A stretch of 64,000 nucleotides of DNA from Bacteroidota bacterium (GTDB taxonomy: Bacteria; Bacteroidota; Ignavibacteria; Ignavibacteriales; Ignavibacteriaceae): the NCBI GenBank assembly GCA_022564295.1, contig JADFLR010000019.1, positions 1-64,000 of the forward strand, read 5' to 3'. This document shows positions 1 to 64,000 of this stretch, piece after piece. The notes under the pieces are model-generated. The model saw only the letters and a list, made by a program, of their open reading frames with translations. It ran no database searches and had not been told where the DNA came from. How positions within the stretch are numbered: the stretch's first letter is position 1; every line of letters begins with the position of its first letter. The translations under genes were made by a program, and so were the position numbers.

Positions 1-671
1 TGCAGCAGTTTTGTATATTCATCAAAAGTAATCTCAATCGCACCAAACATTTGTAAGTGTTCGGTCATATACTGAACATCAAGAAGAAGAAAATCTTTTT
101 CAATTAAGTGATTTATCAGCCCTATTAATGCAGCTTTTGATGCTTCTGAAACCTTTGAAAACATCGATTCGCCAAAAAACGCACCTCTAAAAGTTACACC
201 GTAAAGACCTCCAACAAGTTCGCCGTTAAGCCAGGTTTCAACAGTATGAACATGACCACGTTTTCTTAATCTTTTATAAGCATCTATTAATTCCTGTGAG
301 ATCCATGTTTCCTCTCTTTCGGAACAACCCATAATTACATTTGTAAAGTCCGTATCGAATTTTATTTCAAAGTTTTTTTTCTCAATTGCTTTTCTTGCAG
401 AGCGTGGGAAATTGAAACTATCCAGGGGAATAATAGTTCTAACATCAGGCATATACCAGTTTATGGCTCCCGTTTTATCGTTAGCCATCGGAAAAGCACC
501 ACTTGCATATAGCCGAAGCATATTATCCGGTTTTAATAACTCTTTCGGATCAAATTGGTTTCTTGAATCCATTCTTAAATCTTTCCAGAAATTATTTCTT
601 TTAAACTTAATAAATATCTGCTTATCTCTCAATCGATTTTTGTTGATGGCAGAATTTTTGCTGTAACTCAT
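1..671 (-). CDS. aat: Leucyl/phenylalanyl-tRNA--protein transferase, 3' end cut by window edge
   Basis: This cytosolic enzyme transfers Leu or Phe from aminoacyl-tRNA to proteins with N-terminal Arg or Lys, marking them for the ClpS/ClpAP N-end-rule pathway. Reading leftward from ATG at 671 the frame stays open to position 1. It shows the family landmarks in order: ASGAFPMA, INWYMPD, VETWLNGELVGGLYGV, FRGAFFGESMFSK and LLDVQYMTEHLQMFGAIEI. The N-terminus is about 30 residues longer than the Escherichia coli form. The last residues lie outside the window. Its start faces the divergent carbamate kinase gene across a short A+T-rich gap that probably holds both promoters. Identification rests on motif order and is firm. 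Confidence 0.93.
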   Translation of the reverse strand, partial: MSYSKNSAINKNRLRDKQIFIKFKRNNFWKDLRMDSRNQFDPKELLKPDNMLRLYASGAFPMANDKTGAINWYMPDVRTIIPLDSFNFPRSARKAIEKKNFEIKFDTDFTNVIMGCSEREETWISQELIDAYKRLRKRGHVHTVETWLNGELVGGLYGVTFRGAFFGESMFSKVSEASKAALIGLINHLIEKDFLLLDVQYMTEHLQMFGAIEITFDEYTKLL

Positions 672-758
672 ACGATAACGTTTTTATTTAAGAGTGAGGC
701 TCTATAAGTTTATATAATGTTTTTATAAATAATTTTAATAATTATTTGGGATATATAA

Positions 759-1706
759 TTGAATAAGAAAATTGCTGTTGTTGCATTTGGAGGGAATGCC
801 CTGTTAAGAGGAGATGAAATTGGTACAATCAAACAGCAGGATAAACGTACCTACGATACTTGCATCCATTTATTAAAACTATTAGAAGATGGATATAATA
901 TCGTGATTACGCACGGTAATGGTCCGCAGGTTGGTAACATCATGCTCAGAAACGATGCCGGTTATAATGCCTATAAAATACCGAAGATGCCCTTAGATAT
1001 CTGTGTTGCCGATTCTCAGGGTGGAATAGGTTATATGATTGAGCGGCAGATGAAAAATATCCTTACGGAACACAAAATAAGAAAAAATGTTGTAACGCTT
1101 GTTACACAAGTGGTTGTAGATATTAATGATCTTGCATTTAAGGAACCCACAAAACCAATCGGAGCTTTTTATTTAAAGGAAGAGGCAGAACTTCTTTCCA
1201 AAGCAAATCCCAATCTTGTTTTCAAGGAAGATCCGGGCAAAAGAGGTTGGCGAAGAGTAGTTCCATCTCCAAAGCCACAGGAAATCCTTAATCATAAAAT
1301 CATTAAGAACCTTTCAAAAAAAGGCAACATTGTAATTGCAGCAGGTGGTGGGGGAGTTCCTGTTTATAAAGACAATGATAAAAATTTACAGGGTGTAGAA
1401 GCTGTAATTGATAAAGATCTTGCTTCGGCTTTATTGGCAAGAGAAATTGGTGCGGAAGCATTTTTTATTTTAACCGATGTTCCAAAAGTTTATTTGAATT
1501 TTAAAAAGCCGGATCAAAAAGAATTAAATAAAGTTACCATAGCAAAAGCGGAAAAATATTTTGCCGAAGGACAATTTGCTACAGGAAGTATGGGGCCAAA
1601 AATTCTTGCAGCAATTGATTTTGTAAAAAATGGTGGTAAGGAGACTATCATTACCGAATCCACTCAACTTGCAAACAAAAACTGCGGAACAAGAATAGTC
1701 CCGTAG
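759..1706 (+). CDS. arcC: Carbamate kinase
   Basis: Catalyses ATP + carbamate <-> ADP + carbamoyl phosphate, usually run toward ATP in arginine or purine fermentation. The 315 residues match the usual length. The amino-acid-kinase fold motifs are visible: AFGGNALL at the N-terminus, THGNGPQVGN near residue 50, PGKRGWRRVVPSP mid-protein, IAAGGGGVPV, ALLAREIGA, FILTDV and the C-terminal GTRIVP. The start is TTG, with only a weak TTTGGGA upstream. No arginine deiminase or ornithine carbamoyltransferase lies beside it, but a YfcC-type carrier of the ArcD/DcuC superfamily lies at 8523-9965. The gene ends on a genuine TAG stop, which matters because TAG also interrupts other frames here. Confidence 0.94.
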   Translation: MNKKIAVVAFGGNALLRGDEIGTIKQQDKRTYDTCIHLLKLLEDGYNIVITHGNGPQVGNIMLRNDAGYNAYKIPKMPLDICVADSQGGIGYMIERQMKNILTEHKIRKNVVTLVTQVVVDINDLAFKEPTKPIGAFYLKEEAELLSKANPNLVFKEDPGKRGWRRVVPSPKPQEILNHKIIKNLSKKGNIVIAAGGGGVPVYKDNDKNLQGVEAVIDKDLASALLAREIGAEAFFILTDVPKVYLNFKKPDQKELNKVTIAKAEKYFAEGQFATGSMGPKILAAIDFVKNGGKETIITESTQLANKNCGTRIVP

Positions 1707-1880
1707 ATTTTTTTTCGAACCAATAGCTCTTAAATTGGCTTTACAATTTATTGACAATTAAGTGGAAAAAAGTTTGACTTTATAAACGAATCCTTATATT
1801 TCAAACCAACTGCATAAGAAAAAGATATTTTATTTACTCTAATAAATCATTTATCTGTTCACATTTATAGGAGGCAACTT

Positions 1881-2570
1881 ATGAAAAAAGTGCTTTACAT
1901 TTCACTTATCGCACTTGTGGGATTTACCTTTTCTGCAAATGCCGGAATGAAACTGAAACTACGTTCTGATCTTTCGAATGAGAACACTGCAACTTTGGGG
2001 AACCATAATTTTGAATCGAATATGTAGCTTAAGCTACCTGTTGAATTAACACCTTCTGGTCAAATGGAATTGCTAAGGGGTTTATTCCTAATCGGTTTGG
2101 CTTTAGATGTTACTTTTCCACTCGGTGACTTAGGTGATTTTTGGAGCACAGGATTTTCAGCCCATGCAATGCTTGCTTATATGATTACCAGAAGTATACT
2201 TTTAAATCTTTCTGTTGGTTATATAAGATTTGGTGAAAAGGAATCAATTGAAAATTTTGATCAAAGTTATTCATGGATCCCAATATTATTAGGATTAAAT
2301 TATATTTTTAATCAGGGGCAAAATTTTAGGCCGTTTATTGGGCTAGCTCTCGGTTATTATTTAATACGTTTATCATTCAGTTTCAATTCTGATGAGCAGA
2401 GCTTTAACAATGAAGAATTTGGAATCGCACCGCGAATTGGTGTATACTTTTTTGTGTCAGCCGCAATACTACTTTCACTCACTGCAGAATATAATTTGAT
2501 ATTTACTGAGGGATCCAGTACAACTGCTTTCGGAATCTTATTCAGTATAATGTTTGCACTTGGCAATTGA
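1881..2570 (+). pseudogene. Outer-membrane beta-barrel protein gene interrupted by in-frame TAG
   Basis: A strong Shine-Dalgarno (AGGAGG, 7 bases upstream) precedes ATG 1881, which opens a classical signal peptide (lysine start, hydrophobic core, cleavage after SANA). At codon 49 the frame meets TAG (2025-2027). The same frame then continues without break to TGA at 2570 and encodes alternating hydrophobic strands rich in Gly and Tyr typical of an OMP_b-brl/porin-like barrel (LALDVTFPLGDLGD, RPFIGLALGYY, GIAPRIGVYFF) ending in a hydrophobic strand. Joined, the product would be 229 residues, a usual size for this family. Without readthrough only a 48-residue peptide with the signal sequence is made. 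It is either a nonsense mutation, an assembly error or a suppressed amber. Confidence 0.75.
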
Positions 2571-2597
2571 TACCACTCTAAGTTATTTATAATAATA

Positions 2598-2629
2598 GGC
2601 GAAGAACAACTCTTCGCCCTTTTTATTTT
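2598..2629 (+). terminator. Rho-independent terminator after the barrel gene
   Basis: GGCGAAGA (2598-2605), loop ACAAC, TCTTCGCC (2611-2618), followed by CTTTTTATTTT. It is a perfect 8-bp stem with a T-tract on the plus strand, placed between two convergent genes. The minus-strand reading has only a weak T-run. Confidence 0.85.
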
Positions 2630-2644
2630 AAATGCAGATAAGTT

Positions 2645-3376
2645 TTATTCTTCTGTTCTTTTGATAAATTCCTGGATTATTGGGTCATCAGAATTAATTA
2701 AATTTTCCTGGCTGCCGGTAAAATGAATTACTCCCTCATTCATCATAGCTACTTTGCTGGCAACATTTTTAACGCTGTACATATCATGTGTTACTACTAT
2801 TGAAGTTACATTCAATCTTTCGGTTAATTCTTTAATCAATATATCAATAGAATCAGACATAATTGGATCGAGACCCGTAGTGGGTTCATCGTAAAGAATG
2901 TAATCAGGATTAGTAATTAAAGCACGTGCTAATCCAACTCTCTTTTTCATTCCGCCTGAAAGTTCCGCAGGTTTCAGTTTTTGAGTTCCGGGCATTTCTA
3001 CCATTTCAAGTTTTTCAACCACTAATTTTTTTATTTCCTGTGTAGTGTAACTATTATCAGATTCAACCAATGCCAGTGATATATTTTCTTCAACAGTCAT
3101 CGAATCGAAAAGTGCAGAACCTTGAAACAAAAAACCGAATTTTTTCCTCAGCTTATATAAATCTTTAATATTCAATTCATTTACAGTTTGATCTTCAACT
3201 TTTATGAAACCGGAATCAGGCATTATTAAGCCGACAATATGTTTCAGTAAAACACTCTTACCACAGCCACTTTTGCCAATTATAACAATAGTTTCTCCTG
3301 TCCCGATGTTAAGATTTATACCGCGCAGTACATTATTTTCTCCGAAACTTTTATGTAAGTTATTTATTTCAATCAT
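2645..3376 (-). CDS. ABC transporter ATP-binding protein, MlaF-like
   Basis: 243-residue ATPase of the type that drives retrograde phospholipid or lipid transport (Mla/Ttg2 family). Walker A is GKSGCGKS (about residue 33). The Q-loop segment FQGSALFDSMTVEENI is characteristic of MlaF rather than other ABC ATPases. The signature is LSGGMKKR, with GLARAL after it, Walker B is YILYDEPTTGLDP, and the switch histidine lies in VVTHDM. An MlaE-type permease and an MlaD-type MCE protein normally adjoin it, but neither is visible within the flanking 3 kb, so the partners must be encoded elsewhere. Family assignment is good; the transported lipid is inferred. Confidence 0.88.
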   Translation of the reverse strand: MIEINNLHKSFGENNVLRGINLNIGTGETIVIIGKSGCGKSVLLKHIVGLIMPDSGFIKVEDQTVNELNIKDLYKLRKKFGFLFQGSALFDSMTVEENISLALVESDNSYTTQEIKKLVVEKLEMVEMPGTQKLKPAELSGGMKKRVGLARALITNPDYILYDEPTTGLDPIMSDSIDILIKELTERLNVTSIVVTHDMYSVKNVASKVAMMNEGVIHFTGSQENLINSDDPIIQEFIKRTEE

Positions 3377-3435
3377 TGTGTTAAATCACTTTATACAAAG
3401 ATAGTATTTTTATCATTTTAAATTATTGTCTGATA

Positions 3436-3487
3436 GAACTCGTCTCGACCTTCCTACCGGACAGGCAGGTTCATCGGGACTCGTTTC
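3436..3487. repeat. Decayed intergenic inverted repeat
   Basis: Arms AACTCGTCTCGA and TCGGGACTCGTT are imperfect inverted copies enclosing CCTACCGGACAGGCAGG. The same CGAGTCCCGA/TCGGGACGAG unit recurs at 7753-7779, and the CCTGCC...GGCAGG unit recurs at 13943, 15154 and 18650, so these are members of short dispersed G+C-rich intergenic repeats. The rest of the 3377-3575 gap is plain A+T-rich DNA. Confidence 0.55.
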
Positions 3488-3575
3488 ATTTGGCAGATAA
3501 AATTTGATGAATCATTCAAACAAATAATATTGTTTGCTAAATTGTAATATAATATAATTATTACTTGAGGATAAA

Positions 3576-6029
3576 ATGAATAGAACAGTTTTCACTCTTG
3601 TAGTTATAGTAATATTTATTTTACCATTGTATGCACAAACACATTTTCCATCGTACTATGAACAAAATAAATTTAATCTAACCTCTCCGGGTGCATTTAA
3701 GTTTGGATTATATGGATATGATAATCCAGCATTTCTTGCTCTTCAACCATCCGCCGATCTTTACTTTACCTGGAATAACAAGGTAGGCAGTTGGAGTGAT
3801 TTTAATAATTGGGGTCTATTCGCAGCATTTCCAAATGTAGGTTTTGGTGTAGTTAGGAACGATCTAAATAATAGAAATTTTAACGATTATAAAATCTCAG
3901 GAGCTTTAGGTGGAGATGCATTTGCTGTCGGTATTGGTGTTGGATGGTCATCGGGAGACACTTATGATGTAAACAGGGCAACCTATTTTACTGTTGGAAG
4001 TTATTACAGACCGAATCCTTTTTTATCTTTTGGATTAATCGGAAACTTTTCCTCCGAAAGTGTTGGCGAAAGCACGTTGGATTTTGCTGTAAGACCGCTT
4101 GCTAATGAAGTCGTGACTTTATTTGGAGATTATCTAATTGGAAGAAATAAATCATCAGAAGAAATTGATTGGAGCGCGGGCGTTGTAGTTGAACCGGTTG
4201 ACGGTTTACGTTTAACAGGAAGATATTTTAGTACGGATGTGTTTAATCTTGGAGTTCAGTTAAGCTTTGGTAGTGCAGGAATAACAACCCAAATTAATTA
4301 CGATAAAGATGGTAATCATTCCTTTAACTCGTATGGGATAAGAATTGGAGCATACGACAGACATCCTTTTACTGCACTCAGTAAAAATACAGATTATGTT
4401 AAAATAAATTTACTCGGTCCACTCAAATATCAACGCTACCGTTATTTTGATAATTCTAATACATTGATTGAACTGCTCAAACAGATAGATGCTGCTGCGG
4501 ATGATGAAAGTGTCGCAGGAATTGCGATAAACACATCAGGTATGAGAATTAACAGGGAAATGATTTGGGAGTTAAGAGAGCAGCTTAAAATGTTTAAATC
4601 AAAAGGAAAGAAAGTTGTTATCTATATTGATCGTGTAGGAATTAATGAATACCAATTAGCATCGGTAGCCGATAAAATAGTTATAGACCCGATTGGTTCA
4701 ATTACACTTCAGGGATTTATTTTAGGCAGGCAATACTATAAAGGTACGCTCGAAAAAATTGGAATAGGGTTTCGTGAACTAAGATATTTTAAATATAAAT
4801 CAGCGGCAGAAACATTTGCCAACGATAAAATGAGTGAAGCTGACAGAGAACAGAGGCAAAAGCTTGTTGATGATTTTTACAAACTTGCAAAAATTGATAT
4901 TTCGGAAGGTCGTGGATTCACCAACACAAAATTTGATAACATAGTTAATAACCAGGTCTTCTTTTTATCCGCTGAAGCTTTAGCTGAAGGATTGGTTGAT
5001 ACTATTGCCCGATGGGACGCAATTGACAATATAATTGAAAAAATTGAAGGTGACAATAAAAGATTAGTTAAACCCGGCTCGTTAAGGGAATTTAAATTGC
5101 CAAACGATTACCATTGGGGAAAGAAACCACAGATAGCATTAATCTATGCCATAGGTGCCTGTGCAATGGATAGAGGAATAAAAGCAAGAACTTTAGTTAA
5201 TTATGTTCAGAAAGCAGTAGATGATGATAATGTAAAAGCAATTATCTTAAGAGTAGATTCGCCCGGTGGCGATGGGCTTGCATCTGATTTGATTGCAGAG
5301 GTTTTGAAAAAAGCAAACGGTAAAAAACCTGTATTTGTATCGCAGGGATTTGTTGCTGCTTCGGGAGGTTACTGGCTTTCGATGTATGCTGATACAATTA
5401 TTGCAGCACCTACAACTATTACAGGATCTATCGGAGTGATTGGCGGTTATTATTTCAATAAATCCTTTAAAGAGGAATTGGGTGTAACTACCGATTATGT
5501 AAAACGGGGGAAACATGCAGATTTAGGTTTTGGTATGCGGTTGCCGCTGCTCAATATTCCTATTCCCAACAGAGATTTAAACGATGAAGAATTATTAAAG
5601 TTTGAAAGCGCAATTAAATCAATGTATAAGGAGTTTGTGCAGAAGGTTGCTAACGGAAGGAATAAAACCTATGATGAAATTGAAGATATAGCGGAAGGAA
5701 GGATCTGGTCAGGATATGATGCAAAGAAAAATGGGTTGGTTGATTTGTTCGGCGGATTATCAACAGCAATTGAACTTGCTGAAGAAAAATCAGGTTTGAA
5801 TAAAAAGGATTATGATTTAGTTGAATACCCTCAACGCCCATGGTTTAATTTCGGAAGTTTTATCCCAATTTTGTTAGGGATTGAAACCGAAGTGAAGATT
5901 GTTAAAGACCCGTTGATAGAAGATCTGAAATTCAGATTGAAGTTTAACGGTTACCCTATGCCTATTTTACCACAGAGTGATATGGGTATGATGTTTAATG
6001 ATGCCCTGTTAATGGATAGCGATGAATAA
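3576..6029 (+). CDS. sppA: Signal peptide peptidase SppA with N-terminal barrel-like domain
   Basis: 817-residue exported protein. Residues 1-21 are a signal peptide ending LYAQ. About residues 25-275 form Gly- and aromatic-rich strands resembling an outer-membrane barrel (DNPAFLALQPSADLYF, FGLIGNFSSES). The tandem SppA serine protease domains follow. The Ser/Lys dyad of the 67-kDa SppA type is visible: Lys408 in FKYKSAAETF of the first domain and Ser596 in FVAASGGYW of the second, with SPGGDGLASD and TITGSIGVIGGYY around it. SppA degrades cleaved signal peptides in the inner membrane; fusion to a barrel-like module suggests a periplasmic or outer-membrane location instead (inference). ATG is preceded by GAGG. 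Flanking genes are unrelated. Confidence 0.9.
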   Translation: MNRTVFTLVVIVIFILPLYAQTHFPSYYEQNKFNLTSPGAFKFGLYGYDNPAFLALQPSADLYFTWNNKVGSWSDFNNWGLFAAFPNVGFGVVRNDLNNRNFNDYKISGALGGDAFAVGIGVGWSSGDTYDVNRATYFTVGSYYRPNPFLSFGLIGNFSSESVGESTLDFAVRPLANEVVTLFGDYLIGRNKSSEEIDWSAGVVVEPVDGLRLTGRYFSTDVFNLGVQLSFGSAGITTQINYDKDGNHSFNSYGIRIGAYDRHPFTALSKNTDYVKINLLGPLKYQRYRYFDNSNTLIELLKQIDAAADDESVAGIAINTSGMRINREMIWELREQLKMFKSKGKKVVIYIDRVGINEYQLASVADKIVIDPIGSITLQGFILGRQYYKGTLEKIGIGFRELRYFKYKSAAETFANDKMSEADREQRQKLVDDFYKLAKIDISEGRGFTNTKFDNIVNNQVFFLSAEALAEGLVDTIARWDAIDNIIEKIEGDNKRLVKPGSLREFKLPNDYHWGKKPQIALIYAIGACAMDRGIKARTLVNYVQKAVDDDNVKAIILRVDSPGGDGLASDLIAEVLKKANGKKPVFVSQGFVAASGGYWLSMYADTIIAAPTTITGSIGVIGGYYFNKSFKEELGVTTDYVKRGKHADLGFGMRLPLLNIPIPNRDLNDEELLKFESAIKSMYKEFVQKVANGRNKTYDEIEDIAEGRIWSGYDAKKNGLVDLFGGLSTAIELAEEKSGLNKKDYDLVEYPQRPWFNFGSFIPILLGIETEVKIVKDPLIEDLKFRLKFNGYPMPILPQSDMGMMFNDALLMDSDE

Positions 6030-6153
6030 ATACTAACTGATTTTAAGTAATATTTATTTTCTTTCCATTGTTCTATATTAAATGAAGCAAGTTGACCGGT
6101 TGCCATAGCAAACTGCTAAAACGTTTATTACACTTATCATTTTGACATTAGCC

Positions 6154-6301
6154 CACGACTTAAGTCTGTGTTGTACAGGTCTGAATTGTCATTCTGAATG
6201 GAGCGTGACGGAATGAAGAATCTCATCCTTGATAAAATTGAGACACTTCACTGCGATTCAGTGTAACAAAATATAGTTCTGCAACAGACTCTTAAATCGT
6301 G
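6154..6301. repeat. 148-bp element with 21-bp imperfect terminal inverted repeats
   Basis: Left end CACGACTTAAGTCTGTGTTGT (6154-6174) and right end 6281-6301 are imperfect reverse complements. The left end also contains the palindrome GACTTAAGTC. Inside is a TGTCATTCTGAATGGAGCGTGACGG-like stretch of a kind often dispersed between bacterial genes. No coding sequence. It occupies most of the 424-bp gap 6030-6453; the remainder is A+T-rich with no recognisable feature. It may be a non-autonomous miniature element. Confidence 0.5.
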
Positions 6302-6453
6302 AGTTAATATACAACACTTTATTTTTTTAACCATTTCAACGTTTTTCCATATCAGTTTTTAAACGGTCAACTTGAGTTAAATGAAAAGGGGTTTTGTTGA
6401 ATGACTTTTCCGCAGAGTAAGATATATTGCTAAGTGAAGATAAGAAAATAATT

Positions 6454-7692
6454 TTAATGTGAAACAACCAGTGGAAGCGTGTAATTTTTTAAATTTCCGG
6501 CAGCATCAGTTAATTTTATCTTAACGTCTTTATAACCATTCTCAATGTAAATCGTTTTACTGAATAGTAAATCACTATTCTTCTGTACATCAATTCGATT
6601 GCCGTCAATTGTAATATCTTTCACATCACCGTAAACCATTCCGGAAAATATCACTTCATACGGGTTTTTGCTGAAAGGTATCGAGTAGTCTAAATAAACT
6701 TTTCCTTCGTACAATTCATTTCCCCAAAAGTAATAACCGCCAATTACCCATTTGATAAATTCGGGTGCAATATTATCAAATATTACGGAGCCGAGATTGT
6801 AGTAGAAATAATCTTTTCTATTTTCGGATAAAATTAAGTATAGATCATATTCTCCAATCAAATTATCAACATTAAAATTACGTTCCAATAAATATTTATC
6901 ACCCGTTAACTTAATGGATGTTATCTCTTTGTTATTATCCGAATAGTAAGCTTCTGCAATCTTATAAAGATTTGGACCATCATAATACTTGTTGTTTGGA
7001 GAAGGATATAACACGAGATGCGGATTTAGTGAAACCGAATCACAAAGAACGGATATGTTTAATTCTTTTTTCCCTTTATAAATTGGAATCTTCGCATCCA
7101 CCGGAATTGTCGTTGGTAATATTTTCGAATTATTTTTTATAAGAAGAGAAACAGTCGCAATTTTTTCTGTTATGTAAGAGTTCAGGATTAAATTATATTT
7201 TAAAAGGTAAGATTCAATATCATAAACTTCAGTACGAAAGCCCATCGGGAATCTTCTTGTTATCTCTTTATCAATTAATTCAATACCGGTCATTATGGTA
7301 GGCACCTGGGGGTCGAGGGTTATATGAGTAGTTCGGTAGAATTCTTTTTCTCTATTTTGAATTAAAATTTCGAGATATGGCTTTCGGTTGAGTACAAAAT
7401 CGATTGCAAGTTCTTGGGCAATTTTGGGGAACTCCGAATAGTTTATTAAAAACTCTAACGGTTTTTCAAAATTATTACTGCTAATTTTAAATTGATGGAG
7501 TGTTACATCCTTATATTTAACAATTCCTTTGCACTGAATATTATCATCACCAATTAAAAAGACAGAGAAATTTATTCCATTTAAAGATTCTTCGTTTTTC
7601 TCAACTTTAAATTGATGATCATCAAAATTGGTGCATGATAACGCCGTCATAGATATCAGCGCAATCAATGAAAATCTTAGTGCTATTTTCAC
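6454..7692 (-). CDS. Putative lipoprotein with Ig-like C-terminus
   Basis: 412 residues starting at GTG. A short basic N-terminus and hydrophobic stretch end in the lipobox ALSC (Cys20), so export and lipidation are likely. The rest is beta-rich without a family I recognise; the last ~90 residues contain KLTDAAGNLKNYTLPL, a typical Ig-like/bacterial cadherin-type strand ending. No catalytic motif is seen. The gene stands alone between the 6154-6301 element and a repeat-bearing gap. Function unknown; probably cell-envelope structural or adhesive. Confidence 0.7.
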   Translation of the reverse strand: MKIALRFSLIALISMTALSCTNFDDHQFKVEKNEESLNGINFSVFLIGDDNIQCKGIVKYKDVTLHQFKISSNNFEKPLEFLINYSEFPKIAQELAIDFVLNRKPYLEILIQNREKEFYRTTHITLDPQVPTIMTGIELIDKEITRRFPMGFRTEVYDIESYLLKYNLILNSYITEKIATVSLLIKNNSKILPTTIPVDAKIPIYKGKKELNISVLCDSVSLNPHLVLYPSPNNKYYDGPNLYKIAEAYYSDNNKEITSIKLTGDKYLLERNFNVDNLIGEYDLYLILSENRKDYFYYNLGSVIFDNIAPEFIKWVIGGYYFWGNELYEGKVYLDYSIPFSKNPYEVIFSGMVYGDVKDITIDGNRIDVQKNSDLLFSKTIYIENGYKDVKIKLTDAAGNLKNYTLPLVVSH

Positions 7693-7752
7693 AGTATAGA
7701 TAAAATTAGTTCTCCAAATCCCGAATGACTGATTTTAATAAAGAGTGTTGAT

Positions 7753-7779
7753 ACGAGTCCCGACTTATCGGGACGAGTT
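7753..7779. repeat. Short intergenic hairpin repeat (CGAGTCCCGA type)
   Basis: ACGAGTCCCGA, spacer CTTA, TCGGGACGAGTT: a hairpin related to the unit at 3436-3487. The surrounding gap 7693-8029 (337 bp) has no gene I can support; a 75-codon frame in it has no ribosome binding site or family resemblance. Confidence 0.5.
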
Positions 7780-8029
7780 CCATCTGAAAAAAACAAACAA
7801 TTATAAACAGATGAAACAGTTTAAAACACATAGCCAAACAGGGGACGCCAAAATAGAGCTATTCATTAACACTTACAAATATATTGCTAAATATTTTTGG
7901 ATATTTTTTATCTGCAATAACATTTCTGCCTGCAATTTCTTTTACGCAAATAAGTTAGTGAAAATGAGGTGAGATAAACTTTTTTTTGCTCTAGAAGATA
8001 GAAATAGAAATGCTATTTAAAAACCAATC

Positions 8030-8521
8030 TTATTCCTCAACAAAATTAAAAGCATCTATCGCCATTTTAAAATATTTAATATCACTCCCATTTAAAAGAA
8101 ACACCCAATTGTCATTTACCCAGCCGTACCATTTGCGTCCTTTTTCATCTGTTCCGCTTGCTCTCCACTTGCCGTTAACGTTTCCTCTGAAGTGGTTTTT
8201 CATTTTATCAAAGTTAGGCACGATAGCAAATTCAAAATATTCATCGGCAGCAGTTTTGTTTGGTGTTTGAACAGTACTGATAACTATTCTACCTTCGCCG
8301 TATGTTGAAGAAAAACCGACCAGCGATGATTTTAGATTTTTCCTGGCGATAACTCCTTTCATTCCGCCAATTTCGTCAGGGAAAACATCTGTAATTTTTG
8401 CTTCGGGTTTTGGTGGGTCAAAGTCAGTATTGAAATCAGGGCTACAGCCGGACAAAGTTATTAGAATGATTAAGCTAACTGTTGTTAGTAAGAATCTTAT
8501 TCTTATTTTATTCTTCTCCAT
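8030..8521 (-). CDS. Small lipoprotein of unknown function
   Basis: 163 residues. A charged N-terminus and a long hydrophobic stretch end in the lipobox LSGC (Cys26), followed by a Pro- and Asp-rich linker and a compact domain (IGGMKGVIARKN, YGEGRIVISTVQT, WYGWVNDNWVFLLNG). The last motif suggests a small beta-sandwich that senses or binds something at the envelope, but I recognise no family. It begins one base after the stop of the YfcC-type transporter on the same strand, so the two are almost certainly co-transcribed and translationally coupled, which suggests an accessory role to that transporter (inference). Confidence 0.75.
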   Translation of the reverse strand: MEKNKIRIRFLLTTVSLIILITLSGCSPDFNTDFDPPKPEAKITDVFPDEIGGMKGVIARKNLKSSLVGFSSTYGEGRIVISTVQTPNKTAADEYFEFAIVPNFDKMKNHFRGNVNGKWRASGTDEKGRKWYGWVNDNWVFLLNGSDIKYFKMAIDAFNFVEE

Positions 8522-8522
8522 T

Positions 8523-9965
8523 TTAATATTGAATGATCACAGCAATGATTAGAAATACAATTGAAAGTAAAAATAAAACAGCAAACAATGGCAGAACAAA
8601 TTTCAACCATTTAGCATAAGGAACTTTTGCAATTGCAAGCACTGCCATCAAAGTGCCGGATGTTGGAATGATCATATTTGAAAAACCATCACCACAGGTA
8701 AATGCAAAAACTGCTGTCTGTCTTGTTATTCCAATCAGATCGGATAGAGGAGCCATTAAAGGCATGGTAACAGCAGCTTGTCCCGATCCGGAGGGAATAA
8801 AGAAGTTTAAAGTTGTCTGGAAGACAAGCATACCCCCAGCAGCAACAAACTGATGAAAATTCTTAAGCTGCCCTGCTGCGGAGTATATAATAGTATCAAG
8901 TATCTGTCCGTCTTGCAAAACAACCTGCACACCTCGCGCAAAACCAACTACCAAAGCAGCAACAACCATATCTTCCATCCCTTTAACAAAAGCTTTTGTG
9001 GCATCATTTAAAGACATATGCGAAATTACTATTGCACTAAATCCTATCAATAAAAATCCGCCAGCCATTTCATTTATCCACCACCCGAATTCCTGCACAG
9101 CAAAAATTATAAATGCAAACAATCCTGCCCCGACAATTAAAGTTATCAAATGTTCTTTTTTAAAATCCACTTTTTCAAAGGAATGTTCTTCCAGGGAGAA
9201 ATCATCATCGGGCATAATAGATTTTGAAGGGTCCTTTTTTATTTTAGCACCGTAACGCAGCAGAAAAATTACCGTAATTGAGAGAGCAAAAGCAAAAAAT
9301 ATTAATCTAAAAGTCATTCCGCTGTTAAGAGGAATTTCAGCAATACCCTGTGCAATGTTTACAGTAAAAGGATTTGTAGTTGCTGCTGCGAAACCAGCTT
9401 CGGCAGCAAGCCAAACGATACCAAGCCCAAACACTCTATCGTAACCAAGCTTTTTTGAAACAACAAGAAACAATGGTATTAAAGGAATAAACTCCTCTCC
9501 CATACCGAGTGTTGATGCTCCAACAGAAACGGCTATCATTAAAATAATTACAAGCAGGTTTGAGGAGTGACCGAACATATCCAGCAACTTTTGAATAAAA
9601 GCCATTATTGTTCCTGTTTTTTGCAAAATTCCGAACACACCGCCAATTATAAAAATGAAGAAGATAATATCGGCAGCTTCTTCCATACCTCTTGGTATAG
9701 CGCTGAGGAATCCGAAAAAGCTAACAGGCGATGCTTTGCCTTGAACTTCTTCTCCGATTATTACCCCTTTTGGAGAAATATGTTTTGGCAGTTCTCTATA
9801 CGTGCCCGGCACAACAACATTTCGTGTAAGAGTACCAACTTGTATTGGTTCTCTTTGGTAAGTACCTGAAGTTATGATGTAAGTAAAGATTGAACAAATA
9901 AACACGACGATTGTTAGCAAAGTAAATACGTGTGGTACTTGTATTTGCTTTATGAATGAGAACAA
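8523..9965 (-). CDS. YfcC-family (C4-dicarboxylate/arginine carrier-like) membrane transporter
   Basis: 480-residue inner-membrane protein of the DcuC/ArcD-like superfamily, with about a dozen hydrophobic segments. Family-type stretches include GVFGILQKTGTI, GMGEEFIPLIPLFL, AAEAGFAAATTNPFT, VKGMEDMVVAALVVGFARG, FFIPSGSGQAAVTMPLMAP and FTCGDGFSNMIIPTSGTL; the two Gly/Ser/Pro-rich re-entrant motifs are expected to form the transport site. Relatives are annotated as basic amino acid or dicarboxylate carriers; the substrate cannot be read from sequence. It is co-directional with and one base ahead of a lipoprotein gene. Carbamate kinase 7 kb away allows a loose arginine-fermentation link, but nothing here proves it. 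Confidence 0.88.
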   Translation of the reverse strand: MFSFIKQIQVPHVFTLLTIVVFICSIFTYIITSGTYQREPIQVGTLTRNVVVPGTYRELPKHISPKGVIIGEEVQGKASPVSFFGFLSAIPRGMEEAADIIFFIFIIGGVFGILQKTGTIMAFIQKLLDMFGHSSNLLVIILMIAVSVGASTLGMGEEFIPLIPLFLVVSKKLGYDRVFGLGIVWLAAEAGFAAATTNPFTVNIAQGIAEIPLNSGMTFRLIFFAFALSITVIFLLRYGAKIKKDPSKSIMPDDDFSLEEHSFEKVDFKKEHLITLIVGAGLFAFIIFAVQEFGWWINEMAGGFLLIGFSAIVISHMSLNDATKAFVKGMEDMVVAALVVGFARGVQVVLQDGQILDTIIYSAAGQLKNFHQFVAAGGMLVFQTTLNFFIPSGSGQAAVTMPLMAPLSDLIGITRQTAVFAFTCGDGFSNMIIPTSGTLMAVLAIAKVPYAKWLKFVLPLFAVLFLLSIVFLIIAVIIQY

Positions 9966-10000
9966 GATCTATCCTTTCTTATGGATTAATGTAGACTGTC

Positions 10001-10021
10001 ATGCCGGACTTGATCCGGCAT
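10001..10021. repeat. Intergenic hairpin ATGCCGGA/TCCGGCAT
   Basis: Perfect 8-bp arms (10001-10008 and 10014-10021) with a 5-base loop, in the gap between the SET-domain gene and the transporter. Hairpins of this ATGCCGGACTTGATCCGGCAT type are widely dispersed in bacterial genomes. There is no T-tract, so it is not a good terminator. Confidence 0.5.
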
Positions 10022-10102
10022 CTCATTAGTTGGCAATAGGTTCCGTATCAAACTTACTTGTCTAATAGGCAGGTGTGAAATAACATACAAATATGCAATC
10101 AG

Positions 10103-10432
10103 TTATTCTTCGAAGTCTTCTTCATCCCACCTGTAATCTATTGTAAGCTCTTTATTTTTTTTAATGTCTTTGAGTACTTCAATCCTAATTTTGTCCCCAT
10201 CTTCATACCACTCCAGGTTTGGGTAAAACGAATGGTTGAGATACCTGTAATCCGAATCTCTTAAATCCCAGAGATGTTCATCATACAAAAACATTTCTGA
10301 TTCTTCATCTGTTGTTTTTTCATATTCGGCTTCCGATACGCGGTTTAAAGTAATATGATATTCATGTCCTTTTTTCATGGCTTTCTTTGCAAACAGACCG
10401 AGTCCGTGTATTTTAGATTTTGCAACAAACAT
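10103..10432 (-). CDS. Small SET-domain protein
   Basis: 109-residue minimal SET fold. It contains the N-terminal SKIHGLGLFAKK (SAM-binding GxG region), the knot motif YLNHSFYPNLEW (NHSxxPN) and KKNKELTIDYRW (ELTxDY), in correct order and spacing. It lacks pre- and post-SET cysteines and is close to the shortest possible SET domain, like other bacterial stand-alone SET proteins. SET domains methylate lysines using S-adenosylmethionine; the substrate here is unknown. An acidic tail (DEEDFEE) ends the protein. It stands alone at the left border of the repeat-rich accessory region. Confidence 0.85.
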   Translation of the reverse strand: MFVAKSKIHGLGLFAKKAMKKGHEYHITLNRVSEAEYEKTTDEESEMFLYDEHLWDLRDSDYRYLNHSFYPNLEWYEDGDKIRIEVLKDIKKNKELTIDYRWDEEDFEE

Positions 10433-10601
10433 CAGGGAATTATCTCCTTAATAATAATTTTTGATAAGATTAATTTGCGGTTTAAATTAAACTGTGTCAA
10501 GAGCCCACGAGAGCTCAAACAGATTTATGAACGGGTGATAAGCTTGCAGTCCATTATATTAAATACCACTGTGCAAGTTACAACAATTGAACTTTATATT
10601 C

Positions 10602-10913
10602 ATAACTTCCTCGAAACTACAACTACGGTTTTCATATTCTCTACAACATCGCCTCCTTCATTTATTGCTTCCAGAAAAATAATATAAATTCTTATACGCA
10701 GTGCTTCGCCGCCATCACCCAAGCCATCAAAAATTACAGAGTCTGATGAACCGCTTGTCTGTCTGTTTGCTAACGTCTCAATACACGCAGTGTGTTTTAA
10801 TTGTAAGTTAACAAGTAAAGTATGTTATTACAAATATGGTCAAACACCTTTACCATTACCCAATATTATTCAACTTCCCATCCCAGCATAAAACATAGAG
10901 CAGGGGTTTTTAT
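10602..10913 (-). repeat. FlgD-tail/flank repeat, copy A (rearranged)
   Basis: Positions 10602-10774 are a diverged, frame-broken copy of the FlgD-Ig C-terminal coding tail (compare 26609-26783). Positions 10771-10913 are a copy of the downstream flank, starting CTAACGTCTCAATACACGC and containing AAGTATGTTATTACAAATAT. Unlike other copies, the tail here abuts the flank of a second unit directly at the core CTAACG, with no gene between, as expected if two units were joined at the core. The gap 10433-11397 otherwise holds only the hairpin repeats listed next and no supportable gene. Confidence 0.75.
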
Positions 10914-11071
10914 CACTTGCTAATAGGAAACTTTATTATTCTTGACATTGGGCAAATATTTTAGCAGGTTAAATTAAATTTTAAACTTTGATTATATATC
11001 CCTAATAATAATCAAACTATTAACCACACTTTGAGGATAGTTATGGAACGGCATTTTGCTGAAACTAAGAA

Positions 11072-11141
11072 CCTGCTTGCCCTGCATGTCGGCAAGCAGG
11101 CGGTAGACAGGGATGGTCCGCCTACGATAATCTACGGCGGA
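11072..11141. repeat. Pair of G+C-rich hairpins
   Basis: CCTGCTTGCC (11072-11081) and GGCAAGCAGG (11091-11100) form a perfect 10-bp stem; TCCGCC (11117-11122) and GGCGGA (11136-11141) form a second one. They lie in strongly A+T-rich DNA and follow a short open frame starting at 11043 (ATG after GAGGA) that looks truncated by the repeat. Confidence 0.55.
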
Positions 11142-11268
11142 TAATTGTTGATGAAATAACGACAAATGTTGTAATTATAAATAGTTTAATCTTTCTAAAT
11201 ATTATAATATAATTGAATGCCCGAAGATTATGTGCAATATTTGAAAAAAGACAGAGGCTGGTTATGAA

Positions 11269-11352
11269 ATAACACCTAACAAGGTAAATTCACTTGAACA
11301 TTCAAAAGCGTAGCTTCGCTCTGTTTTGCCTGCTGGTGTATTGCGGTGTTAT
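11269..11352. other. attC-like palindrome upstream of a lipoprotein gene
   Basis: Outer arms ATAACACC (11269-11276) and GGTGTTAT (11345-11352) are perfect 8-bp inverted copies; an inner AGCG/CGCT pair lies around TAGCTT. The left arm runs into CACCTAAC, which fits the integron RYYYAAC core, but the right arm (GTTATAT) does not fit GTTRRRY. Treated as a possible recombination site, not proven. Confidence 0.35.
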
Positions 11353-11397
11353 ATGGTTCAGGATTAATCAAAATAGTATCGATTTAATATAGTAAAT

Positions 11398-12153
11398 ATG
11401 TTAAGAGATATAAACAAAAGTCTGTACATAAATCTAAGTTTAATATTATCCGCATTGGCTCTTGTAGGATGTACTGATCAACATCGACTTCAAGATAATC
11501 GACTGATTGGTCTTTTCCAGATAAGTGAAGGAAGTTTGTTCGAAAATAACAATACCAAATTACCGGAAGATCTTTCAGGTAAAACCTTTGTTCTTTATGG
11601 AGAACTATTCGATACAGGTGAATTGAATTTAATTGATATTTATACTTTTGATGGTGAAAACACTCTGCGAAGAAGGTATTACGTTAAGAACAGAGTTTAT
11701 CAAAACCCATTCAATTCCATATGGGTGCAAGTAACCGGTAAGTATTCTCGCCTGGATTATGACTCGGATAGTAAAAACGAAGTAGACATAAGCAGCTTTA
11801 AAAAACTTTCTGAAATAGATAAGAAAGTTGAAAAAGCTGAGGGTTATTGCAATGATTGGGTAAGTAAAAACAGAACATCTTATGATCTAAATCAGTACAA
11901 ACAGACAGATAGATTTAAGAAAGCACTGAGCGATCTGGAACATCTCGATTTTAATAAAACGGACTTTAAGATAGATCATTCTTTGGTATACTTCGATTTT
12001 GATAAAATGATCATTGGTGTGGCTTGTGGGAGACATACCCTTAGAGAGAATATACAAAGGGGCGATTTTTTGAATTATCTGGCTATTTACGATTTAAAAA
12101 ATGAGAAATTACTAAAAGTGAAAATCGTAAATACAGGTTATTTTTTAGAATAA
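11398..12153 (+). CDS. Putative lipoprotein of unknown function
   Basis: 251 residues. An N-terminal hydrophobic stretch ends in the lipobox LVGC (Cys25). The remainder is mostly beta-strand with many charged residues and no domain that I recognise; a stretch [16 protein letters not shown] could be a cofactor-free beta-barrel core. The stop is 11 bases before the start of the M14 carboxypeptidase on the same strand, so the two form an operon. The pairing suggests an envelope-anchored accessory factor of the secreted peptidase (inference). It follows an attC-like palindrome by 46 bases. Confidence 0.72.
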
Positions 12154-12164
12154 GGAGAAATATC

Positions 12165-13916
12165 ATGACAACTTTAATTAAGATTATACCAGTTATGTTT
12201 GTCATGTGCATTTTTACAATAGTAGTGTGGGCTCAAACAGAAACCGAGCAAAGAATGCTTGTGAAGATTTATCTAGAAAGTAAAGATGACATTCATAACC
12301 TGGATGATATGTCTCTTGATTTTGCCACTTCAAACATTGAGAAGTATGCTCAGGTAGTGGTTACTCAATCAGAATTGACTGAAATTAATCGCAGAGGGTT
12401 TGTTACTGGAATAATCGGCTCTCCTAACAGATCTAATCTTGTTGATTCTGAATATCACACCTACGAAGAAATATTAGCTCTAATGGATTCATTGGCAAGT
12501 GTATATCCGAATATAACCCATCTTGATACAATTGGAGTAAGTCAACAATTTGGGTATTTGATACTAGCTATCAAAATTTCTGACAATCCTGATATGGAAG
12601 AAGATGAACCTGCAATTTTATTTGATGGACTTCATCATGCCAGAGAACCAGTCGGCATGGAATCCTGTCTTGCTATTATGGATCATTTACTCAGTAACTA
12701 TGGAAAAGACGCACAGGTAACAAATTGGGTTGATAGCAGTGAGATATGGATCATTCCAATGCTGAACCCTGATGGTTGGAAATATATTGTTGACGATAGT
12801 TTGAGTAGTCCGTGGTGGCGCAAAAATCAGCGCGATAATAATGAAAATGGATTTTTTGATCCGGATTTTGATGGGGTTGATATTAATAGAAACTATGATT
12901 ATAACTGGATAATAGGAGGGAGTGGAGACCCCGGCAGTTGGGTGTATCGGGGATCTGCACCGTTTTCTGAAAATGAAGCGCAAGCCAAACGCGATTTGAC
13001 TTTAGCGCAAAAGTTTGTCGTTTCCATAAGTTATCATTCTTTTGGTGAGGTTGTTTTTTATTCCTGGAGTGAGGTGCCACCGGCTCCTGACCAGCAACTT
13101 TTTAGTGAGATAGCAGATAGCATTGCGATTAGAATACCTAAATTTTCCGGTAACGGTTGGTACAATGCGGTTCCTAGTAACTGTTTGAACGGCTACAGTC
13201 GCTGTTGGATGTATGTAGTAGCTGGTACACTTGAGTTTACACTTGAGACAGCACCCCAATTTGTTCCACCGGGTGAGGATGGACTTCAAATTGCTCAGGA
13301 TAATGTGGCTGGTGCTCTATATTTATTGGATAGAATTTTCGGACCTGGATTAACAGGACATATCACCGATGCCGCTACAGGCGAACCACTTTCAGCTACG
13401 GTTAAAATTCTTGAAATTTTTGATCCCGTATTAACGCCAAGAACCAGTGATAAACTGTATGGCAGATATTTCAGACTTCTCTTGCCGGGGACTTATACCG
13501 TTGAAATTTCAAAAGAAAAGTATGAAACAGTTACAATAAATAATTTTCAGGTTAACTCAGGAAATTTAACTGAATTAGATATCCAATTGAATTCTTCCGT
13601 TGTCTCTATAGATGATGAGAAAAATAAAACGAATTGTTTAGATAAATATGTTTTATACCAGAACTATCCTAACCCATTTAATCCATCAACAACGTTAAAA
13701 TATTCAATTCCAGAATTAAGTTTTGTTACACTTATAGTATTTGATGTATTAGGTAATGAGATAATAACTATTGTTAATGAAGAAATATCAGCAGGTAATT
13801 ATGAAGTTAACTTTTCCGTTAACAGCGGAGGAAGTGATTTAACTAGTGGTATGTACTTCTACAGATTACAAGCCGGAGATTTCGTTGAGACAAAGATGAT
13901 GATACTTATGAAGTAG
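12165..13916 (+). CDS. Secreted M14 zinc carboxypeptidase with type IX sorting domain
   Basis: 583 residues: signal peptide (1-23, ending VWAQ), a short propeptide, the M14 metallocarboxypeptidase domain (about 100-390), a carboxypeptidase regulatory-like beta domain ([19 protein letters not shown], about 400-470) and a C-terminal type IX secretion sorting domain ([19 protein letters not shown]... ending MILMK). The zinc ligands are His158 and Glu161 of HHAREP plus His291 of SYHSF; Glu361 in FTLETAP is the expected general base, and [10 protein letters not shown] carries the substrate-carboxylate Arg/Asn pair. It should be exported by Sec, passed through the outer membrane by the type IX system and remove C-terminal residues of peptides. 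GGAG precedes ATG by 7 bases; the upstream lipoprotein gene is in the same operon. Confidence 0.93.
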
Positions 13917-13942
13917 TTTAATCATTCAGTATAGAACACAGA

Positions 13943-13990
13943 CCTGCCTGCTCGCCTCGTCTCCGACGAGTCGGAACGGGCCGGCAAGCA
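13943..13990. repeat. G+C-rich intergenic repeat
   Basis: CCTGCCTGCTCGCC at the left and GGGCCGGCAAGCA at the right flank an inner hairpin CTCGT-CTCCG-ACGAG. It belongs to the same dispersed family as 3436 and 11072 and lies just after the peptidase stop, where it could slow transcription but lacks a T-tract. Confidence 0.5.
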
Positions 13991-14077
13991 AACGGCACAG
14001 ATTAGTACCGATATGCGAAAATCCTTATGCGCTATATCTACTCGGTATTTGCTTCATCAATAGTCCTCTATTTTTAA

Positions 14078-14252
14078 TAACTTCCTTCGCAACCACAACA
14101 ACGGTTTTCATATTCTCTACAACACCGCTTCCTTCGTTAATTGCTACGAGAAAAATAATATAAATTCCAATACGCAGCGCTTCGTGGTAATCATCTCTTC
14201 CATCAAAAATAACTGAGCCGGAAGAGCTGCTTGGTTGATTGTTTGCCAACGG
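14078..14252 (-). repeat. FlgD-tail repeat, copy T (tail only)
   Basis: Minus-strand reading gives SGSVIFDGRDDYHEALRIG and GVVENMKTVVVVAK, the same ~55-codon tail found at 26609-26783, but one base is added near the end so the natural stop is lost. The ~130-bp flank seen in other copies is absent. Its upper end stops at GCCAACG, which is also the first core of the attC-like site 14245-14297. Confidence 0.8.
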
Positions 14253-14297
14253 TCTTAATAAAATAAGTGATGATTCATTTTATCTTTTGTTAGTGGC
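14245..14297. other. attC-like palindrome, between repeat copy T and an NTF2-like gene
   Basis: GCCAACG (14245-14251) faces TTGTTAGTGGC at the other end; an inner 7-bp stem is ATAAAAT (14258-14264) with ATTTTAT (14277-14283). Core pair AAC/GTT plus inner stem with unpaired bases on one arm resembles integron attC architecture. It lies directly 3' of the minus-strand gene 14300-14785, where a cassette attC is expected. Confidence 0.45.
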
Positions 14298-14299
14298 TT

Positions 14300-14785
14300 T
14301 TACTTTTCGGATACTGTGTTTAAAGTTGCTGATTGGCCACTTAATAATTTCCATCCACCTTCCCGTTTTATGATTGTTCCCGATTCTATTATTGATATTG
14401 TTGATTTAACTCCGGCAGTATCAATCATGAAGCCACCCACTATTCCAGAGTAATTTGCAATCTCGTTTGATAATGGAAATATTTGCAAAGTATCCCAATG
14501 AAATTCAATTGATCGAAAAGCTTTAGCATTCGTTTCCAAAATACTTTTAACGGAATCGTACGATAAAGCTGTGTTATATCCTGGTGGAACCCAGAAAAAA
14601 TCAGGCGACGGATCCAAATATTTAAATTCGGCAGTTAATCCCTTCTTACTAATATCTTTATGGTAATCATGTAGCATTTGGTAAACATCATCAACCACGG
14701 CTACTTTATCAAAATCATTTGATTTTTTAATTCCATCGCACGAAACCAAAGTTAGTATTATTGTTATGTAACCTATATGCTTCAT
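14300..14785 (-). CDS. NTF2/SnoaL-like lipoprotein
   Basis: 161 residues with an N-terminal signal ending in LVSC (Cys16), so probably a lipoprotein. The body has the layout of a DUF4440/SnoaL cone-shaped fold: an N-terminal helix with a DYHKDISKKG segment, a mid-region YDSVKSILETNAKAFRS, then strands ending KREGGWKLLSGQSAT, the typical GGWKL ending of NTF2-like domains. These proteins bind small hydrophobic molecules or act as isomerases; no catalytic residue can be assigned. Its ATG overlaps the stop of the preceding small membrane gene (ATGA), so it is translationally coupled to it. Confidence 0.7.
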   Translation of the reverse strand: MKHIGYITIILTLVSCDGIKKSNDFDKVAVVDDVYQMLHDYHKDISKKGLTAEFKYLDPSPDFFWVPPGYNTALSYDSVKSILETNAKAFRSIEFHWDTLQIFPLSNEIANYSGIVGGFMIDTAGVKSTISIIESGTIIKREGGWKLLSGQSATLNTVSEK

Positions 14786-15099
14786 TTCTGATTTTTTGTT
14801 GAGTGGCGTTTTTCTTTATTTATCAATTTAAGGTATTCGTCATACTGTTCAGCAGTTAATCCGTTAATTCCTTTTTTAGGGAACCAATATAAATGTAATA
14901 TACCCATTCCTGTTGCCATAACACTAAAAGCAATGTAAATCCATAACCGACCAATCAATCCAATGAAGTATAAAACGGCAACAATCAGTAATAGTTTCAC
15001 TAACCGTTTCTACCAAGGAACGTGCTTTTCAAAATTATTGAAGACTATGTTCCCGATTTCCCAACCTATAACTATAATTATAAAATCAACCCATTTCAT
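14782..15099 (-). pseudogene. Small two-helix membrane protein gene interrupted by in-frame TAG
   Basis: ATG at 15099 opens MKWVDFIIIVIGWEIGN, then VFNNFEKHVPW followed by TAG (15010-15012). The same frame continues KRLVKLLLIVAVLYFIG to 14782, ending LNGEQY-like cytoplasmic residues (LTAEQYDEYLKLINK). The pieces read as one 105-residue protein with two or three hydrophobic helices, matching my memory of a Bacteroidota small-membrane family in which the interrupted position is aromatic (HVPW followed by W or Y and basic residues). A TGG-to-TAG change would explain it. A GTG at 15000 could restart the second half. It is coupled by ATGA overlap to the NTF2-like gene. Confidence 0.68.
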
Positions 15100-15137
15100 T
15101 AATGGTTAATTTTTTCTTTTGTTTAGAAAAGCCACCT

Positions 15138-15211
15138 CAACGTCTCAATAAACCTGCCTCTACCTGTCGGCAGACAGTTTAATAGCGTTTATTTTTTGTT
15201 GTGCGTAGTTG
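15138..15211. other. attC-like palindrome 3' of the TPR gene
   Basis: Nested inverted pairs: CAAC (15138-15141) with GTTG (15208-15211); AATAAAC (15147-15153) with GTTTATT (15187-15193); CTGCC (15154-15158) with GGCAG (15169-15173). The right arm carries extra unpaired bases (TTTTGTTGTGCGTA), as in attC sites. The left part CAACGTCTCAATAAAC is the same sequence that begins the repeat flanks at 10772 and 26478. It lies just downstream of the minus-strand TPR gene. Confidence 0.5.
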
Positions 15212-15243
15212 TTTGTAACAAATAGAAAAATACTGAAACCAAA

Positions 15244-17550
15244 CTATTTAAATGGTAAATGAGAAATAAGAATATCGGGATGATAATCTTCCTTGTCAAG
15301 GCTGTAATTAAATGCAGCTGCCCATTCATCTGGTCTTTCTACTTTGGGTCCCAAAGTAATTTGCTGAATTAAAGGTTTAATCGAAATTAATTCTATATAA
15401 ACTCTTGGAGGATGAAAACTTGAATCAATATTTTTTTCGAAGCCAATACCTTTTACCACAAGTCTTACCTCATGTTCATGCTGGTACGCATCGCTTTTAA
15501 ATAAATAGGCTATTTCATTTAATAATTCCACAACGTTTTGAGTATCGGAAATATCCATTCTTTCTTTTGAGTTAAATGTAGTAACTGCTGCAGACAGATC
15601 TTTCATGTATTTATTTAAATCTTTTTGCTTCTTAGTAGCACCAGGAATAATAAACAGATCTTCTTCACCTTCTTTTCTGTAAGCCACCCTGTAGAATCTA
15701 AATTCCTCATCGGCTTTTGATGTAGTTCCCGTTTTCAATTCAGGTGTTATTTTAGTTATTAAATTTTCCAGTAATTTTTCTGTATCAATCGTTATTGAGC
15801 AGCCTTTGGCTTCCTCCATTTTTTCTTTACCATACATACGCCATAGGGTTAAATCATCGTGTTTAAATTCAGCAACAAAACTTCCTATAAATGGTTTCTG
15901 TGTAAATGGCGTTGCAACTGTATCATTCCAATTTTGAGAGGAAAAATCAAAGGATAAAAATTTGAAAAGCTCCCTGCCTTCCGAAGTATCATTGAGATAA
16001 GCACCCTCCGACAACCTGAACAAACTGCTATCTATATCTATAACCAAAGCTTTAGCAACAGATAAACCGGTGTAATGGGTGATGCGACCTTCTTTATAAA
16101 GGAGGAGCTCTTTTATTTTATTAACTATCTCACTAATACTGCTATACTCTTTATTTTCTAATAATTTCCTTAATTCAATAATTCTTGATTCAGCAATTGA
16201 AGTGAAATAATCCGGGTTGTGTTTGGTAAGCTCAACATACTTCTCATAGTCAGCCAGTGATTTTTTGTATTCTTTAAGATCATAGTAGGCATTTCCTAAG
16301 TTATAATAAGGGGATTTATATTTCGGATCTGCTTCTATCGCTTTGTTGTATAATTCTATGGATTTTTTGAATTCTTTAAGATCATAGTAGGTTAATCCTA
16401 AGTTACTATAAGGGAGTGCATGATTTGGATCGACTTTTATCGCTTTATTGTAAAACTCTATGGCTTTGTCGTATTCTTTAAGATAATAGTAGGCTAATCC
16501 TAAGTTATTATAAGGGAGTGTATATTTCGGATCGGTTTCTATCGCTTTGTGGTAAAATTCTTTGGCTTTGTCGTATTCTTTAAGATCATAGTAGGTTAAT
16601 CCTAAGTTATAATAGGCGGATGCATATTTCGGATCGGCTTCTATCGCTTTGTTGTAAAATTCTTTGGCTTTTTTGTATTCTTTAAGATCATGGTAGGTTA
16701 ATCCTAAGTTATTATAAGGGAGTGCATATTTCGGATCGGCTTCTATCGCTTTATTAAAAAACTCTATGGCTTTGTCGTATTCTTTAAGATAATAGTAGGC
16801 TAATCCCAAGTTATTATAAGGGAGTGTATATTTTGGATCGGCTTCTATCGCTTTGTGGTAAAATTCTTTGGCTTTGTCGTATTCTTTAAGATCATAGTAG
16901 GTTAATCCTAAGTTATAATAGGCGGATGCATATTTAGGATCAGCTTCTATTGCTTTGTTATAAAACTTTATGGCTTTGTCGTATTCTTTAAGATAATAGT
17001 AGGTTAATCCTAAGTTATAATAAGGGAGTGTATATTTCGGATCGACTTCTATCGCTTTATTGTAAAACTCTATGGCTTTGTTGTATTCTTTAAGATCATA
17101 GTAGGTTAATCCTAAGTTATAATAAGCGGGTGCATGATTCGGATCGGCTTCATTTGCTTTGTTATAAAACTCTATTGCATTGTCGTATTCTTTAAGATAA
17201 TAGTAGGCTGATCCTAAGTTATTATAAGGAAGTGTATATTTCGGATCGGCTTTTATCGCTTTGTTGTAAAACTCTTTGGCTTTCTCGTATTCTTTATTAT
17301 CAAAGTAATAATTACCCTTATAGTTATTCCCTTTTGAATGTTTAGGATTAATGGATAGAGCTTTCTCTGCGGCCTCATTACTGAGATCATCTTTCTTTAA
17401 TTCATAAAATGCCTGCGCCTTTTCTGCATATAGATCTGCACTATTTAGAGTTTTTAGTATAGTGTCAGTAAGTAATTCAATTACTTCATTATACTCTTTA
17501 TCCTTGTTTAAAGACTGCGCTTTATTTAAAAGTTCTTTTAAGCTGGCCAT
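15244..17550 (-). CDS. TPR-repeat protein with C-terminal DUF2971 domain
   Basis: 768 residues. About residues 1-73 hold two diverged TPRs, 74-447 eleven 34-residue TPRs of the form YYNLGLTYYDLKEYDKAKEF-YNKAIEADPKY, and the C-terminal ~290 residues match the DUF2971 layout (ITHYTGLSVAKAL, LNDTSEGRELFKFL, LTLWRMYGKEKMEEAKGCSI, YQHEHEVRLVVKG). DUF2971 proteins have been linked to phage-defence contexts but their activity is not established. No signal peptide, so cytoplasmic; the TPR superhelix should bind a partner. Start ATG at 17550 lies only 12 bases from repeat copy B, so its promoter must lie in or beyond the repeat. An attC-like palindrome follows the stop. Confidence 0.85.
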   Translation of the reverse strand: MASLKELLNKAQSLNKDKEYNEVIELLTDTILKTLNSADLYAEKAQAFYELKKDDLSNEAAEKALSINPKHSKGNNYKGNYYFDNKEYEKAKEFYNKAIKADPKYTLPYNNLGSAYYYLKEYDNAIEFYNKANEADPNHAPAYYNLGLTYYDLKEYNKAIEFYNKAIEVDPKYTLPYYNLGLTYYYLKEYDKAIKFYNKAIEADPKYASAYYNLGLTYYDLKEYDKAKEFYHKAIEADPKYTLPYNNLGLAYYYLKEYDKAIEFFNKAIEADPKYALPYNNLGLTYHDLKEYKKAKEFYNKAIEADPKYASAYYNLGLTYYDLKEYDKAKEFYHKAIETDPKYTLPYNNLGLAYYYLKEYDKAIEFYNKAIKVDPNHALPYSNLGLTYYDLKEFKKSIELYNKAIEADPKYKSPYYNLGNAYYDLKEYKKSLADYEKYVELTKHNPDYFTSIAESRIIELRKLLENKEYSSISEIVNKIKELLLYKEGRITHYTGLSVAKALVIDIDSSLFRLSEGAYLNDTSEGRELFKFLSFDFSSQNWNDTVATPFTQKPFIGSFVAEFKHDDLTLWRMYGKEKMEEAKGCSITIDTEKLLENLITKITPELKTGTTSKADEEFRFYRVAYRKEGEEDLFIIPGATKKQKDLNKYMKDLSAAVTTFNSKERMDISDTQNVVELLNEIAYLFKSDAYQHEHEVRLVVKGIGFEKNIDSSFHPPRVYIELISIKPLIQQITLGPKVERPDEWAAAFNYSLDKEDYHPDILISHLPFK
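16210..17330 (-). repeat. Tandem 102-bp TPR-coding repeats with higher-order duplication
   Basis: Eleven consecutive 102-bp units encode near-identical 34-residue TPRs. Counting from the N-terminus, units 5-6-7 and 8-9-10 are close copies of each other (for example ASAYYNLGLTYYDLKEYDKA occurs in both unit 5 and unit 8), giving a 306-bp higher-order period. The DNA itself repeats almost word for word (TAATCCTAAGTTAT at each unit), so expansion was recent and copy number may vary between strains or be mis-assembled. Confidence 0.85.
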
Positions 17551-17561
17551 TGTATTCTTTT

Positions 17562-17863
17562 GCTCAATAAATGCAAAGCGTTTTAACCGTAAATTAATTA
17601 GTAAAGTATGTTATTACAAATATATGTTTTCTCATTTTAAGTTATAATTTGTAAACCTTGCTTAATAATAAAGACAGGGGTTAAACAATTATAACTTTCT
17701 CGCAACCACAACAACAGTTTTTATATTCTCTACAACGCCGCTTCCTTCGTTTATTGCTTCGAGAAAGATAATATAAATTCCTATACGCAGTGCTTCGCCG
17801 GAATCATCTCTTCCATCGAAAATAACTGAGTGGGACGAGCCGCTTGCCGGCTGTTTGTCTACG
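17562..17863 (-). repeat. FlgD-tail/flank repeat, copy B (full length)
   Basis: Plus-strand order: flank from CTCAATAAATGCAAAGCG (17563) through AAGTATGTTATTACAAATAT and CTTGCTTAATAATAAAGACAGGGG, then tail to CTGTTTGTCTACG (17863). On the minus strand the tail still encodes SVIFDGRDDSGEALRIGIYI and GVVENIKTVVVVARKL followed by a stop. It fills the 17551-17932 gap together with ~70 bases containing TATTGTGTGTAGGTA, a weak counterpart of the right arm of attC-like sites. Confidence 0.85.
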
Positions 17864-17932
17864 TTAAGTATTACAAGCGTAGAATCCCATAGAGTGCTAT
17901 GATTTCATATACATTATTGTGTGTAGGTATTT

Positions 17933-18610
17933 TTATTTGTACGCTTCATTCGCTTTTTTATGTAGTTTTAGAAGTCCTGGAATTCCTTTAATCAAATCCC
18001 AAATGGCTATAAATCCACCTTGAGAAAGAGCCTTCAACATAATAAAAGGATTTGGTTTTGCCGGTTCAAAATGCTCTTCCGTGATAATTCGATTCTTATT
18101 TAAAGTGGATAACACTTCTGAAACTTTTGCTGGATTATTCCAATCCCCTCTAAAGACTACTGTCCCTTCGGTATTGATTATATATAACATATCGGGCAAA
18201 CCGCCATATTGTAAATGGAAATCACCATTTAAGTTGTCAATTAGGATAACTCTATTTTCACCATATAATTTCTTTGTCTTGGTGGCTAAATTTATTTTTT
18301 GTTTTAAAGTTCGATGCTCTGTTGTTCTTTCACCGGGATGTGCTTCACGGACATAAATCAATAAGAAACCGACATTTGGAAACTTGTCCTTTAAGTTCTC
18401 CATTTTGGGGATACACTTTGCATACATTGGGCAAGTAATACTTCCTGTTTCGAGTACGATCGGTTTATCCAAAAAACCTGAAAGCATAACCTGTTTCCCA
18501 TTTATGTCATATAAGTGCAAGTCGATAAGCTTTTCCCCCGCTTTTGGACCTGGGAAATTTGCCAAATCATAGAATTTCGTCTTAAAATTTTTATAATTAT
18601 AATCTGTCAT
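17933..18610 (-). CDS. Deiodinase-like thioredoxin-fold protein (Cys in place of Sec)
   Basis: 225 residues with no signal peptide. Residues 20-170 follow the iodothyronine-deiodinase/redoxin fold: AGEKLIDLHLYDINGKQVML, then PIVLETGSITCPMYAKC with Cys60 at the position where animal deiodinases carry selenocysteine, then FLLIYVREAHPGE, the deiodinase-type (Y)REAHP motif that separates this family from ordinary AhpC/TSA proteins, then GGLPDMLYIINTEGTVVFRG as the thioredoxin cis-Pro segment. Cys66 could be a resolving cysteine. Bacterial members have unknown substrates; a thiol peroxidase or reductase activity is plausible. A hydrophobic C-terminal helix (FIAIWDLIKGIPGLL) may attach it to a membrane or partner. 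It is flanked by repeats B and C. Confidence 0.8.
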   Translation of the reverse strand: MTDYNYKNFKTKFYDLANFPGPKAGEKLIDLHLYDINGKQVMLSGFLDKPIVLETGSITCPMYAKCIPKMENLKDKFPNVGFLLIYVREAHPGERTTEHRTLKQKINLATKTKKLYGENRVILIDNLNGDFHLQYGGLPDMLYIINTEGTVVFRGDWNNPAKVSEVLSTLNKNRIITEEHFEPAKPNPFIMLKALSQGGFIAIWDLIKGIPGLLKLHKKANEAYK

Positions 18611-18635
18611 TTCTATTATTTATTGCTTACACACA

Positions 18636-18893
18636 ACTTCTTAATAAACCTGTATGTTGACAGGCAGGCGATGCGTTGTAACTGCAAATTAACAAGTAAA
18701 GTATGTTATTACAAATATAGTCAAACACCTTTGCCGTTTTCTCTTTTTAAGTTGTACTTCTTACAATAATCTCGTGAAATAGAAGGAAGCTTCTAATCTT
18801 TTCCTACAAGGACACCTGCTATAAAACCATTTCCTAATATTATTCAACTTCCCAACCAATGCTTAATAACTTAGGTAGGGGTTTTTATATTCG
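18636..18893 (-). repeat. FlgD-flank repeat, copy C (flank only, interrupted)
   Basis: Contains GCGTTGTAACTGCAAATTAACAAG and AAGTATGTTATTACAAATATAG as in other flanks, then TATTCAACTTCCCAACC and GCTTAATAACTTAGGTAGGGG. A ~100-bp stretch between these halves (18745-18835) is not in copies B, F or G but its end matches copy A (AATATTATTCAACTTCCCA). The left end is altered by a CCTGTATGTTGACAGGCAGG hairpin. No coding tail follows: the gene next door (19099) is on the plus strand. The remainder of the gap to 19098 is featureless A+T-rich DNA. Confidence 0.7.
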
Positions 18894-19098
18894 GTTGTTT
18901 CTGTATTTTTTTGTAATATACTAAGAAATTAATTTGGAGTCAGTGTCCAATTATCAAGTATTAAGGCCTTACGTAGAGTTATTTAGGATGATCATCACAA
19001 ACGGTTTCAATCTTATTTTAATATATGTTAAATACTTTATTATTTGAAGATATCACTGCAAGAAAGTAATTTATTAATGATTGTATTATATAAACATT

Positions 19099-20115
19099 AT
19101 GAATAAAAATATCATTGATCGTTTTCGTGATTCCGTAAAGGCTAAACGAGATTCTTTACTAGAACTACTTAGTATAAATTCACCCTCAAAAAATTTATGT
19201 TTAGGTAATTGTGGTGTTGATGAGGTATCCAATTTAATTCAAGAGCATAATGGCGTTTTAGAGCGTATAGACAAAGGGGAATTTGGAAAATGTGTCGAAT
19301 GCGACGAAGAAGGAGAAGTAGAGATTGATCGTCTGGAACTTGATTTCACAACACAAGTTTGCCTGGGTCATTATTCAGATACACAGCTTGAGGCATTAGA
19401 AGATGATCTTGAATTAGCAGCTAAAGTTCAGAAACAACTATTACCGCAGGAGCTTCCCATTCTCCCAGGAATTCAAATTGCTGCTCACACTGAACCAGCT
19501 CATATAGTTAGTGGCGATTATTTTGATTTCTATAAATATCCAGATAACTCTCAGGGAATAGCAGTAGCTGATGTAATGGGGAAGGGATTATCTGCTAGTA
19601 TGCTTATGTCAAAACTGCAAGCTTACTTACGTATATTGGGCCCAGAACAGACTGAACTACATTCACTTGCTACACGACTGAATGAACTGTTTCGTTATAA
19701 TTTAACATTAATACGTTTTATAAGTTTATTTCTTATAAGATTAGATACGAAAGTAAAGATACTGAATTATTGTAATGCAGGTCATAACCCAGGAATTTGG
19801 TGGGATGCTGATATGAATTCCATTCAATTATTAAAACCTACGGGACCAGCGATAGGTCTATCTCATACTGCGGAATTTTCTTCAAAAAACATCCAATTGA
19901 ATTCCGGAGATTTAATTGTAATATATACGGATGGGATAGTTGAAGCAAGAGATGAGAATAATGAAGAATTTGGACAACAACGACTGGAAAACTTTGTTAA
20001 AGAAAATAAGGATAAATCAGCAAAGGAATTTTTGAGTGATTTTAGAAAATTATTTGAAGAATTTACAAAATGTATTCGAGATGATATAACGATACTGGTC
20101 TTAAAAGTTTTATAA
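19099..20115 (+). CDS. DksA/TraR-type zinc finger fused to SpoIIE/RsbU PP2C phosphatase
   Basis: 338 residues from ATG 19099 (an in-frame TTG lies 18 bases earlier). The N-terminal ~95 residues resemble the DksA/TraR finger: GEFGKCVECDEEGE, then IDRLELDFTTQVCLGH, giving CxxC...CxxH ligands and the typical acidic/IDRLE stretch. A short helix (LELAAKVQKQLLPQELP) leads into a PP2C-like SpoIIE domain with VSGDYFDFY, VADVMGKGLSASMLMSKLQ, NAGHNPGIW, LKPTGPAIGL, IYTDGIVEARD and CIRDDITILVLK, so metal-binding Asp residues are present. Such phosphatases dephosphorylate anti-sigma-factor antagonists. The finger may direct it to RNA polymerase or act as sensor (inference). It is the only plus-strand gene in this part of the cassette-like region. 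Confidence 0.88.
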   Translation: MNKNIIDRFRDSVKAKRDSLLELLSINSPSKNLCLGNCGVDEVSNLIQEHNGVLERIDKGEFGKCVECDEEGEVEIDRLELDFTTQVCLGHYSDTQLEALEDDLELAAKVQKQLLPQELPILPGIQIAAHTEPAHIVSGDYFDFYKYPDNSQGIAVADVMGKGLSASMLMSKLQAYLRILGPEQTELHSLATRLNELFRYNLTLIRFISLFLIRLDTKVKILNYCNAGHNPGIWWDADMNSIQLLKPTGPAIGLSHTAEFSSKNIQLNSGDLIVIYTDGIVEARDENNEEFGQQRLENFVKENKDKSAKEFLSDFRKLFEEFTKCIRDDITILVLKVL

Positions 20116-20171
20116 ATAAACATTTATATTGATAAGCGTAACAAGTTAAATGTTAAGAATTGCCTTTCACC

Positions 20172-20383
20172 AACCACTACTTAATAACATAGGCAAGGGT
20201 TAAACAATTATAATTTCCTCGAAACAACAACAACAGTTTTCATATTTTCTACAACGCCGCTTCCCTTGTTAATTGATTCTAAAAAGATAATATAAATTCC
20301 TATACGAAGCGCTTCGCCTGAATCATCTCTTCCATCGAAAATAACAGAACCGGAAGAACCGCTTGCCCGACTGTTTGCCAACG
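20172..20383 (-). repeat. FlgD-tail/flank repeat, copy D
   Basis: The inner part of the flank (ACTTAATAACATAGGCAAGGG, then TTAAACAATTATAATTTCC) is followed by an open tail encoding SGSSGSVIFDGRDDSGEALR and GVVENMKTVVVVSRKL with stop. The outer flank is missing or unrecognisable, replaced by the end of the phosphatase gene. The tail ends at TTTGCCAACG, where the attC-like palindrome 20377-20442 begins. Confidence 0.8.
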
Positions 20384-20442
20384 TTGGGCTAAATAACGTT
20401 GCTGTCCTGCAGGGCAGATATGATTTTTTAGCCATTGTTAGC
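20377..20442. other. attC-like palindrome 3' of the RloC-like gene
   Basis: Best of the sites. Left arm GCCAACGTTGGGCTAAA (20377-20393) and right arm TTTAGCCATTGTTAGC (20427-20442) are imperfect reverse complements with a 7-bp perfect inner part (GGCTAAA/TTTAGCC) and AAC/GTT cores. Between them CTGTCCTGCAGGGCAG (20402-20417) makes its own hairpin. Size (66 bp), core pair and mismatched arms fit an integron attC, and it lies 14 bases after the stop of the minus-strand gene 20456-22861. Confidence 0.55.
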
Positions 20443-20455
20443 GGTTTGTGCTTTT

Positions 20456-22861
20456 TTATAATTCATTGTCAATTAGGTTTAAAGTATCTGTTACAAAGTT
20501 TGAAAGCTCAGTTCTATTCATTGTATTTGGATTTGCTCCTAATATCGTATAGTCAGGAATTGGTTCTCCGTGGTGCGGTCTGCAAGAAATTCCATTTATT
20601 AGATTTAGCATAGAAATGATTGTTGTTCTATTTGCGTTGTTTCTAAATACAACCCCTTGATTGATCAAAGCAGTTATTAATCTTCCCAGCGTTTGATCAT
20701 TTGGAGGTAATGCACTTATTTGTCTGTAGAACTTAAACCGAATATGTGCTTCGAGAACATTACGCAACCAACCCAATACAATCTCCTTCTTACTAAGGTC
20801 AGGATGTCGTAAGAAATTTTCTAATTCTTTAATATGCCTGAAATAATCATTCTCAACTAAGGTCTCCAAAACCAAAGGTTCAATTACGGATGCTCTAGCT
20901 GTAAAGTCTTCAGTTATTCGTAAAGTTTTTTTGTCACCAGGTGCAAAACCTTTTGATAGTTCGTGAAGGAAAAACTCATTATGGCTAAGAACAATTACTT
21001 GTTTGATATTCGGAAATAAATCTTTAATGAGTTGCACTGTATACATCCTTCTGTTACTGTCAAAACTTGATAGAGGGTCATCAAAAACTAAAACCTTGTT
21101 ATTTACATTTGGGTCAATGTCCAATTTAGAAAGAAAAAATGCCAAAGCTATTGTGCTTCTATCTCCTTCGCTTAAACAATCCTTTACACTGTTTGGCTGA
21201 CTAGGTTCAAAGGAAATGTCTTGTCCCTCAATGGTTAGTTTGTATCCTATTTTACTTTGTGTCGCCATTCCACGAGGAGGAACATGCACTACATCATCAA
21301 TTCTGAAAGGTGTCTTAAATACAGTTCCTAAGTAATGATTGATACGAGTTTTATAACTATTAAAAAAGGTTGTCACTGCGGTTTGTTGTTGCTGAACTAA
21401 CAGGGGATATGCCGTTTCTAATGTTCTAAGATTTTGTCTTTCTGTTGTTAACTGATTGCAGAGTACCACAATGGGTGTCTCAAATCGCTTCTTAATTCTT
21501 TTCAATCTGTCAACTTCAAGCTGTGCATTGACTACGGTTCGAATACTGGCACGAAAAGTAGTGATGGCATTATTGTAGGTATTAATGCTTTGGTTATAGC
21601 TGTCAATATTTGTATTAATTGTTTGTAAAGAAGATTGAAAATCCGTGGCTGTGGCGGTAGCCACTACCGCAGAAGGATTTTGAAGTTTTTGTTGAACTGT
21701 TGCAACGAGTGCTTGAAACTCTGCTCTTAAATTTGCTTCATCAGCTATAATACTGAAAGTTGGAGATTGAACCGTGTTTGGTAGGTGTGCAGTCCATGAA
21801 GCAATGCGTCCTGTGTTTATTTGATTGACATTGTTAAATGCCTGTATAGCCGTTTCTAGGTTGAAAGCTTGAAATGTAGTCAAATGGGCTTGTATTCGCT
21901 GAATTAACGAATTGAAAGCTGCATTGAATTGAAATGCATAAGCGTTAATAATTTCAATAGTGTTGTCAATTGTTTGCTTACAAAATGGACAAGAAAGAGT
22001 AATTGGATTGTTGTCATTAGCAGTCGCTTGTTTACTCTCTATGTATGCAAAACCTTTTTGTAGCCAATTTTCAGGTCCATCAATCGAATTGTCAGCCAAA
22101 TCTTGACAATGATTTGAAAATAAAGTTTGCAATGCTGTATTTTGAATAGCCTGTGAAGTTGTTTGCAAATCGGTTATTAGAGAATTAAAGTCAATACCCG
22201 AATTTATTCGAACAAGTTGGGAGAGAGGTTGTAGCGTTTGAATTACAGAATTTGCATTAGCGCTTACTAAAGCCGCTTCTGCCGTTGCAATCAGTTGGTC
22301 AATATTATTTGCTTGTGGAATTGCAAGGAACGATGTAATTAAATCAGGAGTTAAGTTATTCCCGACTTGTTGTATTAATTGTTGTCCAATATTTGTCTGT
22401 AATTGTCTTGATGTTGTTTTATCGGTTTTGTTTCGTTCAATTTGTTGTTGAATTGCTATCCCTTGTGCACCTATTACAAATTGATGAAGATGTTTTTTAT
22501 GTTCTTCATTAAAGTCAAAACCTGAGTAAATATTTTCGTCTACAAAGTGAATGTCAAAAATTTCAATATCGGGAAAAGGAGCTGTCCAACCTGTTGTCGG
22601 ATTAAATGTATGATGTGTGTCTCCTGAAATGTTTCTCTGAACAATTTGTGCTGCTTGTTGTGTGGTTTGATTTATAGATTTTCTTCTTTTAACAAGGCAG
22701 GGTTTGTTTTGAGTTAAAGAGCGAAGTAAAGATGTCAAGGTTGTTTTACCACTACCGTTGTCACCGTAAATAAGTGTTAATTTCTTGAAAGCTACATCAC
22801 CAGTAGCCAGATAGTTTTTAAACTTTCCAATAGATATAAGTCGTTCAATTTTATGTATCAT
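20456..22861 (-). CDS. AAA_13 ATPase, RloC/PrrC-like, with zinc-hook motif
   Basis: 801 residues. Walker A GDNGSGKT (residues 33-40), family stretch IEIFDIHFVDENIYSGFDF, two long Gln/Asn-rich coiled-coil regions separated by LSCPFCKQTID (Cys291, Cys294), signature LSEGDRSTIALAFFL, Walker B VLVFDDPLSSFDSNRR and VIVLSHNEFFLHEL. Length and a CxxC at the coiled-coil turn recall RloC, a Rad50-like anticodon nuclease. The C-terminus has WLRNVLEAHIRFKF (Arg700, Glu704) and CRPHHGEP (His763/764), an R-x3-E...H pattern like the PrrC triad, but similar residues occur in AAA_13 proteins with no proven nuclease. Probable abortive-infection effector; the nuclease call is tentative. Flanked by repeat E upstream and an attC-like site downstream. 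Confidence 0.8.
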   Translation of the reverse strand: MIHKIERLISIGKFKNYLATGDVAFKKLTLIYGDNGSGKTTLTSLLRSLTQNKPCLVKRRKSINQTTQQAAQIVQRNISGDTHHTFNPTTGWTAPFPDIEIFDIHFVDENIYSGFDFNEEHKKHLHQFVIGAQGIAIQQQIERNKTDKTTSRQLQTNIGQQLIQQVGNNLTPDLITSFLAIPQANNIDQLIATAEAALVSANANSVIQTLQPLSQLVRINSGIDFNSLITDLQTTSQAIQNTALQTLFSNHCQDLADNSIDGPENWLQKGFAYIESKQATANDNNPITLSCPFCKQTIDNTIEIINAYAFQFNAAFNSLIQRIQAHLTTFQAFNLETAIQAFNNVNQINTGRIASWTAHLPNTVQSPTFSIIADEANLRAEFQALVATVQQKLQNPSAVVATATATDFQSSLQTINTNIDSYNQSINTYNNAITTFRASIRTVVNAQLEVDRLKRIKKRFETPIVVLCNQLTTERQNLRTLETAYPLLVQQQQTAVTTFFNSYKTRINHYLGTVFKTPFRIDDVVHVPPRGMATQSKIGYKLTIEGQDISFEPSQPNSVKDCLSEGDRSTIALAFFLSKLDIDPNVNNKVLVFDDPLSSFDSNRRMYTVQLIKDLFPNIKQVIVLSHNEFFLHELSKGFAPGDKKTLRITEDFTARASVIEPLVLETLVENDYFRHIKELENFLRHPDLSKKEIVLGWLRNVLEAHIRFKFYRQISALPPNDQTLGRLITALINQGVVFRNNANRTTIISMLNLINGISCRPHHGEPIPDYTILGANPNTMNRTELSNFVTDTLNLIDNEL

Positions 22862-22894
22862 TTTTCAACTTGTGATGTAGTTTCAGCATGACCA

Positions 22895-23043
22895 CTAACG
22901 TCCCGATATACGTAATGCGGTTTAACTGCAAAATTACCAACTATTATTCAGGTTACAAACACCAGTAAAATAAAATAGGCAGGGATTTAATGATTATAAT
23001 TTTCTCGCAACAAAACTATGGTTTTCATATTCTCTACAACACC
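22895..23043 (-). repeat. FlgD-tail/flank repeat, copy E (truncated by the sulfatase gene)
   Basis: Starts at CTAACGTCCCGATATACG (22895), keeps GCGGTTTAACTGCAAAATTACC, then GGCAGGGATTTAATGATTATAA and the last codons of the tail (TCTCGCAACAAAACTATGG...TTCTCTACAACACC). The repeat stops abruptly at about 23043 where the sulfatase 3' end begins, so most of the coding tail is missing. Confidence 0.75.
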
Positions 23044-23054
23044 TTGATGAAGCC

Positions 23055-24626
23055 TCATCTGTCATAATCCGGTACTGCCTTGCTCCAGCCATCAGCAAGT
23101 TGTTCTGACAACTTTCTAACCACCGCACCATATTCCTCCATTTCCGCAACATTTATCTTCTCGTATGGATCGTTTAAACGATCGTACATTTCCGCCTTCA
23201 CATATTCACCCCTCTTTCCAGTGGTATTATCCCAGGTGTACCACTCAATGTAATGATGCTCCTTAGTATTGATGGAATAACCCATGTATCGCCCGCCATC
23301 TGCTGCAACCTTTGGCCTTCGGTGAAATTGACTAAACGCTGCTTTTTTCCAGGGAAGTTCCGGATCGCTTAGTAGTGGAACGAAACTGGTACCCTGTAAA
23401 TAATCCGGGACTTCTATTCCGGCCAGTTCACACAGCGACGGAAATATATCTACCAGTTCGGTAATGGCATACGTTTCAATGTTTCTTAATTTTTGGCCTG
23501 GATATCGAATGATCATGGGCACTTGCAAGTCGATGTTATAATTTGTCATTTTCCCCCAGCTATTATGGTCACCTAATTTCCAGCCATGGTCACCCCAGAT
23601 AATGATGATTGTATTTTCATAAATCCCCAACTCTTTCAAATGGTTCACCAGATCTCCAACTAATGCATCTATGTAACTCACGCTTGCATAATAACCATGT
23701 TTCAATATGCGTGCGGTATCCTCGCTCATGCGGTACGACGAGGTGGGATGGCCGATATGTTCAAATCCGTCATAATGTCTTAGTTCATACATGGAGTTCA
23801 TTGTCCATATCGGGGCACCTTTTGGGATATCGGGATTGGGTGCTAAAGGAATCGCATCAGGGTCATACATGTCCCAATATTTTTTTGGGACAGCAAATGG
23901 AAGGTGGGGTCGAAAATATCCGAGCCCGAGGTAGAAGGGCTTGTCCATTTCAGCAAGACGGGTAAGTGTTTGTTTGGCGAGTTCCGTCTGGGCACCATCG
24001 TAGTAAAGCGTGTCATGGACGTCTGCATCCTCCCATGCCGGACCTGTATTCCATCCGTCTGCATATCTAATCGGTTGTAACTTCAACAATGAATCTCTTT
24101 TGATTTCCTGCGACTTATTCACTTCCTCGCTGATATAAAAAGTCTCACCATCCCTCCCGAGCCATTCGGATCGGACATAACGAGATGGACGCAAGTCCGG
24201 TTCATCCCATGATATGGAATCCGGCATGTAGTTATGGAATATCTTACCGATGTTAACCGTGTAGTAGCCGTACCGGGAAAAATATTGTGGCATGGTGACC
24301 GTTTCCGGGTTGATCTCACGGAATTTGTCCCCAAGGTGCCAAACTCGTGTATAATCAGGTCTCAAGCCTGTCATCAGACTTGCCCGGGAAGGTGCACATA
24401 CCGCAGATTGGCAAAATGTTTGTCTGAATGTCATGCCCTCCTCAGACAAACGATCCAGGTTTGGGGTGATAGCCACCGTATCATCATATGCTCCCAATGT
24501 TGGGCGAAGGTCATCAATGGAGACAAACAGAATGTTTGGTCTATCCGTAACAGTAGGATCGCCGCAACTAAAAGTAGCAATAATAAATAGGCAGACAAGC
24601 GACAAAAAATGGAGATACTTTTTCAT
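23055..24626 (-). CDS. Exported sulfatase, iduronate-2-sulfatase-like
   Basis: About 523 residues from ATG 24626 (an in-frame start 8 codons earlier gives a poorer signal sequence). The N-terminal hydrophobic segment ends FSCGD, so it is probably a lipoprotein. Alkaline-phosphatase-fold sulfatase motifs: NILFVSIDDLRPTLGAYDD with metal-binding Asp pair, CAPSRASLMTGL (CxPSR, whose Cys must be converted to formylglycine), LGYFRPHLPF, IIIWGDHGWKLGDH and ELVDIFPSLCELAGI. Iduronate sulfatases cut 2-O-sulfate from sulfated polysaccharides. No formylglycine-generating enzyme or anaerobic maturase is in the window. Base composition is near 50% G+C where I counted, against about a third in neighbouring genes, and its 3' end cuts into repeat E: a clear transfer signature. 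Confidence 0.92.
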   Translation of the reverse strand: MKKYLHFLSLVCLFIIATFSCGDPTVTDRPNILFVSIDDLRPTLGAYDDTVAITPNLDRLSEEGMTFRQTFCQSAVCAPSRASLMTGLRPDYTRVWHLGDKFREINPETVTMPQYFSRYGYYTVNIGKIFHNYMPDSISWDEPDLRPSRYVRSEWLGRDGETFYISEEVNKSQEIKRDSLLKLQPIRYADGWNTGPAWEDADVHDTLYYDGAQTELAKQTLTRLAEMDKPFYLGLGYFRPHLPFAVPKKYWDMYDPDAIPLAPNPDIPKGAPIWTMNSMYELRHYDGFEHIGHPTSSYRMSEDTARILKHGYYASVSYIDALVGDLVNHLKELGIYENTIIIIWGDHGWKLGDHNSWGKMTNYNIDLQVPMIIRYPGQKLRNIETYAITELVDIFPSLCELAGIEVPDYLQGTSFVPLLSDPELPWKKAAFSQFHRRPKVAADGGRYMGYSINTKEHHYIEWYTWDNTTGKRGEYVKAEMYDRLNDPYEKINVAEMEEYGAVVRKLSEQLADGWSKAVPDYDR

Positions 24627-24681
24627 TAGTGTAATAAGATGAACAGTCATTAATTAAAATCCATTGATGTAAGTAATTACC

Positions 24682-24740
24682 GCTAACGGTCTGGCTAAAC
24701 TGCGTTTTAATGCAGTTTAGGTTTTGTTGTAGCCAGTTCG
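24682..24740. other. attC-like palindrome between two minus-strand genes
   Basis: GCTAACGGTCTGGCTA at left; TAGCCAGTTCG at right; arms CTGGCTA (24691-24697) and TAGCCAG (24730-24736) pair, and alternatively CTAAACTGC (24695-24703) pairs perfectly with GCAGTTTAG (24712-24720) around an 8-base loop. The minus-strand reading places it immediately 3' of the small membrane gene 24801-25061 and 5' of the sulfatase. The TTTTGTTG stretch before the right arm recurs at 15193 and 25423. Confidence 0.5.
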
Positions 24741-24800
24741 TCTTCCGTTCAATTACTTCTTTATCTTTTACAGTTGGATTTCTAAAGCAATGGAAACATA

Positions 24801-25061
24801 CTAGCTCAATTCCAACATCCAACAATCTTTAAGTTCTACCCTGTTCATTTTTTTTGATTTTCTATTTGCAGACCGAATGAGTAAGAATCCTATTAAAGCA
24901 ATACTTAAATTTACTAGTATCCACAAAAGACGACCATATTCAGAATTGATTTTTCCAAACCAATAATCAAGTTCAACATTATCAGGCCAAAAATAACTAG
25001 CAACCCCGCCAATTAAGAGCGCTAACCCGATAGCAAATAAAATTTGTCCTAATATTTTCAT
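24801..25061 (-). CDS. Small membrane protein, two helices
   Basis: 86 residues, hydrophobic segments at about 5-24 and 44-63 (LGQILFAIGLALLIGGVASY and LLWILVNLSIALIGFLLI), a charged linker between, and a basic tail RSANRKSKKMNR. No known family is recognised. It lies between repeat F and an attC-like site with no neighbour in the same operon, exactly the layout of a single-gene cassette, so function cannot be inferred from context. Ends on TAG. Confidence 0.6.
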   Translation of the reverse strand: MKILGQILFAIGLALLIGGVASYFWPDNVELDYWFGKINSEYGRLLWILVNLSIALIGFLLIRSANRKSKKMNRVELKDCWMLELS

Positions 25062-25087
25062 AGTTTATTTGTTTTTAATTGGCTATA

Positions 25088-25391
25088 AAGTCTCAATACA
25101 CGCATTGCGTTTTAACTGCAAATTAAACAGTAAAGTATGTTATTACAAATATATGTTTATTCATTTTAAGTAATAATTCATAATCCTTGCTTAATATTAT
25201 AACAGGGTTAAACAATTATAATTTCCTTGCAACCACCACAACTGTCTTCATATTCTCTACAACACCGCTGCCTTCGTTTATTGCTTCGAGAAAAATAATA
25301 TAAATTCCTATACGAAGTGCTTCGCCTGAATCATCTCTTCCATCAAAAATAACTGAGCCCGTAGAACCGCTTGGCTGATTGTTTATTAACG
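25088..25391 (-). repeat. FlgD-tail/flank repeat, copy F (full length)
   Basis: Plus-strand order: AGTCTCAATACACGCATTGCG (25089), TTTAACTGCAAATTAAACAG, AAGTATGTTATTACAAATAT, CTTGCTTAATATTATAACAGGG, then an intact tail encoding GSVIFDGRDDSGEALRIGIY and GVVENMKTVVVVARKL with stop, ending GTTTATTAACG. The length is almost identical to copies B and G. It fills most of the 25062-25448 gap. Confidence 0.88.
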
Positions 25392-25441
25392 TATCTGTTA
25401 TGGCGCGTTTTAATGTGTTTTAATTTTTGTTGGGGTAAGTT
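25386..25441. other. Weak attC-like segment 3' of the PD-(D/E)XK-like gene
   Basis: ATTAACG at left and GGTAAGTTA at right carry AAC/GTT cores; between them GCGCGTTTTAATG and TTTTAATTTTTGTTGGGG are similar to the interior of the site at 24682-24740 (GCGTTTTAATG and GGTTTTGTTG). Self-pairing is poor, so the call rests on similarity and position. Confidence 0.3.
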
Positions 25442-25448
25442 ATTCTTT

Positions 25449-26444
25449 TTATTCATTTATGAACATATATTTGTTAAGGTCTACCGTGTAGTCACCGGCA
25501 TATAATTCCCATGTAGGGTTATTTCTTATGTGGATATGATAGTGTCTTATAGTGTCGTCTATGTTCATTGACACTCCTGAATGTTCAATGTACTCTGTCA
25601 ATGTATCGTAGGGTAATTTGATTACGCCTTCAGACCCAACCGTAAAGCATAGATGTGTTATCTCTTGTTGCTGATACTTGTCAAGGGACTTTGGTGTAAT
25701 GCCATACCAATAATTGGGTTCTGCGTCATAATACTTGGAGTACTTTATTGATATTTTGTCTCCATTGTCAAGTTCGTAGAACTTTATTTTGTAGACGTTG
25801 GTTGTAAACTTGCCCCCACCGAGAAGTTCAAGTGCTTCAATTGGTTTTCCTTGTGAATCTTTTACATCTTCAATTGTAGTTTCTATAGTTGAATCTTGTC
25901 CCTCTGGATAGTAAAACTCAATATTACCGTTGATGGAGAATTTTTCAATTTTATAAACTCTAATTGTTGCATTAAGGGCTTCAACCATATCCTCCAAGTC
26001 CTCATTTATTTCATCAATAAAAATTGCAATGTCAGGTGTTGTTGTTTCTAAAATGTTCTCAATTTTTTGAACAATTCTTGTCTCAGAAATTTCAAGTGTC
26101 TTAGCTGCCTTTGATAATAGATTTTTATTCTCTAAAGCATCGAAGAAATAATCCCTGATTTTTCTCTTTGTTGAATCATTTTTGGTGGCAACAATAAAAC
26201 GAATTATTTGTTCCGCAATGTGATCCCAAACTCCATGTTCAATTAACTCTGTTTCGATAATCGTCCAAGAAGAATTATGAAGGTCTAAAACAAAACCATC
26301 TGGTTTGGCTCCTTTTTCTCTTTTGGTTTTTATTATAAAATTCCCAGGTAGATAAATGACGTCTCCAAAGAAGTCACTAATTTTTTCTTCTACCCAGGAA
26401 TGAAGTTCATTTTCGTTAACAAATTTTGTTCTTTGAATAGACAT
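25449..26444 (-). CDS. Unknown protein with possible PD-(D/E)XK-like N-terminal domain
   Basis: 331 cytoplasmic residues. The N-terminal ~110 residues read LHSWVEEKISDFFG, KPDGFVLDLHNSSWTIIETE and LIEHGVWDHIAEQIIRFIVA; the Asp...Glu-x-Glu spacing after a hydrophobic strand and the following helix with GQ-like AEQ resemble restriction-type nuclease folds that recognise their own substrate through a C-terminal domain. The C-terminal ~130 residues (YWYGITPKSLDKYQQQEITH, GVIKLPYDTLTEYIEHSG) form a separate, unknown domain. I do not recognise the family. Single gene between repeats F and G, so it may be an orphan nuclease or a defence cassette. Confidence 0.65.
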   Translation of the reverse strand: MSIQRTKFVNENELHSWVEEKISDFFGDVIYLPGNFIIKTKREKGAKPDGFVLDLHNSSWTIIETELIEHGVWDHIAEQIIRFIVATKNDSTKRKIRDYFFDALENKNLLSKAAKTLEISETRIVQKIENILETTTPDIAIFIDEINEDLEDMVEALNATIRVYKIEKFSINGNIEFYYPEGQDSTIETTIEDVKDSQGKPIEALELLGGGKFTTNVYKIKFYELDNGDKISIKYSKYYDAEPNYWYGITPKSLDKYQQQEITHLCFTVGSEGVIKLPYDTLTEYIEHSGVSMNIDDTIRHYHIHIRNNPTWELYAGDYTVDLNKYMFINE

Positions 26445-26475
26445 TTTTTATTTATTTTTTTGCTAAATATTTTAC

Positions 26476-26783
26476 CTAACGTCTCAATAAACGCATTGCG
26501 TGGTAACTGCAAATTAACCAGTTAAGTATGTTAGTACAAATAAATGTTTTCTTATTTTAAGTTATAATTCATAAACCTTGCTTAATAACAAAAGCAGGGG
26601 TTAAACATTTACAACTTCCTCGCAACAACTACCACAGTCTTCATGTTCTCAACAACTCCAGCGCCTTCGTTTATTGCTTCGAGAAAGATAATATAAATTC
26701 CGATGCGAAGTGCTTCGCCCGAATCATCTCTTCCATCAAAAATAACTGAGCCGGAAGAACCGCTTGGCTGATTGTTTAACAAT
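26476..26783 (-). repeat. FlgD-tail/flank repeat, copy G (apparent source)
   Basis: Flank starts ACCTAACGTCTCAATAAACG (26476), a fit to the RYYYAAC core (reverse complement CGTTAGGT fits GTTRRRY), runs through TAACTGCAAATTAACC, and CTTGCTTAATAACAAAAGCAGGGG, and joins the true 3' end of the lamin-tail-domain gene (tail 26609-26783). At the point where all other tails stop, this copy has GTTTAAC (26774-26780), also a fit to the RYYYAAC core, and then continues into the rest of the gene instead of an attC-like site. Confidence 0.85.
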
Positions 26784-29053
26784 GTTCTTACTAATCTTCC
26801 TTTGCTGTCGAAGATTTTTATTCTTACTTCGGAAGTGGCTTGAGTTAAATTATAATTAATAATTGTAAAATCCTCAAACCCGTCGTTATCAGGAGAAAAC
26901 GGATTTGGTGATACGGATAAATTAGATTCGGCATTTAAGTTATCTGTAAAAATACTGTTCTGCACCGTTGGTGTACCGCCAAGTGGGTTTGTGGAACTGC
27001 TCCAATTACTTTCATCATTCGAGTTAAGTTTAGGATTGATCCTTTCAAGCGAAATATTTTTTGTTGATGCGAAATTATCGTTGTGCCATTTATCCGAGTA
27101 CCAAACAGAATCGATTACATTTCCCTTTACATCTTTAAGTAAAATTAATTCTCCGCTGTTCACTAACCCAAGACTTGAGACATCTAAAATTGAGATAAGT
27201 GCTGATTCATCCAAAGAATATTTTTCAATTACAAGCGAATCAGCCGCAAGAACAAAATATGAGTTTGGAGGAATATGAAATGATGTTTGTGCAAGCTTGG
27301 AGATATTATCCTTTTCATCTTCAATCCGCCAACCTCCGATGTTTACCGGTTCATCACTTAAATTAAGAAACTCAACAAACTCACTGTTATCTTCACCGGG
27401 TTCAAACATTATTTCATTTATAACCATGGAGTTTCTTTCATACGAGGGAGCATTTTCAATTGAGTTTGGCGCCCCGGGTGTGCTTCGGTTTATGCTTAAT
27501 GATGATGTCCAGTTTGTTTCATCGTTGGTTTCTTCATCAACGGAAATCCTTTCTAATGAAAAACCGTTTTTACCTCCCCACGATGAATTGTAAAGAAGAC
27601 TATCAATTATTCCTTCTCTAAAGTCATAAATTATTATTCCGTCTTTAGTATTACCTAACGAACCGAAATTTGCGAACCTGATTTCCGATGTAACTTCGGG
27701 ATGATGACTGTTGAATGATGTATCTTTTGCAATAATGATAAACTCATCCGGTGGAAGAAAAAGGTCGACGGACGTAATAAGGTTAATTGTCGGAGATGAA
27801 AGTATATCGCTGATAGCCCAATTTTTTAAGTTTAAAGTTTCACCGGAAATATTAATCAGTTCAACCCATTCCGGTTCATTATCAATCGGAGAATACATTA
27901 CTTCATTAATTACAATTACTTTTTCGGGGAAGCCGGGCTGAACGGATTTTTCAAAATAATTGTTAAGCGTGTCTTCATCTTCAAGGTAAAAAATTCTCAC
28001 GGCTGTAAGCACTTTGGAGGTTATATTTTCAATCGCAAAGGTTGATGTGATATTTGCAGAATCTCCCGAAGCTAATCCCAAACCGGTTTCAATACTTAAT
28101 AAATAATCGACCACATTATTTGAATCAGTATCTATAAAAAATTCTACATTAAAATTGTTTGCATCGGATGAACCGTTATTCCTTATCACTGCAGAAACAA
28201 AAACATCATCACCTGAAACAGGAAAACGCGGATTAAAATTTAATGCTGCTACAGATAGATCAAACTGTTTAGGCGTTACACTATTTATCCTGCCGGGAGT
28301 GCTTTGCTCAATATCGAGTGAAGTACCCCAATTCAGTGGCTGATTTGAATTAACTTTTACATCTTTTCTTTCAAGCGAGTAACCGTTTGTTCCGCCCCAA
28401 TCGCTCCGGTATTTAACTGAGTCTATCACCGCACCACGATCATCACGCAGAATAATTCCGTCGACATCGTTGTTCAATACCGGCAAATTAATTTCAAAAA
28501 CAAAAGAAGGAATGAAACGATGAAAATCTAATATAGAAAAATCTTTAGTGAGGATAATATATGATTCGGGAGGAATCACAATACCAGCATCAAAAAATAT
28601 CTGAGCAGGAGTTGTTAGAATATCCGAAATGCTCCATCCCTCAAGAAAAATTGTTTCGTTTGTGTTGTTGAAGAGTTCAATCCATTCCGGCTCACCTCCT
28701 GCCGGTGTGTACATAATTTCATTAACAACAATCGATTGAGGTGGGAATCCCGGAGCTATAGTTTTATACAAATAATTATTGGTAGTATCCTCATCATCAC
28801 CGAATTGTGCGAGAACAGTGAAACCATGTTTGTCCAAAATATTTTCTATTTGATGATTGAATTGATAAAAATTTGAATCACCGGGCGAATGAATAAATAT
28901 ACTGCTAGTTTCAATTAAGAGATCAGGAATTGAATCGAGGTTTGTATCTTCAAAAAGTTGTAAAGTAAACGAAGCCAGGTTAAGTCCGTGATTTAGAATT
29001 TTCGCCGAGATGCTGATGATATCATTATCAAGAGGAAATGTAGCTTTACTTTG
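26609..29053 (-). pseudogene. 5'-truncated secreted protein with lamin-tail domains and FlgD-Ig C-terminus
   Basis: The reading frame is open from about 29053 to 26609 but has no plausible start or signal peptide; a TTG at 28837 is inside a CARDB-like domain that clearly extends upstream (ISAKILNHGLNLASFTLQLF). Domain order: partial CARDB, lamin-tail (VVNEIMYTPAGGEPEWIELF), CARDB (SDANNFNVEFFIDTDSN), lamin-tail (VINEVMYSPIDNEPEWVELI), lamin-tail (MVINEIMFEPGEDNSEFVEF), then a FlgD-Ig-type domain (VSPNPFSPDNDGFEDF... ending VVVVARKL) that would act as a type IX or adhesion C-terminus. The junction at ~29053 with unrelated A+T-rich DNA marks the truncation. Its last 55 codons are the source of the dispersed repeats. 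Confidence 0.8.
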
Positions 29054-29241
29054 TAACTACAAATAATATAATAAGTTACAATAATCGATAAGCTATAAAG
29101 TAACAAATAAGTAACAATTTAAGTTTGTTTTGGTTGATTTAGGTGTGTTTAAAGCGACAAATATATTATAAATATCGAAAGATGAAAGATGTTAAGAAGA
29201 AGGTTTAGGATTTCATTTGTTCGTCTTTCAATTTTATTTGT

Positions 29242-30180
29242 TTAGGCTATTGCCTCTTTTAATTCTTGATTAGCTCGAGTTAATGTATCCTTATATTCAT
29301 TAAATGCTCCCGAGTAAAATTTAGTCGTACTTTGATAGTTCTCTATAATATTAGAAATATCATTAGCCAAGTGAAGAAAAGATAAAGCTCTACTATCTGG
29401 GATATGTTCTTTACATTTTTTGATAAAATCCTTAATAAATTCCAAAGCTCTAACTAAATCCTTTGTATTTCCATATTTCATCCAGTCTACATATAATGGT
29501 CTAATTGAATCAAATAAAATATCTCCATTCTGCGTTTTTACCCTAAAATTATTGTACATCTGCACTAATTGTCTATTTGATTTATACCAATCCTCCTCAT
29601 AACCTTTCAATTGAACTTTGGTTTCAATATGAAGTTTTTTTAGCTCATCAAAAATAACATCGATTAGATTAATATTTGTGATGAGTTGATTATACTTTTC
29701 ATTGTCTTTTTTATATGCCATATATAAATCAATATTAGATATTGTTAGAATCGTCTTTATTTGATATGGATATGTCATAGTAAAATTTAAATCTTTTATG
29801 TTTTTATTTTTTAATACATCTACAAATGTTAATAGATAATCAATTTGTTTGCTAATTCTCTCATCCATAAATTTTACAGAGATACCTACTAAATCCTTAA
29901 TCTTTCTTTTTTCATCCCATTTTTGATAATAATCATATGCCGATCTCGCCATTCCTCCAACTATGAATACAATTAACGTAATTATAATAACAGCTAATAC
30001 ATCATTCGATAATTTTAACCATAATATATTTTTATCTGTGTTTTCAATTAATAGATTTGGCCTTTCAATAAACTCCGTTTCCTTTTTAGTATCATCAACA
30101 AACCACACCCAAATATTTAACAATAAGAGAAACAGAACTATTAAAAGGAATAGCCATTTGCGTTTGATGTAATTAAGCAT
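29242..30180 (-). CDS. Two-helix membrane protein with helical cytoplasmic domain
   Basis: 312 residues from ATG 30180, which overlaps the stop of the upstream nuclease-like gene by eight bases (an in-frame ATG 15 codons earlier would overlap by 53). Helices at about residues 8-27 (LFLLIVLFLLLLNIWVWF) and 57-76 (VLAVIIITLIVFIVGG) enclose a short periplasmic loop. The remaining ~220 residues are charged and mostly helical (KIKDLVGISVKFMDERISKQ, TKVQLKGYEEDWYKSNRQ). No known domain. A nuclease followed by a translationally coupled membrane protein recalls effector/membrane pairs of defence systems, but that is only context. Confidence 0.7.
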   Translation of the reverse strand: MLNYIKRKWLFLLIVLFLLLLNIWVWFVDDTKKETEFIERPNLLIENTDKNILWLKLSNDVLAVIIITLIVFIVGGMARSAYDYYQKWDEKRKIKDLVGISVKFMDERISKQIDYLLTFVDVLKNKNIKDLNFTMTYPYQIKTILTISNIDLYMAYKKDNEKYNQLITNINLIDVIFDELKKLHIETKVQLKGYEEDWYKSNRQLVQMYNNFRVKTQNGDILFDSIRPLYVDWMKYGNTKDLVRALEFIKDFIKKCKEHIPDSRALSFLHLANDISNIIENYQSTTKFYSGAFNEYKDTLTRANQELKEAIA

Positions 30181-31006
30181 CAATGTCTTGTTTGTCACTT
30201 TGTTGTGTTTGTTGTTCTGGCTCAATTTTATTTGTATGTTTTTTCTCTTGAACCTTGTCCTTAGCCTTTTGATATTTCTTTATTTTATAATTTATCTTTT
30301 TTGAAGCTTCTTGTCCCTTCTCACTCTCAAGTATTTCTCTTTTAAATATTTCCTGGCTGATAACCTTTTTAATTTGTTCATTATCTGTCCCAATATCTGG
30401 AGCTAACTTTTTTAGTTCACGCCTAATTGTATTCAACATTGGATCAGTAATAATAACACTACCTATAAAATATTTATTCAACACCTGTCTTTGACTATGA
30501 TATTCATCCAGAACTGATTTATTACAACCTTCCTTTGACAAACAAAACATTATTTCTAAATGGGATTTATTTTTTGGATTTAGTTCATTAAAATTAAACC
30601 TGATAACTTGGTCTTTATCAATTGGTTTCGTAAATGCAATTTTGTAAATAATCCATCTTATTCCATTAGTTAAAATAACCCAGTCTATTCCTTGATTCGC
30701 AGCATAGTCAACCGCCTGTTTTATAAAGCTTTCTTTTAACTCTATCCCAACTGCTTTTACTTCTATTAAATACTGTAAATCCCCATCAATACGTGTTGCT
30801 AAATCGCAGTATGTTCCCCTTATCGCAAACTCAGAAGTTATTTCAGAGTATTTATCAAAGCCGAATATTTCTGATAACATATCCGTGATAATTACGACTG
30901 TGTCAGATTCATTAATATCTCTTGATCGTGCATCCTCAAGTATCTTATGGAATTTTTTAATTCCCCTAACCAAACGTTCATTAACTCTTTTAGGTATCGG
31001 TTTCAT
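30173..31006 (-). CDS. HsdR_N/type I restriction-like nuclease-domain protein
   Basis: 277 residues. The N-terminal ~150 residues match the stand-alone HsdR N-terminal (HSDR_N_2) layout: LSEIFGFDKYSEITSEFAIR, then GTYCDLATRIDGDLQYLIEV-KAVG with Asp and Glu-x-Lys at PD-(D/E)XK spacing, then IKQAVDYAANQGIDWVILTNG (QaxxYA) and IRWIIYKI. No helicase domain follows; instead there is a region of unknown fold (DPMLNTIRRELKKLAPDIG) and a Lys/Gln-rich tail. It could be an endonuclease or a nucleic-acid-binding relative. Co-directional with and overlapping the membrane-protein gene downstream; an 84-base gap separates it from the upstream gene 31091-31501. Confidence 0.75.
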   Translation of the reverse strand: MKPIPKRVNERLVRGIKKFHKILEDARSRDINESDTVVIITDMLSEIFGFDKYSEITSEFAIRGTYCDLATRIDGDLQYLIEVKAVGIELKESFIKQAVDYAANQGIDWVILTNGIRWIIYKIAFTKPIDKDQVIRFNFNELNPKNKSHLEIMFCLSKEGCNKSVLDEYHSQRQVLNKYFIGSVIITDPMLNTIRRELKKLAPDIGTDNEQIKKVISQEIFKREILESEKGQEASKKINYKIKKYQKAKDKVQEKKHTNKIEPEQQTQQSDKQDIDA

Positions 31007-31090
31007 TGTTTACCCACCTTTGCTTAATTAGTAAAATGGTATGTTAATTTTGTTATTATTCAAAGCACTAATTTTCTCTACCCATTTTCT

Positions 31091-31501
31091 TTATCCTTTT
31101 AATGCTAACTTTTCTAATTCAGCCACCTTCAACTTTAATTTTCGGTTTTCTTTTTCAATTAACATCAACTTACCAAGCAAATAAGTTATTTGTTTATCCT
31201 TACCTAATCTAAACATTATTTCAGCACTGTTATCAAAAATTTGTGTAGGTTTAGTGTAGTGTGTCATATCCACTTTAATCTTATTATTTGATAGCTCCTC
31301 GATTTCTATATTAAATTGATCTCTCGCCACACCAGCTATTTGTCTCCTATTATGCCGCCCAGGATACTTACCCTGTAGGATTTGATACATTGATCTATGA
31401 GACAGCCCCCAAAAAGATGTAATAGCTCGATGTGGGATATTATGAAACTCTGACAGACTAAACTCAAATAATTCTTTATAAGTATTAATCTTTTTCATCA
31501 A
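31091..31501 (-). CDS. Small protein with possible helix-turn-helix and C-terminal coiled coil
   Basis: 136 residues. The central segment HRAITSFWGLSHRSMYQILQ and GKYPGRHNRRQIAGVA is basic and helical and could be a DNA- or RNA-binding helix-turn-helix; the C-terminus (LMLIEKENRKLKLKVAELEK) is a short leucine-zipper-like coiled coil, suggesting a dimer. I do not recognise a family. Its start overlaps the stop of the upstream 58-residue gene (ATGA), so the pair is translationally coupled and may work as a complex or as regulators of the cluster. Confidence 0.62.
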   Translation of the reverse strand: MMKKINTYKELFEFSLSEFHNIPHRAITSFWGLSHRSMYQILQGKYPGRHNRRQIAGVARDQFNIEIEELSNNKIKVDMTHYTKPTQIFDNSAEIMFRLGKDKQITYLLGKLMLIEKENRKLKLKVAELEKLALKG

Positions 31502-31674
31502 TTCTCTCTACTTGATTTTCTTATCTTCTCCTCCATCTCAGCTTTAAGCTTTTTAACTTCTTCTAAAATCTCATTTTCATCTGTGATTCCTTTACGTTTC
31601 AGTATTCTAATTATAGCCTGTATCTCAAGCATATTTGAAAATATTAATTCTTGGTTGCTTATAATTTCTGACAT
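31498..31674 (-). CDS. 58-residue helical protein
   Basis: ATG at 31674 is preceded by AAGGAG at 7-8 bases, a far better start than the upstream in-frame ATG at 31704. The protein is almost wholly helical and charged (LEIQAIIRILKRKGITDENE, ILEEVKKLKAEMEEK) without cysteines or a membrane segment. It begins one base after the stop of the gene at 31676-32191 and its own stop overlaps the start of 31091-31501. Perhaps a small subunit or antitoxin-like partner; no family recognised. Confidence 0.62.
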   Translation of the reverse strand: MSEIISNQELIFSNMLEIQAIIRILKRKGITDENEILEEVKKLKAEMEEKIRKSSREN

Positions 31675-31675
31675 A

Positions 31676-32191
31676 TTAATCTCCTTGTTGCTCTGATTCT
31701 TCAAACAATTTTATATTAACATATGTTAGTTGATAAGTTTTATCTCCTCTTGCAGTTTGGATTAAAAGTAAATTTATTAACTCAGTTGGATTACCTCGTT
31801 CGTTTATAAAATACCAGCTATTAGCAAGTTTACCATTGTCATCAGGTTTTTCAATATCTTCATAGCCATACTTAATTCTTAGAAATTTCAATATCTCCCT
31901 TCTTAATAAATCAAGGTTATTTGTTTTTCTAAACACAATGTCTACAGTGTGAAGTTTATCATCGTAAAAATGAAATGACCAATAGTAAACTTGATTCGAC
32001 ATAAATTCACCGCCTGTGAATCCAAGGACATCCTCTTTTGCATAACCCAGTTCAATATTCTCAATCAAGCTCATAGAATCTCTTACTGTTTCCTTGGATG
32101 ATTCCCAGAGAATGTTTTCAAAGCCAGATAATTGTTGAGGGTAACAGATTGCAGTAAAAAATAAAACGATATGGAGAATGAGTAGTTTCAA
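31676..32191 (-). CDS. Secreted protein of unknown function
   Basis: 171 residues with a clear signal peptide (MKLLILHIVLFFTAICYPQQ, cleavage near CYPQ). The mature part (FENILWESSKETVRDSMSLI, YYWSFHFYDDKLHTVDIVF, KYGYEDIEKPDDNGKLANSW) looks like a periplasmic alpha/beta domain; similar WxxSkeev...y.F.ddkLy patterns occur in uncharacterised exported proteins that bind inactive ligands. No catalytic residues are evident. It lies 10 bases after the pentapeptide-TIR gene in the same operon, an odd partner for a cytoplasmic TIR protein. Confidence 0.68.
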   Translation of the reverse strand: MKLLILHIVLFFTAICYPQQLSGFENILWESSKETVRDSMSLIENIELGYAKEDVLGFTGGEFMSNQVYYWSFHFYDDKLHTVDIVFRKTNNLDLLRREILKFLRIKYGYEDIEKPDDNGKLANSWYFINERGNPTELINLLLIQTARGDKTYQLTYVNIKLFEESEQQGD

Positions 32192-32201
32192 AATAAAGAT
32201 A

Positions 32202-33278
32202 TTAATCTTTCTCTGCTTTCAAATCTCTTAATAATCCATTAAAAGCTTTTTCATATTCTTCCGGTTCTTTCCATTTTCTAAAGTCGCCTATATGTCTGTC
32301 ATTTCTAATTTTTTCTGCCCAAGCTCTATTCGTCTCCATCACTTCATCATCTAATCTTACAGGAAATAACACAAGTTTGTTTTGGTTCTTTTCCTCAGCT
32401 AATGCCTTCTCAACTTCTTCTTCCACCCAATCGCTGTTAACAGATTCCTCAGACATAATAACCAATAGTTTATCTTTGATTTCTATTGCCTCATAGATAG
32501 TATCCCTTATCTTGTCTCCAATCTTCAAATCTTCCGGCGCAAACCAACATCTGACGCCTTCATTTTGTAAATCATTATTCAGTCGTTTAGCAAACAATTC
32601 ATCTTTGTTTGAATAGCTAATAAAACAGGAATAGTATTGGATCGCTGCCTCTGAGAGTGATGGAAGATATTCAATAAAATTATCTGTTAAGCCAATGCCT
32701 CTTAGAAAAACTTGGGGTAATTTATGCCCTGCTTTAAGAAGGGAGTGTGTATCAACATATGATCTTGCATAATGCTTACAACTTTTCAATTCTAATAATT
32801 CCAATAAATCAACGTTAGTAAACACAGTAGTAGTTAATTTTGCAGAATGAAAATTAGTTCGACAGAAAGTCGATTGTGAAAATTTAGTAGAACCTAAATA
32901 AGCCTCGCTTAGATCAGTATCACTGAGATCAGTATTATTGAAATTAGCCTCACCGAGATCTGCCTTACTGAGATTAGCCTCACTGAGATCAGCATAAGTA
33001 AGATCAGCATTATAGAGATTAGTTCCTCTGAGATCAGCTTGAGAGAGATTAGCATGAGAGAGATTAGCCCCACTGAGAGCAGCATAACAGAGATCAGCAT
33101 CATAGAGATCAGCCTCACTGAGATCAACATTAATAAGATAAGCCCATCTGAGAATAGCCCCTCTGAGATCAGCCCCTCTGAGATCAGCCGAACTGAGATA
33201 AGCTCTTTCTCCTTTATGATTATCTCTTAACCACTCTTTATGGTTTTTTAATATCTCTACTAATTTCGATTTTTCCAT
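32202..33278 (-). CDS. Pentapeptide-repeat protein with C-terminal TIR domain
   Basis: 358 residues. Residues ~25-135 are tandem pentapeptides A(D/N)Lxx (ADLRGADLRGAIL, ADLYDADLCYAALSGANL, ADLSEANLSKADLGEANF) that fold as a right-handed quadrilateral helix. Residues ~215-335 are a TIR domain: YSCFISYSNKDELFAKRLNN, GVRCWFAPEDLKIGDKI, LLVIMSEESVNSDWVEEEVE and LFPVRLDD. The Glu cluster after SDW sits where NAD-cleaving TIRs have their catalytic glutamate. Bacterial TIR proteins often act as NADase effectors of anti-phage systems, with another domain sensing infection; here the pentapeptide scaffold would be sensor or oligomeriser (inference). First gene of a six-gene minus-strand cluster. Confidence 0.88.
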   Translation of the reverse strand: MEKSKLVEILKNHKEWLRDNHKGERAYLSSADLRGADLRGAILRWAYLINVDLSEADLYDADLCYAALSGANLSHANLSQADLRGTNLYNADLTYADLSEANLSKADLGEANFNNTDLSDTDLSEAYLGSTKFSQSTFCRTNFHSAKLTTTVFTNVDLLELLELKSCKHYARSYVDTHSLLKAGHKLPQVFLRGIGLTDNFIEYLPSLSEAAIQYYSCFISYSNKDELFAKRLNNDLQNEGVRCWFAPEDLKIGDKIRDTIYEAIEIKDKLLVIMSEESVNSDWVEEEVEKALAEEKNQNKLVLFPVRLDDEVMETNRAWAEKIRNDRHIGDFRKWKEPEEYEKAFNGLLRDLKAEKD

Positions 33279-33329
33279 ATCAAAAATCTATTCTTAGGTA
33301 ACTTACTTGAATATTGATTTACATATTTA

Positions 33330-35600
33330 TTACTTGAGTAAAATCATCTTCTTAGACTTAATAAAAGAGCCTGCTTGTATTCTGTAAAAGTAAATACCGC
33401 TTGGTAATACTGTTGCTTCGAACTCCACCCTGTGATACCCTGCCTCTTGCTTATCTTCACTGTATACCTTCAATTCATTCCCTAAAACATCATAAATAGT
33501 TATCCGCACTGAACTTTCCTCCGGTAAACCATAATAAATTGTGGTAGAGGGATTAAATGGATTAGGGTAATTTTGCAAGAGCTTATAAGAATCAGGAATA
33601 CCACTAAATTCTTCGTCTACGCTTGGGGTTATATCAATTGTAAATACATCGTCGCTTTGGTCGACAATATTTTCATCAGATACATCACTTATCCTTATTA
33701 GAGCTTGATTTGATGGTTGAGGGGGATTTATCAGCCAAGAATAGATACCTATGCTTAAAGTCGAGTCGATTATTATTGACCAGCTTGCTCCATTATTAAG
33801 ACTTAGTTCAATCTTCACATCTATTACTTTTACGCTTAACCAAATTATATCCTGTGTTGATCCCAAAGGCCAGACTTCTCCTCCATTGGGAGATGTTAGT
33901 GTGATTGAAACAGTGGATAATGTAAAATCTTCATCCGAAAAATCAAATATATTTCCATTAATTTCACTTGCTATGTTAACCCTGTAATCTGACCCAGACT
34001 CGAAATTAAGTGGTATGTCCCAACTGAAAACACTATCATTAGACGTTGAATTTGTAATTACGGAATGGAGGGAGCCACCTTTGTATAGAAATATCCTGAC
34101 ATTGCCGGGCAAATTGTCCGTCCACTTGATCGTCTGATTGGAGCCTACTTGCCAATTCTCGCCACCATTAGGTGAGATAACTGTTATCTCAAATCCGATA
34201 ATTGTAAAGTCAGCATCAGAGAACGCAAAAATGCTGCTATCATTAACACTTGTTATTTTAACCTTGTAGTCAAACCCTGTTTCCTGAGTAAATGGTATAT
34301 CCCAATCTTTGAATCCATCACTTAGGGTTGAGGCTATTATAGTAGAATAAAAAACACCAGCTTTATAGAGTTCTATTTTAACATTCTCGCTTATGTTATC
34401 ATTCCATATAATAGTTTGAGTTGAGCCTGCCGCCCAGTTTTCACCCCCATTTGGTGAGATAATTTTTAATATTGGGTCTGGAGGGGGGAGTATTATAAAT
34501 ACGTTATCACTAATATCAGAAACAGATGGATTAAATTGATCGCTGATTCTCACCTTACAATCAATAGATACTGTATTCGGTATAATCCAATCATAGAAAT
34601 TTTTATTGGGTAATTGTTCAATTACAGTTTGCCAATTTACTCCAGAGTCCGTTGAGTATTCAATTTTTACAGTGTCTACTGATATACTGAACCAATTTAT
34701 TTGCTGAGTTGAACCTACCATCCACTGTTCACCTCCATTAGGGATAAGAACTTTTATTGAGTCACCAAGAATACCACCTACTAAAATATCACCCGGATAT
34801 GCAGGTGCAATACGAATTCTGAGGTTACTATGTGTTTGAATGAATCCACGAATGAAAGTAATATTCGAGCCATCAGCAGGAGGTTGATAATCAGTTATTC
34901 CGATTAACCTATGTGCTCTTAAAGTAAAGTAACCAGATTGATCATACATTAAAATGGAATTTCCCCGTCCGTCATTAAGTCTGAATGTTCCATTATCTAA
35001 GTCTCGATCACTCGAAATGGCGTTTCTAACTATCACATAATGTCCCTCGTATTTCTCAGACAAAGGATTCCAATTACCTTGAGCATCAACAAATTCGCTA
35101 ATATCAACTTCTATCGGTGCCGGTCTTGCACCTAAATTGCCTACTATACTAACTGGAGTAGGAGGATTTATTAAAAGGGCCAATTGAGTTGTTGTAAAAA
35201 ATTCTTCAACAACAACGGTAAATTCAACAACATCTGCTGTATCGACGAGATCAAAAAATGTATTCTGATTTACACCGGTAGTATCGTGTTGTATAGGTAT
35301 AATTCCATCAAAAAATTCATATTGTTGACCAAAAGGGTCTATCATATAAATCATCCATCTACCTCCGGCAGCAAAGATTCGTCTTCTATCTGTTTTCGCA
35401 TCAACAACAGGATGAACCATAACAACACCTTGCACGCGCACAGTATCCCCAAAAAGCGGGGATACCTGATCCCCATTTTGTAAAAGTGAATCGGGATCTT
35501 GGTATTGTATGTCTTCAATAGTAACAAGAGGATAGGATTGAGTGTAGATGATCTGAGAAAAAGATATGAGAACACTAAATAAATATATATACTTTTTCAT
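33330..35600 (-). CDS. Secreted multidomain protein with Kre9-type repeats and type IX sorting domain
   Basis: 756 residues: signal peptide (1-20, IIYTQ), an N-terminal OB-fold-like region (VSPLFGDTVRVQGVVMVHPV, FVDAQGNWNPLSEKYEGHYV, IVRNAISSDRDLDNGTFRL) of the sort found beside nucleases and on surface proteins, four Ser/Thr-rich Kre9/KNH-like domains each starting PNGGE(Q/N/V)W..GSTQ.I.W, and the C-terminal [19 protein letters not shown] sorting domain ending KKMILLK. Expected to be carried across the outer membrane and anchored on or released from the surface. No catalytic site found; a structural or carbohydrate-binding role is likely. Confidence 0.85.
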   Translation of the reverse strand: MKKYIYLFSVLISFSQIIYTQSYPLVTIEDIQYQDPDSLLQNGDQVSPLFGDTVRVQGVVMVHPVVDAKTDRRRIFAAGGRWMIYMIDPFGQQYEFFDGIIPIQHDTTGVNQNTFFDLVDTADVVEFTVVVEEFFTTTQLALLINPPTPVSIVGNLGARPAPIEVDISEFVDAQGNWNPLSEKYEGHYVIVRNAISSDRDLDNGTFRLNDGRGNSILMYDQSGYFTLRAHRLIGITDYQPPADGSNITFIRGFIQTHSNLRIRIAPAYPGDILVGGILGDSIKVLIPNGGEQWMVGSTQQINWFSISVDTVKIEYSTDSGVNWQTVIEQLPNKNFYDWIIPNTVSIDCKVRISDQFNPSVSDISDNVFIILPPPDPILKIISPNGGENWAAGSTQTIIWNDNISENVKIELYKAGVFYSTIIASTLSDGFKDWDIPFTQETGFDYKVKITSVNDSSIFAFSDADFTIIGFEITVISPNGGENWQVGSNQTIKWTDNLPGNVRIFLYKGGSLHSVITNSTSNDSVFSWDIPLNFESGSDYRVNIASEINGNIFDFSDEDFTLSTVSITLTSPNGGEVWPLGSTQDIIWLSVKVIDVKIELSLNNGASWSIIIDSTLSIGIYSWLINPPQPSNQALIRISDVSDENIVDQSDDVFTIDITPSVDEEFSGIPDSYKLLQNYPNPFNPSTTIYYGLPEESSVRITIYDVLGNELKVYSEDKQEAGYHRVEFEATVLPSGIYFYRIQAGSFIKSKKMILLK

Positions 35601-35840
35601 TTTGCCCTCATAACAGTTTGTATAAATATATGATGAGTATATTTAATAGCTTTTTTGTTTTTTTGTAAAGCATTTTAATTACTCTTAATATTCTATGATC
35701 AAAATCTAACGGATTAATATTAGTAAGGCAAAAAGATGAGATTTTTATTTTTTGTTCGGGATTGTATGCCTGCTTCCCGCCAACATCCCCACCCATCGTT
35801 TTAGGGTGATATGGGGTCAATTTGGTTGAAAAAATCTAAT

Positions 35841-35873
35841 AAAAAACCCCCACTTAAAATCAACGGTGGGGGG
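35841..35873 (-). terminator. Rho-independent terminator of the lamin-tail/type IX gene
   Basis: CCCCCAC (35847-35853) pairs perfectly with GTGGGGG (35866-35872); on the minus strand the stem is followed by TTTTTT. It lies 80 bases beyond the stop of 35955-37424. The rest of the 35601-35954 gap holds nothing I recognise; the T-rich DNA after 35700 has no open frame of note. Confidence 0.85.
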
Positions 35874-35954
35874 CAGTTGATAATTTATTAAGCAGGGGTT
35901 GTTATTAACATTAACAATACAACAATAATAAAAAAATATTTAATAGCAAACCTT

Positions 35955-37424
35955 TTACTTCATCAACACCATCTTCTTAGTCTCAACAAAAGAGCCTGCT
36001 TGTAGTTTATAGAAATAAATACCACTTGGTAATGTTGTTGCATTAAACTCAACCTCATAATTCCCTGCAGATTTTTCTTCGTTAACAAGTGTTGCAACTT
36101 CATTTCCTAATACATCATAAACTTTAAGTGTGACAAGACTTAATTTGGGGATTTGATAGTTAATCTTTGTTGAAGGATTAAAAGGATTGGGGAAGTTCTG
36201 GCTTAGTTCAAATTCCAAAGGTGCATCAACATCAATTTCAATTATTTTTGAATATTCAAATGTGCCGTTGTAATCTATTTGTTTCAATCTGTAAGAGTAT
36301 TTGCCTATCTGCTGAATATTGGAATCAATAAATTTATCTTCGGATGTTATTGTTACAGTAGATGTTAAATCGGAAATTGTCCACTCCTTAAGATTTAGTT
36401 GAGAGGAGGTTCTGTTGAACAGTTCAACCCATTCCGGCTCACCCGAAGAAGGAGCGTAAATCAATTCATTTAAAACAACATCATTAAAATTATTTCCCGG
36501 CGGGGAAACGGTAAATGCATCTATCAACTCATTATTTAAAAGATTTTCATCTTCACTAAATATAACCTTCGAAATTATTTGGTAATCACCTGCGGTAAGT
36601 GAAGACATAATTGTACTAACGGTTATTGAATCCCCTGAAGCAAGGTCAGAAAAGTTTTGTGAGAAAATTAACTCTCCCGGATCCGCAGTGGAATCAAAAT
36701 TTGCATCGTTATAAATTTCTATAGAGTAACTTGCTGCAGTATCGGTTCCTTTATTTTTCACTTTTGTAAAAATAGTAACATCGTCTCCCTCGGTTGGAAA
36801 AGCTGGAATAAATGATAACGAGCTCATTTCTAAATCGAAATTTAAGGGTGTTACGGAATTTTGAAATCCTGGTGTTCCGTTTGAGTTAAGTGTATTCTCC
36901 CAATTCGATTGAGAATTATTTCCGGTCATTTCAATCTTTTCATCAGAAAAAGATGCGCTGTTATCTGCTGAATAAGTATATGCCTGAAGTGTATCATCTG
37001 CTGGAGAAAGAAGCCACACAGGTCGGTCGGATGTGTTTGCCATTCCTGTTGAACCGAATGAATTATCTGAAATTTTTAAAACCAGGGCTTCAGGTGGGAT
37101 CATTTCATCATAAATTCCCAATCCAAAAGGATAATCACCTTCAAATATTACGGCAAAACTTTTTGGCGGTAAAACAGTTCCTTCTCCAGTTTCAATAATA
37201 ATATCAGGAGATGAAGTCGAGTATTTTATTTTATAACCGTTTAGGTCGATGCTTTCAGTTTCACTAAAATTATAAAGCTCAACAAATTCATTTGGACCGG
37301 AAGTTGGGAAGAACATTATTTCACTTAGTATAAGTGTTGAATCATTTTGTGCGAGAGTAAATGAAGTGGCAATTAGAGCCGCGAGCAAAGTTATTTTAGT
37401 TATACGATTAATATTATACCCCAA
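35955..37424 (-). CDS. Secreted lamin-tail-domain protein with type IX sorting domain (chimeric)
   Basis: 489 residues: signal peptide (1-25, FTLAQ), lamin-tail domain (LILSEIMFFPTSGPNEFVEL), CARDB-like domain (FPTEGDDVTIFTKVKNKG), a second lamin-tail domain (VVLNELIYAPSSGEPEWVEL) that breaks off after WTISDLTSTVTI, then FIDSNIQQIGKYSYRLKQID, a fibronectin-like ending usually found next to the sorting domain, and the sorting domain [19 protein letters not shown] ending KKMVLMK. The second lamin-tail domain is thus only half present. Its half resembles the domains of the truncated gene at 26609-29053, so the two genes may be parts of an old recombination (inference). Surface structural role likely. 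Confidence 0.82.
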   Translation of the reverse strand: MGYNINRITKITLLAALIATSFTLAQNDSTLILSEIMFFPTSGPNEFVELYNFSETESIDLNGYKIKYSTSSPDIIIETGEGTVLPPKSFAVIFEGDYPFGLGIYDEMIPPEALVLKISDNSFGSTGMANTSDRPVWLLSPADDTLQAYTYSADNSASFSDEKIEMTGNNSQSNWENTLNSNGTPGFQNSVTPLNFDLEMSSLSFIPAFPTEGDDVTIFTKVKNKGTDTAASYSIEIYNDANFDSTADPGELIFSQNFSDLASGDSITVSTIMSSLTAGDYQIISKVIFSEDENLLNNELIDAFTVSPPGNNFNDVVLNELIYAPSSGEPEWVELFNRTSSQLNLKEWTISDLTSTVTITSEDKFIDSNIQQIGKYSYRLKQIDYNGTFEYSKIIEIDVDAPLEFELSQNFPNPFNPSTKINYQIPKLSLVTLKVYDVLGNEVATLVNEEKSAGNYEVEFNATTLPSGIYFYKLQAGSFVETKKMVLMK

Positions 37425-37462
37425 ATATTATTGAAAACTTTATTGCTTATATTATTTTTCCC

Positions 37463-38218
37463 TTAATTCTTTATCGAAATGTATTCAAATAAAGAATCCG
37501 GAACAACACGCATAAGCTTTGAACCAAGTACTGTTGGTAAGGGAAATTGGATAATACGCTTTTCTTTTTTTATTCCGCCGATGATAATTCTTGCTGCTTT
37601 TTCCGCACTCATTAAAAACGGCATTGGGAATTTATTATTAGCCGTCATTGGTGTTTCAACAAATCCGGGTTTAACAGTTATTACCTTAATGTTAAATGGT
37701 TTTAATTCTGCTCTTAAATTTTCCAGCAAAATTGTAGCTGCGGCTTTGCTTGCACAATAAAATCCGCTTCCCTGCCAGCCCCGTGAATCGGCGAGACTTG
37801 AAACACCCACAATCATTCCATCTTTGCACTTAATAAAATCAGGCAGGAGATTCTCAACACAGTTTACAATTCCCAATACATTTACATCAAAAGTATTTTT
37901 AGCATTTTCATATTTATAATCCTCTGCACTCGATTTGCTGCCAACACCGGCATTCAGAATTGCAATATCAATTTTTTTAAAATGTTCTCTAACTTCTGTA
38001 AAAACTTTTTTTACTTCACCAGGTTTTGCAACATCACATACATAAGATTTAATGTTTGGGTTTTCAGTTTTAATTTGTCCGGTTAACTCATCAAGAAGCT
38101 CACCTCTTCTTGCAATCAGTGCCAGGGAACAATTTTCTTTGGCAAGCAGTTTTGCCATTGCTTTACCAATACCTGTTGATGCACCGGTTATTAAAATTAC
38201 TTTATTGTTTAAATTCAT
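37463..38218 (-). CDS. Short-chain dehydrogenase/reductase
   Basis: 251 residues of the classical SDR type. NAD(P)-binding GASTGIGKAMA at residues 11-21, Arg38 region (LIARRGELLDEL) favouring NADP, DVAK and LNAGVG, the catalytic Ser in VGVSSLADSRG and Tyr/Lys in FYCASKAAA, and VKPGFVETPM after the active site. The C-terminus AARIIIGGIKKEKRIIQFPL is typical of the DltE/YqjQ-like subgroup near the membrane. Substrate unknown. It stands 38 bases upstream of the lamin-tail gene on the same strand, probably by accident. Confidence 0.9.
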   Translation of the reverse strand: MNLNNKVILITGASTGIGKAMAKLLAKENCSLALIARRGELLDELTGQIKTENPNIKSYVCDVAKPGEVKKVFTEVREHFKKIDIAILNAGVGSKSSAEDYKYENAKNTFDVNVLGIVNCVENLLPDFIKCKDGMIVGVSSLADSRGWQGSGFYCASKAAATILLENLRAELKPFNIKVITVKPGFVETPMTANNKFPMPFLMSAEKAARIIIGGIKKEKRIIQFPLPTVLGSKLMRVVPDSLFEYISIKN

Positions 38219-38293
38219 GTTCTGTGATATCTTGCTTGAGTATTTTTATTTAATTAATTTACAGTTAGAACCTAATAATAAATTAAGTTATAA

Positions 38294-38359
38294 ATCCCAA
38301 TAAGCGCAGTGTGTCGTAACTGCAAATCTTCTGTTATTTTTTGTTTCATTTATTGAGAT
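38294..38359. other. attC-like palindrome upstream of the OLD-family gene
   Basis: ATCCCAATAA (38294-38303) and TTATTGAGAT (38350-38359) are inverted copies with one mismatch; the interior GCGCAGTGTGTCGTAACTGCAA matches the beginning of the repeat flanks at 10787 and 26500, and TTATTGAGA is the reverse of their TCTCAATAA start. So an element of the same system marks the start of the next gene, 36 bases away, 11.5 kb from the nearest repeat copy. Confidence 0.45.
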
Positions 38360-38394
38360 GGTGGGTGCAAAGTGCAATCTATGGAGGAATAAAA

Positions 38395-40239
38395 ATGAGA
38401 ATTAAGAAACTAATATTAGAAAACTTTCGCATATTCAAGGAAAGAACGACTATAGATTTCGATAATCTAACAGCATTCATTGGGAAAAATGACTTTGGTA
38501 AGTCTTCAATTTTAGAAGCCCTTGATATATTTCTCAATGATAAAGATGCCCGTGTAAAAATTGACAAAGATGACCAAAGTAAAGGTGGAAATTCTTCTGA
38601 AATATTAATTGGTGTTGTGTTTGAAGATTTACCTAAAAAATTGATAATAGATGCTACATTTGAAACGAATTTAAAAGAAGAATATTTGCTTAATAAAGAT
38701 GGAACCTTAGAAATTCATAAAATATTCCCCAATGGTAAGCTCAAGGGGACTTCAATATTAGCCAATCATCCAAGTAATTCTAACTTGAAAGATTTACTAT
38801 CGCTTAAAATATCTGAGTTAAAGACAAGGGCTCAGGATCTGAGTATAGATTTATCAGAAGAAAATAAAAGAGTATCTTCAAAAATTAGAAAAGCGATAAG
38901 AGCAAACATTAATGAGGAAATAGAATTAGAAGAAATTGACATTCTTGTGGACAAAGAAGGTGCTAAACAGATATGGGAGCAACTTAAAAACTATATGCCT
39001 CTGTACGCTATTTTTCAATCTGACAGACAGAATGTTGATCAAGATAGTGAAGTTCAAGATCCAATGAAAATTGCAATTAAAAAAATTCTGATGGGGGAAG
39101 AACTTCAAATTAAATTAAAAGGGATACAAAATGAAGTGGAAACAGCAATTACTGCAATAGCTAACCAAACGATTGAAAAGTTAAATGAAATGAACCCCGA
39201 AATAGCACAAGAACTAAAGCCTGAAATACCAGAACCAAAATGGGAAAATGTATTTAAGGGCATAACAATAACTAGTGATGAAGGAATACCCCTTAACAAA
39301 AGAGGCAGTGGAGTTCGCAGGCTGATATTATTAAACTTTTTCAGAGCAGAAGCTGAGAAGAAAAAAGAAGAAAGAAATATTCCAAATATCATTTATGCTT
39401 TTGAAGAACCTGAAACATCACAACATCCAGAGTATCAAAGGAAATTAATAGAGGCATTTCTTGAACTATCATCAAGAGATGATACTCAAATAATTCTGAG
39501 CACTCATAGCCCAGGCATAGCAAACTTATTGCCTGTGGAAAGTTTGAGATTTTTGTATAAAAAAGAAGCTCATATTGTAATAGAGAAAAGAACGGACGAA
39601 ATTCTTGAAAAAATAGCAGAGAGTTTAGGTGTTTTGCCTTCAATTGATAAAGTGGAAATTGATAAATTAAAACTGATAGTTTGTGTGGAAGGATATACAG
39701 ATGTTGAGTTTTTCAAAAGACTTTCTAAAAAAGTAGATGAAAATATGATTATTGACTTAGAAAACGACCAAAGAGTTGTCTTGATACCTTTAGGGGGATC
39801 AGCGCTTAAACATTGGGTAGATAATAATTATCTAAGAAAACTTGGCTTGCCTGAAATTCATATTTATGATGGCGATAAAGAGGAATATAAACAAAGCGCT
39901 CGACAAGTGAGTAGTAGGGATGATGGTAGTAGAGGATTTACTACACAAAAGAGAGAAATAGAAAACTATGTTCATCCGAGGATTATTGAACAAATTTTTC
40001 ATGAACTAAATCATAATACGCTAATAGATATAACACAGGATAACTGGATAGAACTGTGGAATCAATTGGATATTATCCCATCAATTAAGACAAATGGTGT
40101 ATTACTCAGAAAAATAAAAATAAAAGAAAAAATATGCACCGAGGGAATAGAGAAGATGACAAAGGAACTCTTCAAAGAGCTAAATGCTTATGAGGAGATT
40201 GAAGGATGGTTTAGTACTGTAAAAAATATATTGGATTAA
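38395..40239 (+). CDS. OLD-family ATP-dependent nuclease (AAA + TOPRIM)
   Basis: 614 residues from ATG 38395, chosen because GGAGGA precedes it by six bases; an in-frame start at 38341 lies inside the palindrome. N-terminal SMC-like ATPase: ILENFRIFKERTTIDF, Walker A GKNDFGKS (30-37), Q-region FQSDRQNVDQ, signature NKRGSGVRRLILLNFF, Walker B IIYAFEEPETSQHPEY and TQIILSTHSPG. C-terminal TOPRIM: IVCVEGYTDVEFFKRL (catalytic Glu at ~432), LIPLGGSALKHW and HIYDGDKEEYK (DxD). Proteins of this build include GajA of Gabija, where a UvrD-like helicase partner follows; none follows here, so it is a stand-alone OLD nuclease, likely anti-phage or DNA-repair related. Confidence 0.88.
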   Translation: MRIKKLILENFRIFKERTTIDFDNLTAFIGKNDFGKSSILEALDIFLNDKDARVKIDKDDQSKGGNSSEILIGVVFEDLPKKLIIDATFETNLKEEYLLNKDGTLEIHKIFPNGKLKGTSILANHPSNSNLKDLLSLKISELKTRAQDLSIDLSEENKRVSSKIRKAIRANINEEIELEEIDILVDKEGAKQIWEQLKNYMPLYAIFQSDRQNVDQDSEVQDPMKIAIKKILMGEELQIKLKGIQNEVETAITAIANQTIEKLNEMNPEIAQELKPEIPEPKWENVFKGITITSDEGIPLNKRGSGVRRLILLNFFRAEAEKKKEERNIPNIIYAFEEPETSQHPEYQRKLIEAFLELSSRDDTQIILSTHSPGIANLLPVESLRFLYKKEAHIVIEKRTDEILEKIAESLGVLPSIDKVEIDKLKLIVCVEGYTDVEFFKRLSKKVDENMIIDLENDQRVVLIPLGGSALKHWVDNNYLRKLGLPEIHIYDGDKEEYKQSARQVSSRDDGSRGFTTQKREIENYVHPRIIEQIFHELNHNTLIDITQDNWIELWNQLDIIPSIKTNGVLLRKIKIKEKICTEGIEKMTKELFKELNAYEEIEGWFSTVKNILD

Positions 40240-40257
40240 ATCTTAACACTGTAACAT

Positions 40258-40334
40258 AACAGTGGAGATACGGCTACGTTTCGCTCCGCCCAAATTCGGC
40301 ATTGCCGAACCTCATATGTCCGCAAACAGCTGTT
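40258..40334. other. Palindromic intergenic segment after the OLD gene
   Basis: AACAG (40258-40262) and CTGTT (40330-40334) enclose a perfect hairpin TTCGGCA-T-TGCCGAA (40295-40309) and a G+C-rich stretch GGCTACGTTTCGCTCCGCC. The size and position 3' of a plus-strand gene fit another attC-like site, but the stems are short. The rest of the 40240-40754 gap has only broken short frames and A+T-rich DNA. Confidence 0.3.
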
Positions 40335-40754
40335 CACAATCTAAAAAACAAGAACTTGATGAAAAGATTGAAGACATACCTTGAAAAAGCGAAGAGAAAA
40401 GTTATTGGAAAAATCCCGCAATCAACAAATCCTGTAGCAAACAGAGCGTTCGATCAAAAAGAATCGTTTGTGTAAATTGGTGCGTACGACAATCTTAAAT
40501 TTTGCAAATTGGTAACGGAAAATAAAATTAAAATATATATGCATTGCTAAATTATAAACCGAAAGTGCAACACTTTTAAAACCCTGCTTGCCATAGCTCA
40601 ACGTTTGGTTCTTATTTAATAAGATGCTTTTGTTTAAGATTGTAAATATAATTGAGGTGTGAATTTAATTATTAAAGGTGGGGTTTTAAACTTTGCAATT
40701 TTAAAACAATTCATTATTTTACATCAAAAATTATTCCAATATTAGAATTTTAAA

Positions 40755-41309
40755 ATGATTTCAGTTAAGGATATTATAGTTCGAAGTGAAATTGCAGATA
40801 TGCCTTTTATTTGTGATTTAAAGAAATGCAAAGGTGCCTGCTGTACATTTGAAAGCAAATTTGGTGCACCTTTAAGGCAAGATGAAATCGGTAAAATTGA
40901 CAATATTCTCGATACTGTGATGCATTATCTTTCGCAGCGGAACATTGATGAAATTGAAGAGAACGGATTTTATGTTGAAGAGGATGGTGAACTTTTGACA
41001 AACAGCATCGATAATAAAGAATGTGTCTTTGTTTATCGCGATAACGGGATAGCTAAATGTTCAATTGAAAAAGCGTTCGTCGAAGGAAAAACAGATTTTA
41101 AAAAACCAATTTCCTGTCATCTTTTCCCAATAAGAATATCCAACTTTGGAGGAGATGTTCTTAGGTTTGAAAAATTTGAGGAATGTAATCCGGCACTGGA
41201 AAAAGGAGCCGAAGAAAATGTTACTGTAGCTGAATTCTGCGAAGAAGCGTTGGAACGAAACTACGGTAAAAAATGGTATTCAGATTTAAAGAAAGCAATC
41301 GGAAGGTAA
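40755..41309 (+). CDS. DUF3109 family cysteine-rich protein
   Basis: 184 residues with CDLKKCKGACCTFESKFGAP near residue 20, a lone KECVFVYRDNGIAKCSIEKA, then ISCHLFPIRISNFGGDVLRF and FEECNPALEKG: eight conserved cysteines in the CxxxxCxGxCC...C...C...C order of DUF3109 (YkgJ-like zinc/iron-cluster proteins). Probably binds a metal centre in the cytoplasm; its function is not known. It begins a cluster with rpoN one base downstream of its stop, so both are co-transcribed. Confidence 0.9.
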   Translation: MISVKDIIVRSEIADMPFICDLKKCKGACCTFESKFGAPLRQDEIGKIDNILDTVMHYLSQRNIDEIEENGFYVEEDGELLTNSIDNKECVFVYRDNGIAKCSIEKAFVEGKTDFKKPISCHLFPIRISNFGGDVLRFEKFEECNPALEKGAEENVTVAEFCEEALERNYGKKWYSDLKKAIGR

Positions 41310-41310
41310 T

Positions 41311-42753
41311 ATGTTAGCACTACACCAGAGATTATCACAACAGCAAAAACTTTCGCCGCAGCAAATACAATATCAAAAACTGCTGCAGTTAAATACACTT
41401 GCTCTTGAACAAAGAATAAAAACAGAACTCGAAATAAATCCTATTCTGGAAGAGGATTATGAACTTAGCCAGGAGCAGGAGGATAAAGAAAAAGATGATG
41501 AAGTTGAAGATACTGATCCGGATAAAGAAGAATTTGAATTAGAAGATTATATGAATGATGATGACTTCGATCATGAAAGAGTGAATCGAAGCAATGATGA
41601 AGAAACATTTCAGCCGTTAGCACCTGTACGCGAAACACTTTATGAATATCTTTTGGAACAACTTAGATTACTCGCTTTTGATGATGACCTTACTACGTTT
41701 GGTGAAGAGATAATCGGCAACCTTGATAAAGATGGCTACTTGAAACGCAATCTTGATGAGTTGTTGGAAGAGCTGGAATTATTTGAACATATAAAAATTG
41801 ATCATGAAAAAGCCGAAGAACTGCTGCACACTATTCAACTTTTTGATCCAATCGGCATTGCTTCAAGAAATCTTCAGGAGTGTCTGCTTATCCAGCTTAG
41901 GGTTTTAAAGGATGCTGATAAGTATTACAAATATCTTGCTCAAAGAATGCTGAAAGAACATTACGATGACTTTACAAAAAGACGCTTCGAAGCATTAAAA
42001 CAAAAAATGAACCTGACCGATGAATCACTGAAAAAAACGGTTGAACTTATTCAAAGCTTAAACCCAAAACCGGGAGAAGGAAACCTCGAATCGGTTGAGA
42101 TGAATCAGATAACACCTGATTTTGTTTTAGAAAAAGTTGAGGAAAATTTTATCATCACACTGAATGATAGAAGCATGCCTTCGGTTACAATAAGTAAACA
42201 ATATTTAGAAATGTTTACATCGAGGAAGAAGAAAGGAAGAAAAAAGAATTCACGGGAAAAGGAAACCTATAAATTCCTTAGAGAAAAATTTGAATCTGCC
42301 AAATGGTTCATTGCTTGTATTCAGCAAAGAAGGGAAACTCTTCTTAAGATAATGCAGGCAATACTTGAAAGACAGTACGAGTTTTTTGAAAAAGGCGCAA
42401 AGCATTTAAGACCGATGATCTACAAAGACATTGCTGAAGCAATTAATATGGATATCTCAACAATAAGCCGGGTTGTTAACGGTAAATATGTCCAAAGTCC
42501 GATGGGCATTCACGAACTAAAATATTTCTTCAGTGAAGGTCTGGCAACCGATTCCGGCGAAGAAGTTTCCAACAAACATATTAAAGAACGTTTAAAAGAA
42601 ATAATTGATGCCGAAGATAAAAAGAAACCTTACAGTGATGATAAACTTGCAGAGTTGTTAAACAAAGAAGGCATCCACATTGCAAGGCGCACGGTTGCAA
42701 AATACCGTGAACAACTTCGTCTTCCTGTCGCGCGTCTCAGAAAAGAATTATAA
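41311..42753 (+). CDS. rpoN: RNA polymerase sigma-54 factor
   Basis: 480 residues with the three sigma-54 regions. Region I is the Gln-rich LHQRLSQQQKLSPQQIQYQK with LEINPILEE, region II the acidic linker (EDTDPDKEEFELEDYMNDDD), and region III the core-binding and DNA-binding parts ending in the RpoN box ARRTVAKYREQLRLP before the C-terminus. It directs polymerase to -24/-12 promoters and needs an AAA+ activator; one such activator is encoded 3 kb downstream at 45632. It sits one base after the DUF3109 gene and its TAA overlaps the ATG of the next gene by one base. Confidence 0.97.
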   Translation: MLALHQRLSQQQKLSPQQIQYQKLLQLNTLALEQRIKTELEINPILEEDYELSQEQEDKEKDDEVEDTDPDKEEFELEDYMNDDDFDHERVNRSNDEETFQPLAPVRETLYEYLLEQLRLLAFDDDLTTFGEEIIGNLDKDGYLKRNLDELLEELELFEHIKIDHEKAEELLHTIQLFDPIGIASRNLQECLLIQLRVLKDADKYYKYLAQRMLKEHYDDFTKRRFEALKQKMNLTDESLKKTVELIQSLNPKPGEGNLESVEMNQITPDFVLEKVEENFIITLNDRSMPSVTISKQYLEMFTSRKKKGRKKNSREKETYKFLREKFESAKWFIACIQQRRETLLKIMQAILERQYEFFEKGAKHLRPMIYKDIAEAINMDISTISRVVNGKYVQSPMGIHELKYFFSEGLATDSGEEVSNKHIKERLKEIIDAEDKKKPYSDDKLAELLNKEGIHIARRTVAKYREQLRLPVARLRKEL

Positions 42754-43403
42754 TGCCCTACGTAGTTGATGTATTAATTATCTTCCTTCTATTTGCTGTC
42801 TACGCATGGGTACATTCCGTGCTTGCATCATACAGAGTTAAAGAGAGTTTTAAAAAAAACTTTGGTAATCTAATTGCCTTTTACCGATTGGGATATAATC
42901 TGTTCTCGATAGTTTCACTATATCTTATTTACGAATTGTCACCCAAACCGCATGTAATTATTTACGATCTGCCAAAACCTATTGATGTGCTTATCCTGAT
43001 TCCTCAATTTATTTCACTCATCGGTATTTTATGGTCGTTTAAATATATTTGTATCAAAGAATTAATGGGTATCAATCAGATCAAACGGTATGTGCAAAGG
43101 AATTATTCCTCTGATCTGGATGAAGATTTGACTTTAACAATTGGCGGACCTTACAAATATTCACGGCATCCGATTTATTTTTTCTCCATTATGTTTTTAC
43201 TATTCCGACCAACTATGGATTTGTTTTATCTCACTTTTTTTCTTCTAATAGTTGCTTATTTTTATATAGGAGCATATTACGAAGAAAAAAAACTGGTGAG
43301 AAGTTTTGGAGAAATTTACACGAGATATCAAGAATCGGTTTCGCAAATTTTTCCTTCTATCCCGCTTCGGGCTTATAATTCCGAAGGATTTGCAGAATCA
43401 TAA
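42753..43403 (+). CDS. Isoprenylcysteine methyltransferase-like membrane protein
   Basis: 216 residues with five or six hydrophobic segments and the ICMT/PEMT-type C-terminal signature GGPYKYSRHPIYFFSIMFLL followed by EEKKLVRSFGEIYTRYQESV, where RHPxY and ExxL bind S-adenosylmethionine in the family. Bacterial members modify small or lipid substrates, not prenyl-cysteine; the substrate here is unknown. Translationally coupled to rpoN (TAATG overlap) but probably unrelated in function. Confidence 0.85.
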   Translation: MPYVVDVLIIFLLFAVYAWVHSVLASYRVKESFKKNFGNLIAFYRLGYNLFSIVSLYLIYELSPKPHVIIYDLPKPIDVLILIPQFISLIGILWSFKYICIKELMGINQIKRYVQRNYSSDLDEDLTLTIGGPYKYSRHPIYFFSIMFLLFRPTMDLFYLTFFLLIVAYFYIGAYYEEKKLVRSFGEIYTRYQESVSQIFPSIPLRAYNSEGFAES

Positions 43404-43427
43404 ATGAGTTTGATTTAAGGAGTTAAT

Positions 43428-43976
43428 ATGGAAATGGAATTTAAAGCTACAACAATATTAGGAACCGTACATAACGGTACTGCTGCTTTGGGCGGCGACG
43501 GACAAGTTACTCTGGGTAATACTGTTGTAAAGCATAATGCATCGAAGATAAGAAAATTAGCTGACGGTAAAGTTCTGTGTGGATTTGCGGGTGGTGCTGC
43601 AGATGCTTTTACATTAATGGAACGCTTTGAAGATAAACTTGAACAATACAAAGGTAATGTAAACCGTGCTGCCGTTGAACTTGCAAAGGATTGGAGAACC
43701 GATAAGTATCTTAGACGATTGGAAGCAATGCTTGCAATAATTGCCGATGATACTGCTTTGGTAGTTTCCGGAAACGGAGATGTAATTGAGCCGGATGATA
43801 AAATAGTTGCAATAGGTTCGGGCGGAATGTATGCTCTTGCTGCGGCAAAGATGCTAAAAAAACATAGTAGTCTATCTGCAAAAGAAATTGTAGAGGAAGC
43901 ACTGCAAACAGCTTCCGATATTTGCATTTACACAAACGATAAAATAAATGTAGAAGTTATTGATAAAGGAGAATGA
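43428..43976 (+). CDS. hslV: ATP-dependent protease peptidase subunit HslV
   Basis: 182 residues. After MEMEFKA the mature Thr nucleophile is exposed in [56 protein letters not shown] and [18 protein letters not shown] follow, as in all HslV proteasome-like peptidases. It forms a double hexamer and degrades unfolded and regulatory proteins when capped by HslU, whose gene follows directly (coupled). AAGGAG precedes ATG. Complete and normal length. Confidence 0.97.
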
Positions 43977-43984
43977 GATTTAAA

Positions 43985-45400
43985 ATGGCTGATAAAACAA
44001 TGTTAGAATTAACACCACAGAAAATTGTAAAAGAACTTGATAATTACATCATAGGGCAAACTGAAGCAAAGCGTGCTGTTGCAATTGCTTTAAGAAACCG
44101 GTGGAGAAGACAGCAGATTGAAGATATTCTTCGCGAAGAGATTCTTCCAAATAATATTATTCTTATAGGACCAACCGGTGTCGGGAAAACTGAAATTTCA
44201 AGACGACTTGCGAAACTTGCAGGCGCCCCGTTTGTAAAGGTTGAAGCATCAAAATTTACAGAGGTTGGTTATGTAGGAAGAGATGTGGAATCAATGATAC
44301 GCGATCTTACCGACTTTGCAGTTAATTTGGTTAAGGCGGAAAAAACCGAAGAGGTTCAGGTAAAGGCAGAAGAATTAGCCAATGAAAAAATACTTGATAT
44401 TTTGATTCCGCCAGTTAGAAGACCCCAGCGTCCCATCCAGCAAACACAACCGCCAACGGTTGAACAACCGCAAATACAGTCGGAGCAGGATACAGTGTCT
44501 GAAGAATATCAAAACCAAAAAACCCGTGAGTGGATGAAAGTAAAGCTGATGAAAGGTGAAATGGATGATAAAACTATTGAGTTTGATTCTCAGGCACAAC
44601 CATCAATCGGAATGCAGGTATTAGGACCGATTGGGATGGATGATATGGGAATAAACATACAGGAAATTATGGGCAACCTAATGCCTAAGAAAAGAAAGAA
44701 AAGAAAAACTACCATTGCCGAAGCAAAAAAAATTATTGCCCAGGAAGAAGCACAAAAACTAATTGATATGGATGCTGTACACAGCGAAGCTATAAGGAGA
44801 GTGGAAAATTCCGGAATAGTATTTATTGATGAAATAGATAAAGTTGTCGGTGGGGGTGGGAAAGGACAGGGGCCCGATGTTTCGCGTGAAGGTGTTCAAA
44901 GAGATCTTCTTCCGATTGTTGAAGGAACAAATGTAAATACAAAATATGGTGTGGTTAAAACCGATCACATTTTGTTTATTGCTTCAGGTGCGTTTCACGT
45001 TTCCAAACCGTCCGATTTGATTCCAGAACTGCAAGGTCGTTTCCCAATACGTGTTGAACTTAACAGCTTAACCGAAGATGATTTTGTGCAGATTTTAACA
45101 ACTCCGCAAAACGCATTGTTAAAACAATATTGCGCTTTACTTGAAACCGAAGGTGTAAAACTTGATTTTTCCGATGAAGGAATTAAAGAGATTGCACGAA
45201 TCGCTACACAGGTAAATGATCAGGTAGAAAACATAGGCGCACGAAGACTGCACACAATTTTAACAACTCTTCTTGATGAAATTCTTTTCGATGTTCCCGA
45301 TAAAATTCCTTCGGAAACTGTTAAGATAACGGCTGAGTTTGTAAAAGATAAACTCGACAAAATTGTTAAAGACAGAGACTTGAGTAAGTATATCCTTTAA
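43985..45400 (+). CDS. hslU: ATP-dependent protease ATPase subunit HslU
   Basis: 471 residues from ATG 43985 (an alternative ATG at 43973 overlaps hslV and lies too close to the Shine-Dalgarno). [20 protein letters not shown] opens the AAA+ unfoldase; Walker [13 protein letters not shown], pore loop [18 protein letters not shown] (GYVG), Walker [13 protein letters not shown], sensor [20 protein letters not shown], arginine-finger GRFPIRVEL and C-terminal ISxY-type [10 protein letters not shown] that docks in HslV. The I-domain contains a Pro/Gln-rich insert ([17 protein letters not shown]), commonly variable. Together with HslV it makes the HslUV protease. Confidence 0.97.
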
Positions 45401-45631
45401 TTTTTTTTCTTTTTAATGGAGAAATACGGAATTTGTTGTTCTGTGTCTCTTCCATTATTATTTTTTCAAACCCAAAATAGTCAATTCAGGAACTGCAATA
45501 CATAAACTTCTAATAATTTGTGGAATGATGTTTTTCCCATAAACAAATTTCACTTTTGCTCCTTCTTATTTTCATTATTCTAAATTCCTATATTTAGTTA
45601 CTTAATCCGTAATAATATTAATGTTGATGAA

Positions 45632-48067
45632 TTGACTGAGAAAAAACAACTCTACATAAAAGTAATTTTCGTAATTCTTGTAACTATTATTTTACTTTCA
45701 TTTAAGGGATTTACAGAAAGTACAGATAGATATTTCGAAGATATTTATTCTGTAATTGCCGGTGAGAGATCTCCTGATTCTAACATTGTAATAATTCATA
45801 TATCAAAATCTGATCTTGATAGAATTGGACCCTGGCCAATAAAGCGTAGTTACTATGCATTGTTAATAAAAAATCTCAATAAACAGAACGTAAGTAAAAT
45901 TGGATTAGAGATCTTTCTGAGTTCCCGGCTGATAACTCAAACACTTTATGATAAACTACTAAAAAACGAAATTGAAAAATCCGGCAGGGTTGTGTTGAGT
46001 TCATTAGCCGGTAATGTTATTGAATCGAACGGAAAATTTTATACAGATTCGTTAAGTTATCCAAGCCCCAAACTTCTCAATCAAAGTTTTTTAACTGGTC
46101 ATCTGAATTATCTGAGAGAAAACGGAATTGCCATTCCTCTTGTGATTGACAACCGCGGTGATTTTGAAAAAGCGTTTTCATACCAGTTATTGGGAAAGAA
46201 TAGTGAAGAAAAATCAACACTGTTAAACTTCAGGTCTTCCTGGAAGAAATTTAATAATTATAGTTTACTCCGGTATTTCGAACTTGTTCAAAACAATAGT
46301 GGCGAGTTAAAATATTTAAAAGATAAAATTGTACTTATCGGAATCAGCGATCCACAGATTGCATCGACCATAAAAACTATTTTTGATGAACAGCTTCCCG
46401 GTGTAGCGCTGCATGCATTTGCACTTGACAATCTATTGAATTTGCGTTGGCTAAAAACGGATATTTATTTTATATCAACCATTCTGTTCTTAATAATTCT
46501 TATAGGTTTCATTTTCATCCAGCCAAAATTAAAAGCAAAGCAGGTATATAGTTTCCTTTTCATTTTTGGGATGTTCCTCATAATTACTTTTATTCTCTTT
46601 ATTGCATTCAATTATAGAACCGGTTTGTCATTTTTTATTATCCCGTTCTTTTTTGTTTTAATGGCAGAAACAGTCTTCTTCATTTTAGAAAAGAAAAATC
46701 TGCTGCGAGGTGCTTTGGATGAAAGTGAAGTGTTGAAACGTCTTCTCGAAACAAAGCAATCTGAACTATGGCGGCTTCAAAAAGAATTGAATATTGTTGA
46801 AGGAAGCGGCTCAGCAGGATTAATTGAAAAGATAAAAACTTTAAAATCGGATATAGAAAAGCTGCGCGAAAACGAAGAGGATAAAACACAAGCTGAAATA
46901 CCTTCTGAAAACAATGTTAAGAATTTTCATGGGATTGTTTATCGTTCAAAAGCAATTGATAAAGTAGTTGAAATTATTAAAAGAGCTGCTCCGGAGAACG
47001 CTACAGTTTTAATAACAGGCGAAAGTGGAACGGGAAAAGAGCTGGTAGCAAGAGCAATTCATTCTTTGAGTAATAGAAGAGATAATAATTTTGTTGCTGT
47101 AAACTGCACTGCAATAACAGAATCCTTGCTGGAAAGTGAGTTGTTCGGGCATGTGAAAGGAGCATTTACTGGGGCATCCAACGATAAGATAGGAAAATTT
47201 GAAGCTGCGGATAAAGGAACAATATTTTTAGATGAGATAGGCGAAACATTGGTGAATTTTCAGGTTAAGCTTTTACGTGTTTTACAATCTGGTGAGATTG
47301 AAAAGGTTGGTTCGGCAGATCAGTTTTATGTTGATGTGCGTGTTGTAGCAGCAACAAATAAGGATTTGGAATATGAAGTAAATAAGAAAAATTTCCGTGA
47401 AGATCTTTATTACAGATTAAATGTAATACAAATTAAATTGCCGCCGCTGCGCGAGAGAAAAGAAGACATCGAAATTCTTGCAGCTCACCTTCTAACGGAA
47501 GAAGCAGCCGACATGAGTTTCTCTAAAGCTGTAACAAAAGCATTGATGGATTATGAATGGAAAGGTAACATCAGGGAATTGCAATCGGTGGTTAAAAGCG
47601 GTGCTATATTTGCAAAATCGGAAGGAAGAAAAATGCTTCAGATTTCCGATCTTCCAAAAGAAATTGTAAAAGACAGTAAATTTGATTTTGAAGAGCTTGT
47701 TTTACAATCATTACGGGATAAAAAATTCTCGCACTCATCAATTTCGGAAACGGCAAAAGAGTTGGGTAATGTTAACCGCACAATGGTAGCTGAGAATTTC
47801 CGCGGTATTGTATTTCGCACTTTATGTGAAAATAATTTTGATATTGAGTTGAGCGTTGACACAATAGCAGGAATTATTGACCAGGAAGTTCGAGAAAAAG
47901 TAAAAGGCAAAATTGACATTTTTATTAATAATATTGAAAATGATATTGTCAAAACAGGAGACGGTAATTTTGAGGAAGTGAGATCAAAATTTTTATCTAA
48001 GTATAAAAACCTGCCGGTTAAATTTCATCCGTACCTTGATGAAATAATAAAATGGAAAATCAAATAG
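45632..48067 (+). CDS. CHASE2-domain membrane sigma-54 activator
   Basis: 811 residues from TTG. Order: N-terminal membrane helix, extracytoplasmic CHASE2 sensor (about 35-270; [49 protein letters not shown]), three membrane helices (about 275-350), a coiled coil, then the sigma-54 AAA+ domain: Walker A GESGTGKE at 463, GAFTGA at 510-515, [54 protein letters not shown]. The C-terminus contains a divergent helix-turn-helix ([20 protein letters not shown]) rather than a plain Fis domain. It should turn an extracytoplasmic signal directly into sigma-54 transcription, without a histidine kinase. rpoN lies upstream. Confidence 0.9.
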
Positions 48068-48130
48068 GTTTTTCCGATAACCTTTTCATATCTTTTTTCG
48101 TCTTTTAAATATTAACAATAATATTTTGGG

Positions 48131-49033
48131 TTGAAATATGAAATCAAAACTACTTTTTATAACAGCGTTTCTAAATTCATTGTTATTTTTTCTGTAACCC
48201 TGTTTGCGCAGGATTCAACTGAAACGGAAAAAGATAAATGGGAATGGAGTTGGGAAATTGATGAGGTTGAGCAATGGCTTTATTTTGGAAAAAAGATGCC
48301 AACGATTTCACTTCTTTATGGAATTACAGATGTTAGCGATGAAAGCATATCGGACCCTCTTTCTGATGCGAACTTATTAGAACTGCAATTAGGGCATACT
48401 AAACGAAAGACAAGCAGGTATGCTGAGAATATTTTAAAATTCAATTTCAAGTATCTGTTTTTAAGTTACATATCCAGCGAATTAACTGGCGGCTCTGAAA
48501 ATCAGAATGAGTTAAATTTTAGGAACTGGCGTTTTGGTTTTGCCGGTTCAAACGGATATGGTTATAAACTTGGCAAAGCAGCCATCATACTTTACTCTTC
48601 ATATTCTTACGACTGGACTAAAGTTGACTTTACAGATACTGCAGACAATGAGTCAGACCAAATAACTTTGGATCGGTTTGAAGACGGAATACGCTTTGGA
48701 ACAAGTAACGCCGGTGGAATAAAAATTGTAGCAACGTCTTTAATTTCTCTGGATGTAAATTATCAAAGGTCAATTGTATTCGAAAGGCACTTATTTTGGA
48801 AATGGGCAGGCAGTGCAGTAATCGAAGCATTAGCGAACGGACTCCTTGATGCCTTTATTAAAGAAATATTTAAATCTTCCCATCAAGCAGGTCCAATCGT
48901 AAACTTCCTTTTAAAGAACGCACTGGCTTATGGTATTTATGAACTAAGGCAGGGAGAAATGAACTGGCCGTTCTCAAGCACTCCGCCGCTTTCATTTGAT
49001 AGCTTTAGGTTTGGGGTGGCTTTTACGTTTTAA
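48131..49033 (+). CDS. Outer-membrane-type protein, probable frameshift in signal peptide
   Basis: The 280-residue mature part is beta-rich and Gly/aromatic-rich with a C-terminal phenylalanine strand (FDSFRFGVAFTF), as in outer-membrane barrels; it contains DEVEQWLYFGKKMPTISLLY and IFERHLFWKW-like segments. The frame that covers it begins at TTG 48131 and has a poor signal. ATG 48138, in the next frame, gives MKSKLLFITAFLNSLLFF, an excellent signal start that would read on into VTLFAQDSTETE if one T were added to the six-T run at 48186-48191. So a one-base deletion or sequencing error there is likely. Family unknown. Confidence 0.6.
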   Translation: MKYEIKTTFYNSVSKFIVIFSVTLFAQDSTETEKDKWEWSWEIDEVEQWLYFGKKMPTISLLYGITDVSDESISDPLSDANLLELQLGHTKRKTSRYAENILKFNFKYLFLSYISSELTGGSENQNELNFRNWRFGFAGSNGYGYKLGKAAIILYSSYSYDWTKVDFTDTADNESDQITLDRFEDGIRFGTSNAGGIKIVATSLISLDVNYQRSIVFERHLFWKWAGSAVIEALANGLLDAFIKEIFKSSHQAGPIVNFLLKNALAYGIYELRQGEMNWPFSSTPPLSFDSFRFGVAFTF

Positions 49034-49423
49034 GGTGTAACTATTTGGGAGGAAAGCCATTACAAATTGTTGATAAATCAATCGAATTATATTGGGCACC
49101 AAATTCGAAAACTCTTTCCTATATCTATGATCCTTAATGGCTTGAAGCTCTGAAAAAATTGTTTATCGCTTGTTACTTTTTTTCTTTCCATTTTTAATCC
49201 AAAAAATGTGTTTTTTTATTTAAATACTTGAGGTTGTACAATCATCATTTTTATTACAACATTGTGAGTGATAATATTAAATTAAAAGGGTCTTCCATTC
49301 TATTATTTGTCATAACAATTTTCAGAGTAAGTAAAGACAAATGAATATTTACATAACATCTGTGATTATATGGCTTGAATATTTTTCTAAAAAAAATTTT
49401 GAAATTAAAATATTTACTATATT

Positions 49424-49451
49424 ATATATCATAATTTAATTTATGATATAT
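49424..49451. promoter_or_regulatory. Perfect palindrome upstream of a membrane-protein gene
   Basis: ATATATCATAA (49424-49434) and TTATGATATAT (49441-49451) are exact 11-bp inverted copies around six bases, ending 40 bases before the ATG at 49492. Arms, length and place fit a dimeric regulator operator. The rest of the 49034-49491 gap is A+T-rich without a gene. Confidence 0.4.
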
Positions 49452-49491
49452 CACTCAAATTAAATAATTCATTCATGTAACAGGAGGCGTA

Positions 49492-49767
49492 ATGGAAACT
49501 GCCGAATTGCAAAACCAGGGACCCGCATATCAACCAATAACTATCGGGGAATGGCTAATCACATTTATCATCACTTCTATCCCGCTTGTTGGATTTATCA
49601 TGCTCTTTGTTTGGGCTTTTGGAGACGGAGCACATCCAAGCAAAAAAACCTGGGCACAGGCATATTTAATAATGATGGTAATTGTAATTGTGCTTATGAT
49701 TATCTTTTTCGGTGTAATTGCTAGTATATTAGGAAGTTTTGTAGGCGAATTTCAGCAATCGGTTTAA
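49492..49767 (+). CDS. Small two-helix membrane protein
   Basis: 91 residues: a soluble N-terminus ending PAYQPITIGEWLITF, then hydrophobic segments 23-43 and 58-82 with the short loop FGDGAHPSKKTWAQAY between them. Similar small proteins with the GDGxHPSKKTWAxA loop occur in several phyla; no function is known. A perfect AGGAGG lies 6 bases before ATG, and a 28-bp palindrome lies further upstream. Co-directional with mscS 117 bases downstream. Confidence 0.75.
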   Translation: METAELQNQGPAYQPITIGEWLITFIITSIPLVGFIMLFVWAFGDGAHPSKKTWAQAYLIMMVIVIVLMIIFFGVIASILGSFVGEFQQSV

Positions 49768-49884
49768 CTGTACTTTAATTTTTACTTCATCTTATAACTT
49801 TTTTAAGGAACATCCGGAAGTGGGGAGTATTATATTGTTTTTGTATAAAAATATTAATTTATCATATTATGATTAGGAAGAACT

Positions 49885-50640
49885 ATGGAAGAAACTATTA
49901 AAGAGCTGCAGTCGCTTGTGGCAGCTTACGGATTAAAAGTGTTTGGTGCAATTGCAACGCTTGTTATTGGTGTATTGATTGCCAAATGGCTGGCAAAAAT
50001 AGCCGGCAAAGTGCTTGATAAACGTAACGTTGATCCTACACTTACTAAATTTGCAACCGGTATTGTTAAAATCGGGCTGACTACTTTTGTTATTATATCA
50101 GCTATAAGTCAGATTGGAATAGAAACCACATCATTTATAGCTGTTATTGGCGCTGCAGGTTTGGCAATTGGTTTTGCTCTGCAAGGATCACTTTCAAACT
50201 TTGCGTCGGGCGTGATGTTAATAATATTTAAACCAATTAAAGTCGGAGACTACATAGAAGGCGGCGGAGCTGCCGGTTCAGTTGAATCAATCGGCATATT
50301 TGTTACAACTCTTGTAACACCCGATAATAAAGTTGTCTATATTCCTAACTCAACTTTGATGGGTAGTAATATTGTTAATTATTCTGTAAAAGATACTCGC
50401 CGTGTTGATATGGTTTTTAGTATTGGTAACGGTGATGATATTGATAAGGCGAAAAATGTTATTAAATCAGTTTTTGATAATGATTCACGCATTCTTAAAG
50501 ATCCTACACCACAAATTGTAGTTTCAGAGCTGTCTGGCAGCAGTGTGAAATTTATTGTTCGCCCCTGGGTAAACAGAGCTGATTACTGGGGAGTTTACTT
50601 CGATGTAACAGAGCAGATCAAAAAGAAATTGGATAAATAG
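49885..50640 (+). CDS. mscS: Small-conductance mechanosensitive channel, MscS family
   Basis: 251 residues, close to E. coli MscS. Three N-terminal helices, the pore helix AVIGAAGLAIGFALQGSLSN-FASG, the beta-domain KPIKVGDYIEGGGAAGSVESIG, the Asn-rich IPNSTLMGSNIVNYS and the C-terminal alpha/beta domain (FIVRPWVNRADYWGVYFDV). It opens under membrane tension to protect against hypo-osmotic shock. Ends on a TAG stop with no continuation. No operon partner beyond the preceding small membrane gene. Confidence 0.94.
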   Translation: MEETIKELQSLVAAYGLKVFGAIATLVIGVLIAKWLAKIAGKVLDKRNVDPTLTKFATGIVKIGLTTFVIISAISQIGIETTSFIAVIGAAGLAIGFALQGSLSNFASGVMLIIFKPIKVGDYIEGGGAAGSVESIGIFVTTLVTPDNKVVYIPNSTLMGSNIVNYSVKDTRRVDMVFSIGNGDDIDKAKNVIKSVFDNDSRILKDPTPQIVVSELSGSSVKFIVRPWVNRADYWGVYFDVTEQIKKKLDK

Positions 50641-50701
50641 AATATTTCAATCCCATTCCCTCAAAGAGATATTCGTATGTTTCAAAATCATTAATTAATT
50701 A

Positions 50702-51002
50702 ATAGATATTTTTAAGGAAAATCGTCATCCTTACTCAGCAACTCTTTTAATTTATTGTGAAGACAAACGCTTAATAATCGCTTCTGTTACCGATTTTGTT
50801 CACGAACACGAAGGCAACATTATCTATTTGGATCAATATGTTGATGCTGAAGAAAATGTATTTTATATGTTAATTGAATGGGATCTTGAAAATTTCGTTA
50901 TCTCAACTGATAAAATAGATACTCTTTTTTAAAGAAGGAATTGCAAAAAAGTTTAAGATGAAAACCATGGTATATAATAACCGAACTATCATGTTTAATT
51001 AG
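50702..51002 (+). pseudogene. purU remnant (ACT domain of formyltetrahydrofolate deformylase)
   Basis: Translation gives RHPYSATLLIYCEDKRLIIA, SVTDFVHEHEGNIIYLDQYV, DAEENVFYMLIEWDLENF and, after a frame shift in a T-run at ~50925 (ACTCTTTTTTAAAG), FKEGIAKKFKMKTMVYNN. This is the N-terminal ACT region of PurU, where normally ASVTDFIxxHxGNIIxLDQHVD is followed by IAKKFxMKW. The frame lacks a start codon and the whole deformylase domain, so it is a dead fragment. It explains most of the 50641-51119 gap. Confidence 0.75.
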
Positions 51003-51119
51003 GCATTTTACCGTTTATAAAATATTTTTTGCCATTCACTTATATTTAGGATAAATTTCAATAATTCATTTCAACTGAATTAAAAATTCAAAACAAACAA
51101 AACTAATGGAGGTAAGAGG

Positions 51120-52502
51120 ATGATAAAAAATCTAAAACTCTTTTTATTAACCACAATTATTCTGTTAGCCGGGATAAATACTTTTGGACAAAAGTATGGA
51201 ATCAGTAATAAAACTCTGGATAACGGACTTGACGTAATTGTGATTGAAAATCATTCAGTGCCATTGGTAACTGTAGAAATCAATGTTAAAAACGGGTCAT
51301 ACACTGAATCACCCGAGTATGACGGTCTTTCCCATCTGTACGAGCATATGTTCTTCAAAGCGAATGGAAAAATTCCGAACCAGGAAGCATATATGGAAAG
51401 ACTACGTGAACTCGGTGCAACTTTTAACGGAACAACAAGCGAAGAAAGAGTTAACTACTTTATTACTGCCCCGATAGACAGTTTGGAAGAGGCGGTTCAG
51501 TTTATGTATGATGCGATTACATCTCCGCTGTTTTTAGAGGAGGAACTGATAAACGAAAGACCGATAGTAACAGGTGAGTACGACAGGAATGAAGCAAATC
51601 CTTTCTTTCATCTTAATCAGGCAGTTAGCAAAAAAGTCTGGTGGAAATATTTCAGTCGTAAAAATGTAATTGGCGATAGAGATGTAATTCTATCCACCCC
51701 ACCTGAAAAGATGCTAACCATTCAAAAAAGATTTTACATTCCTAACAATTCTGCACTAATTCTTGCTGGTGATATAACACCAGAAGAAGGATTTGCACTG
51801 GCGGAAAAAATATTTTCTAATTGGGAAAGAGGAGAAGACCCGTTTGAAAAATATGAAGTCCCTGAGCATCCTCCAATTCCTATGAATGAAGTTGTTGTGG
51901 TTGAACAGCCGGTAAATGCAGTTACAATGATGTTTCAGTGGCACGGTCCAAGTGTTGGTAAAGATCCTAAATCAACTTATGCTGCCGATGTTTTGTCATT
52001 TATTCTCGGTCAACAAACATCAAAATTTTATAAGAATTTGGTTGAGAGCGGATTGGCTTTGAGTGTAAGTTTTAGCTATTATACTTTAAATCATACAGGA
52101 CCAATAACCCTGTTTGCACAAACTACCCCCGACAATTTTGATGCATGCCAGAAAGCAATATTTGAAGAGCTTGAAAGAATGAGTGATCCGGATTACTTTA
52201 CGGATGAGCAGCTTGAAAATGCAAAAACAATTTTAACTATCAATGAGCAATACTCCAGGGAAAGAGCAACGCAGTTTTCTCATACTGTAGGTTTCTGGTG
52301 GGCTGTTGCAGGATTGGATTATTATATGAATTACATCGATAATCTGAACAAGGCAACAAGAGATGATATAGCTTTTTATTTGAACAATTATGTAAACGAA
52401 AAACCTTATGTTCTCGGCGTATTAACTTCGCCGGAAAATGCAGAAAAAATTGATCTCATTCTGAACATAAAGGAAGGAGAGTTGGAAGATGAAAGCAATT
52501 AA
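51120..52502 (+). CDS. Exported M16 metallopeptidase, catalytic partner
   Basis: 460 residues. Signal peptide 1-23 (LLAGINTFGQ). The inverse zinc motif HLYEH (about residue 76-80, GLSHLYEHMFFKANG) with the downstream Glu of EELINERPIVTGEYDRNE marks an active M16 protease; ATFNGTTSEERVNYFITAP and ILAGDITPEEG match the family. It is periplasmic or outer-membrane associated and should cut unstructured peptides. AGGAGG-like GGAGGTAAGAGG precedes ATG. The stop lies inside the start of the second M16 gene (14-base overlap), as usual for two-component M16 pairs. Confidence 0.92.
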   Translation: MIKNLKLFLLTTIILLAGINTFGQKYGISNKTLDNGLDVIVIENHSVPLVTVEINVKNGSYTESPEYDGLSHLYEHMFFKANGKIPNQEAYMERLRELGATFNGTTSEERVNYFITAPIDSLEEAVQFMYDAITSPLFLEEELINERPIVTGEYDRNEANPFFHLNQAVSKKVWWKYFSRKNVIGDRDVILSTPPEKMLTIQKRFYIPNNSALILAGDITPEEGFALAEKIFSNWERGEDPFEKYEVPEHPPIPMNEVVVVEQPVNAVTMMFQWHGPSVGKDPKSTYAADVLSFILGQQTSKFYKNLVESGLALSVSFSYYTLNHTGPITLFAQTTPDNFDACQKAIFEELERMSDPDYFTDEQLENAKTILTINEQYSRERATQFSHTVGFWWAVAGLDYYMNYIDNLNKATRDDIAFYLNNYVNEKPYVLGVLTSPENAEKIDLILNIKEGELEDESN

Positions 52503-53787
52503 CAAAACTTTTGTAGTATTTGTATTGGTGCTTCTTGCAGGCACTAATGTTTTCTCACAGGATGTTCAATCATTTGATCCGAATGGTTTAAAAGTGATCT
52601 TTAAACAGAACACTGCAAATGATATTCTTTCGGTGAATATGTATTTCAAAGGTGGTGTGGTAAATCTGAATGAAGATCAGGCGGGATTGGAAGCATTAAC
52701 ATTATTAGTTGCACAGAAGGCAACAAAAAATTATCCCAAAGATAAGTTGAATGCAACGCTGGAAAGAATGAACACACAGATTAACTCTAATGCGAGTCTC
52801 GATTACTCCAGATTAAGTATGATCTGTGTAAAACAAAACTTTGATGCATCTTGGAATATTTTTGTTGATATGTTGTTGAATCCATCATTTTCAGAGGAGG
52901 ATTTAAATCTTGAAAGAGATAGACTTATTTCTTCTATAAAACAGGTGAATGATAACCCCGATGCATATTTACGAAAGGTAGTAATCAATGAATTTTACGT
53001 CGATCATCCATATTCAGTTCCGGTGAACGGAACGGAGGAGACTTTGAATTCGTTCACTACTCATGACTTGAAAGATTTTATGAGCGGCAGATTACAAACA
53101 TCAGAGATACTTCTTGTGGTAGTTGGAAATACAACTATGGCTGACTTACAGCAAAAGGTAAAAGATGCATTTGGAAACCTTCCAGTTGGCAGCTATACTA
53201 AAATTTCTATACAGGAAGTAAATCATGCGGAGCCGTCTATAAAAATCATCCATCGTGAACTGCCCACCAATTATATCCAGGGTTCATATTCTGCACCGCA
53301 GCGCGGTACAACGGAAGGTTATACGATGCTCATCGCTAATTCAATTTTAAGAGATCGTGTTTGGGAAGAGGTAAGAACAAAAAGGAGCCTCTCGTATGCA
53401 CCGTCAACACGTTATGTAAATAATTTTTCCAACTACGGTGCTATTTATGTAACAGCTGTTGATCCTGATACAACAATTAAGGTAATGATAAACGAACTTG
53501 AACGATTAAAAAATGAACTGATTTCCGACAAGGAGTTATCAAACAAAATAAGGTAGTTCATTACGTTTTACTATATGGGCAACGAAACAAACCAGGCGCA
53601 GGCAAATGCTTTAGCGTTTTATGAATTGGCCGGAATAGGATACAATGAAGTTAGTGAGTTTTTGACACATGTAAACAAAGTAACTCCAAAGGATATTCAG
53701 GATGTTGCACAGAAATATATTAAGAACTTACAATTTGTATTGATTGGTAATCCGGAGTCTTTAGAGATTGCAAGTTTTATGTATTGA
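52489..53787 (+). pseudogene. M16 peptidase non-catalytic partner, interrupted by in-frame TAG
   Basis: ATG at 52489 overlaps the catalytic M16 gene. Signal peptide (LAGTNVFSQ), then M16 fold without the HxxEH zinc site (DQAGLEALTLLVAQKATKNY in its place), LVVVGNTTMADLQQKVKDAF and TKRSLSYAPSTRYVNNFSN. After codon 355 (KELSNKIR) there is TAG (53554-53556); the frame continues FITFYYMGNETNQAQANALA, YELAGIGYNEVSEF and VLIGNPESLEIAS to 53787, the expected last ~75 residues of the subunit. Translation without readthrough removes the final helices. A single base change or an error explains it; the paired system would be impaired if the stop is real. Confidence 0.82.
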
Positions 53788-53864
53788 TTTGCTAATATAG
53801 GTTATTTAGATATGCCAGGTTTTTGAAATCTGGTATATCTTAAAATTAGAATAATTTTTAACAT

Positions 53865-54153
53865 TTATTTGTAATCAGAATAGATTTCACTTGCCTTGTA
53901 TGAACCAACCTTTTCAATCTCAGTGGTTAAAGCAACAGTAATTACAGCTTTGGATATTTTCTTGTTATGGAGATCAACAAGTTTTTCATACAACTGTCTT
54001 ATATCATATCGCGGACTTTCCATAATCTCAATGCCTAATCCTTCCTAAAATATCGTAATGTTATCCTCAACCATTTCCAGCAGTTGTTCCAGCAGCTATA
54101 CTTTCTGTACATTTACCGACTAATCTCCTCAACTCACCGATTAACTCTTTCAT
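53865..54153 (-). pseudogene. Degenerate minus-strand gene of unknown family
   Basis: From ATG 54153 the minus strand reads MKELIGELRRLVGKCTESIA, then must shift one base to continue LLEQLLEMVEDNITIF, a TAG (54045-54047), then EGLGIEIMESPRYDIRQLYE, KLVDLHNKKISKAVITVALT and SYKASEIYSDYK with stop at 53865. Amino-acid usage and length look like a real small protein broken by one frameshift and one amber. I do not recognise it. It occupies most of the 53788-54208 gap. Confidence 0.4.
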
Positions 54154-54208
54154 CAATTAATATTATTGGTTATGTTTCGACAGAAATTAATGGAAACGAG
54201 GAACATCA

Positions 54209-54925
54209 ATGGAAAACAGAGATAAAAATATTACTGATAAGCGAGTTATATTGGGCGGAGTACTGGTAGTAATCGGTGCACTGCTTTTATTGGGCTCAAT
54301 GGATATTTTTGACGTGAGCATTTCTCGTATAATCTTCTCCTGGTCATTCATCATGACAATTATAGGTTTGTTTATTCTTTTCAACACAAATAAAAAAGTA
54401 TTGGGTGGAGTATTTACCGGAATAGGAATATTTTTCCTCATCCCAAGAATATTTCCTCATGTACATTATCATGGAGGAATTATATTCCCGGTAATTATGA
54501 TAGCACTTGGTATCTATATTATTATTAATCATCGAAAAAAAGGGGTGGGGAAAACAGAGAAATCCGGCTTCTTTAAAAAAGATTTGATTGATGATGTATC
54601 TATATTTGGAGGAGGAAGTAAAATTGTATCCTCAGATAATTTCAGAGGCGGTAATATTACATCTGTATTTGGCGGATCGGAAATAAACCTTACCGGTTGC
54701 AAACTTGCTGAGGGAGATCAAATTATAGATGTGCTTTTAATATTCGGCGGTACAACTATCATTGTTCCAAGAGACTGGAATGTGGTTGTAAATGTAACCT
54801 CTATACTTGGCGGCTTTTCGGATAAAAGTATACGAGATCCTGGTGTTATACCTGATCAATCCAGAACTCTCTATGTAAAAGGTCTCGCTATGTTTGGCGG
54901 CGGCGAAGTGAAGAATTATCTTTGA
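54209..54925 (+). CDS. LiaF-like membrane protein
   Basis: 238 residues: four hydrophobic segments in the first ~110 residues (DUF5668-type LGGVLVVIGALLLLGSMDIF, FSWSFIMTIIGLFILF, GGVFTGIGIFFLIPRIF, GIIFPVIMIALGIYII) and a C-terminal beta-helix-like domain with repeated GG turns (SIFGGGSKIVSSDNFRGGNI, TSVFGGSEINLTG, IFGGTTIIVPRDW, ILGGFSDKS, AMFGGGEVKNYL), the hallmark of LiaF/cell-wall-active antibiotic response proteins. In Firmicutes LiaF inhibits the LiaS kinase. The next two genes encode a LytS-type kinase and LytTR regulator, so it probably controls that pair. Confidence 0.87.
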   Translation: MENRDKNITDKRVILGGVLVVIGALLLLGSMDIFDVSISRIIFSWSFIMTIIGLFILFNTNKKVLGGVFTGIGIFFLIPRIFPHVHYHGGIIFPVIMIALGIYIIINHRKKGVGKTEKSGFFKKDLIDDVSIFGGGSKIVSSDNFRGGNITSVFGGSEINLTGCKLAEGDQIIDVLLIFGGTTIIVPRDWNVVVNVTSILGGFSDKSIRDPGVIPDQSRTLYVKGLAMFGGGEVKNYL

Positions 54926-54936
54926 TGTAATGATAG

Positions 54937-55995
54937 ATGTTTTCAAATCCCATACTTAAAAGTTTAAAGAATTTTAACTATTACCTGATTTTCTGGACAG
55001 TCCTTTCTTTCCTATTTATACAACTGCTTTATATTGGAACTGAAATAGGATTAACTGCATCAATAACAGATGGCTTGGTTTTCACATTTTTGCTCGGGGG
55101 AATTGGACTAACGTTATGGTATCCTGCATGTTATATTCCAATTGAAAAAAACAGACCGCTAAAAATAATTCTAAGTCATTCAATTGGAGCATTTATTACA
55201 ACTGTTATATGGCTTTCAATAGGTTATTTTTTATTAGTGGGATTATTCAATTTTAGCAATACCTATCCACCATTCTTTTACAGCACACTTGCCTGGAGAA
55301 TACTTATTGGATTATTATTCTACTCACTTATCGTGTCGTTTTATTATATGATAATTTATTACACAGGTTTTCACGAAAGAGAGATAAAAGAAGCTGAACT
55401 TAAAAGTCTTATTACCGAGGCAGAATTAAAGTCGCTAAAGTTTCAAATAAATCCGCATTTTATTTTTAACAGTTTAAATTCGATGAGTGCATTAACGGAG
55501 ATTGATCCCGCTAAAGCAAAACAAATGATATTAAAATTAGCAGATTTTCTTCGCTTTATACTCAGAACAAATGAACTTGAAAAGAATAAATTAAGTGAAG
55601 AGTTGAAAAACATTAGATTATATTTGGATATTGAACGCATAAGATTTGAAGACAAGTTTGAATATGTGGAAGAAACTGATGACGGATGCAGTAATGTTGA
55701 AATCCCGAGTATGATATTACAACCGTTGTTTGAAAATGCCATAAAACACGCTGTTTATGAAACTCTTGATAAAGTTACACTAAAACTTTCCTGTAAAATT
55801 CAAAACGGATTTTTAAAAATTGTTGTGCAAAACAATTTTGATGAAACTGGAATAGCAAAAAAGGGTGCAGGAGTTGGATTAAAGAATATTGAAGAAAGAT
55901 TAAAACTTATTTATCATCAAAATAATCTGCTTGATGTAAAAAAAGAGAAAGGAATTTTTATGGTAACATTGTATATTCCAATAGAAAACAATTAA
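54937..55995 (+). CDS. Sensor histidine kinase, LytS/YehU type
   Basis: 352 residues with four N-terminal hydrophobic segments and no extracellular domain of note, then a coiled coil (REIKEAELKSLITEAELKSL) and the His_kinase domain KFQINPHFIFNSLNSMSALT (phospho-accepting His), followed by an HATPase_c: LQPLFENAIKHAVYETLDK (N-box) and KKGAGVGLKNIEERLKLIY (G-box). The ATP-lid is typical of the LytS class, whose partners are LytTR regulators; its partner follows 6 bases after its stop. The LiaF-like gene is 11 bases upstream, so all three form an operon. Confidence 0.93.
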   Translation: MFSNPILKSLKNFNYYLIFWTVLSFLFIQLLYIGTEIGLTASITDGLVFTFLLGGIGLTLWYPACYIPIEKNRPLKIILSHSIGAFITTVIWLSIGYFLLVGLFNFSNTYPPFFYSTLAWRILIGLLFYSLIVSFYYMIIYYTGFHEREIKEAELKSLITEAELKSLKFQINPHFIFNSLNSMSALTEIDPAKAKQMILKLADFLRFILRTNELEKNKLSEELKNIRLYLDIERIRFEDKFEYVEETDDGCSNVEIPSMILQPLFENAIKHAVYETLDKVTLKLSCKIQNGFLKIVVQNNFDETGIAKKGAGVGLKNIEERLKLIYHQNNLLDVKKEKGIFMVTLYIPIENN

Positions 55996-56001
55996 TTAAT
56001 T

Positions 56002-56751
56002 ATGAGCAACAAAATAAGAACAATAATAATTGATGATGAACAGTTAGCTCGTTCAATCACAAACAGTTATCTTTCCAAGCATCCCGAGATAGAGATAGTT
56101 GCAGAATGCTCGAACGGTTTTGATGCAATAAAAAAAATTAATGAAGAGAAACCCGATTTAATATTTCTTGATATACAAATGCCGAAAATAAACGGTTTTG
56201 AGATGTTGGAATTACTTGAGGATCCGCCGGCAATAATTTTTACAACTGCTTACGATCAGTTTGCAATAAAAGCATTTGAAGTAAGTGCGGTTGATTACCT
56301 TCTCAAACCTTTTTCGGAAGAGAGATTCAATGAAGCGCTAAAAAAATCATACAAACATATCCAGGATAAATTCCAGCAAAACTCAGCTATCAAAAACATA
56401 ATTAAACAAAACGATGAAAGAATAGAGTTTTTAGAACGGGTTGTAATAAAAGAAGGGGCAAAAATATCCATCCTTCCGGTTGAATCAATAAAATGGATTG
56501 AAGCACAAGATGATTACGTGATGATAAATTCAGAGCAGGGAAGATTTATAAAAAAGAAAACGATGAGATATTTTGAAAACCATCTTAATGAAAATATGTT
56601 TATTCGCATTCATCGTTCGTATATTATTAACGCAGATTATATTCAGCACCTCGAACAAAAAGGTAAAGAATCTTACCGGCTAATTCTTAAAAACGGCAAG
56701 GAACTTCCGGTAAGTAAAACGGGATTAACAAAATTAAAAAACACTTTGTAA
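56002..56751 (+). CDS. LytTR-family response regulator
   Basis: 249 residues: receiver domain (1-120; IIIDDEQLARS, FLDIQMPKINGFEML with the phospho-Asp, IIFTTAYDQFAIKAF, VDYLLKPF) and a C-terminal LytTR DNA-binding domain (VIKEGAKISILPVESIKWIE, AQDDYVMINSEQGRFIKKKT, FIRIHRSYIIN, LILKNGKELPVSKTG). It is phosphorylated by the kinase encoded just upstream and binds direct repeats in promoters. Likely targets are envelope-stress genes, given the LiaF-like partner. Confidence 0.95.
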   Translation: MSNKIRTIIIDDEQLARSITNSYLSKHPEIEIVAECSNGFDAIKKINEEKPDLIFLDIQMPKINGFEMLELLEDPPAIIFTTAYDQFAIKAFEVSAVDYLLKPFSEERFNEALKKSYKHIQDKFQQNSAIKNIIKQNDERIEFLERVVIKEGAKISILPVESIKWIEAQDDYVMINSEQGRFIKKKTMRYFENHLNENMFIRIHRSYIINADYIQHLEQKGKESYRLILKNGKELPVSKTGLTKLKNTL

Positions 56752-56857
56752 GAATTTTTAAGTTAATTCAACTAAAAAACCCGGATGCTTTTACTTCCAA
56801 AATTGAAAATCTGTTTTTGTATAGATATATTTGTTGTTAATTATCACAGAGGAAATA

Positions 56858-58465
56858 ATGATTTTCGATAAAGACTTACTCTCAATACAGGAAGCGCGCG
56901 AATTATCTCACAAAGCACACGGTGCTCAATCAGAATACAAGCACTTTTCTCAGCAGCAAGTAGATAAAATTGTAAAAGCAATGGCGGAAGCAGGATACGA
57001 AGCTTCCGAACATCTTGCAAAAATGGCTAAGGAAGAAAGCGGTTTTGGTCGGTGGCAAGATAAAGTCATCAAAAATCAATTCAGCACAAAAAATGTTTAT
57101 GAATCGATAAAAGATCTTAAAACGGTTGGAGTAGTTGGAGAAGAAGCAAACGGAAAAGTTTTAAAGATCGCTGTTCCTATGGGAGTAGTTGCTGCACTTA
57201 TTCCTTCAACTAATCCAACATCTACTGCAATGTTTAAAGCATTGATTTCGCTTAAAGGAAGAAATGCAATTGTTGCAAGTCCTCATCCAAGAACAGCAAA
57301 TTGTACAGTGGAATCGCTTAAAATTCTATCCGAGGCTGCTGTTTCCGCAGGTGCTCCCGATGGACTGATTCAATGTTTATCGAGCCCAACAATTGAAGGT
57401 ACGGAAGCATTAATGAAGGATAAAAACATTGCGGTGATCTTAGCAACAGGCAGCACACCTATGGTTAAAGCTGCATACAGCACAGGTACACCTGCTTATG
57501 GTGTCGGTCCGGGTAATGTTCCTGCTTTTATTGAAAGAACCGCAAATGTTAAAAAAGCCGTCGCAGATATTCTTTACGGAACAACTTTCGATAACGGGGC
57601 TCTCTGCTCATCAGAGCAGGCAATAATTGCAGATGCCCCTATTGATAAAAAGATACGCGAGGAAATTAAAGCGCAGGGCGGCTACTTTTTAACAGCCGAT
57701 GAAAAAGAAAAATTAGGGAAAGCAATTCAAACTAACTTCCGTATAAATCCCGAGATAGTCGGTCAAACAGCAACGTTCATTGCAAAGTATGCTGGATTTT
57801 CCGTGCCTGAAAATACAAGAGTATTAATTGCAGAATGTTACAACGTTGGTAAGAGCGAGCCGCTTTCGATGGAAAAACTTTCACCAATACTTGCGTTCTA
57901 TACTGTAAACGGCTGGCTTGAGGGCTGCCATAAAAGTATCGATCTTTTAAACTTTGGCGGAGTTGGTCACACTATGGTTATTCATTCAAACGACCAACCA
58001 ATAATTATGAAGTTTGCACTTGAAAAACCTGCGTTCCGTGTGTTAGTTAATACCGTTGGTTCTCTTGGTGCAGTTGGTAGTACAACTGCTCTTGACCCTT
58101 CGATGACACTAGGTCCGGGAACCTGGGGAGGATCAATAATTTCGGAAAATGTTACCGCTAAACATTTAATAAATATTAAAAGTCTTGCTTTCGAAACCAA
58201 TCCTATAAATGAAGGAAAGAGTGTTACACAATTTGATGTGCAAAGAACTCACGGAACGAAAGATATGTTTATGAGCGAAATTGAAGAACGGCTTAAAGCC
58301 AGAGCAGGTAATCCTCCGCTAAGGGGTTCTTATCAATACAATATTGTAAAAGAACCGGAGATTAAAAACGATCACCCAAAACCAAAAACAAAAGTATCTT
58401 TCGGCAAAGGAATTTCCGAAGAGGAAATATTAAAAATAATAGAAGAATTTGAAACAAGGAATTAA
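56858..58465 (+). CDS. CoA-acylating aldehyde dehydrogenase (acetaldehyde dehydrogenase-like)
   Basis: 535 residues from ATG 56858 (preceded by GAGGAAAT; an in-frame start nine codons earlier lacks a binding site). Aldehyde dehydrogenase superfamily of the EutE/AdhE-N type: [73 protein letters not shown] and [14 protein letters not shown] with the catalytic Cys. It converts acetaldehyde (or another aldehyde) + CoA + NAD+ to acyl-CoA. The C-terminal 40 residues ([20 protein letters not shown]) are an extension not seen in EutE. Not associated with a microcompartment cluster here. Confidence 0.9.
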
Positions 58466-58561
58466 CAATATTATTGATTGCTAACTTGAATAAGCATCAG
58501 TAGCGGAAAATTTATCATTAAAGTTCTTAAATTCTTTCTGGCTTAGTTTAATAGAGTGATT

Positions 58562-59779
58562 ATGAATTTCAAACCAAAAGATTTCCTAAAAATTATTATC
58601 GTTCTATCCTTAATCGGAAAGTTACTGTTTGTCTTTATATTTATAAATCTCAACGATCTTGAATATTACGAGTACGGAGACATCGCGAATAACCTGTATC
58701 AAGGACACGGCTACTCACTTTTACACGAGATCGATAAGGATGGAAATAATCTGAATCGTTCAGTTGAACCACATATATCAGCTTATATGCCGCCTGGATA
58801 TGTTTTCTACCTCTACCCGTTCTTTGCTATTTCCGATACGGTTGTACGGAACTTATTGATTATTTTTTCACAAATACTCATTTCCTGTTTACTGATTTTC
58901 CTCGTTTATAAATTCACAAGAGAATGTTTTTCCGAAACATCGGCTTTAATTGCAGCGGCTATCACCGGATTTCTACCCGAATTTGTTTTTGCCTCTACTC
59001 ATATTCAGATTACGCTATTCTATCACATAGGAATAGTCGCACTTCTCTTGCAGTTATATAAATTGAATTCGCATAAAATTAACTTCAATACTCTTATCGT
59101 TATCGGAATAATATTCGGATCATTAATCCTTTTCAGATCGGAAGTACTTCTCTTCGCTACTATAATCATTATATATCTGATCAATAAAAGGGACTTCAAG
59201 GAATCGGCAATCATAATGGGAATAATCATTCTCATCATTCTTCCCTGGCAGGTTCGAAACTATGTTGTCTTTGACAAAATAATACCAATTACTACAAGCA
59301 GCGGATTGAATCTATATAGAGGTCATAATCCTTACGATATCGGTTTATGGGGCGATGATAGTTTATTTGCTCGAATCCGTTCGGTCAGAAACGAAAAAGA
59401 TTTCGAAGTGAAGATGAATGATATTTATCTGGAAAGTGCTTTTACATCTATTAAAGAAAATCCCGACAAAGAGATCGTCTATCCATTTATAAAACTCTAC
59501 AATTTATGGATTATTAATACCTCAGATAATAGGACGTTCAATATTATCTACTTGATTCCCTGGATTGTTTTTTTACTATTTTCAGTCTATGGATTATTTA
59601 AATCAGGCTCGTGGAAAGTTCATAAATTCTCTTACCTTTATTTCATCTTTTTTAGTATTGTGGCAATCATCTTCTTTGCGTTACCGCGCTATCAAACGAT
59701 GATGAAAATTGCACTCGTACCATTTGCAGCTGCGGGTATAGAGATGCTTTACTACAAGGTAAAAAATATAATTAAGTGA
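58562..59779 (+). CDS. GT39-like membrane glycosyltransferase
   Basis: 405 residues with about ten membrane helices. The first loop carries YYEYGDIANNLYQGHGYSLL, the Glu/Asp motif of the ArnT/PMT (GT39) family, and AYMPPGYVFYLYPFFA. These inverting enzymes transfer a sugar from a polyprenyl-phosphate donor to lipid A, protein or glycans at the outer face of the inner membrane. The C-terminal soluble domain is short. ATG 58562 is preferred over an in-frame GTG six bases upstream. Acceptor unknown; no neighbouring sugar-pathway genes. Confidence 0.85.
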   Translation: MNFKPKDFLKIIIVLSLIGKLLFVFIFINLNDLEYYEYGDIANNLYQGHGYSLLHEIDKDGNNLNRSVEPHISAYMPPGYVFYLYPFFAISDTVVRNLLIIFSQILISCLLIFLVYKFTRECFSETSALIAAAITGFLPEFVFASTHIQITLFYHIGIVALLLQLYKLNSHKINFNTLIVIGIIFGSLILFRSEVLLFATIIIIYLINKRDFKESAIIMGIIILIILPWQVRNYVVFDKIIPITTSSGLNLYRGHNPYDIGLWGDDSLFARIRSVRNEKDFEVKMNDIYLESAFTSIKENPDKEIVYPFIKLYNLWIINTSDNRTFNIIYLIPWIVFLLFSVYGLFKSGSWKVHKFSYLYFIFFSIVAIIFFALPRYQTMMKIALVPFAAAGIEMLYYKVKNIIK

Positions 59780-59874
59780 TATGTGGTGCACTTGTTAAAT
59801 TTAATCTCTCTTTAATCCAGAGTTATATTATATCCAACAATTAATTTGATTAGGTATTGTCTTTATCTCACATT

Positions 59875-60585
59875 TTAAGGAAGTAACTTCGCAAATTTTT
59901 TCATCACAGCATCGGCAATTACTGCAGCAGTTTCTTCATAAGATAGCAGACTCGTGTTCAACACTACGTGGTATAATTCAGGATTTTCAATATCTCTTGA
60001 AAAATATGATTTCAAATATTTACGTCGGGCTACATCTTCTTTTTTAATGTAAGCTTCCGCATCTTGTCTGTTCATTTTACGAACATCAATAATATATTTT
60101 ATTCTGCTCTCCAGAGGAGCAATCAACCGTACGTGAAATGCATTTTTTAATTTTGAAGTGATTATATTTCCTCCCCTTCCGACTATAATTACTTTTCCCA
60201 TTCTTGCAAGCTGTAAAACAGTTTCGGTTGTCTGATGTAAAAGTGTCCACTGTGAAGGATGCAAACCAAGAACTTCGTTAACCACGGAACTAACATGTTT
60301 GTATTTATCTTCTACTAAATATTTGCTTATTTGTTTAGGCAGATGATGGTTTTCGAGAATTTTTTCTATTAGTTGCTGGTCAAAAAATGTCCACTGGTTT
60401 TCATTCTTTTCGGATTTTGAATCAAGGATTTTTATTAATTCTTTGCAAACCGCTTGGGCGCCAGCACCCGTTTCCCTTGAAACAGAAATGCAGGGATATA
60501 CCTTTTTTCTTTTTACGGGTGTTTCCGTTCCCGGAGAATGAGATTCTATATATCGCTTACATTTTTCGTAACTACCTACTGCCAT
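59875..60585 (-). CDS. Cytidylate kinase-like family protein
   Basis: 236 residues of the Cytidylate_kin2 family: PCISVSRETGAGAQAVCKEL is the P-loop region, with EIGTGAH-like Ser/Arg/Glu in place of a classical GxxGxGK, then WTFFDQQLIEKILENHHLPK, VIIVGRGGNIITSKLKNAFH (GRGG) and VRLIAPLESRIKYIIDV, and DVARRKYLKSYFSRDIENPE as the Arg-rich lid. Members are common in deltaproteobacteria and Bacteroidota and probably phosphorylate a nucleotide or another small molecule; the true cmk is a different gene. Stands alone and faces the aminotransferase with a 130-bp gap. Confidence 0.88.
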   Translation of the reverse strand: MAVGSYEKCKRYIESHSPGTETPVKRKKVYPCISVSRETGAGAQAVCKELIKILDSKSEKNENQWTFFDQQLIEKILENHHLPKQISKYLVEDKYKHVSSVVNEVLGLHPSQWTLLHQTTETVLQLARMGKVIIVGRGGNIITSKLKNAFHVRLIAPLESRIKYIIDVRKMNRQDAEAYIKKEDVARRKYLKSYFSRDIENPELYHVVLNTSLLSYEETAAVIADAVMKKFAKLLP

Positions 60586-60717
60586 TTTAATCCCCGCCTC
60601 TCTTGTTTATTACAGCAGTTTGAGTGTAACCATATCATTTGTTAGAAAGATAATTGCCAATTATACAATTAATATAATTTTAATTATTAAAAAAACAAGT
60701 TTGTAACAGATTAAAAA

Positions 60718-62211
60718 CTAACTTGTAATTTTTTCTTCACTCGATAGATTAAACCACCCCCTAATTTGCTCATTCAAATTTCCATTATACGATTTATGGA
60801 AAAACTCATTTTTATGTATATCGTAATCATAATCAGATTGCCAGTCATTTATGTTATCAACAATCGCCTTTATAGCATTAGTTATGTAAAATATTTCTTC
60901 ATTAGTCATGGTTGGATGGATTGACATTCTCACCCAGCCGGGTTTTTCGGAAAGATCGCCCCGATTAATTTTATCTGTAATTCTTTTGGAGTGTTGAGGA
61001 TCAACGTGCAACAGGTAATGCCCATAAGTTCCCGCACAGGAACAACCGCCTCTTGTTTGTATTCCATTTCTATCGTTCAATAATTTTACTATCAGGTTGT
61101 AATGAATATCATCCACATAAAAAGAGATTGCGCTAAGCCGTTCTTCCACATTATCAGCAAGAATGTGCAAACCAGGAATTTTTCTCATCTCTCCAAGCGC
61201 AATTTTAAGAAGATCTCCTTCTCTTTCTCTCATTTTTTCAACGCCCATTTCCTGCTTTAACTTAATTGCAAGCGCAGCTCTTATTGCTTGTAAAAATGCC
61301 GGTGTGCCGCCGTCTTCTCTCAGCTCAATGTTAGAAACAAATTTATGCTGTCCCCACGGATTTGTCCAATCAACAGTACCTCCACCGGGTGAATCCGGCA
61401 CTTTGTTTTTATATAAATTCGAATCGAATATAAGCACACCGCTTGAACCGGGACCTCCGAGAAATTTGTGAGGTGAAAAGAAAATAGCATCTAATTTTTC
61501 ATCAGGATCTTCAGGATGCATATCAATCCTAACATATGGTGCGGAGCACGCGAGATCAATAAAAGCATATCCCTCATATTGATGCATTATTTTTGCTAAT
61601 TGATGATAAGGCGTTTCAATTCCAGTTACGTTTGAACATGCAGTAAAAGCACCGATTTTTAATTTCCGGTTCTTATGTTTTTCTAATTCTTTTACAAGAT
61701 CATTCGTGTCAACCAAACCTTCATCGTTCGGAGGAAGCACTACCACGTCAGCAATCGTTTCAAGCCATGTAGTTTGGTTTGAATGGTGTTCCATATGAGT
61801 TACAAATACAATTGGACGAAGTTCATCGGGAAGCGTTAAAAAATCTCTTAACTGTTCGGGAATTTTCAATCCTAATAATCTCTGCAGCTTTACAACCATT
61901 CTGGTCATTCCACTTCCGGCAGTTATAATCACATCATCTTTGCCGGCATTGCAATGTGCTTTAATTATTCGCTGAGCTTCGTGATAGGAATGAGTCATTG
62001 AAATACCAGTTTCGCTTGATTCGGAATGAGTGTTGCCTACCAAAGGACCGAATACATCGGAAATTTTTTTCTCAATTGGTGCGTATAATCTTCCGCTGGC
62101 AATCCAATCTGCATAAACTAACTTTTGTTCACCATAAGCTGAAGTAAAGGTAGAATTAAAACCAATTGTGTTTTCCCTGAACGGTTTAAAATGTTCTTCT
62201 AAATTACTCAT
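60718..62211 (-). CDS. Class V aminotransferase, cysteine-desulfurase-like
   Basis: 497 residues, PLP-dependent fold type I. YADWIASGRLYAPIEKKISD at the N-terminus, VIITAGSGMTRMVVKL, VTHMEHHSNQTTWLE (PLP-ring-stacking His), GAFTACSNVTGIETPYHQLA, YAFIDLACSAPYVRIDMH (PLP-Asp), FFSPHKFLGGPGSSGVLIF with the Schiff-base Lys and a late GIQTRGGCSCAGTYGHYLL loop whose cysteines sit where desulfurases have the active Cys. It is larger than IscS and lacks a neighbouring scaffold, so it may desulfurate or eliminate from another substrate. Start ATG is preceded by a weak GAGAAAG. Confidence 0.9.
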   Translation of the reverse strand: MSNLEEHFKPFRENTIGFNSTFTSAYGEQKLVYADWIASGRLYAPIEKKISDVFGPLVGNTHSESSETGISMTHSYHEAQRIIKAHCNAGKDDVIITAGSGMTRMVVKLQRLLGLKIPEQLRDFLTLPDELRPIVFVTHMEHHSNQTTWLETIADVVVLPPNDEGLVDTNDLVKELEKHKNRKLKIGAFTACSNVTGIETPYHQLAKIMHQYEGYAFIDLACSAPYVRIDMHPEDPDEKLDAIFFSPHKFLGGPGSSGVLIFDSNLYKNKVPDSPGGGTVDWTNPWGQHKFVSNIELREDGGTPAFLQAIRAALAIKLKQEMGVEKMREREGDLLKIALGEMRKIPGLHILADNVEERLSAISFYVDDIHYNLIVKLLNDRNGIQTRGGCSCAGTYGHYLLHVDPQHSKRITDKINRGDLSEKPGWVRMSIHPTMTNEEIFYITNAIKAIVDNINDWQSDYDYDIHKNEFFHKSYNGNLNEQIRGWFNLSSEEKITS

Positions 62212-62354
62212 CGCTTTCTCATAATTGAATTACTTTAATTACTTTGCGAATATAATAAATTACCAGCATCAATTCTTTCCTATTTATAATAAACTCTTTA
62301 TTTAACACACAATAAAGAGGGAGCCTTAATGTAATAGTACAAAAAATAATGTTT

Positions 62355-62690
62355 TCAATTTTTATCAGTTTGCTCTAAATATCCATTCTCTTTCAAACTA
62401 TCATTCGATCTGTAAATTGATATGGTAACTTTATTTGTTTGATAGTGTCCCGTTGAAACTATTTTCACACCGTTTACTTCTTTGTTTAATCTTACGTGTG
62501 CGTATAATCTATCATCGGCAATTAAATCGCTATCCAGCTTTATTTTCTTTTTTGGTATGTTAGATAAAGCCCAGTAGATTCCTTTCTTAGCGTTCTGATA
62601 AGCGTAATCAATATCGGATTCTAATTTTTCCTGTGTAAATCCTGTGGTTGTAAGTAAAGTTAACAATGTAATTACAATTAAGGCTTTCAT
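62355..62690 (-). CDS. Small exported protein of unknown function
   Basis: 111 residues with a signal peptide (MKALIVITLLTLLTTTGFTQ, cut after FTQ). The mature ~90 residues (YAYQNAKKGIYWALSNIPKK, KIKLDSDLIADDRLYAHVRL, KIVSTGHYQTNKVTISIYRS) form a small alpha/beta domain; no family recognised. AGGGAGG-like GGAAGG lies before ATG. It is probably periplasmic and stands alone. Confidence 0.7.
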   Translation of the reverse strand: MKALIVITLLTLLTTTGFTQEKLESDIDYAYQNAKKGIYWALSNIPKKKIKLDSDLIADDRLYAHVRLNKEVNGVKIVSTGHYQTNKVTISIYRSNDSLKENGYLEQTDKN

Positions 62691-62911
62691 AGCGCCTTCC
62701 CTCCAATTTAGTTTTTAATAATCTATCTTACACGAAAAACCCTTTTTATAATTTTTTCAATGTGTGCTAAAAAACAGCAGTCATTCAATTCGCCTGATCG
62801 GTAACCAGGTCAGGATCTTGTTTATTAATTTTTTAACTAACCTTTAAGTTTTACTGTTAAAACAAAAAAGATTCCTACTGAATGATACTTACAAAGATTA
62901 TTATATAATAA

Positions 62912-63187
62912 GAATATTCTTCTCCAAAGGCAATAAAAGATGGAATAGGAATTCATTGCGGTGAAGTTGTTCCAAGCACCGAAGATAGAAAGCAATACTC
63001 TGTAATAGGGAACACTATAATTTTGGCTGCAAGATTAGAACAATTAAATAAGGAGTTTAACTCTTCGGTAATTGTTTCAAAAGATATTATTGCTAATATG
63101 AAAACGGAAGGTGTTGAATTTATCTCTTTGGGAGATGTTAATGTAAAAGGTTTTGCAAATCCTATTGAAGTTTATAAACTATTATAA
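62912..63187 (+). pseudogene. Class III adenylate/guanylate cyclase remnant
   Basis: After an in-frame TAA the plus strand reads SSPKAIKDGIGIHCGEVVPS, EDRKQYSVIGNTIILAARLE, QLNKEFNSSVIVSKDIIAN and DVNVKGFANPIEVYKLL before TAA. This matches the second half of the class III cyclase catalytic domain (GIGIHxGxV, RxxYxVIGxxVNxAaRLE, VKGxxxPxxxY). There is no start codon and the metal-binding half is missing, so the gene is a truncated relic. It occupies the middle of the 62691-63395 gap, which otherwise shows only A+T-rich DNA and a GCCTAAC motif at 63200. Confidence 0.75.
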
Positions 63188-63395
63188 CGGTGTTGCGCCT
63201 AACCAGCCATCCAGAACAGCTAAGCTACAGAAACAACAATTGCTGATAGTTTTGCGATAATCAATTAAATACTATAAATTATCTTTATTATTTAATAAAT
63301 TTGAATATCTACCACAACTAGAAAATACTAATTATAAATTGCAGACTGGTTGAGGTGTTGGATATATTTTTCTAAAAACAATATTAAAATTGGAT

Positions 63396-64000
63396 ATGGA
63401 TACTGAAAAAAAACGTGCTCCTATGAATAGAACACTTATTCTAACTGATGTTGAGATTGAGAAATATAAGGCAAGATTAGTAAGGTTAGATAAGAAAGTC
63501 TCTAATAAGAATATTATTAATAAAACCATAAACCAAGATTTATTCGAAATTATTGATTTCCTTCCGGGAAAGAGTATTGATCTGTTATTTGTTGACCCCC
63601 CATATAACTTAGCTAAGGATTTTAATGGAAATAAGTTTAATAAACTTTCAATTGATGAATATTCAGAATATTTAGATTCTTGGTTAAGTAAAATTAAAAA
63701 TAAGTTAAAAGACAATGCTTCTATTTATATCTGTGGCGACTATAATTCTTCGACATCTATTCACTTAATTGGAATAAAACATTTTAATTTAGTGAATAGA
63801 ATAACTTGGCAAAGAGAAAAAGGAAGAGGTGCTAAAACTAATTGGAAAAATTCATCTGAAGATATATGGTTTTTTTCTGTATCTAAGAACTATAAATTCT
63901 ATGTGGATAGGGTTAAAGAAAAAAGAAAAGTGATTGCACCTTATAAAGTTAACGGAAAACCAAAAGATTGGATGGAAACTGATGTGGGTAATTTTAGAAT
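63396..64000 (+). CDS. DNA adenine methyltransferase, 3' end outside window
   Basis: At least 201 residues from ATG 63396. IDLLFVDPPYNLAKDFNGNK contains the catalytic DPPY motif (Asp67) of amino-methyltransferases; SIYICGDYNSSTSIHLIG and ITWQREKGRGAKTNWKNSSE with DIWFFSVSKNYKFYVD are the following motifs of the beta-class layout, in which DPPY precedes the SAM-binding FxGxG expected near the end, beyond the edge. It is probably an N6-adenine (or N4-cytosine) methylase of a restriction-modification system; the nuclease should lie in the DNA to the right. Confidence 0.88.
   Translation, partial: MDTEKKRAPMNRTLILTDVEIEKYKARLVRLDKKVSNKNIINKTINQDLFEIIDFLPGKSIDLLFVDPPYNLAKDFNGNKFNKLSIDEYSEYLDSWLSKIKNKLKDNASIYICGDYNSSTSIHLIGIKHFNLVNRITWQREKGRGAKTNWKNSSEDIWFFSVSKNYKFYVDRVKEKRKVIAPYKVNGKPKDWMETDVGNFR

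Follow-up and report, generated by a model that had tools for sequence, protein, structure and literature searches.

A worn, integrase-less gene cassette array in an Ignavibacteria genome and its probable affiliation to integrons whose integrase lacks the I2 helix

The window analysed here, the whole 64,000-nucleotide stretch of contig JADFLR010000019.1, harbors an array whose attC sites close at least five minus-strand gene cassettes; these are headed by repeated attI-like sites with the core ...ACGCAATGCGTTTATTGAGACG^TTR (Table 1). Because all the array genes with an attC lie on the minus strand, the attC sites are to be read on that strand. An earlier note had described six inverted-core sequences as attC-like, placed at the 3' ends of genes and next to repeat copies; all are present and were read on both strands, and pairing and folding identified five of them as attC sites, together with one additional site (17862-17926), whereas the sixth (38294-38359) aligned to the attI-like repeat and is not an attC. 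The hairpins are imperfect, with an AAC/GTT core and an inner stem, and the one at 25386 is weak. The array fulfills the CALIN criterion (at least two attC sites, integrase not nearby), a CALIN being a cluster of attC sites without an integrase in the terms of IntegronFinder (PMC9024848). Among the genes carried, the AAA_13 ATPase (20456-22861, minus strand) matched the PADLOC candidate defence family PDC-S06 (1.5e-76), and ten similar 102-bp units at 16159-17376 represent the TPR repeats of the gene at 15244-17550.

Table 1. Features of the cassette array and its surroundings (positions in the window; sites of the earlier note in parentheses).
Feature	Position	Strand	Evidence or remarks
attC, cassette 1, decayed	25390..25437 (25386-25441)	-	R'' TTACCCCAAC; core G at 25390; pairing and folding
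attC, cassette 2	24687..24736 (24682-24740)	-	R'' AACTGGCTACAAC; pairing and folding
attC, AAA_13 cassette	20382..20446 (20377-20442, the site named in the note)	-	Pairing and folding
attC, thioredoxin/deiodinase-like cassette	17862..17926	-	Pairing and folding
attC following TPR gene	15141..15203 (15138-15211)	-	Loop holds CCTGCC-type palindromic insert; folding
attC, 161-aa gene cassette	14250..14299 (14245-14297)	-	Pairing and folding
Cassette 1, 331-aa unknown protein (25449-26444)	25390..26479	-	Pairing
Cassette 2, 86-aa unknown protein (24801-25061)	24687..25089	-	Pairing
Cassette, AAA_13 ATPase (20456-22861)	20382..22898	-	Pairing; PADLOC candidate PDC-S06
Cassette, thioredoxin/deiodinase-like protein (17933-18610)	17862..18636	-	Pairing
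Cassette, 161-aa protein and small ORF upstream	14250..15140	-	Pairing
Sulfatase gene within array	23055..24650	-	Start core at 24687; attC of its own lost
TPR gene within array, then 15141 attC	15244..17550	-	
attI-like site behind intact lamin-tail/FlgD gene	26476..26545	-	Promoter-like TATTTG upstream
attI-like site, core G mutated	25086..25153	-	
attI-like site, divergent	22895..22943	-	
attI-like site with palindromic insert	18635..18719	-	
attI-like site, core lost	17563..17624	-	
attI-like site, truncated FlgD end directly after	10770..10837	-	
Decayed attI-like site	38289..38327 (sixth site, 38294-38359)	-	Alignment to attI-like repeat
Lamin-tail protein with FlgD_ig/CHU_C end (LTD, FlgD_ig, CHU_C)	26609..28837	-	Intact copy of repeated 3' end
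Truncated lamin-tail/FlgD 3' end and attI unit	25086..25390	-	Starts at core G^TT
Truncated FlgD 3' end and decayed attI unit	17563..17862	-	
Truncated FlgD 3' end, attI gone	20180..20382	-	
Truncated FlgD 3' end, attI gone	14079..14250	-	
Truncated FlgD 3' end	10598..10774	-	
FlgD 3'-end remnant preceding 22895 attI	22969..23043	-	

A genuine cassette was once circular, and the 5' arm of its attC (R'') pairs with the first bases of the cassette itself. This pairing was scored with the anchor at AAC/GTT in the five cassettes having both ends (start to arm: 26480 to 25429, 25090 to 24726, 22899 to 20437, 18637 to 17916 and 15141 to 14289), unanchored scoring having been abandoned as too noisy. 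The total of the own pairs was the best of the 120 permutations and was reached by none of 5000 shuffled starts, as exemplified by the pairing of GTTGTGTGTAAG with CCTACACACAAT (18637/17916) and of GTTAGTGGT with ACCGCTAAC (22899/20437). Bottom-strand folding, which had been proposed as a check on the attC claim, was performed on the closed cassettes with DNA parameters and gave z values of -5.7 (24682), -2.9 (17862), -2.7 (20377), -1.6 (14245) and 0.0 (25386), as well as -1.9 for 15138 in its array context and -0.2 for 38294. From the pairing and folding results, the palindromes are the attC sites of a real yet worn cassette array, in which the cassette structure is directly observed.

The previous suggestion that the cores fit CGTTRR better than GTTRRRY was borne out, since all 33 cores of the wider family were GTTR and only three of them met the strict GTTRRRY R' box, from which the window cores deviate too. 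The proposed scoring with a covariance model gave no support, as a model of the 121-bp attC type found no site in the window, whose attC sites measure just 48-65 bp and do not resemble the modelled type; besides, there was no window match in Rfam at the gathering threshold. The top and bottom strands of the window attC sites showed similar folding energies, which leaves the strand choice without support, and strand use is only inferred; as to extrahelical bases that would fix bottom-strand use, spacer asymmetry and a recurrent mismatch were seen in the long-type attC sites. The R'' arm of the attC at 24687..24736 is identical to that of an Algoriphagus cassette (L251).

Beyond what the earlier note had covered, the repeat copies were tied to the attI-like sites, the array was found to be without an integrase, and relatives were found to carry a matching integrase without the IntI-specific domain. 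The repeat of 170-300 bp represents the 3' end of the lamin-tail/FlgD gene whose intact copy lies at 26609-28837; the truncated copies, which sit between cassettes, are 78-87% identical to this gene, and the downstream stretch with the attI-like core is retained in two truncated copies and in the remnant at 22969. Within the source genome the FlgD end occurs only on the contig of the window, and the core-bearing element is also found elsewhere in this genome (C42, C49 and C22) and in congeneric species. Alignment showed that the five clear truncated copies of the window have their first base in common with one G002 copy (ATTGGCAAAC of the gene), right after the core G, at the point of integrase cleavage, and that the sequences upstream of the copies sharing this core^TT breakpoint are mutually unrelated; a copy in G001 starts close to it, and a copy in G004 starts at another GTT of the gene. 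The stretches at 25086-25390 and 17563-17862 are G^TT-bounded units ending in attI, with attI cores that are mutated or lost. Based on the shared breakpoint at the core G, and on sequence alone, the FlgD 3'-end copies may be regarded as cassette-like units ending in attI, whose mobility is an inference. The thioredoxin-like cassette, together with its junction with the truncated FlgD end, is also present in G002:C86, a second species of the same genus. The attI-like repeat itself was rejected both as an attC and as a mobile promoter cassette, since no G^TT core marks its left edge, and a short 15-nt attI pattern was dropped as genome-wide evidence because it was only weakly above the reversed control.

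No integrase gene is encoded in the window, and no IntI above the NCBIfam cut-off was found in the source genome, which holds just an N-terminal fragment of a canonical IntI on C22 (L045, G000:C22:146253-146375). Divergent truncated recombinase 5' ends (MEKQEI...) occur upstream of several attI-like sites of the source genome; given the canonical fragment on C22, this genome once held both integrase types. Starting from the best recombinase fragment (C49:169089), intact homologues were identified in G004 (Bacterium BMS3Abin03, of the same genus as the source), G049 and G009, where the attI core is divergent and about 90-100 bp from the recombinase start codon. In relatives, an intact tyrosine recombinase gene (~280 aa) running divergently is directly observed to have the same attI 88-103 bp upstream. 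The integron platform layout (attI beside the integrase gene, cassettes behind) is likewise present there, and in the source genome it comes with mere fragments of the integrase gene. A Flavobacteriaceae MAG (L174) carries the same attI core as the window, AAACGCAATGCGTTTATTGAGACG^TTG, 89 bp upstream of an intact recombinase, and L191, L176 and G004 have cores close to that of the window as well. The recombinases of G038 and G027 were rejected as integron-linked, being judged IS91-linked from the neighboring transposase-like gene; that of G038 (L163, near 154633) is a related ~290-aa recombinase adjoining an IS91-like transposase, and represents the same fold in another mobile element.

The ~280-aa recombinases lack the whole IntI-specific I2 insert, an absence seen directly in the alignment. 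The KDR-to-HxLRH spacing, determined by motif search (which mis-measured L188), was 61-62 residues in these proteins compared to 103 in all nine IntI examined and 64-69 in Xer. The TIGR02249 model matched them solely as two stretches flanking a gap, and their best full-length model was the XerA-type NF040815, XerA being known as an archaeal Xer recombinase. The RKHRHY catalytic residues are invariant in A2 (R136, K161, H225, R228, H251 and Y260), and the C-terminal end is the IntI-like KIKSPFDNL. An AlphaFold2 model (shallow alignment, pLDDT 81.5) had no helix at residues 185-202, and a Foldseek search with this model ranked XerA above VchIntIA. In the phylogenetic tree, IntI formed a single clade (100/100) adjoined by the I2-less proteins, and a support of 40/48 did not resolve whether the latter are one clade or the stock that gave rise to IntI. 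The criterion of a canonical integron, an intI with the IntI-specific additional domain, is unmet, considering that the insert is absent from the linked recombinases and that the array's own genome has no IntI above the cut-off.

The scan of relatives comprised 80 named loci among at least 510 relatives. An attI, a cassette and an attC were found in 24 of the 118 testable recombinase flanks against 10 of 590 shuffled flanks. The divergent group had its attI core 88-103 bp upstream of the gene, and the core of the Bacteroidota group lay mostly 66-136 bp downstream; the attC length was 118-123 bp in 19 of the 24 positive flanks, and 31 flanks had a contig end no more than 300 bp from the recombinase gene, as repeats would be expected to show. 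I2-less recombinases head cassette arrays with attC sites of ~121 bp in Ignavibacteria, Bacteroidota and a gammaproteobacterial MAG. A covariance model of this long attC, built from 15 flank attC sites, detected ten head-to-tail sites in Paradesertivirga, five long-type sites in the source genome (two beside the C49 integrase fragment) and sites in 29 of 59 related genomes, including all those in which an intact or near-intact I2-less gene had been seen, some of these sites being part of the training set. Both sides of the long-attC hairpin change in 17 of 22 pairs, and the covariation score was 0.455 versus 0.151 for shuffled data (reached by 0 of 500), with slid controls at 0.09-0.23. Moreover, no IntI above the cut-off was observed in 12 Bacteroidota genomes with an I2-less gene (Algoriphagus, Paradesertivirga, Cyclobacterium, Galbibacter, Kaistella, Rhodonellum, Daejeonella, Flavobacterium and Brumimicrobium), and a first cassette was detected in eight of them. 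Both integrase types occur in Marinicella, Stygiobacter, G016, G023 and G049. Extended pairing gapped at position 8 was dropped as a marker of I2-less systems, since it looked similar by eye in canonical arrays of the same lineage, and a strict chain finder was rejected because it missed known arrays. A long-type attC array also lies in a one-contig genome (G030:C1:1083503-1105122), with no IntI or I2-less integrase among the matches listed.

Our main reading, to which we give a probability of roughly three in four, is that the window holds a decayed integrase-less cassette array whose attI-like repeats belong to an integron lineage with a ~280-aa, XerA-like integrase without I2. Such an integrase would bind the folded attC of a cassette and join the cassette at the G^TT core of an attI located ~90 bp away from the divergent integrase gene itself or, in Bacteroidota, just downstream of the gene, and cassettes would insert behind the promoter-like sequence beside the attI; catalysis of capture by the recombinase and promoter function are both inferred. 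The attI would have spread to many places within the source genus, and small attI-ended cassettes, made of the FlgD 3' end, the promoter-like stretch and the attI, may have been generated when attI recombined with a secondary in-gene core at the lamin-tail/FlgD locus, and may then have been re-inserted between other cassettes, a route that remains inferential. The source genome would afterwards have lost the integrase, with fragments remaining. The decayed attC at 25386 and the two array genes that lost an end count against this explanation, as do the short window attC sites that escaped the long-type model, the canonical IntI fragment on C22, the several relatives with both integrase types and the lack of evidence for a bottom-strand preference.

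An ordinary integron remnant, in which a canonical IntI built the array and has since been lost, leaving the I2-less recombinase as an unrelated Xer-like neighbor of attI, seems improbable to us. The IntI fragment on C22 makes past canonical activity in the source genome possible, and canonical IntI exceeded the cut-off in 27 of the 59 genomes searched. However, the canonical attI of relatives, TAATAG^TTAGGC, is unlike that of the window, which resembles the attI of the I2-less recombinases; in different phyla the cassette-flanked core keeps the same 88-103 bp distance to the divergent I2-less gene, and there are array-bearing Bacteroidota without canonical IntI. That the palindromes are merely terminators or REP-like repeats at gene ends, without a role in recombination, is hardly tenable in the face of the start/arm pairing, the common core breakpoints and the identical cassette junction in a relative, even if folding is weak at some sites (25386 and 14245) and CCTGCC-type palindromes lie in the loops. 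As for the FlgD 3'-end copies alone, their origin by ordinary duplication and homologous recombination, with attC-core borders arising by chance, is unlikely yet deserves more weight than the two preceding alternatives: the intact gene stands at one end of the array and the copies have the identity expressed above, and against it, six copies, one of them in G002, share a first base that falls precisely at core^TT, with unrelated sequences preceding them.

Compared with known systems, the integron lineage with the I2-less integrase shares with canonical integrons and CALINs the cassettes with a 3' attC, the G^TT cores, the R''/R' complementarity, the attI and the same-strand gene array, and differs in the linked integrase without the IntI-specific domain, in GTTR rather than GTTRRRY cores and in the long covarying 121-bp attC of relatives. 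XerA recombinases (NF040815, PDB 5hxy/4a8e) are the closest family by sequence and fold and are likewise without I2, but the recombinases described here head cassette arrays and have the IntI-like end. The delta-attI-type cassettes described for IntI1 are also cassette-like units ending in attI instead of attC (PMC12901181), unlike the present units in that these include a chromosomal gene's 3' end and are known as sequence only. ORF-less promoter cassettes (PMC6557892) are similarly cassette-like units perhaps supplying promoters within arrays, although promoter activity of the units reported here is only putative.

It has been stated that I2 is necessary for cassette capture, is found in no other protein and is exclusive to integron integrases (PMC7790495), and published definitions of integrons demand it (PMC7790495, PMC9668308), the IntI-specific additional domain defining canonical intI according to Messier and Roy (2001), as far as that work is cited in these two papers. 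IntegronFinder and the archaeal survey also identify IntI via an IntI-specific profile (PMC9668308). I2-less integron integrases were nowhere described in the literature searched, which left out preprints and most subscription papers. We lean toward the view that widespread active integrons in Ignavibacteria, Bacteroidota and other groups capture cassettes with an integrase without the I2 helix, and that I2 is thus not required for integron recombination; if this class is real, I2 may be younger than integrons themselves, or the integrons of this class may rely on another attC architecture. The lack of intermediates has been considered an obstacle to understanding the origin of integrons (PMC7790495), and this question would become directly testable with I2-less integrases that occur in nature next to covarying attC arrays. 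Such integrases would also expose Bacteroidota integrons that present tools would miss, since tools requiring the IntI-specific profile would score such arrays as integrase-less; a complete Bacteroidota integron was newly reported in Salinibacter ruber (PMC9024848).

Palindromes of the CCTGCC...GGCAGG type are inserted in attC and attI loops of the window (15149-15181 and 18650-18671) and also in the attI copies of C49 and C22. In addition, two similar stretches (33310-33443 and 35935-36068) and lamin-tail repeats further upstream, akin to the region of the gene at 26609, were observed in the window.
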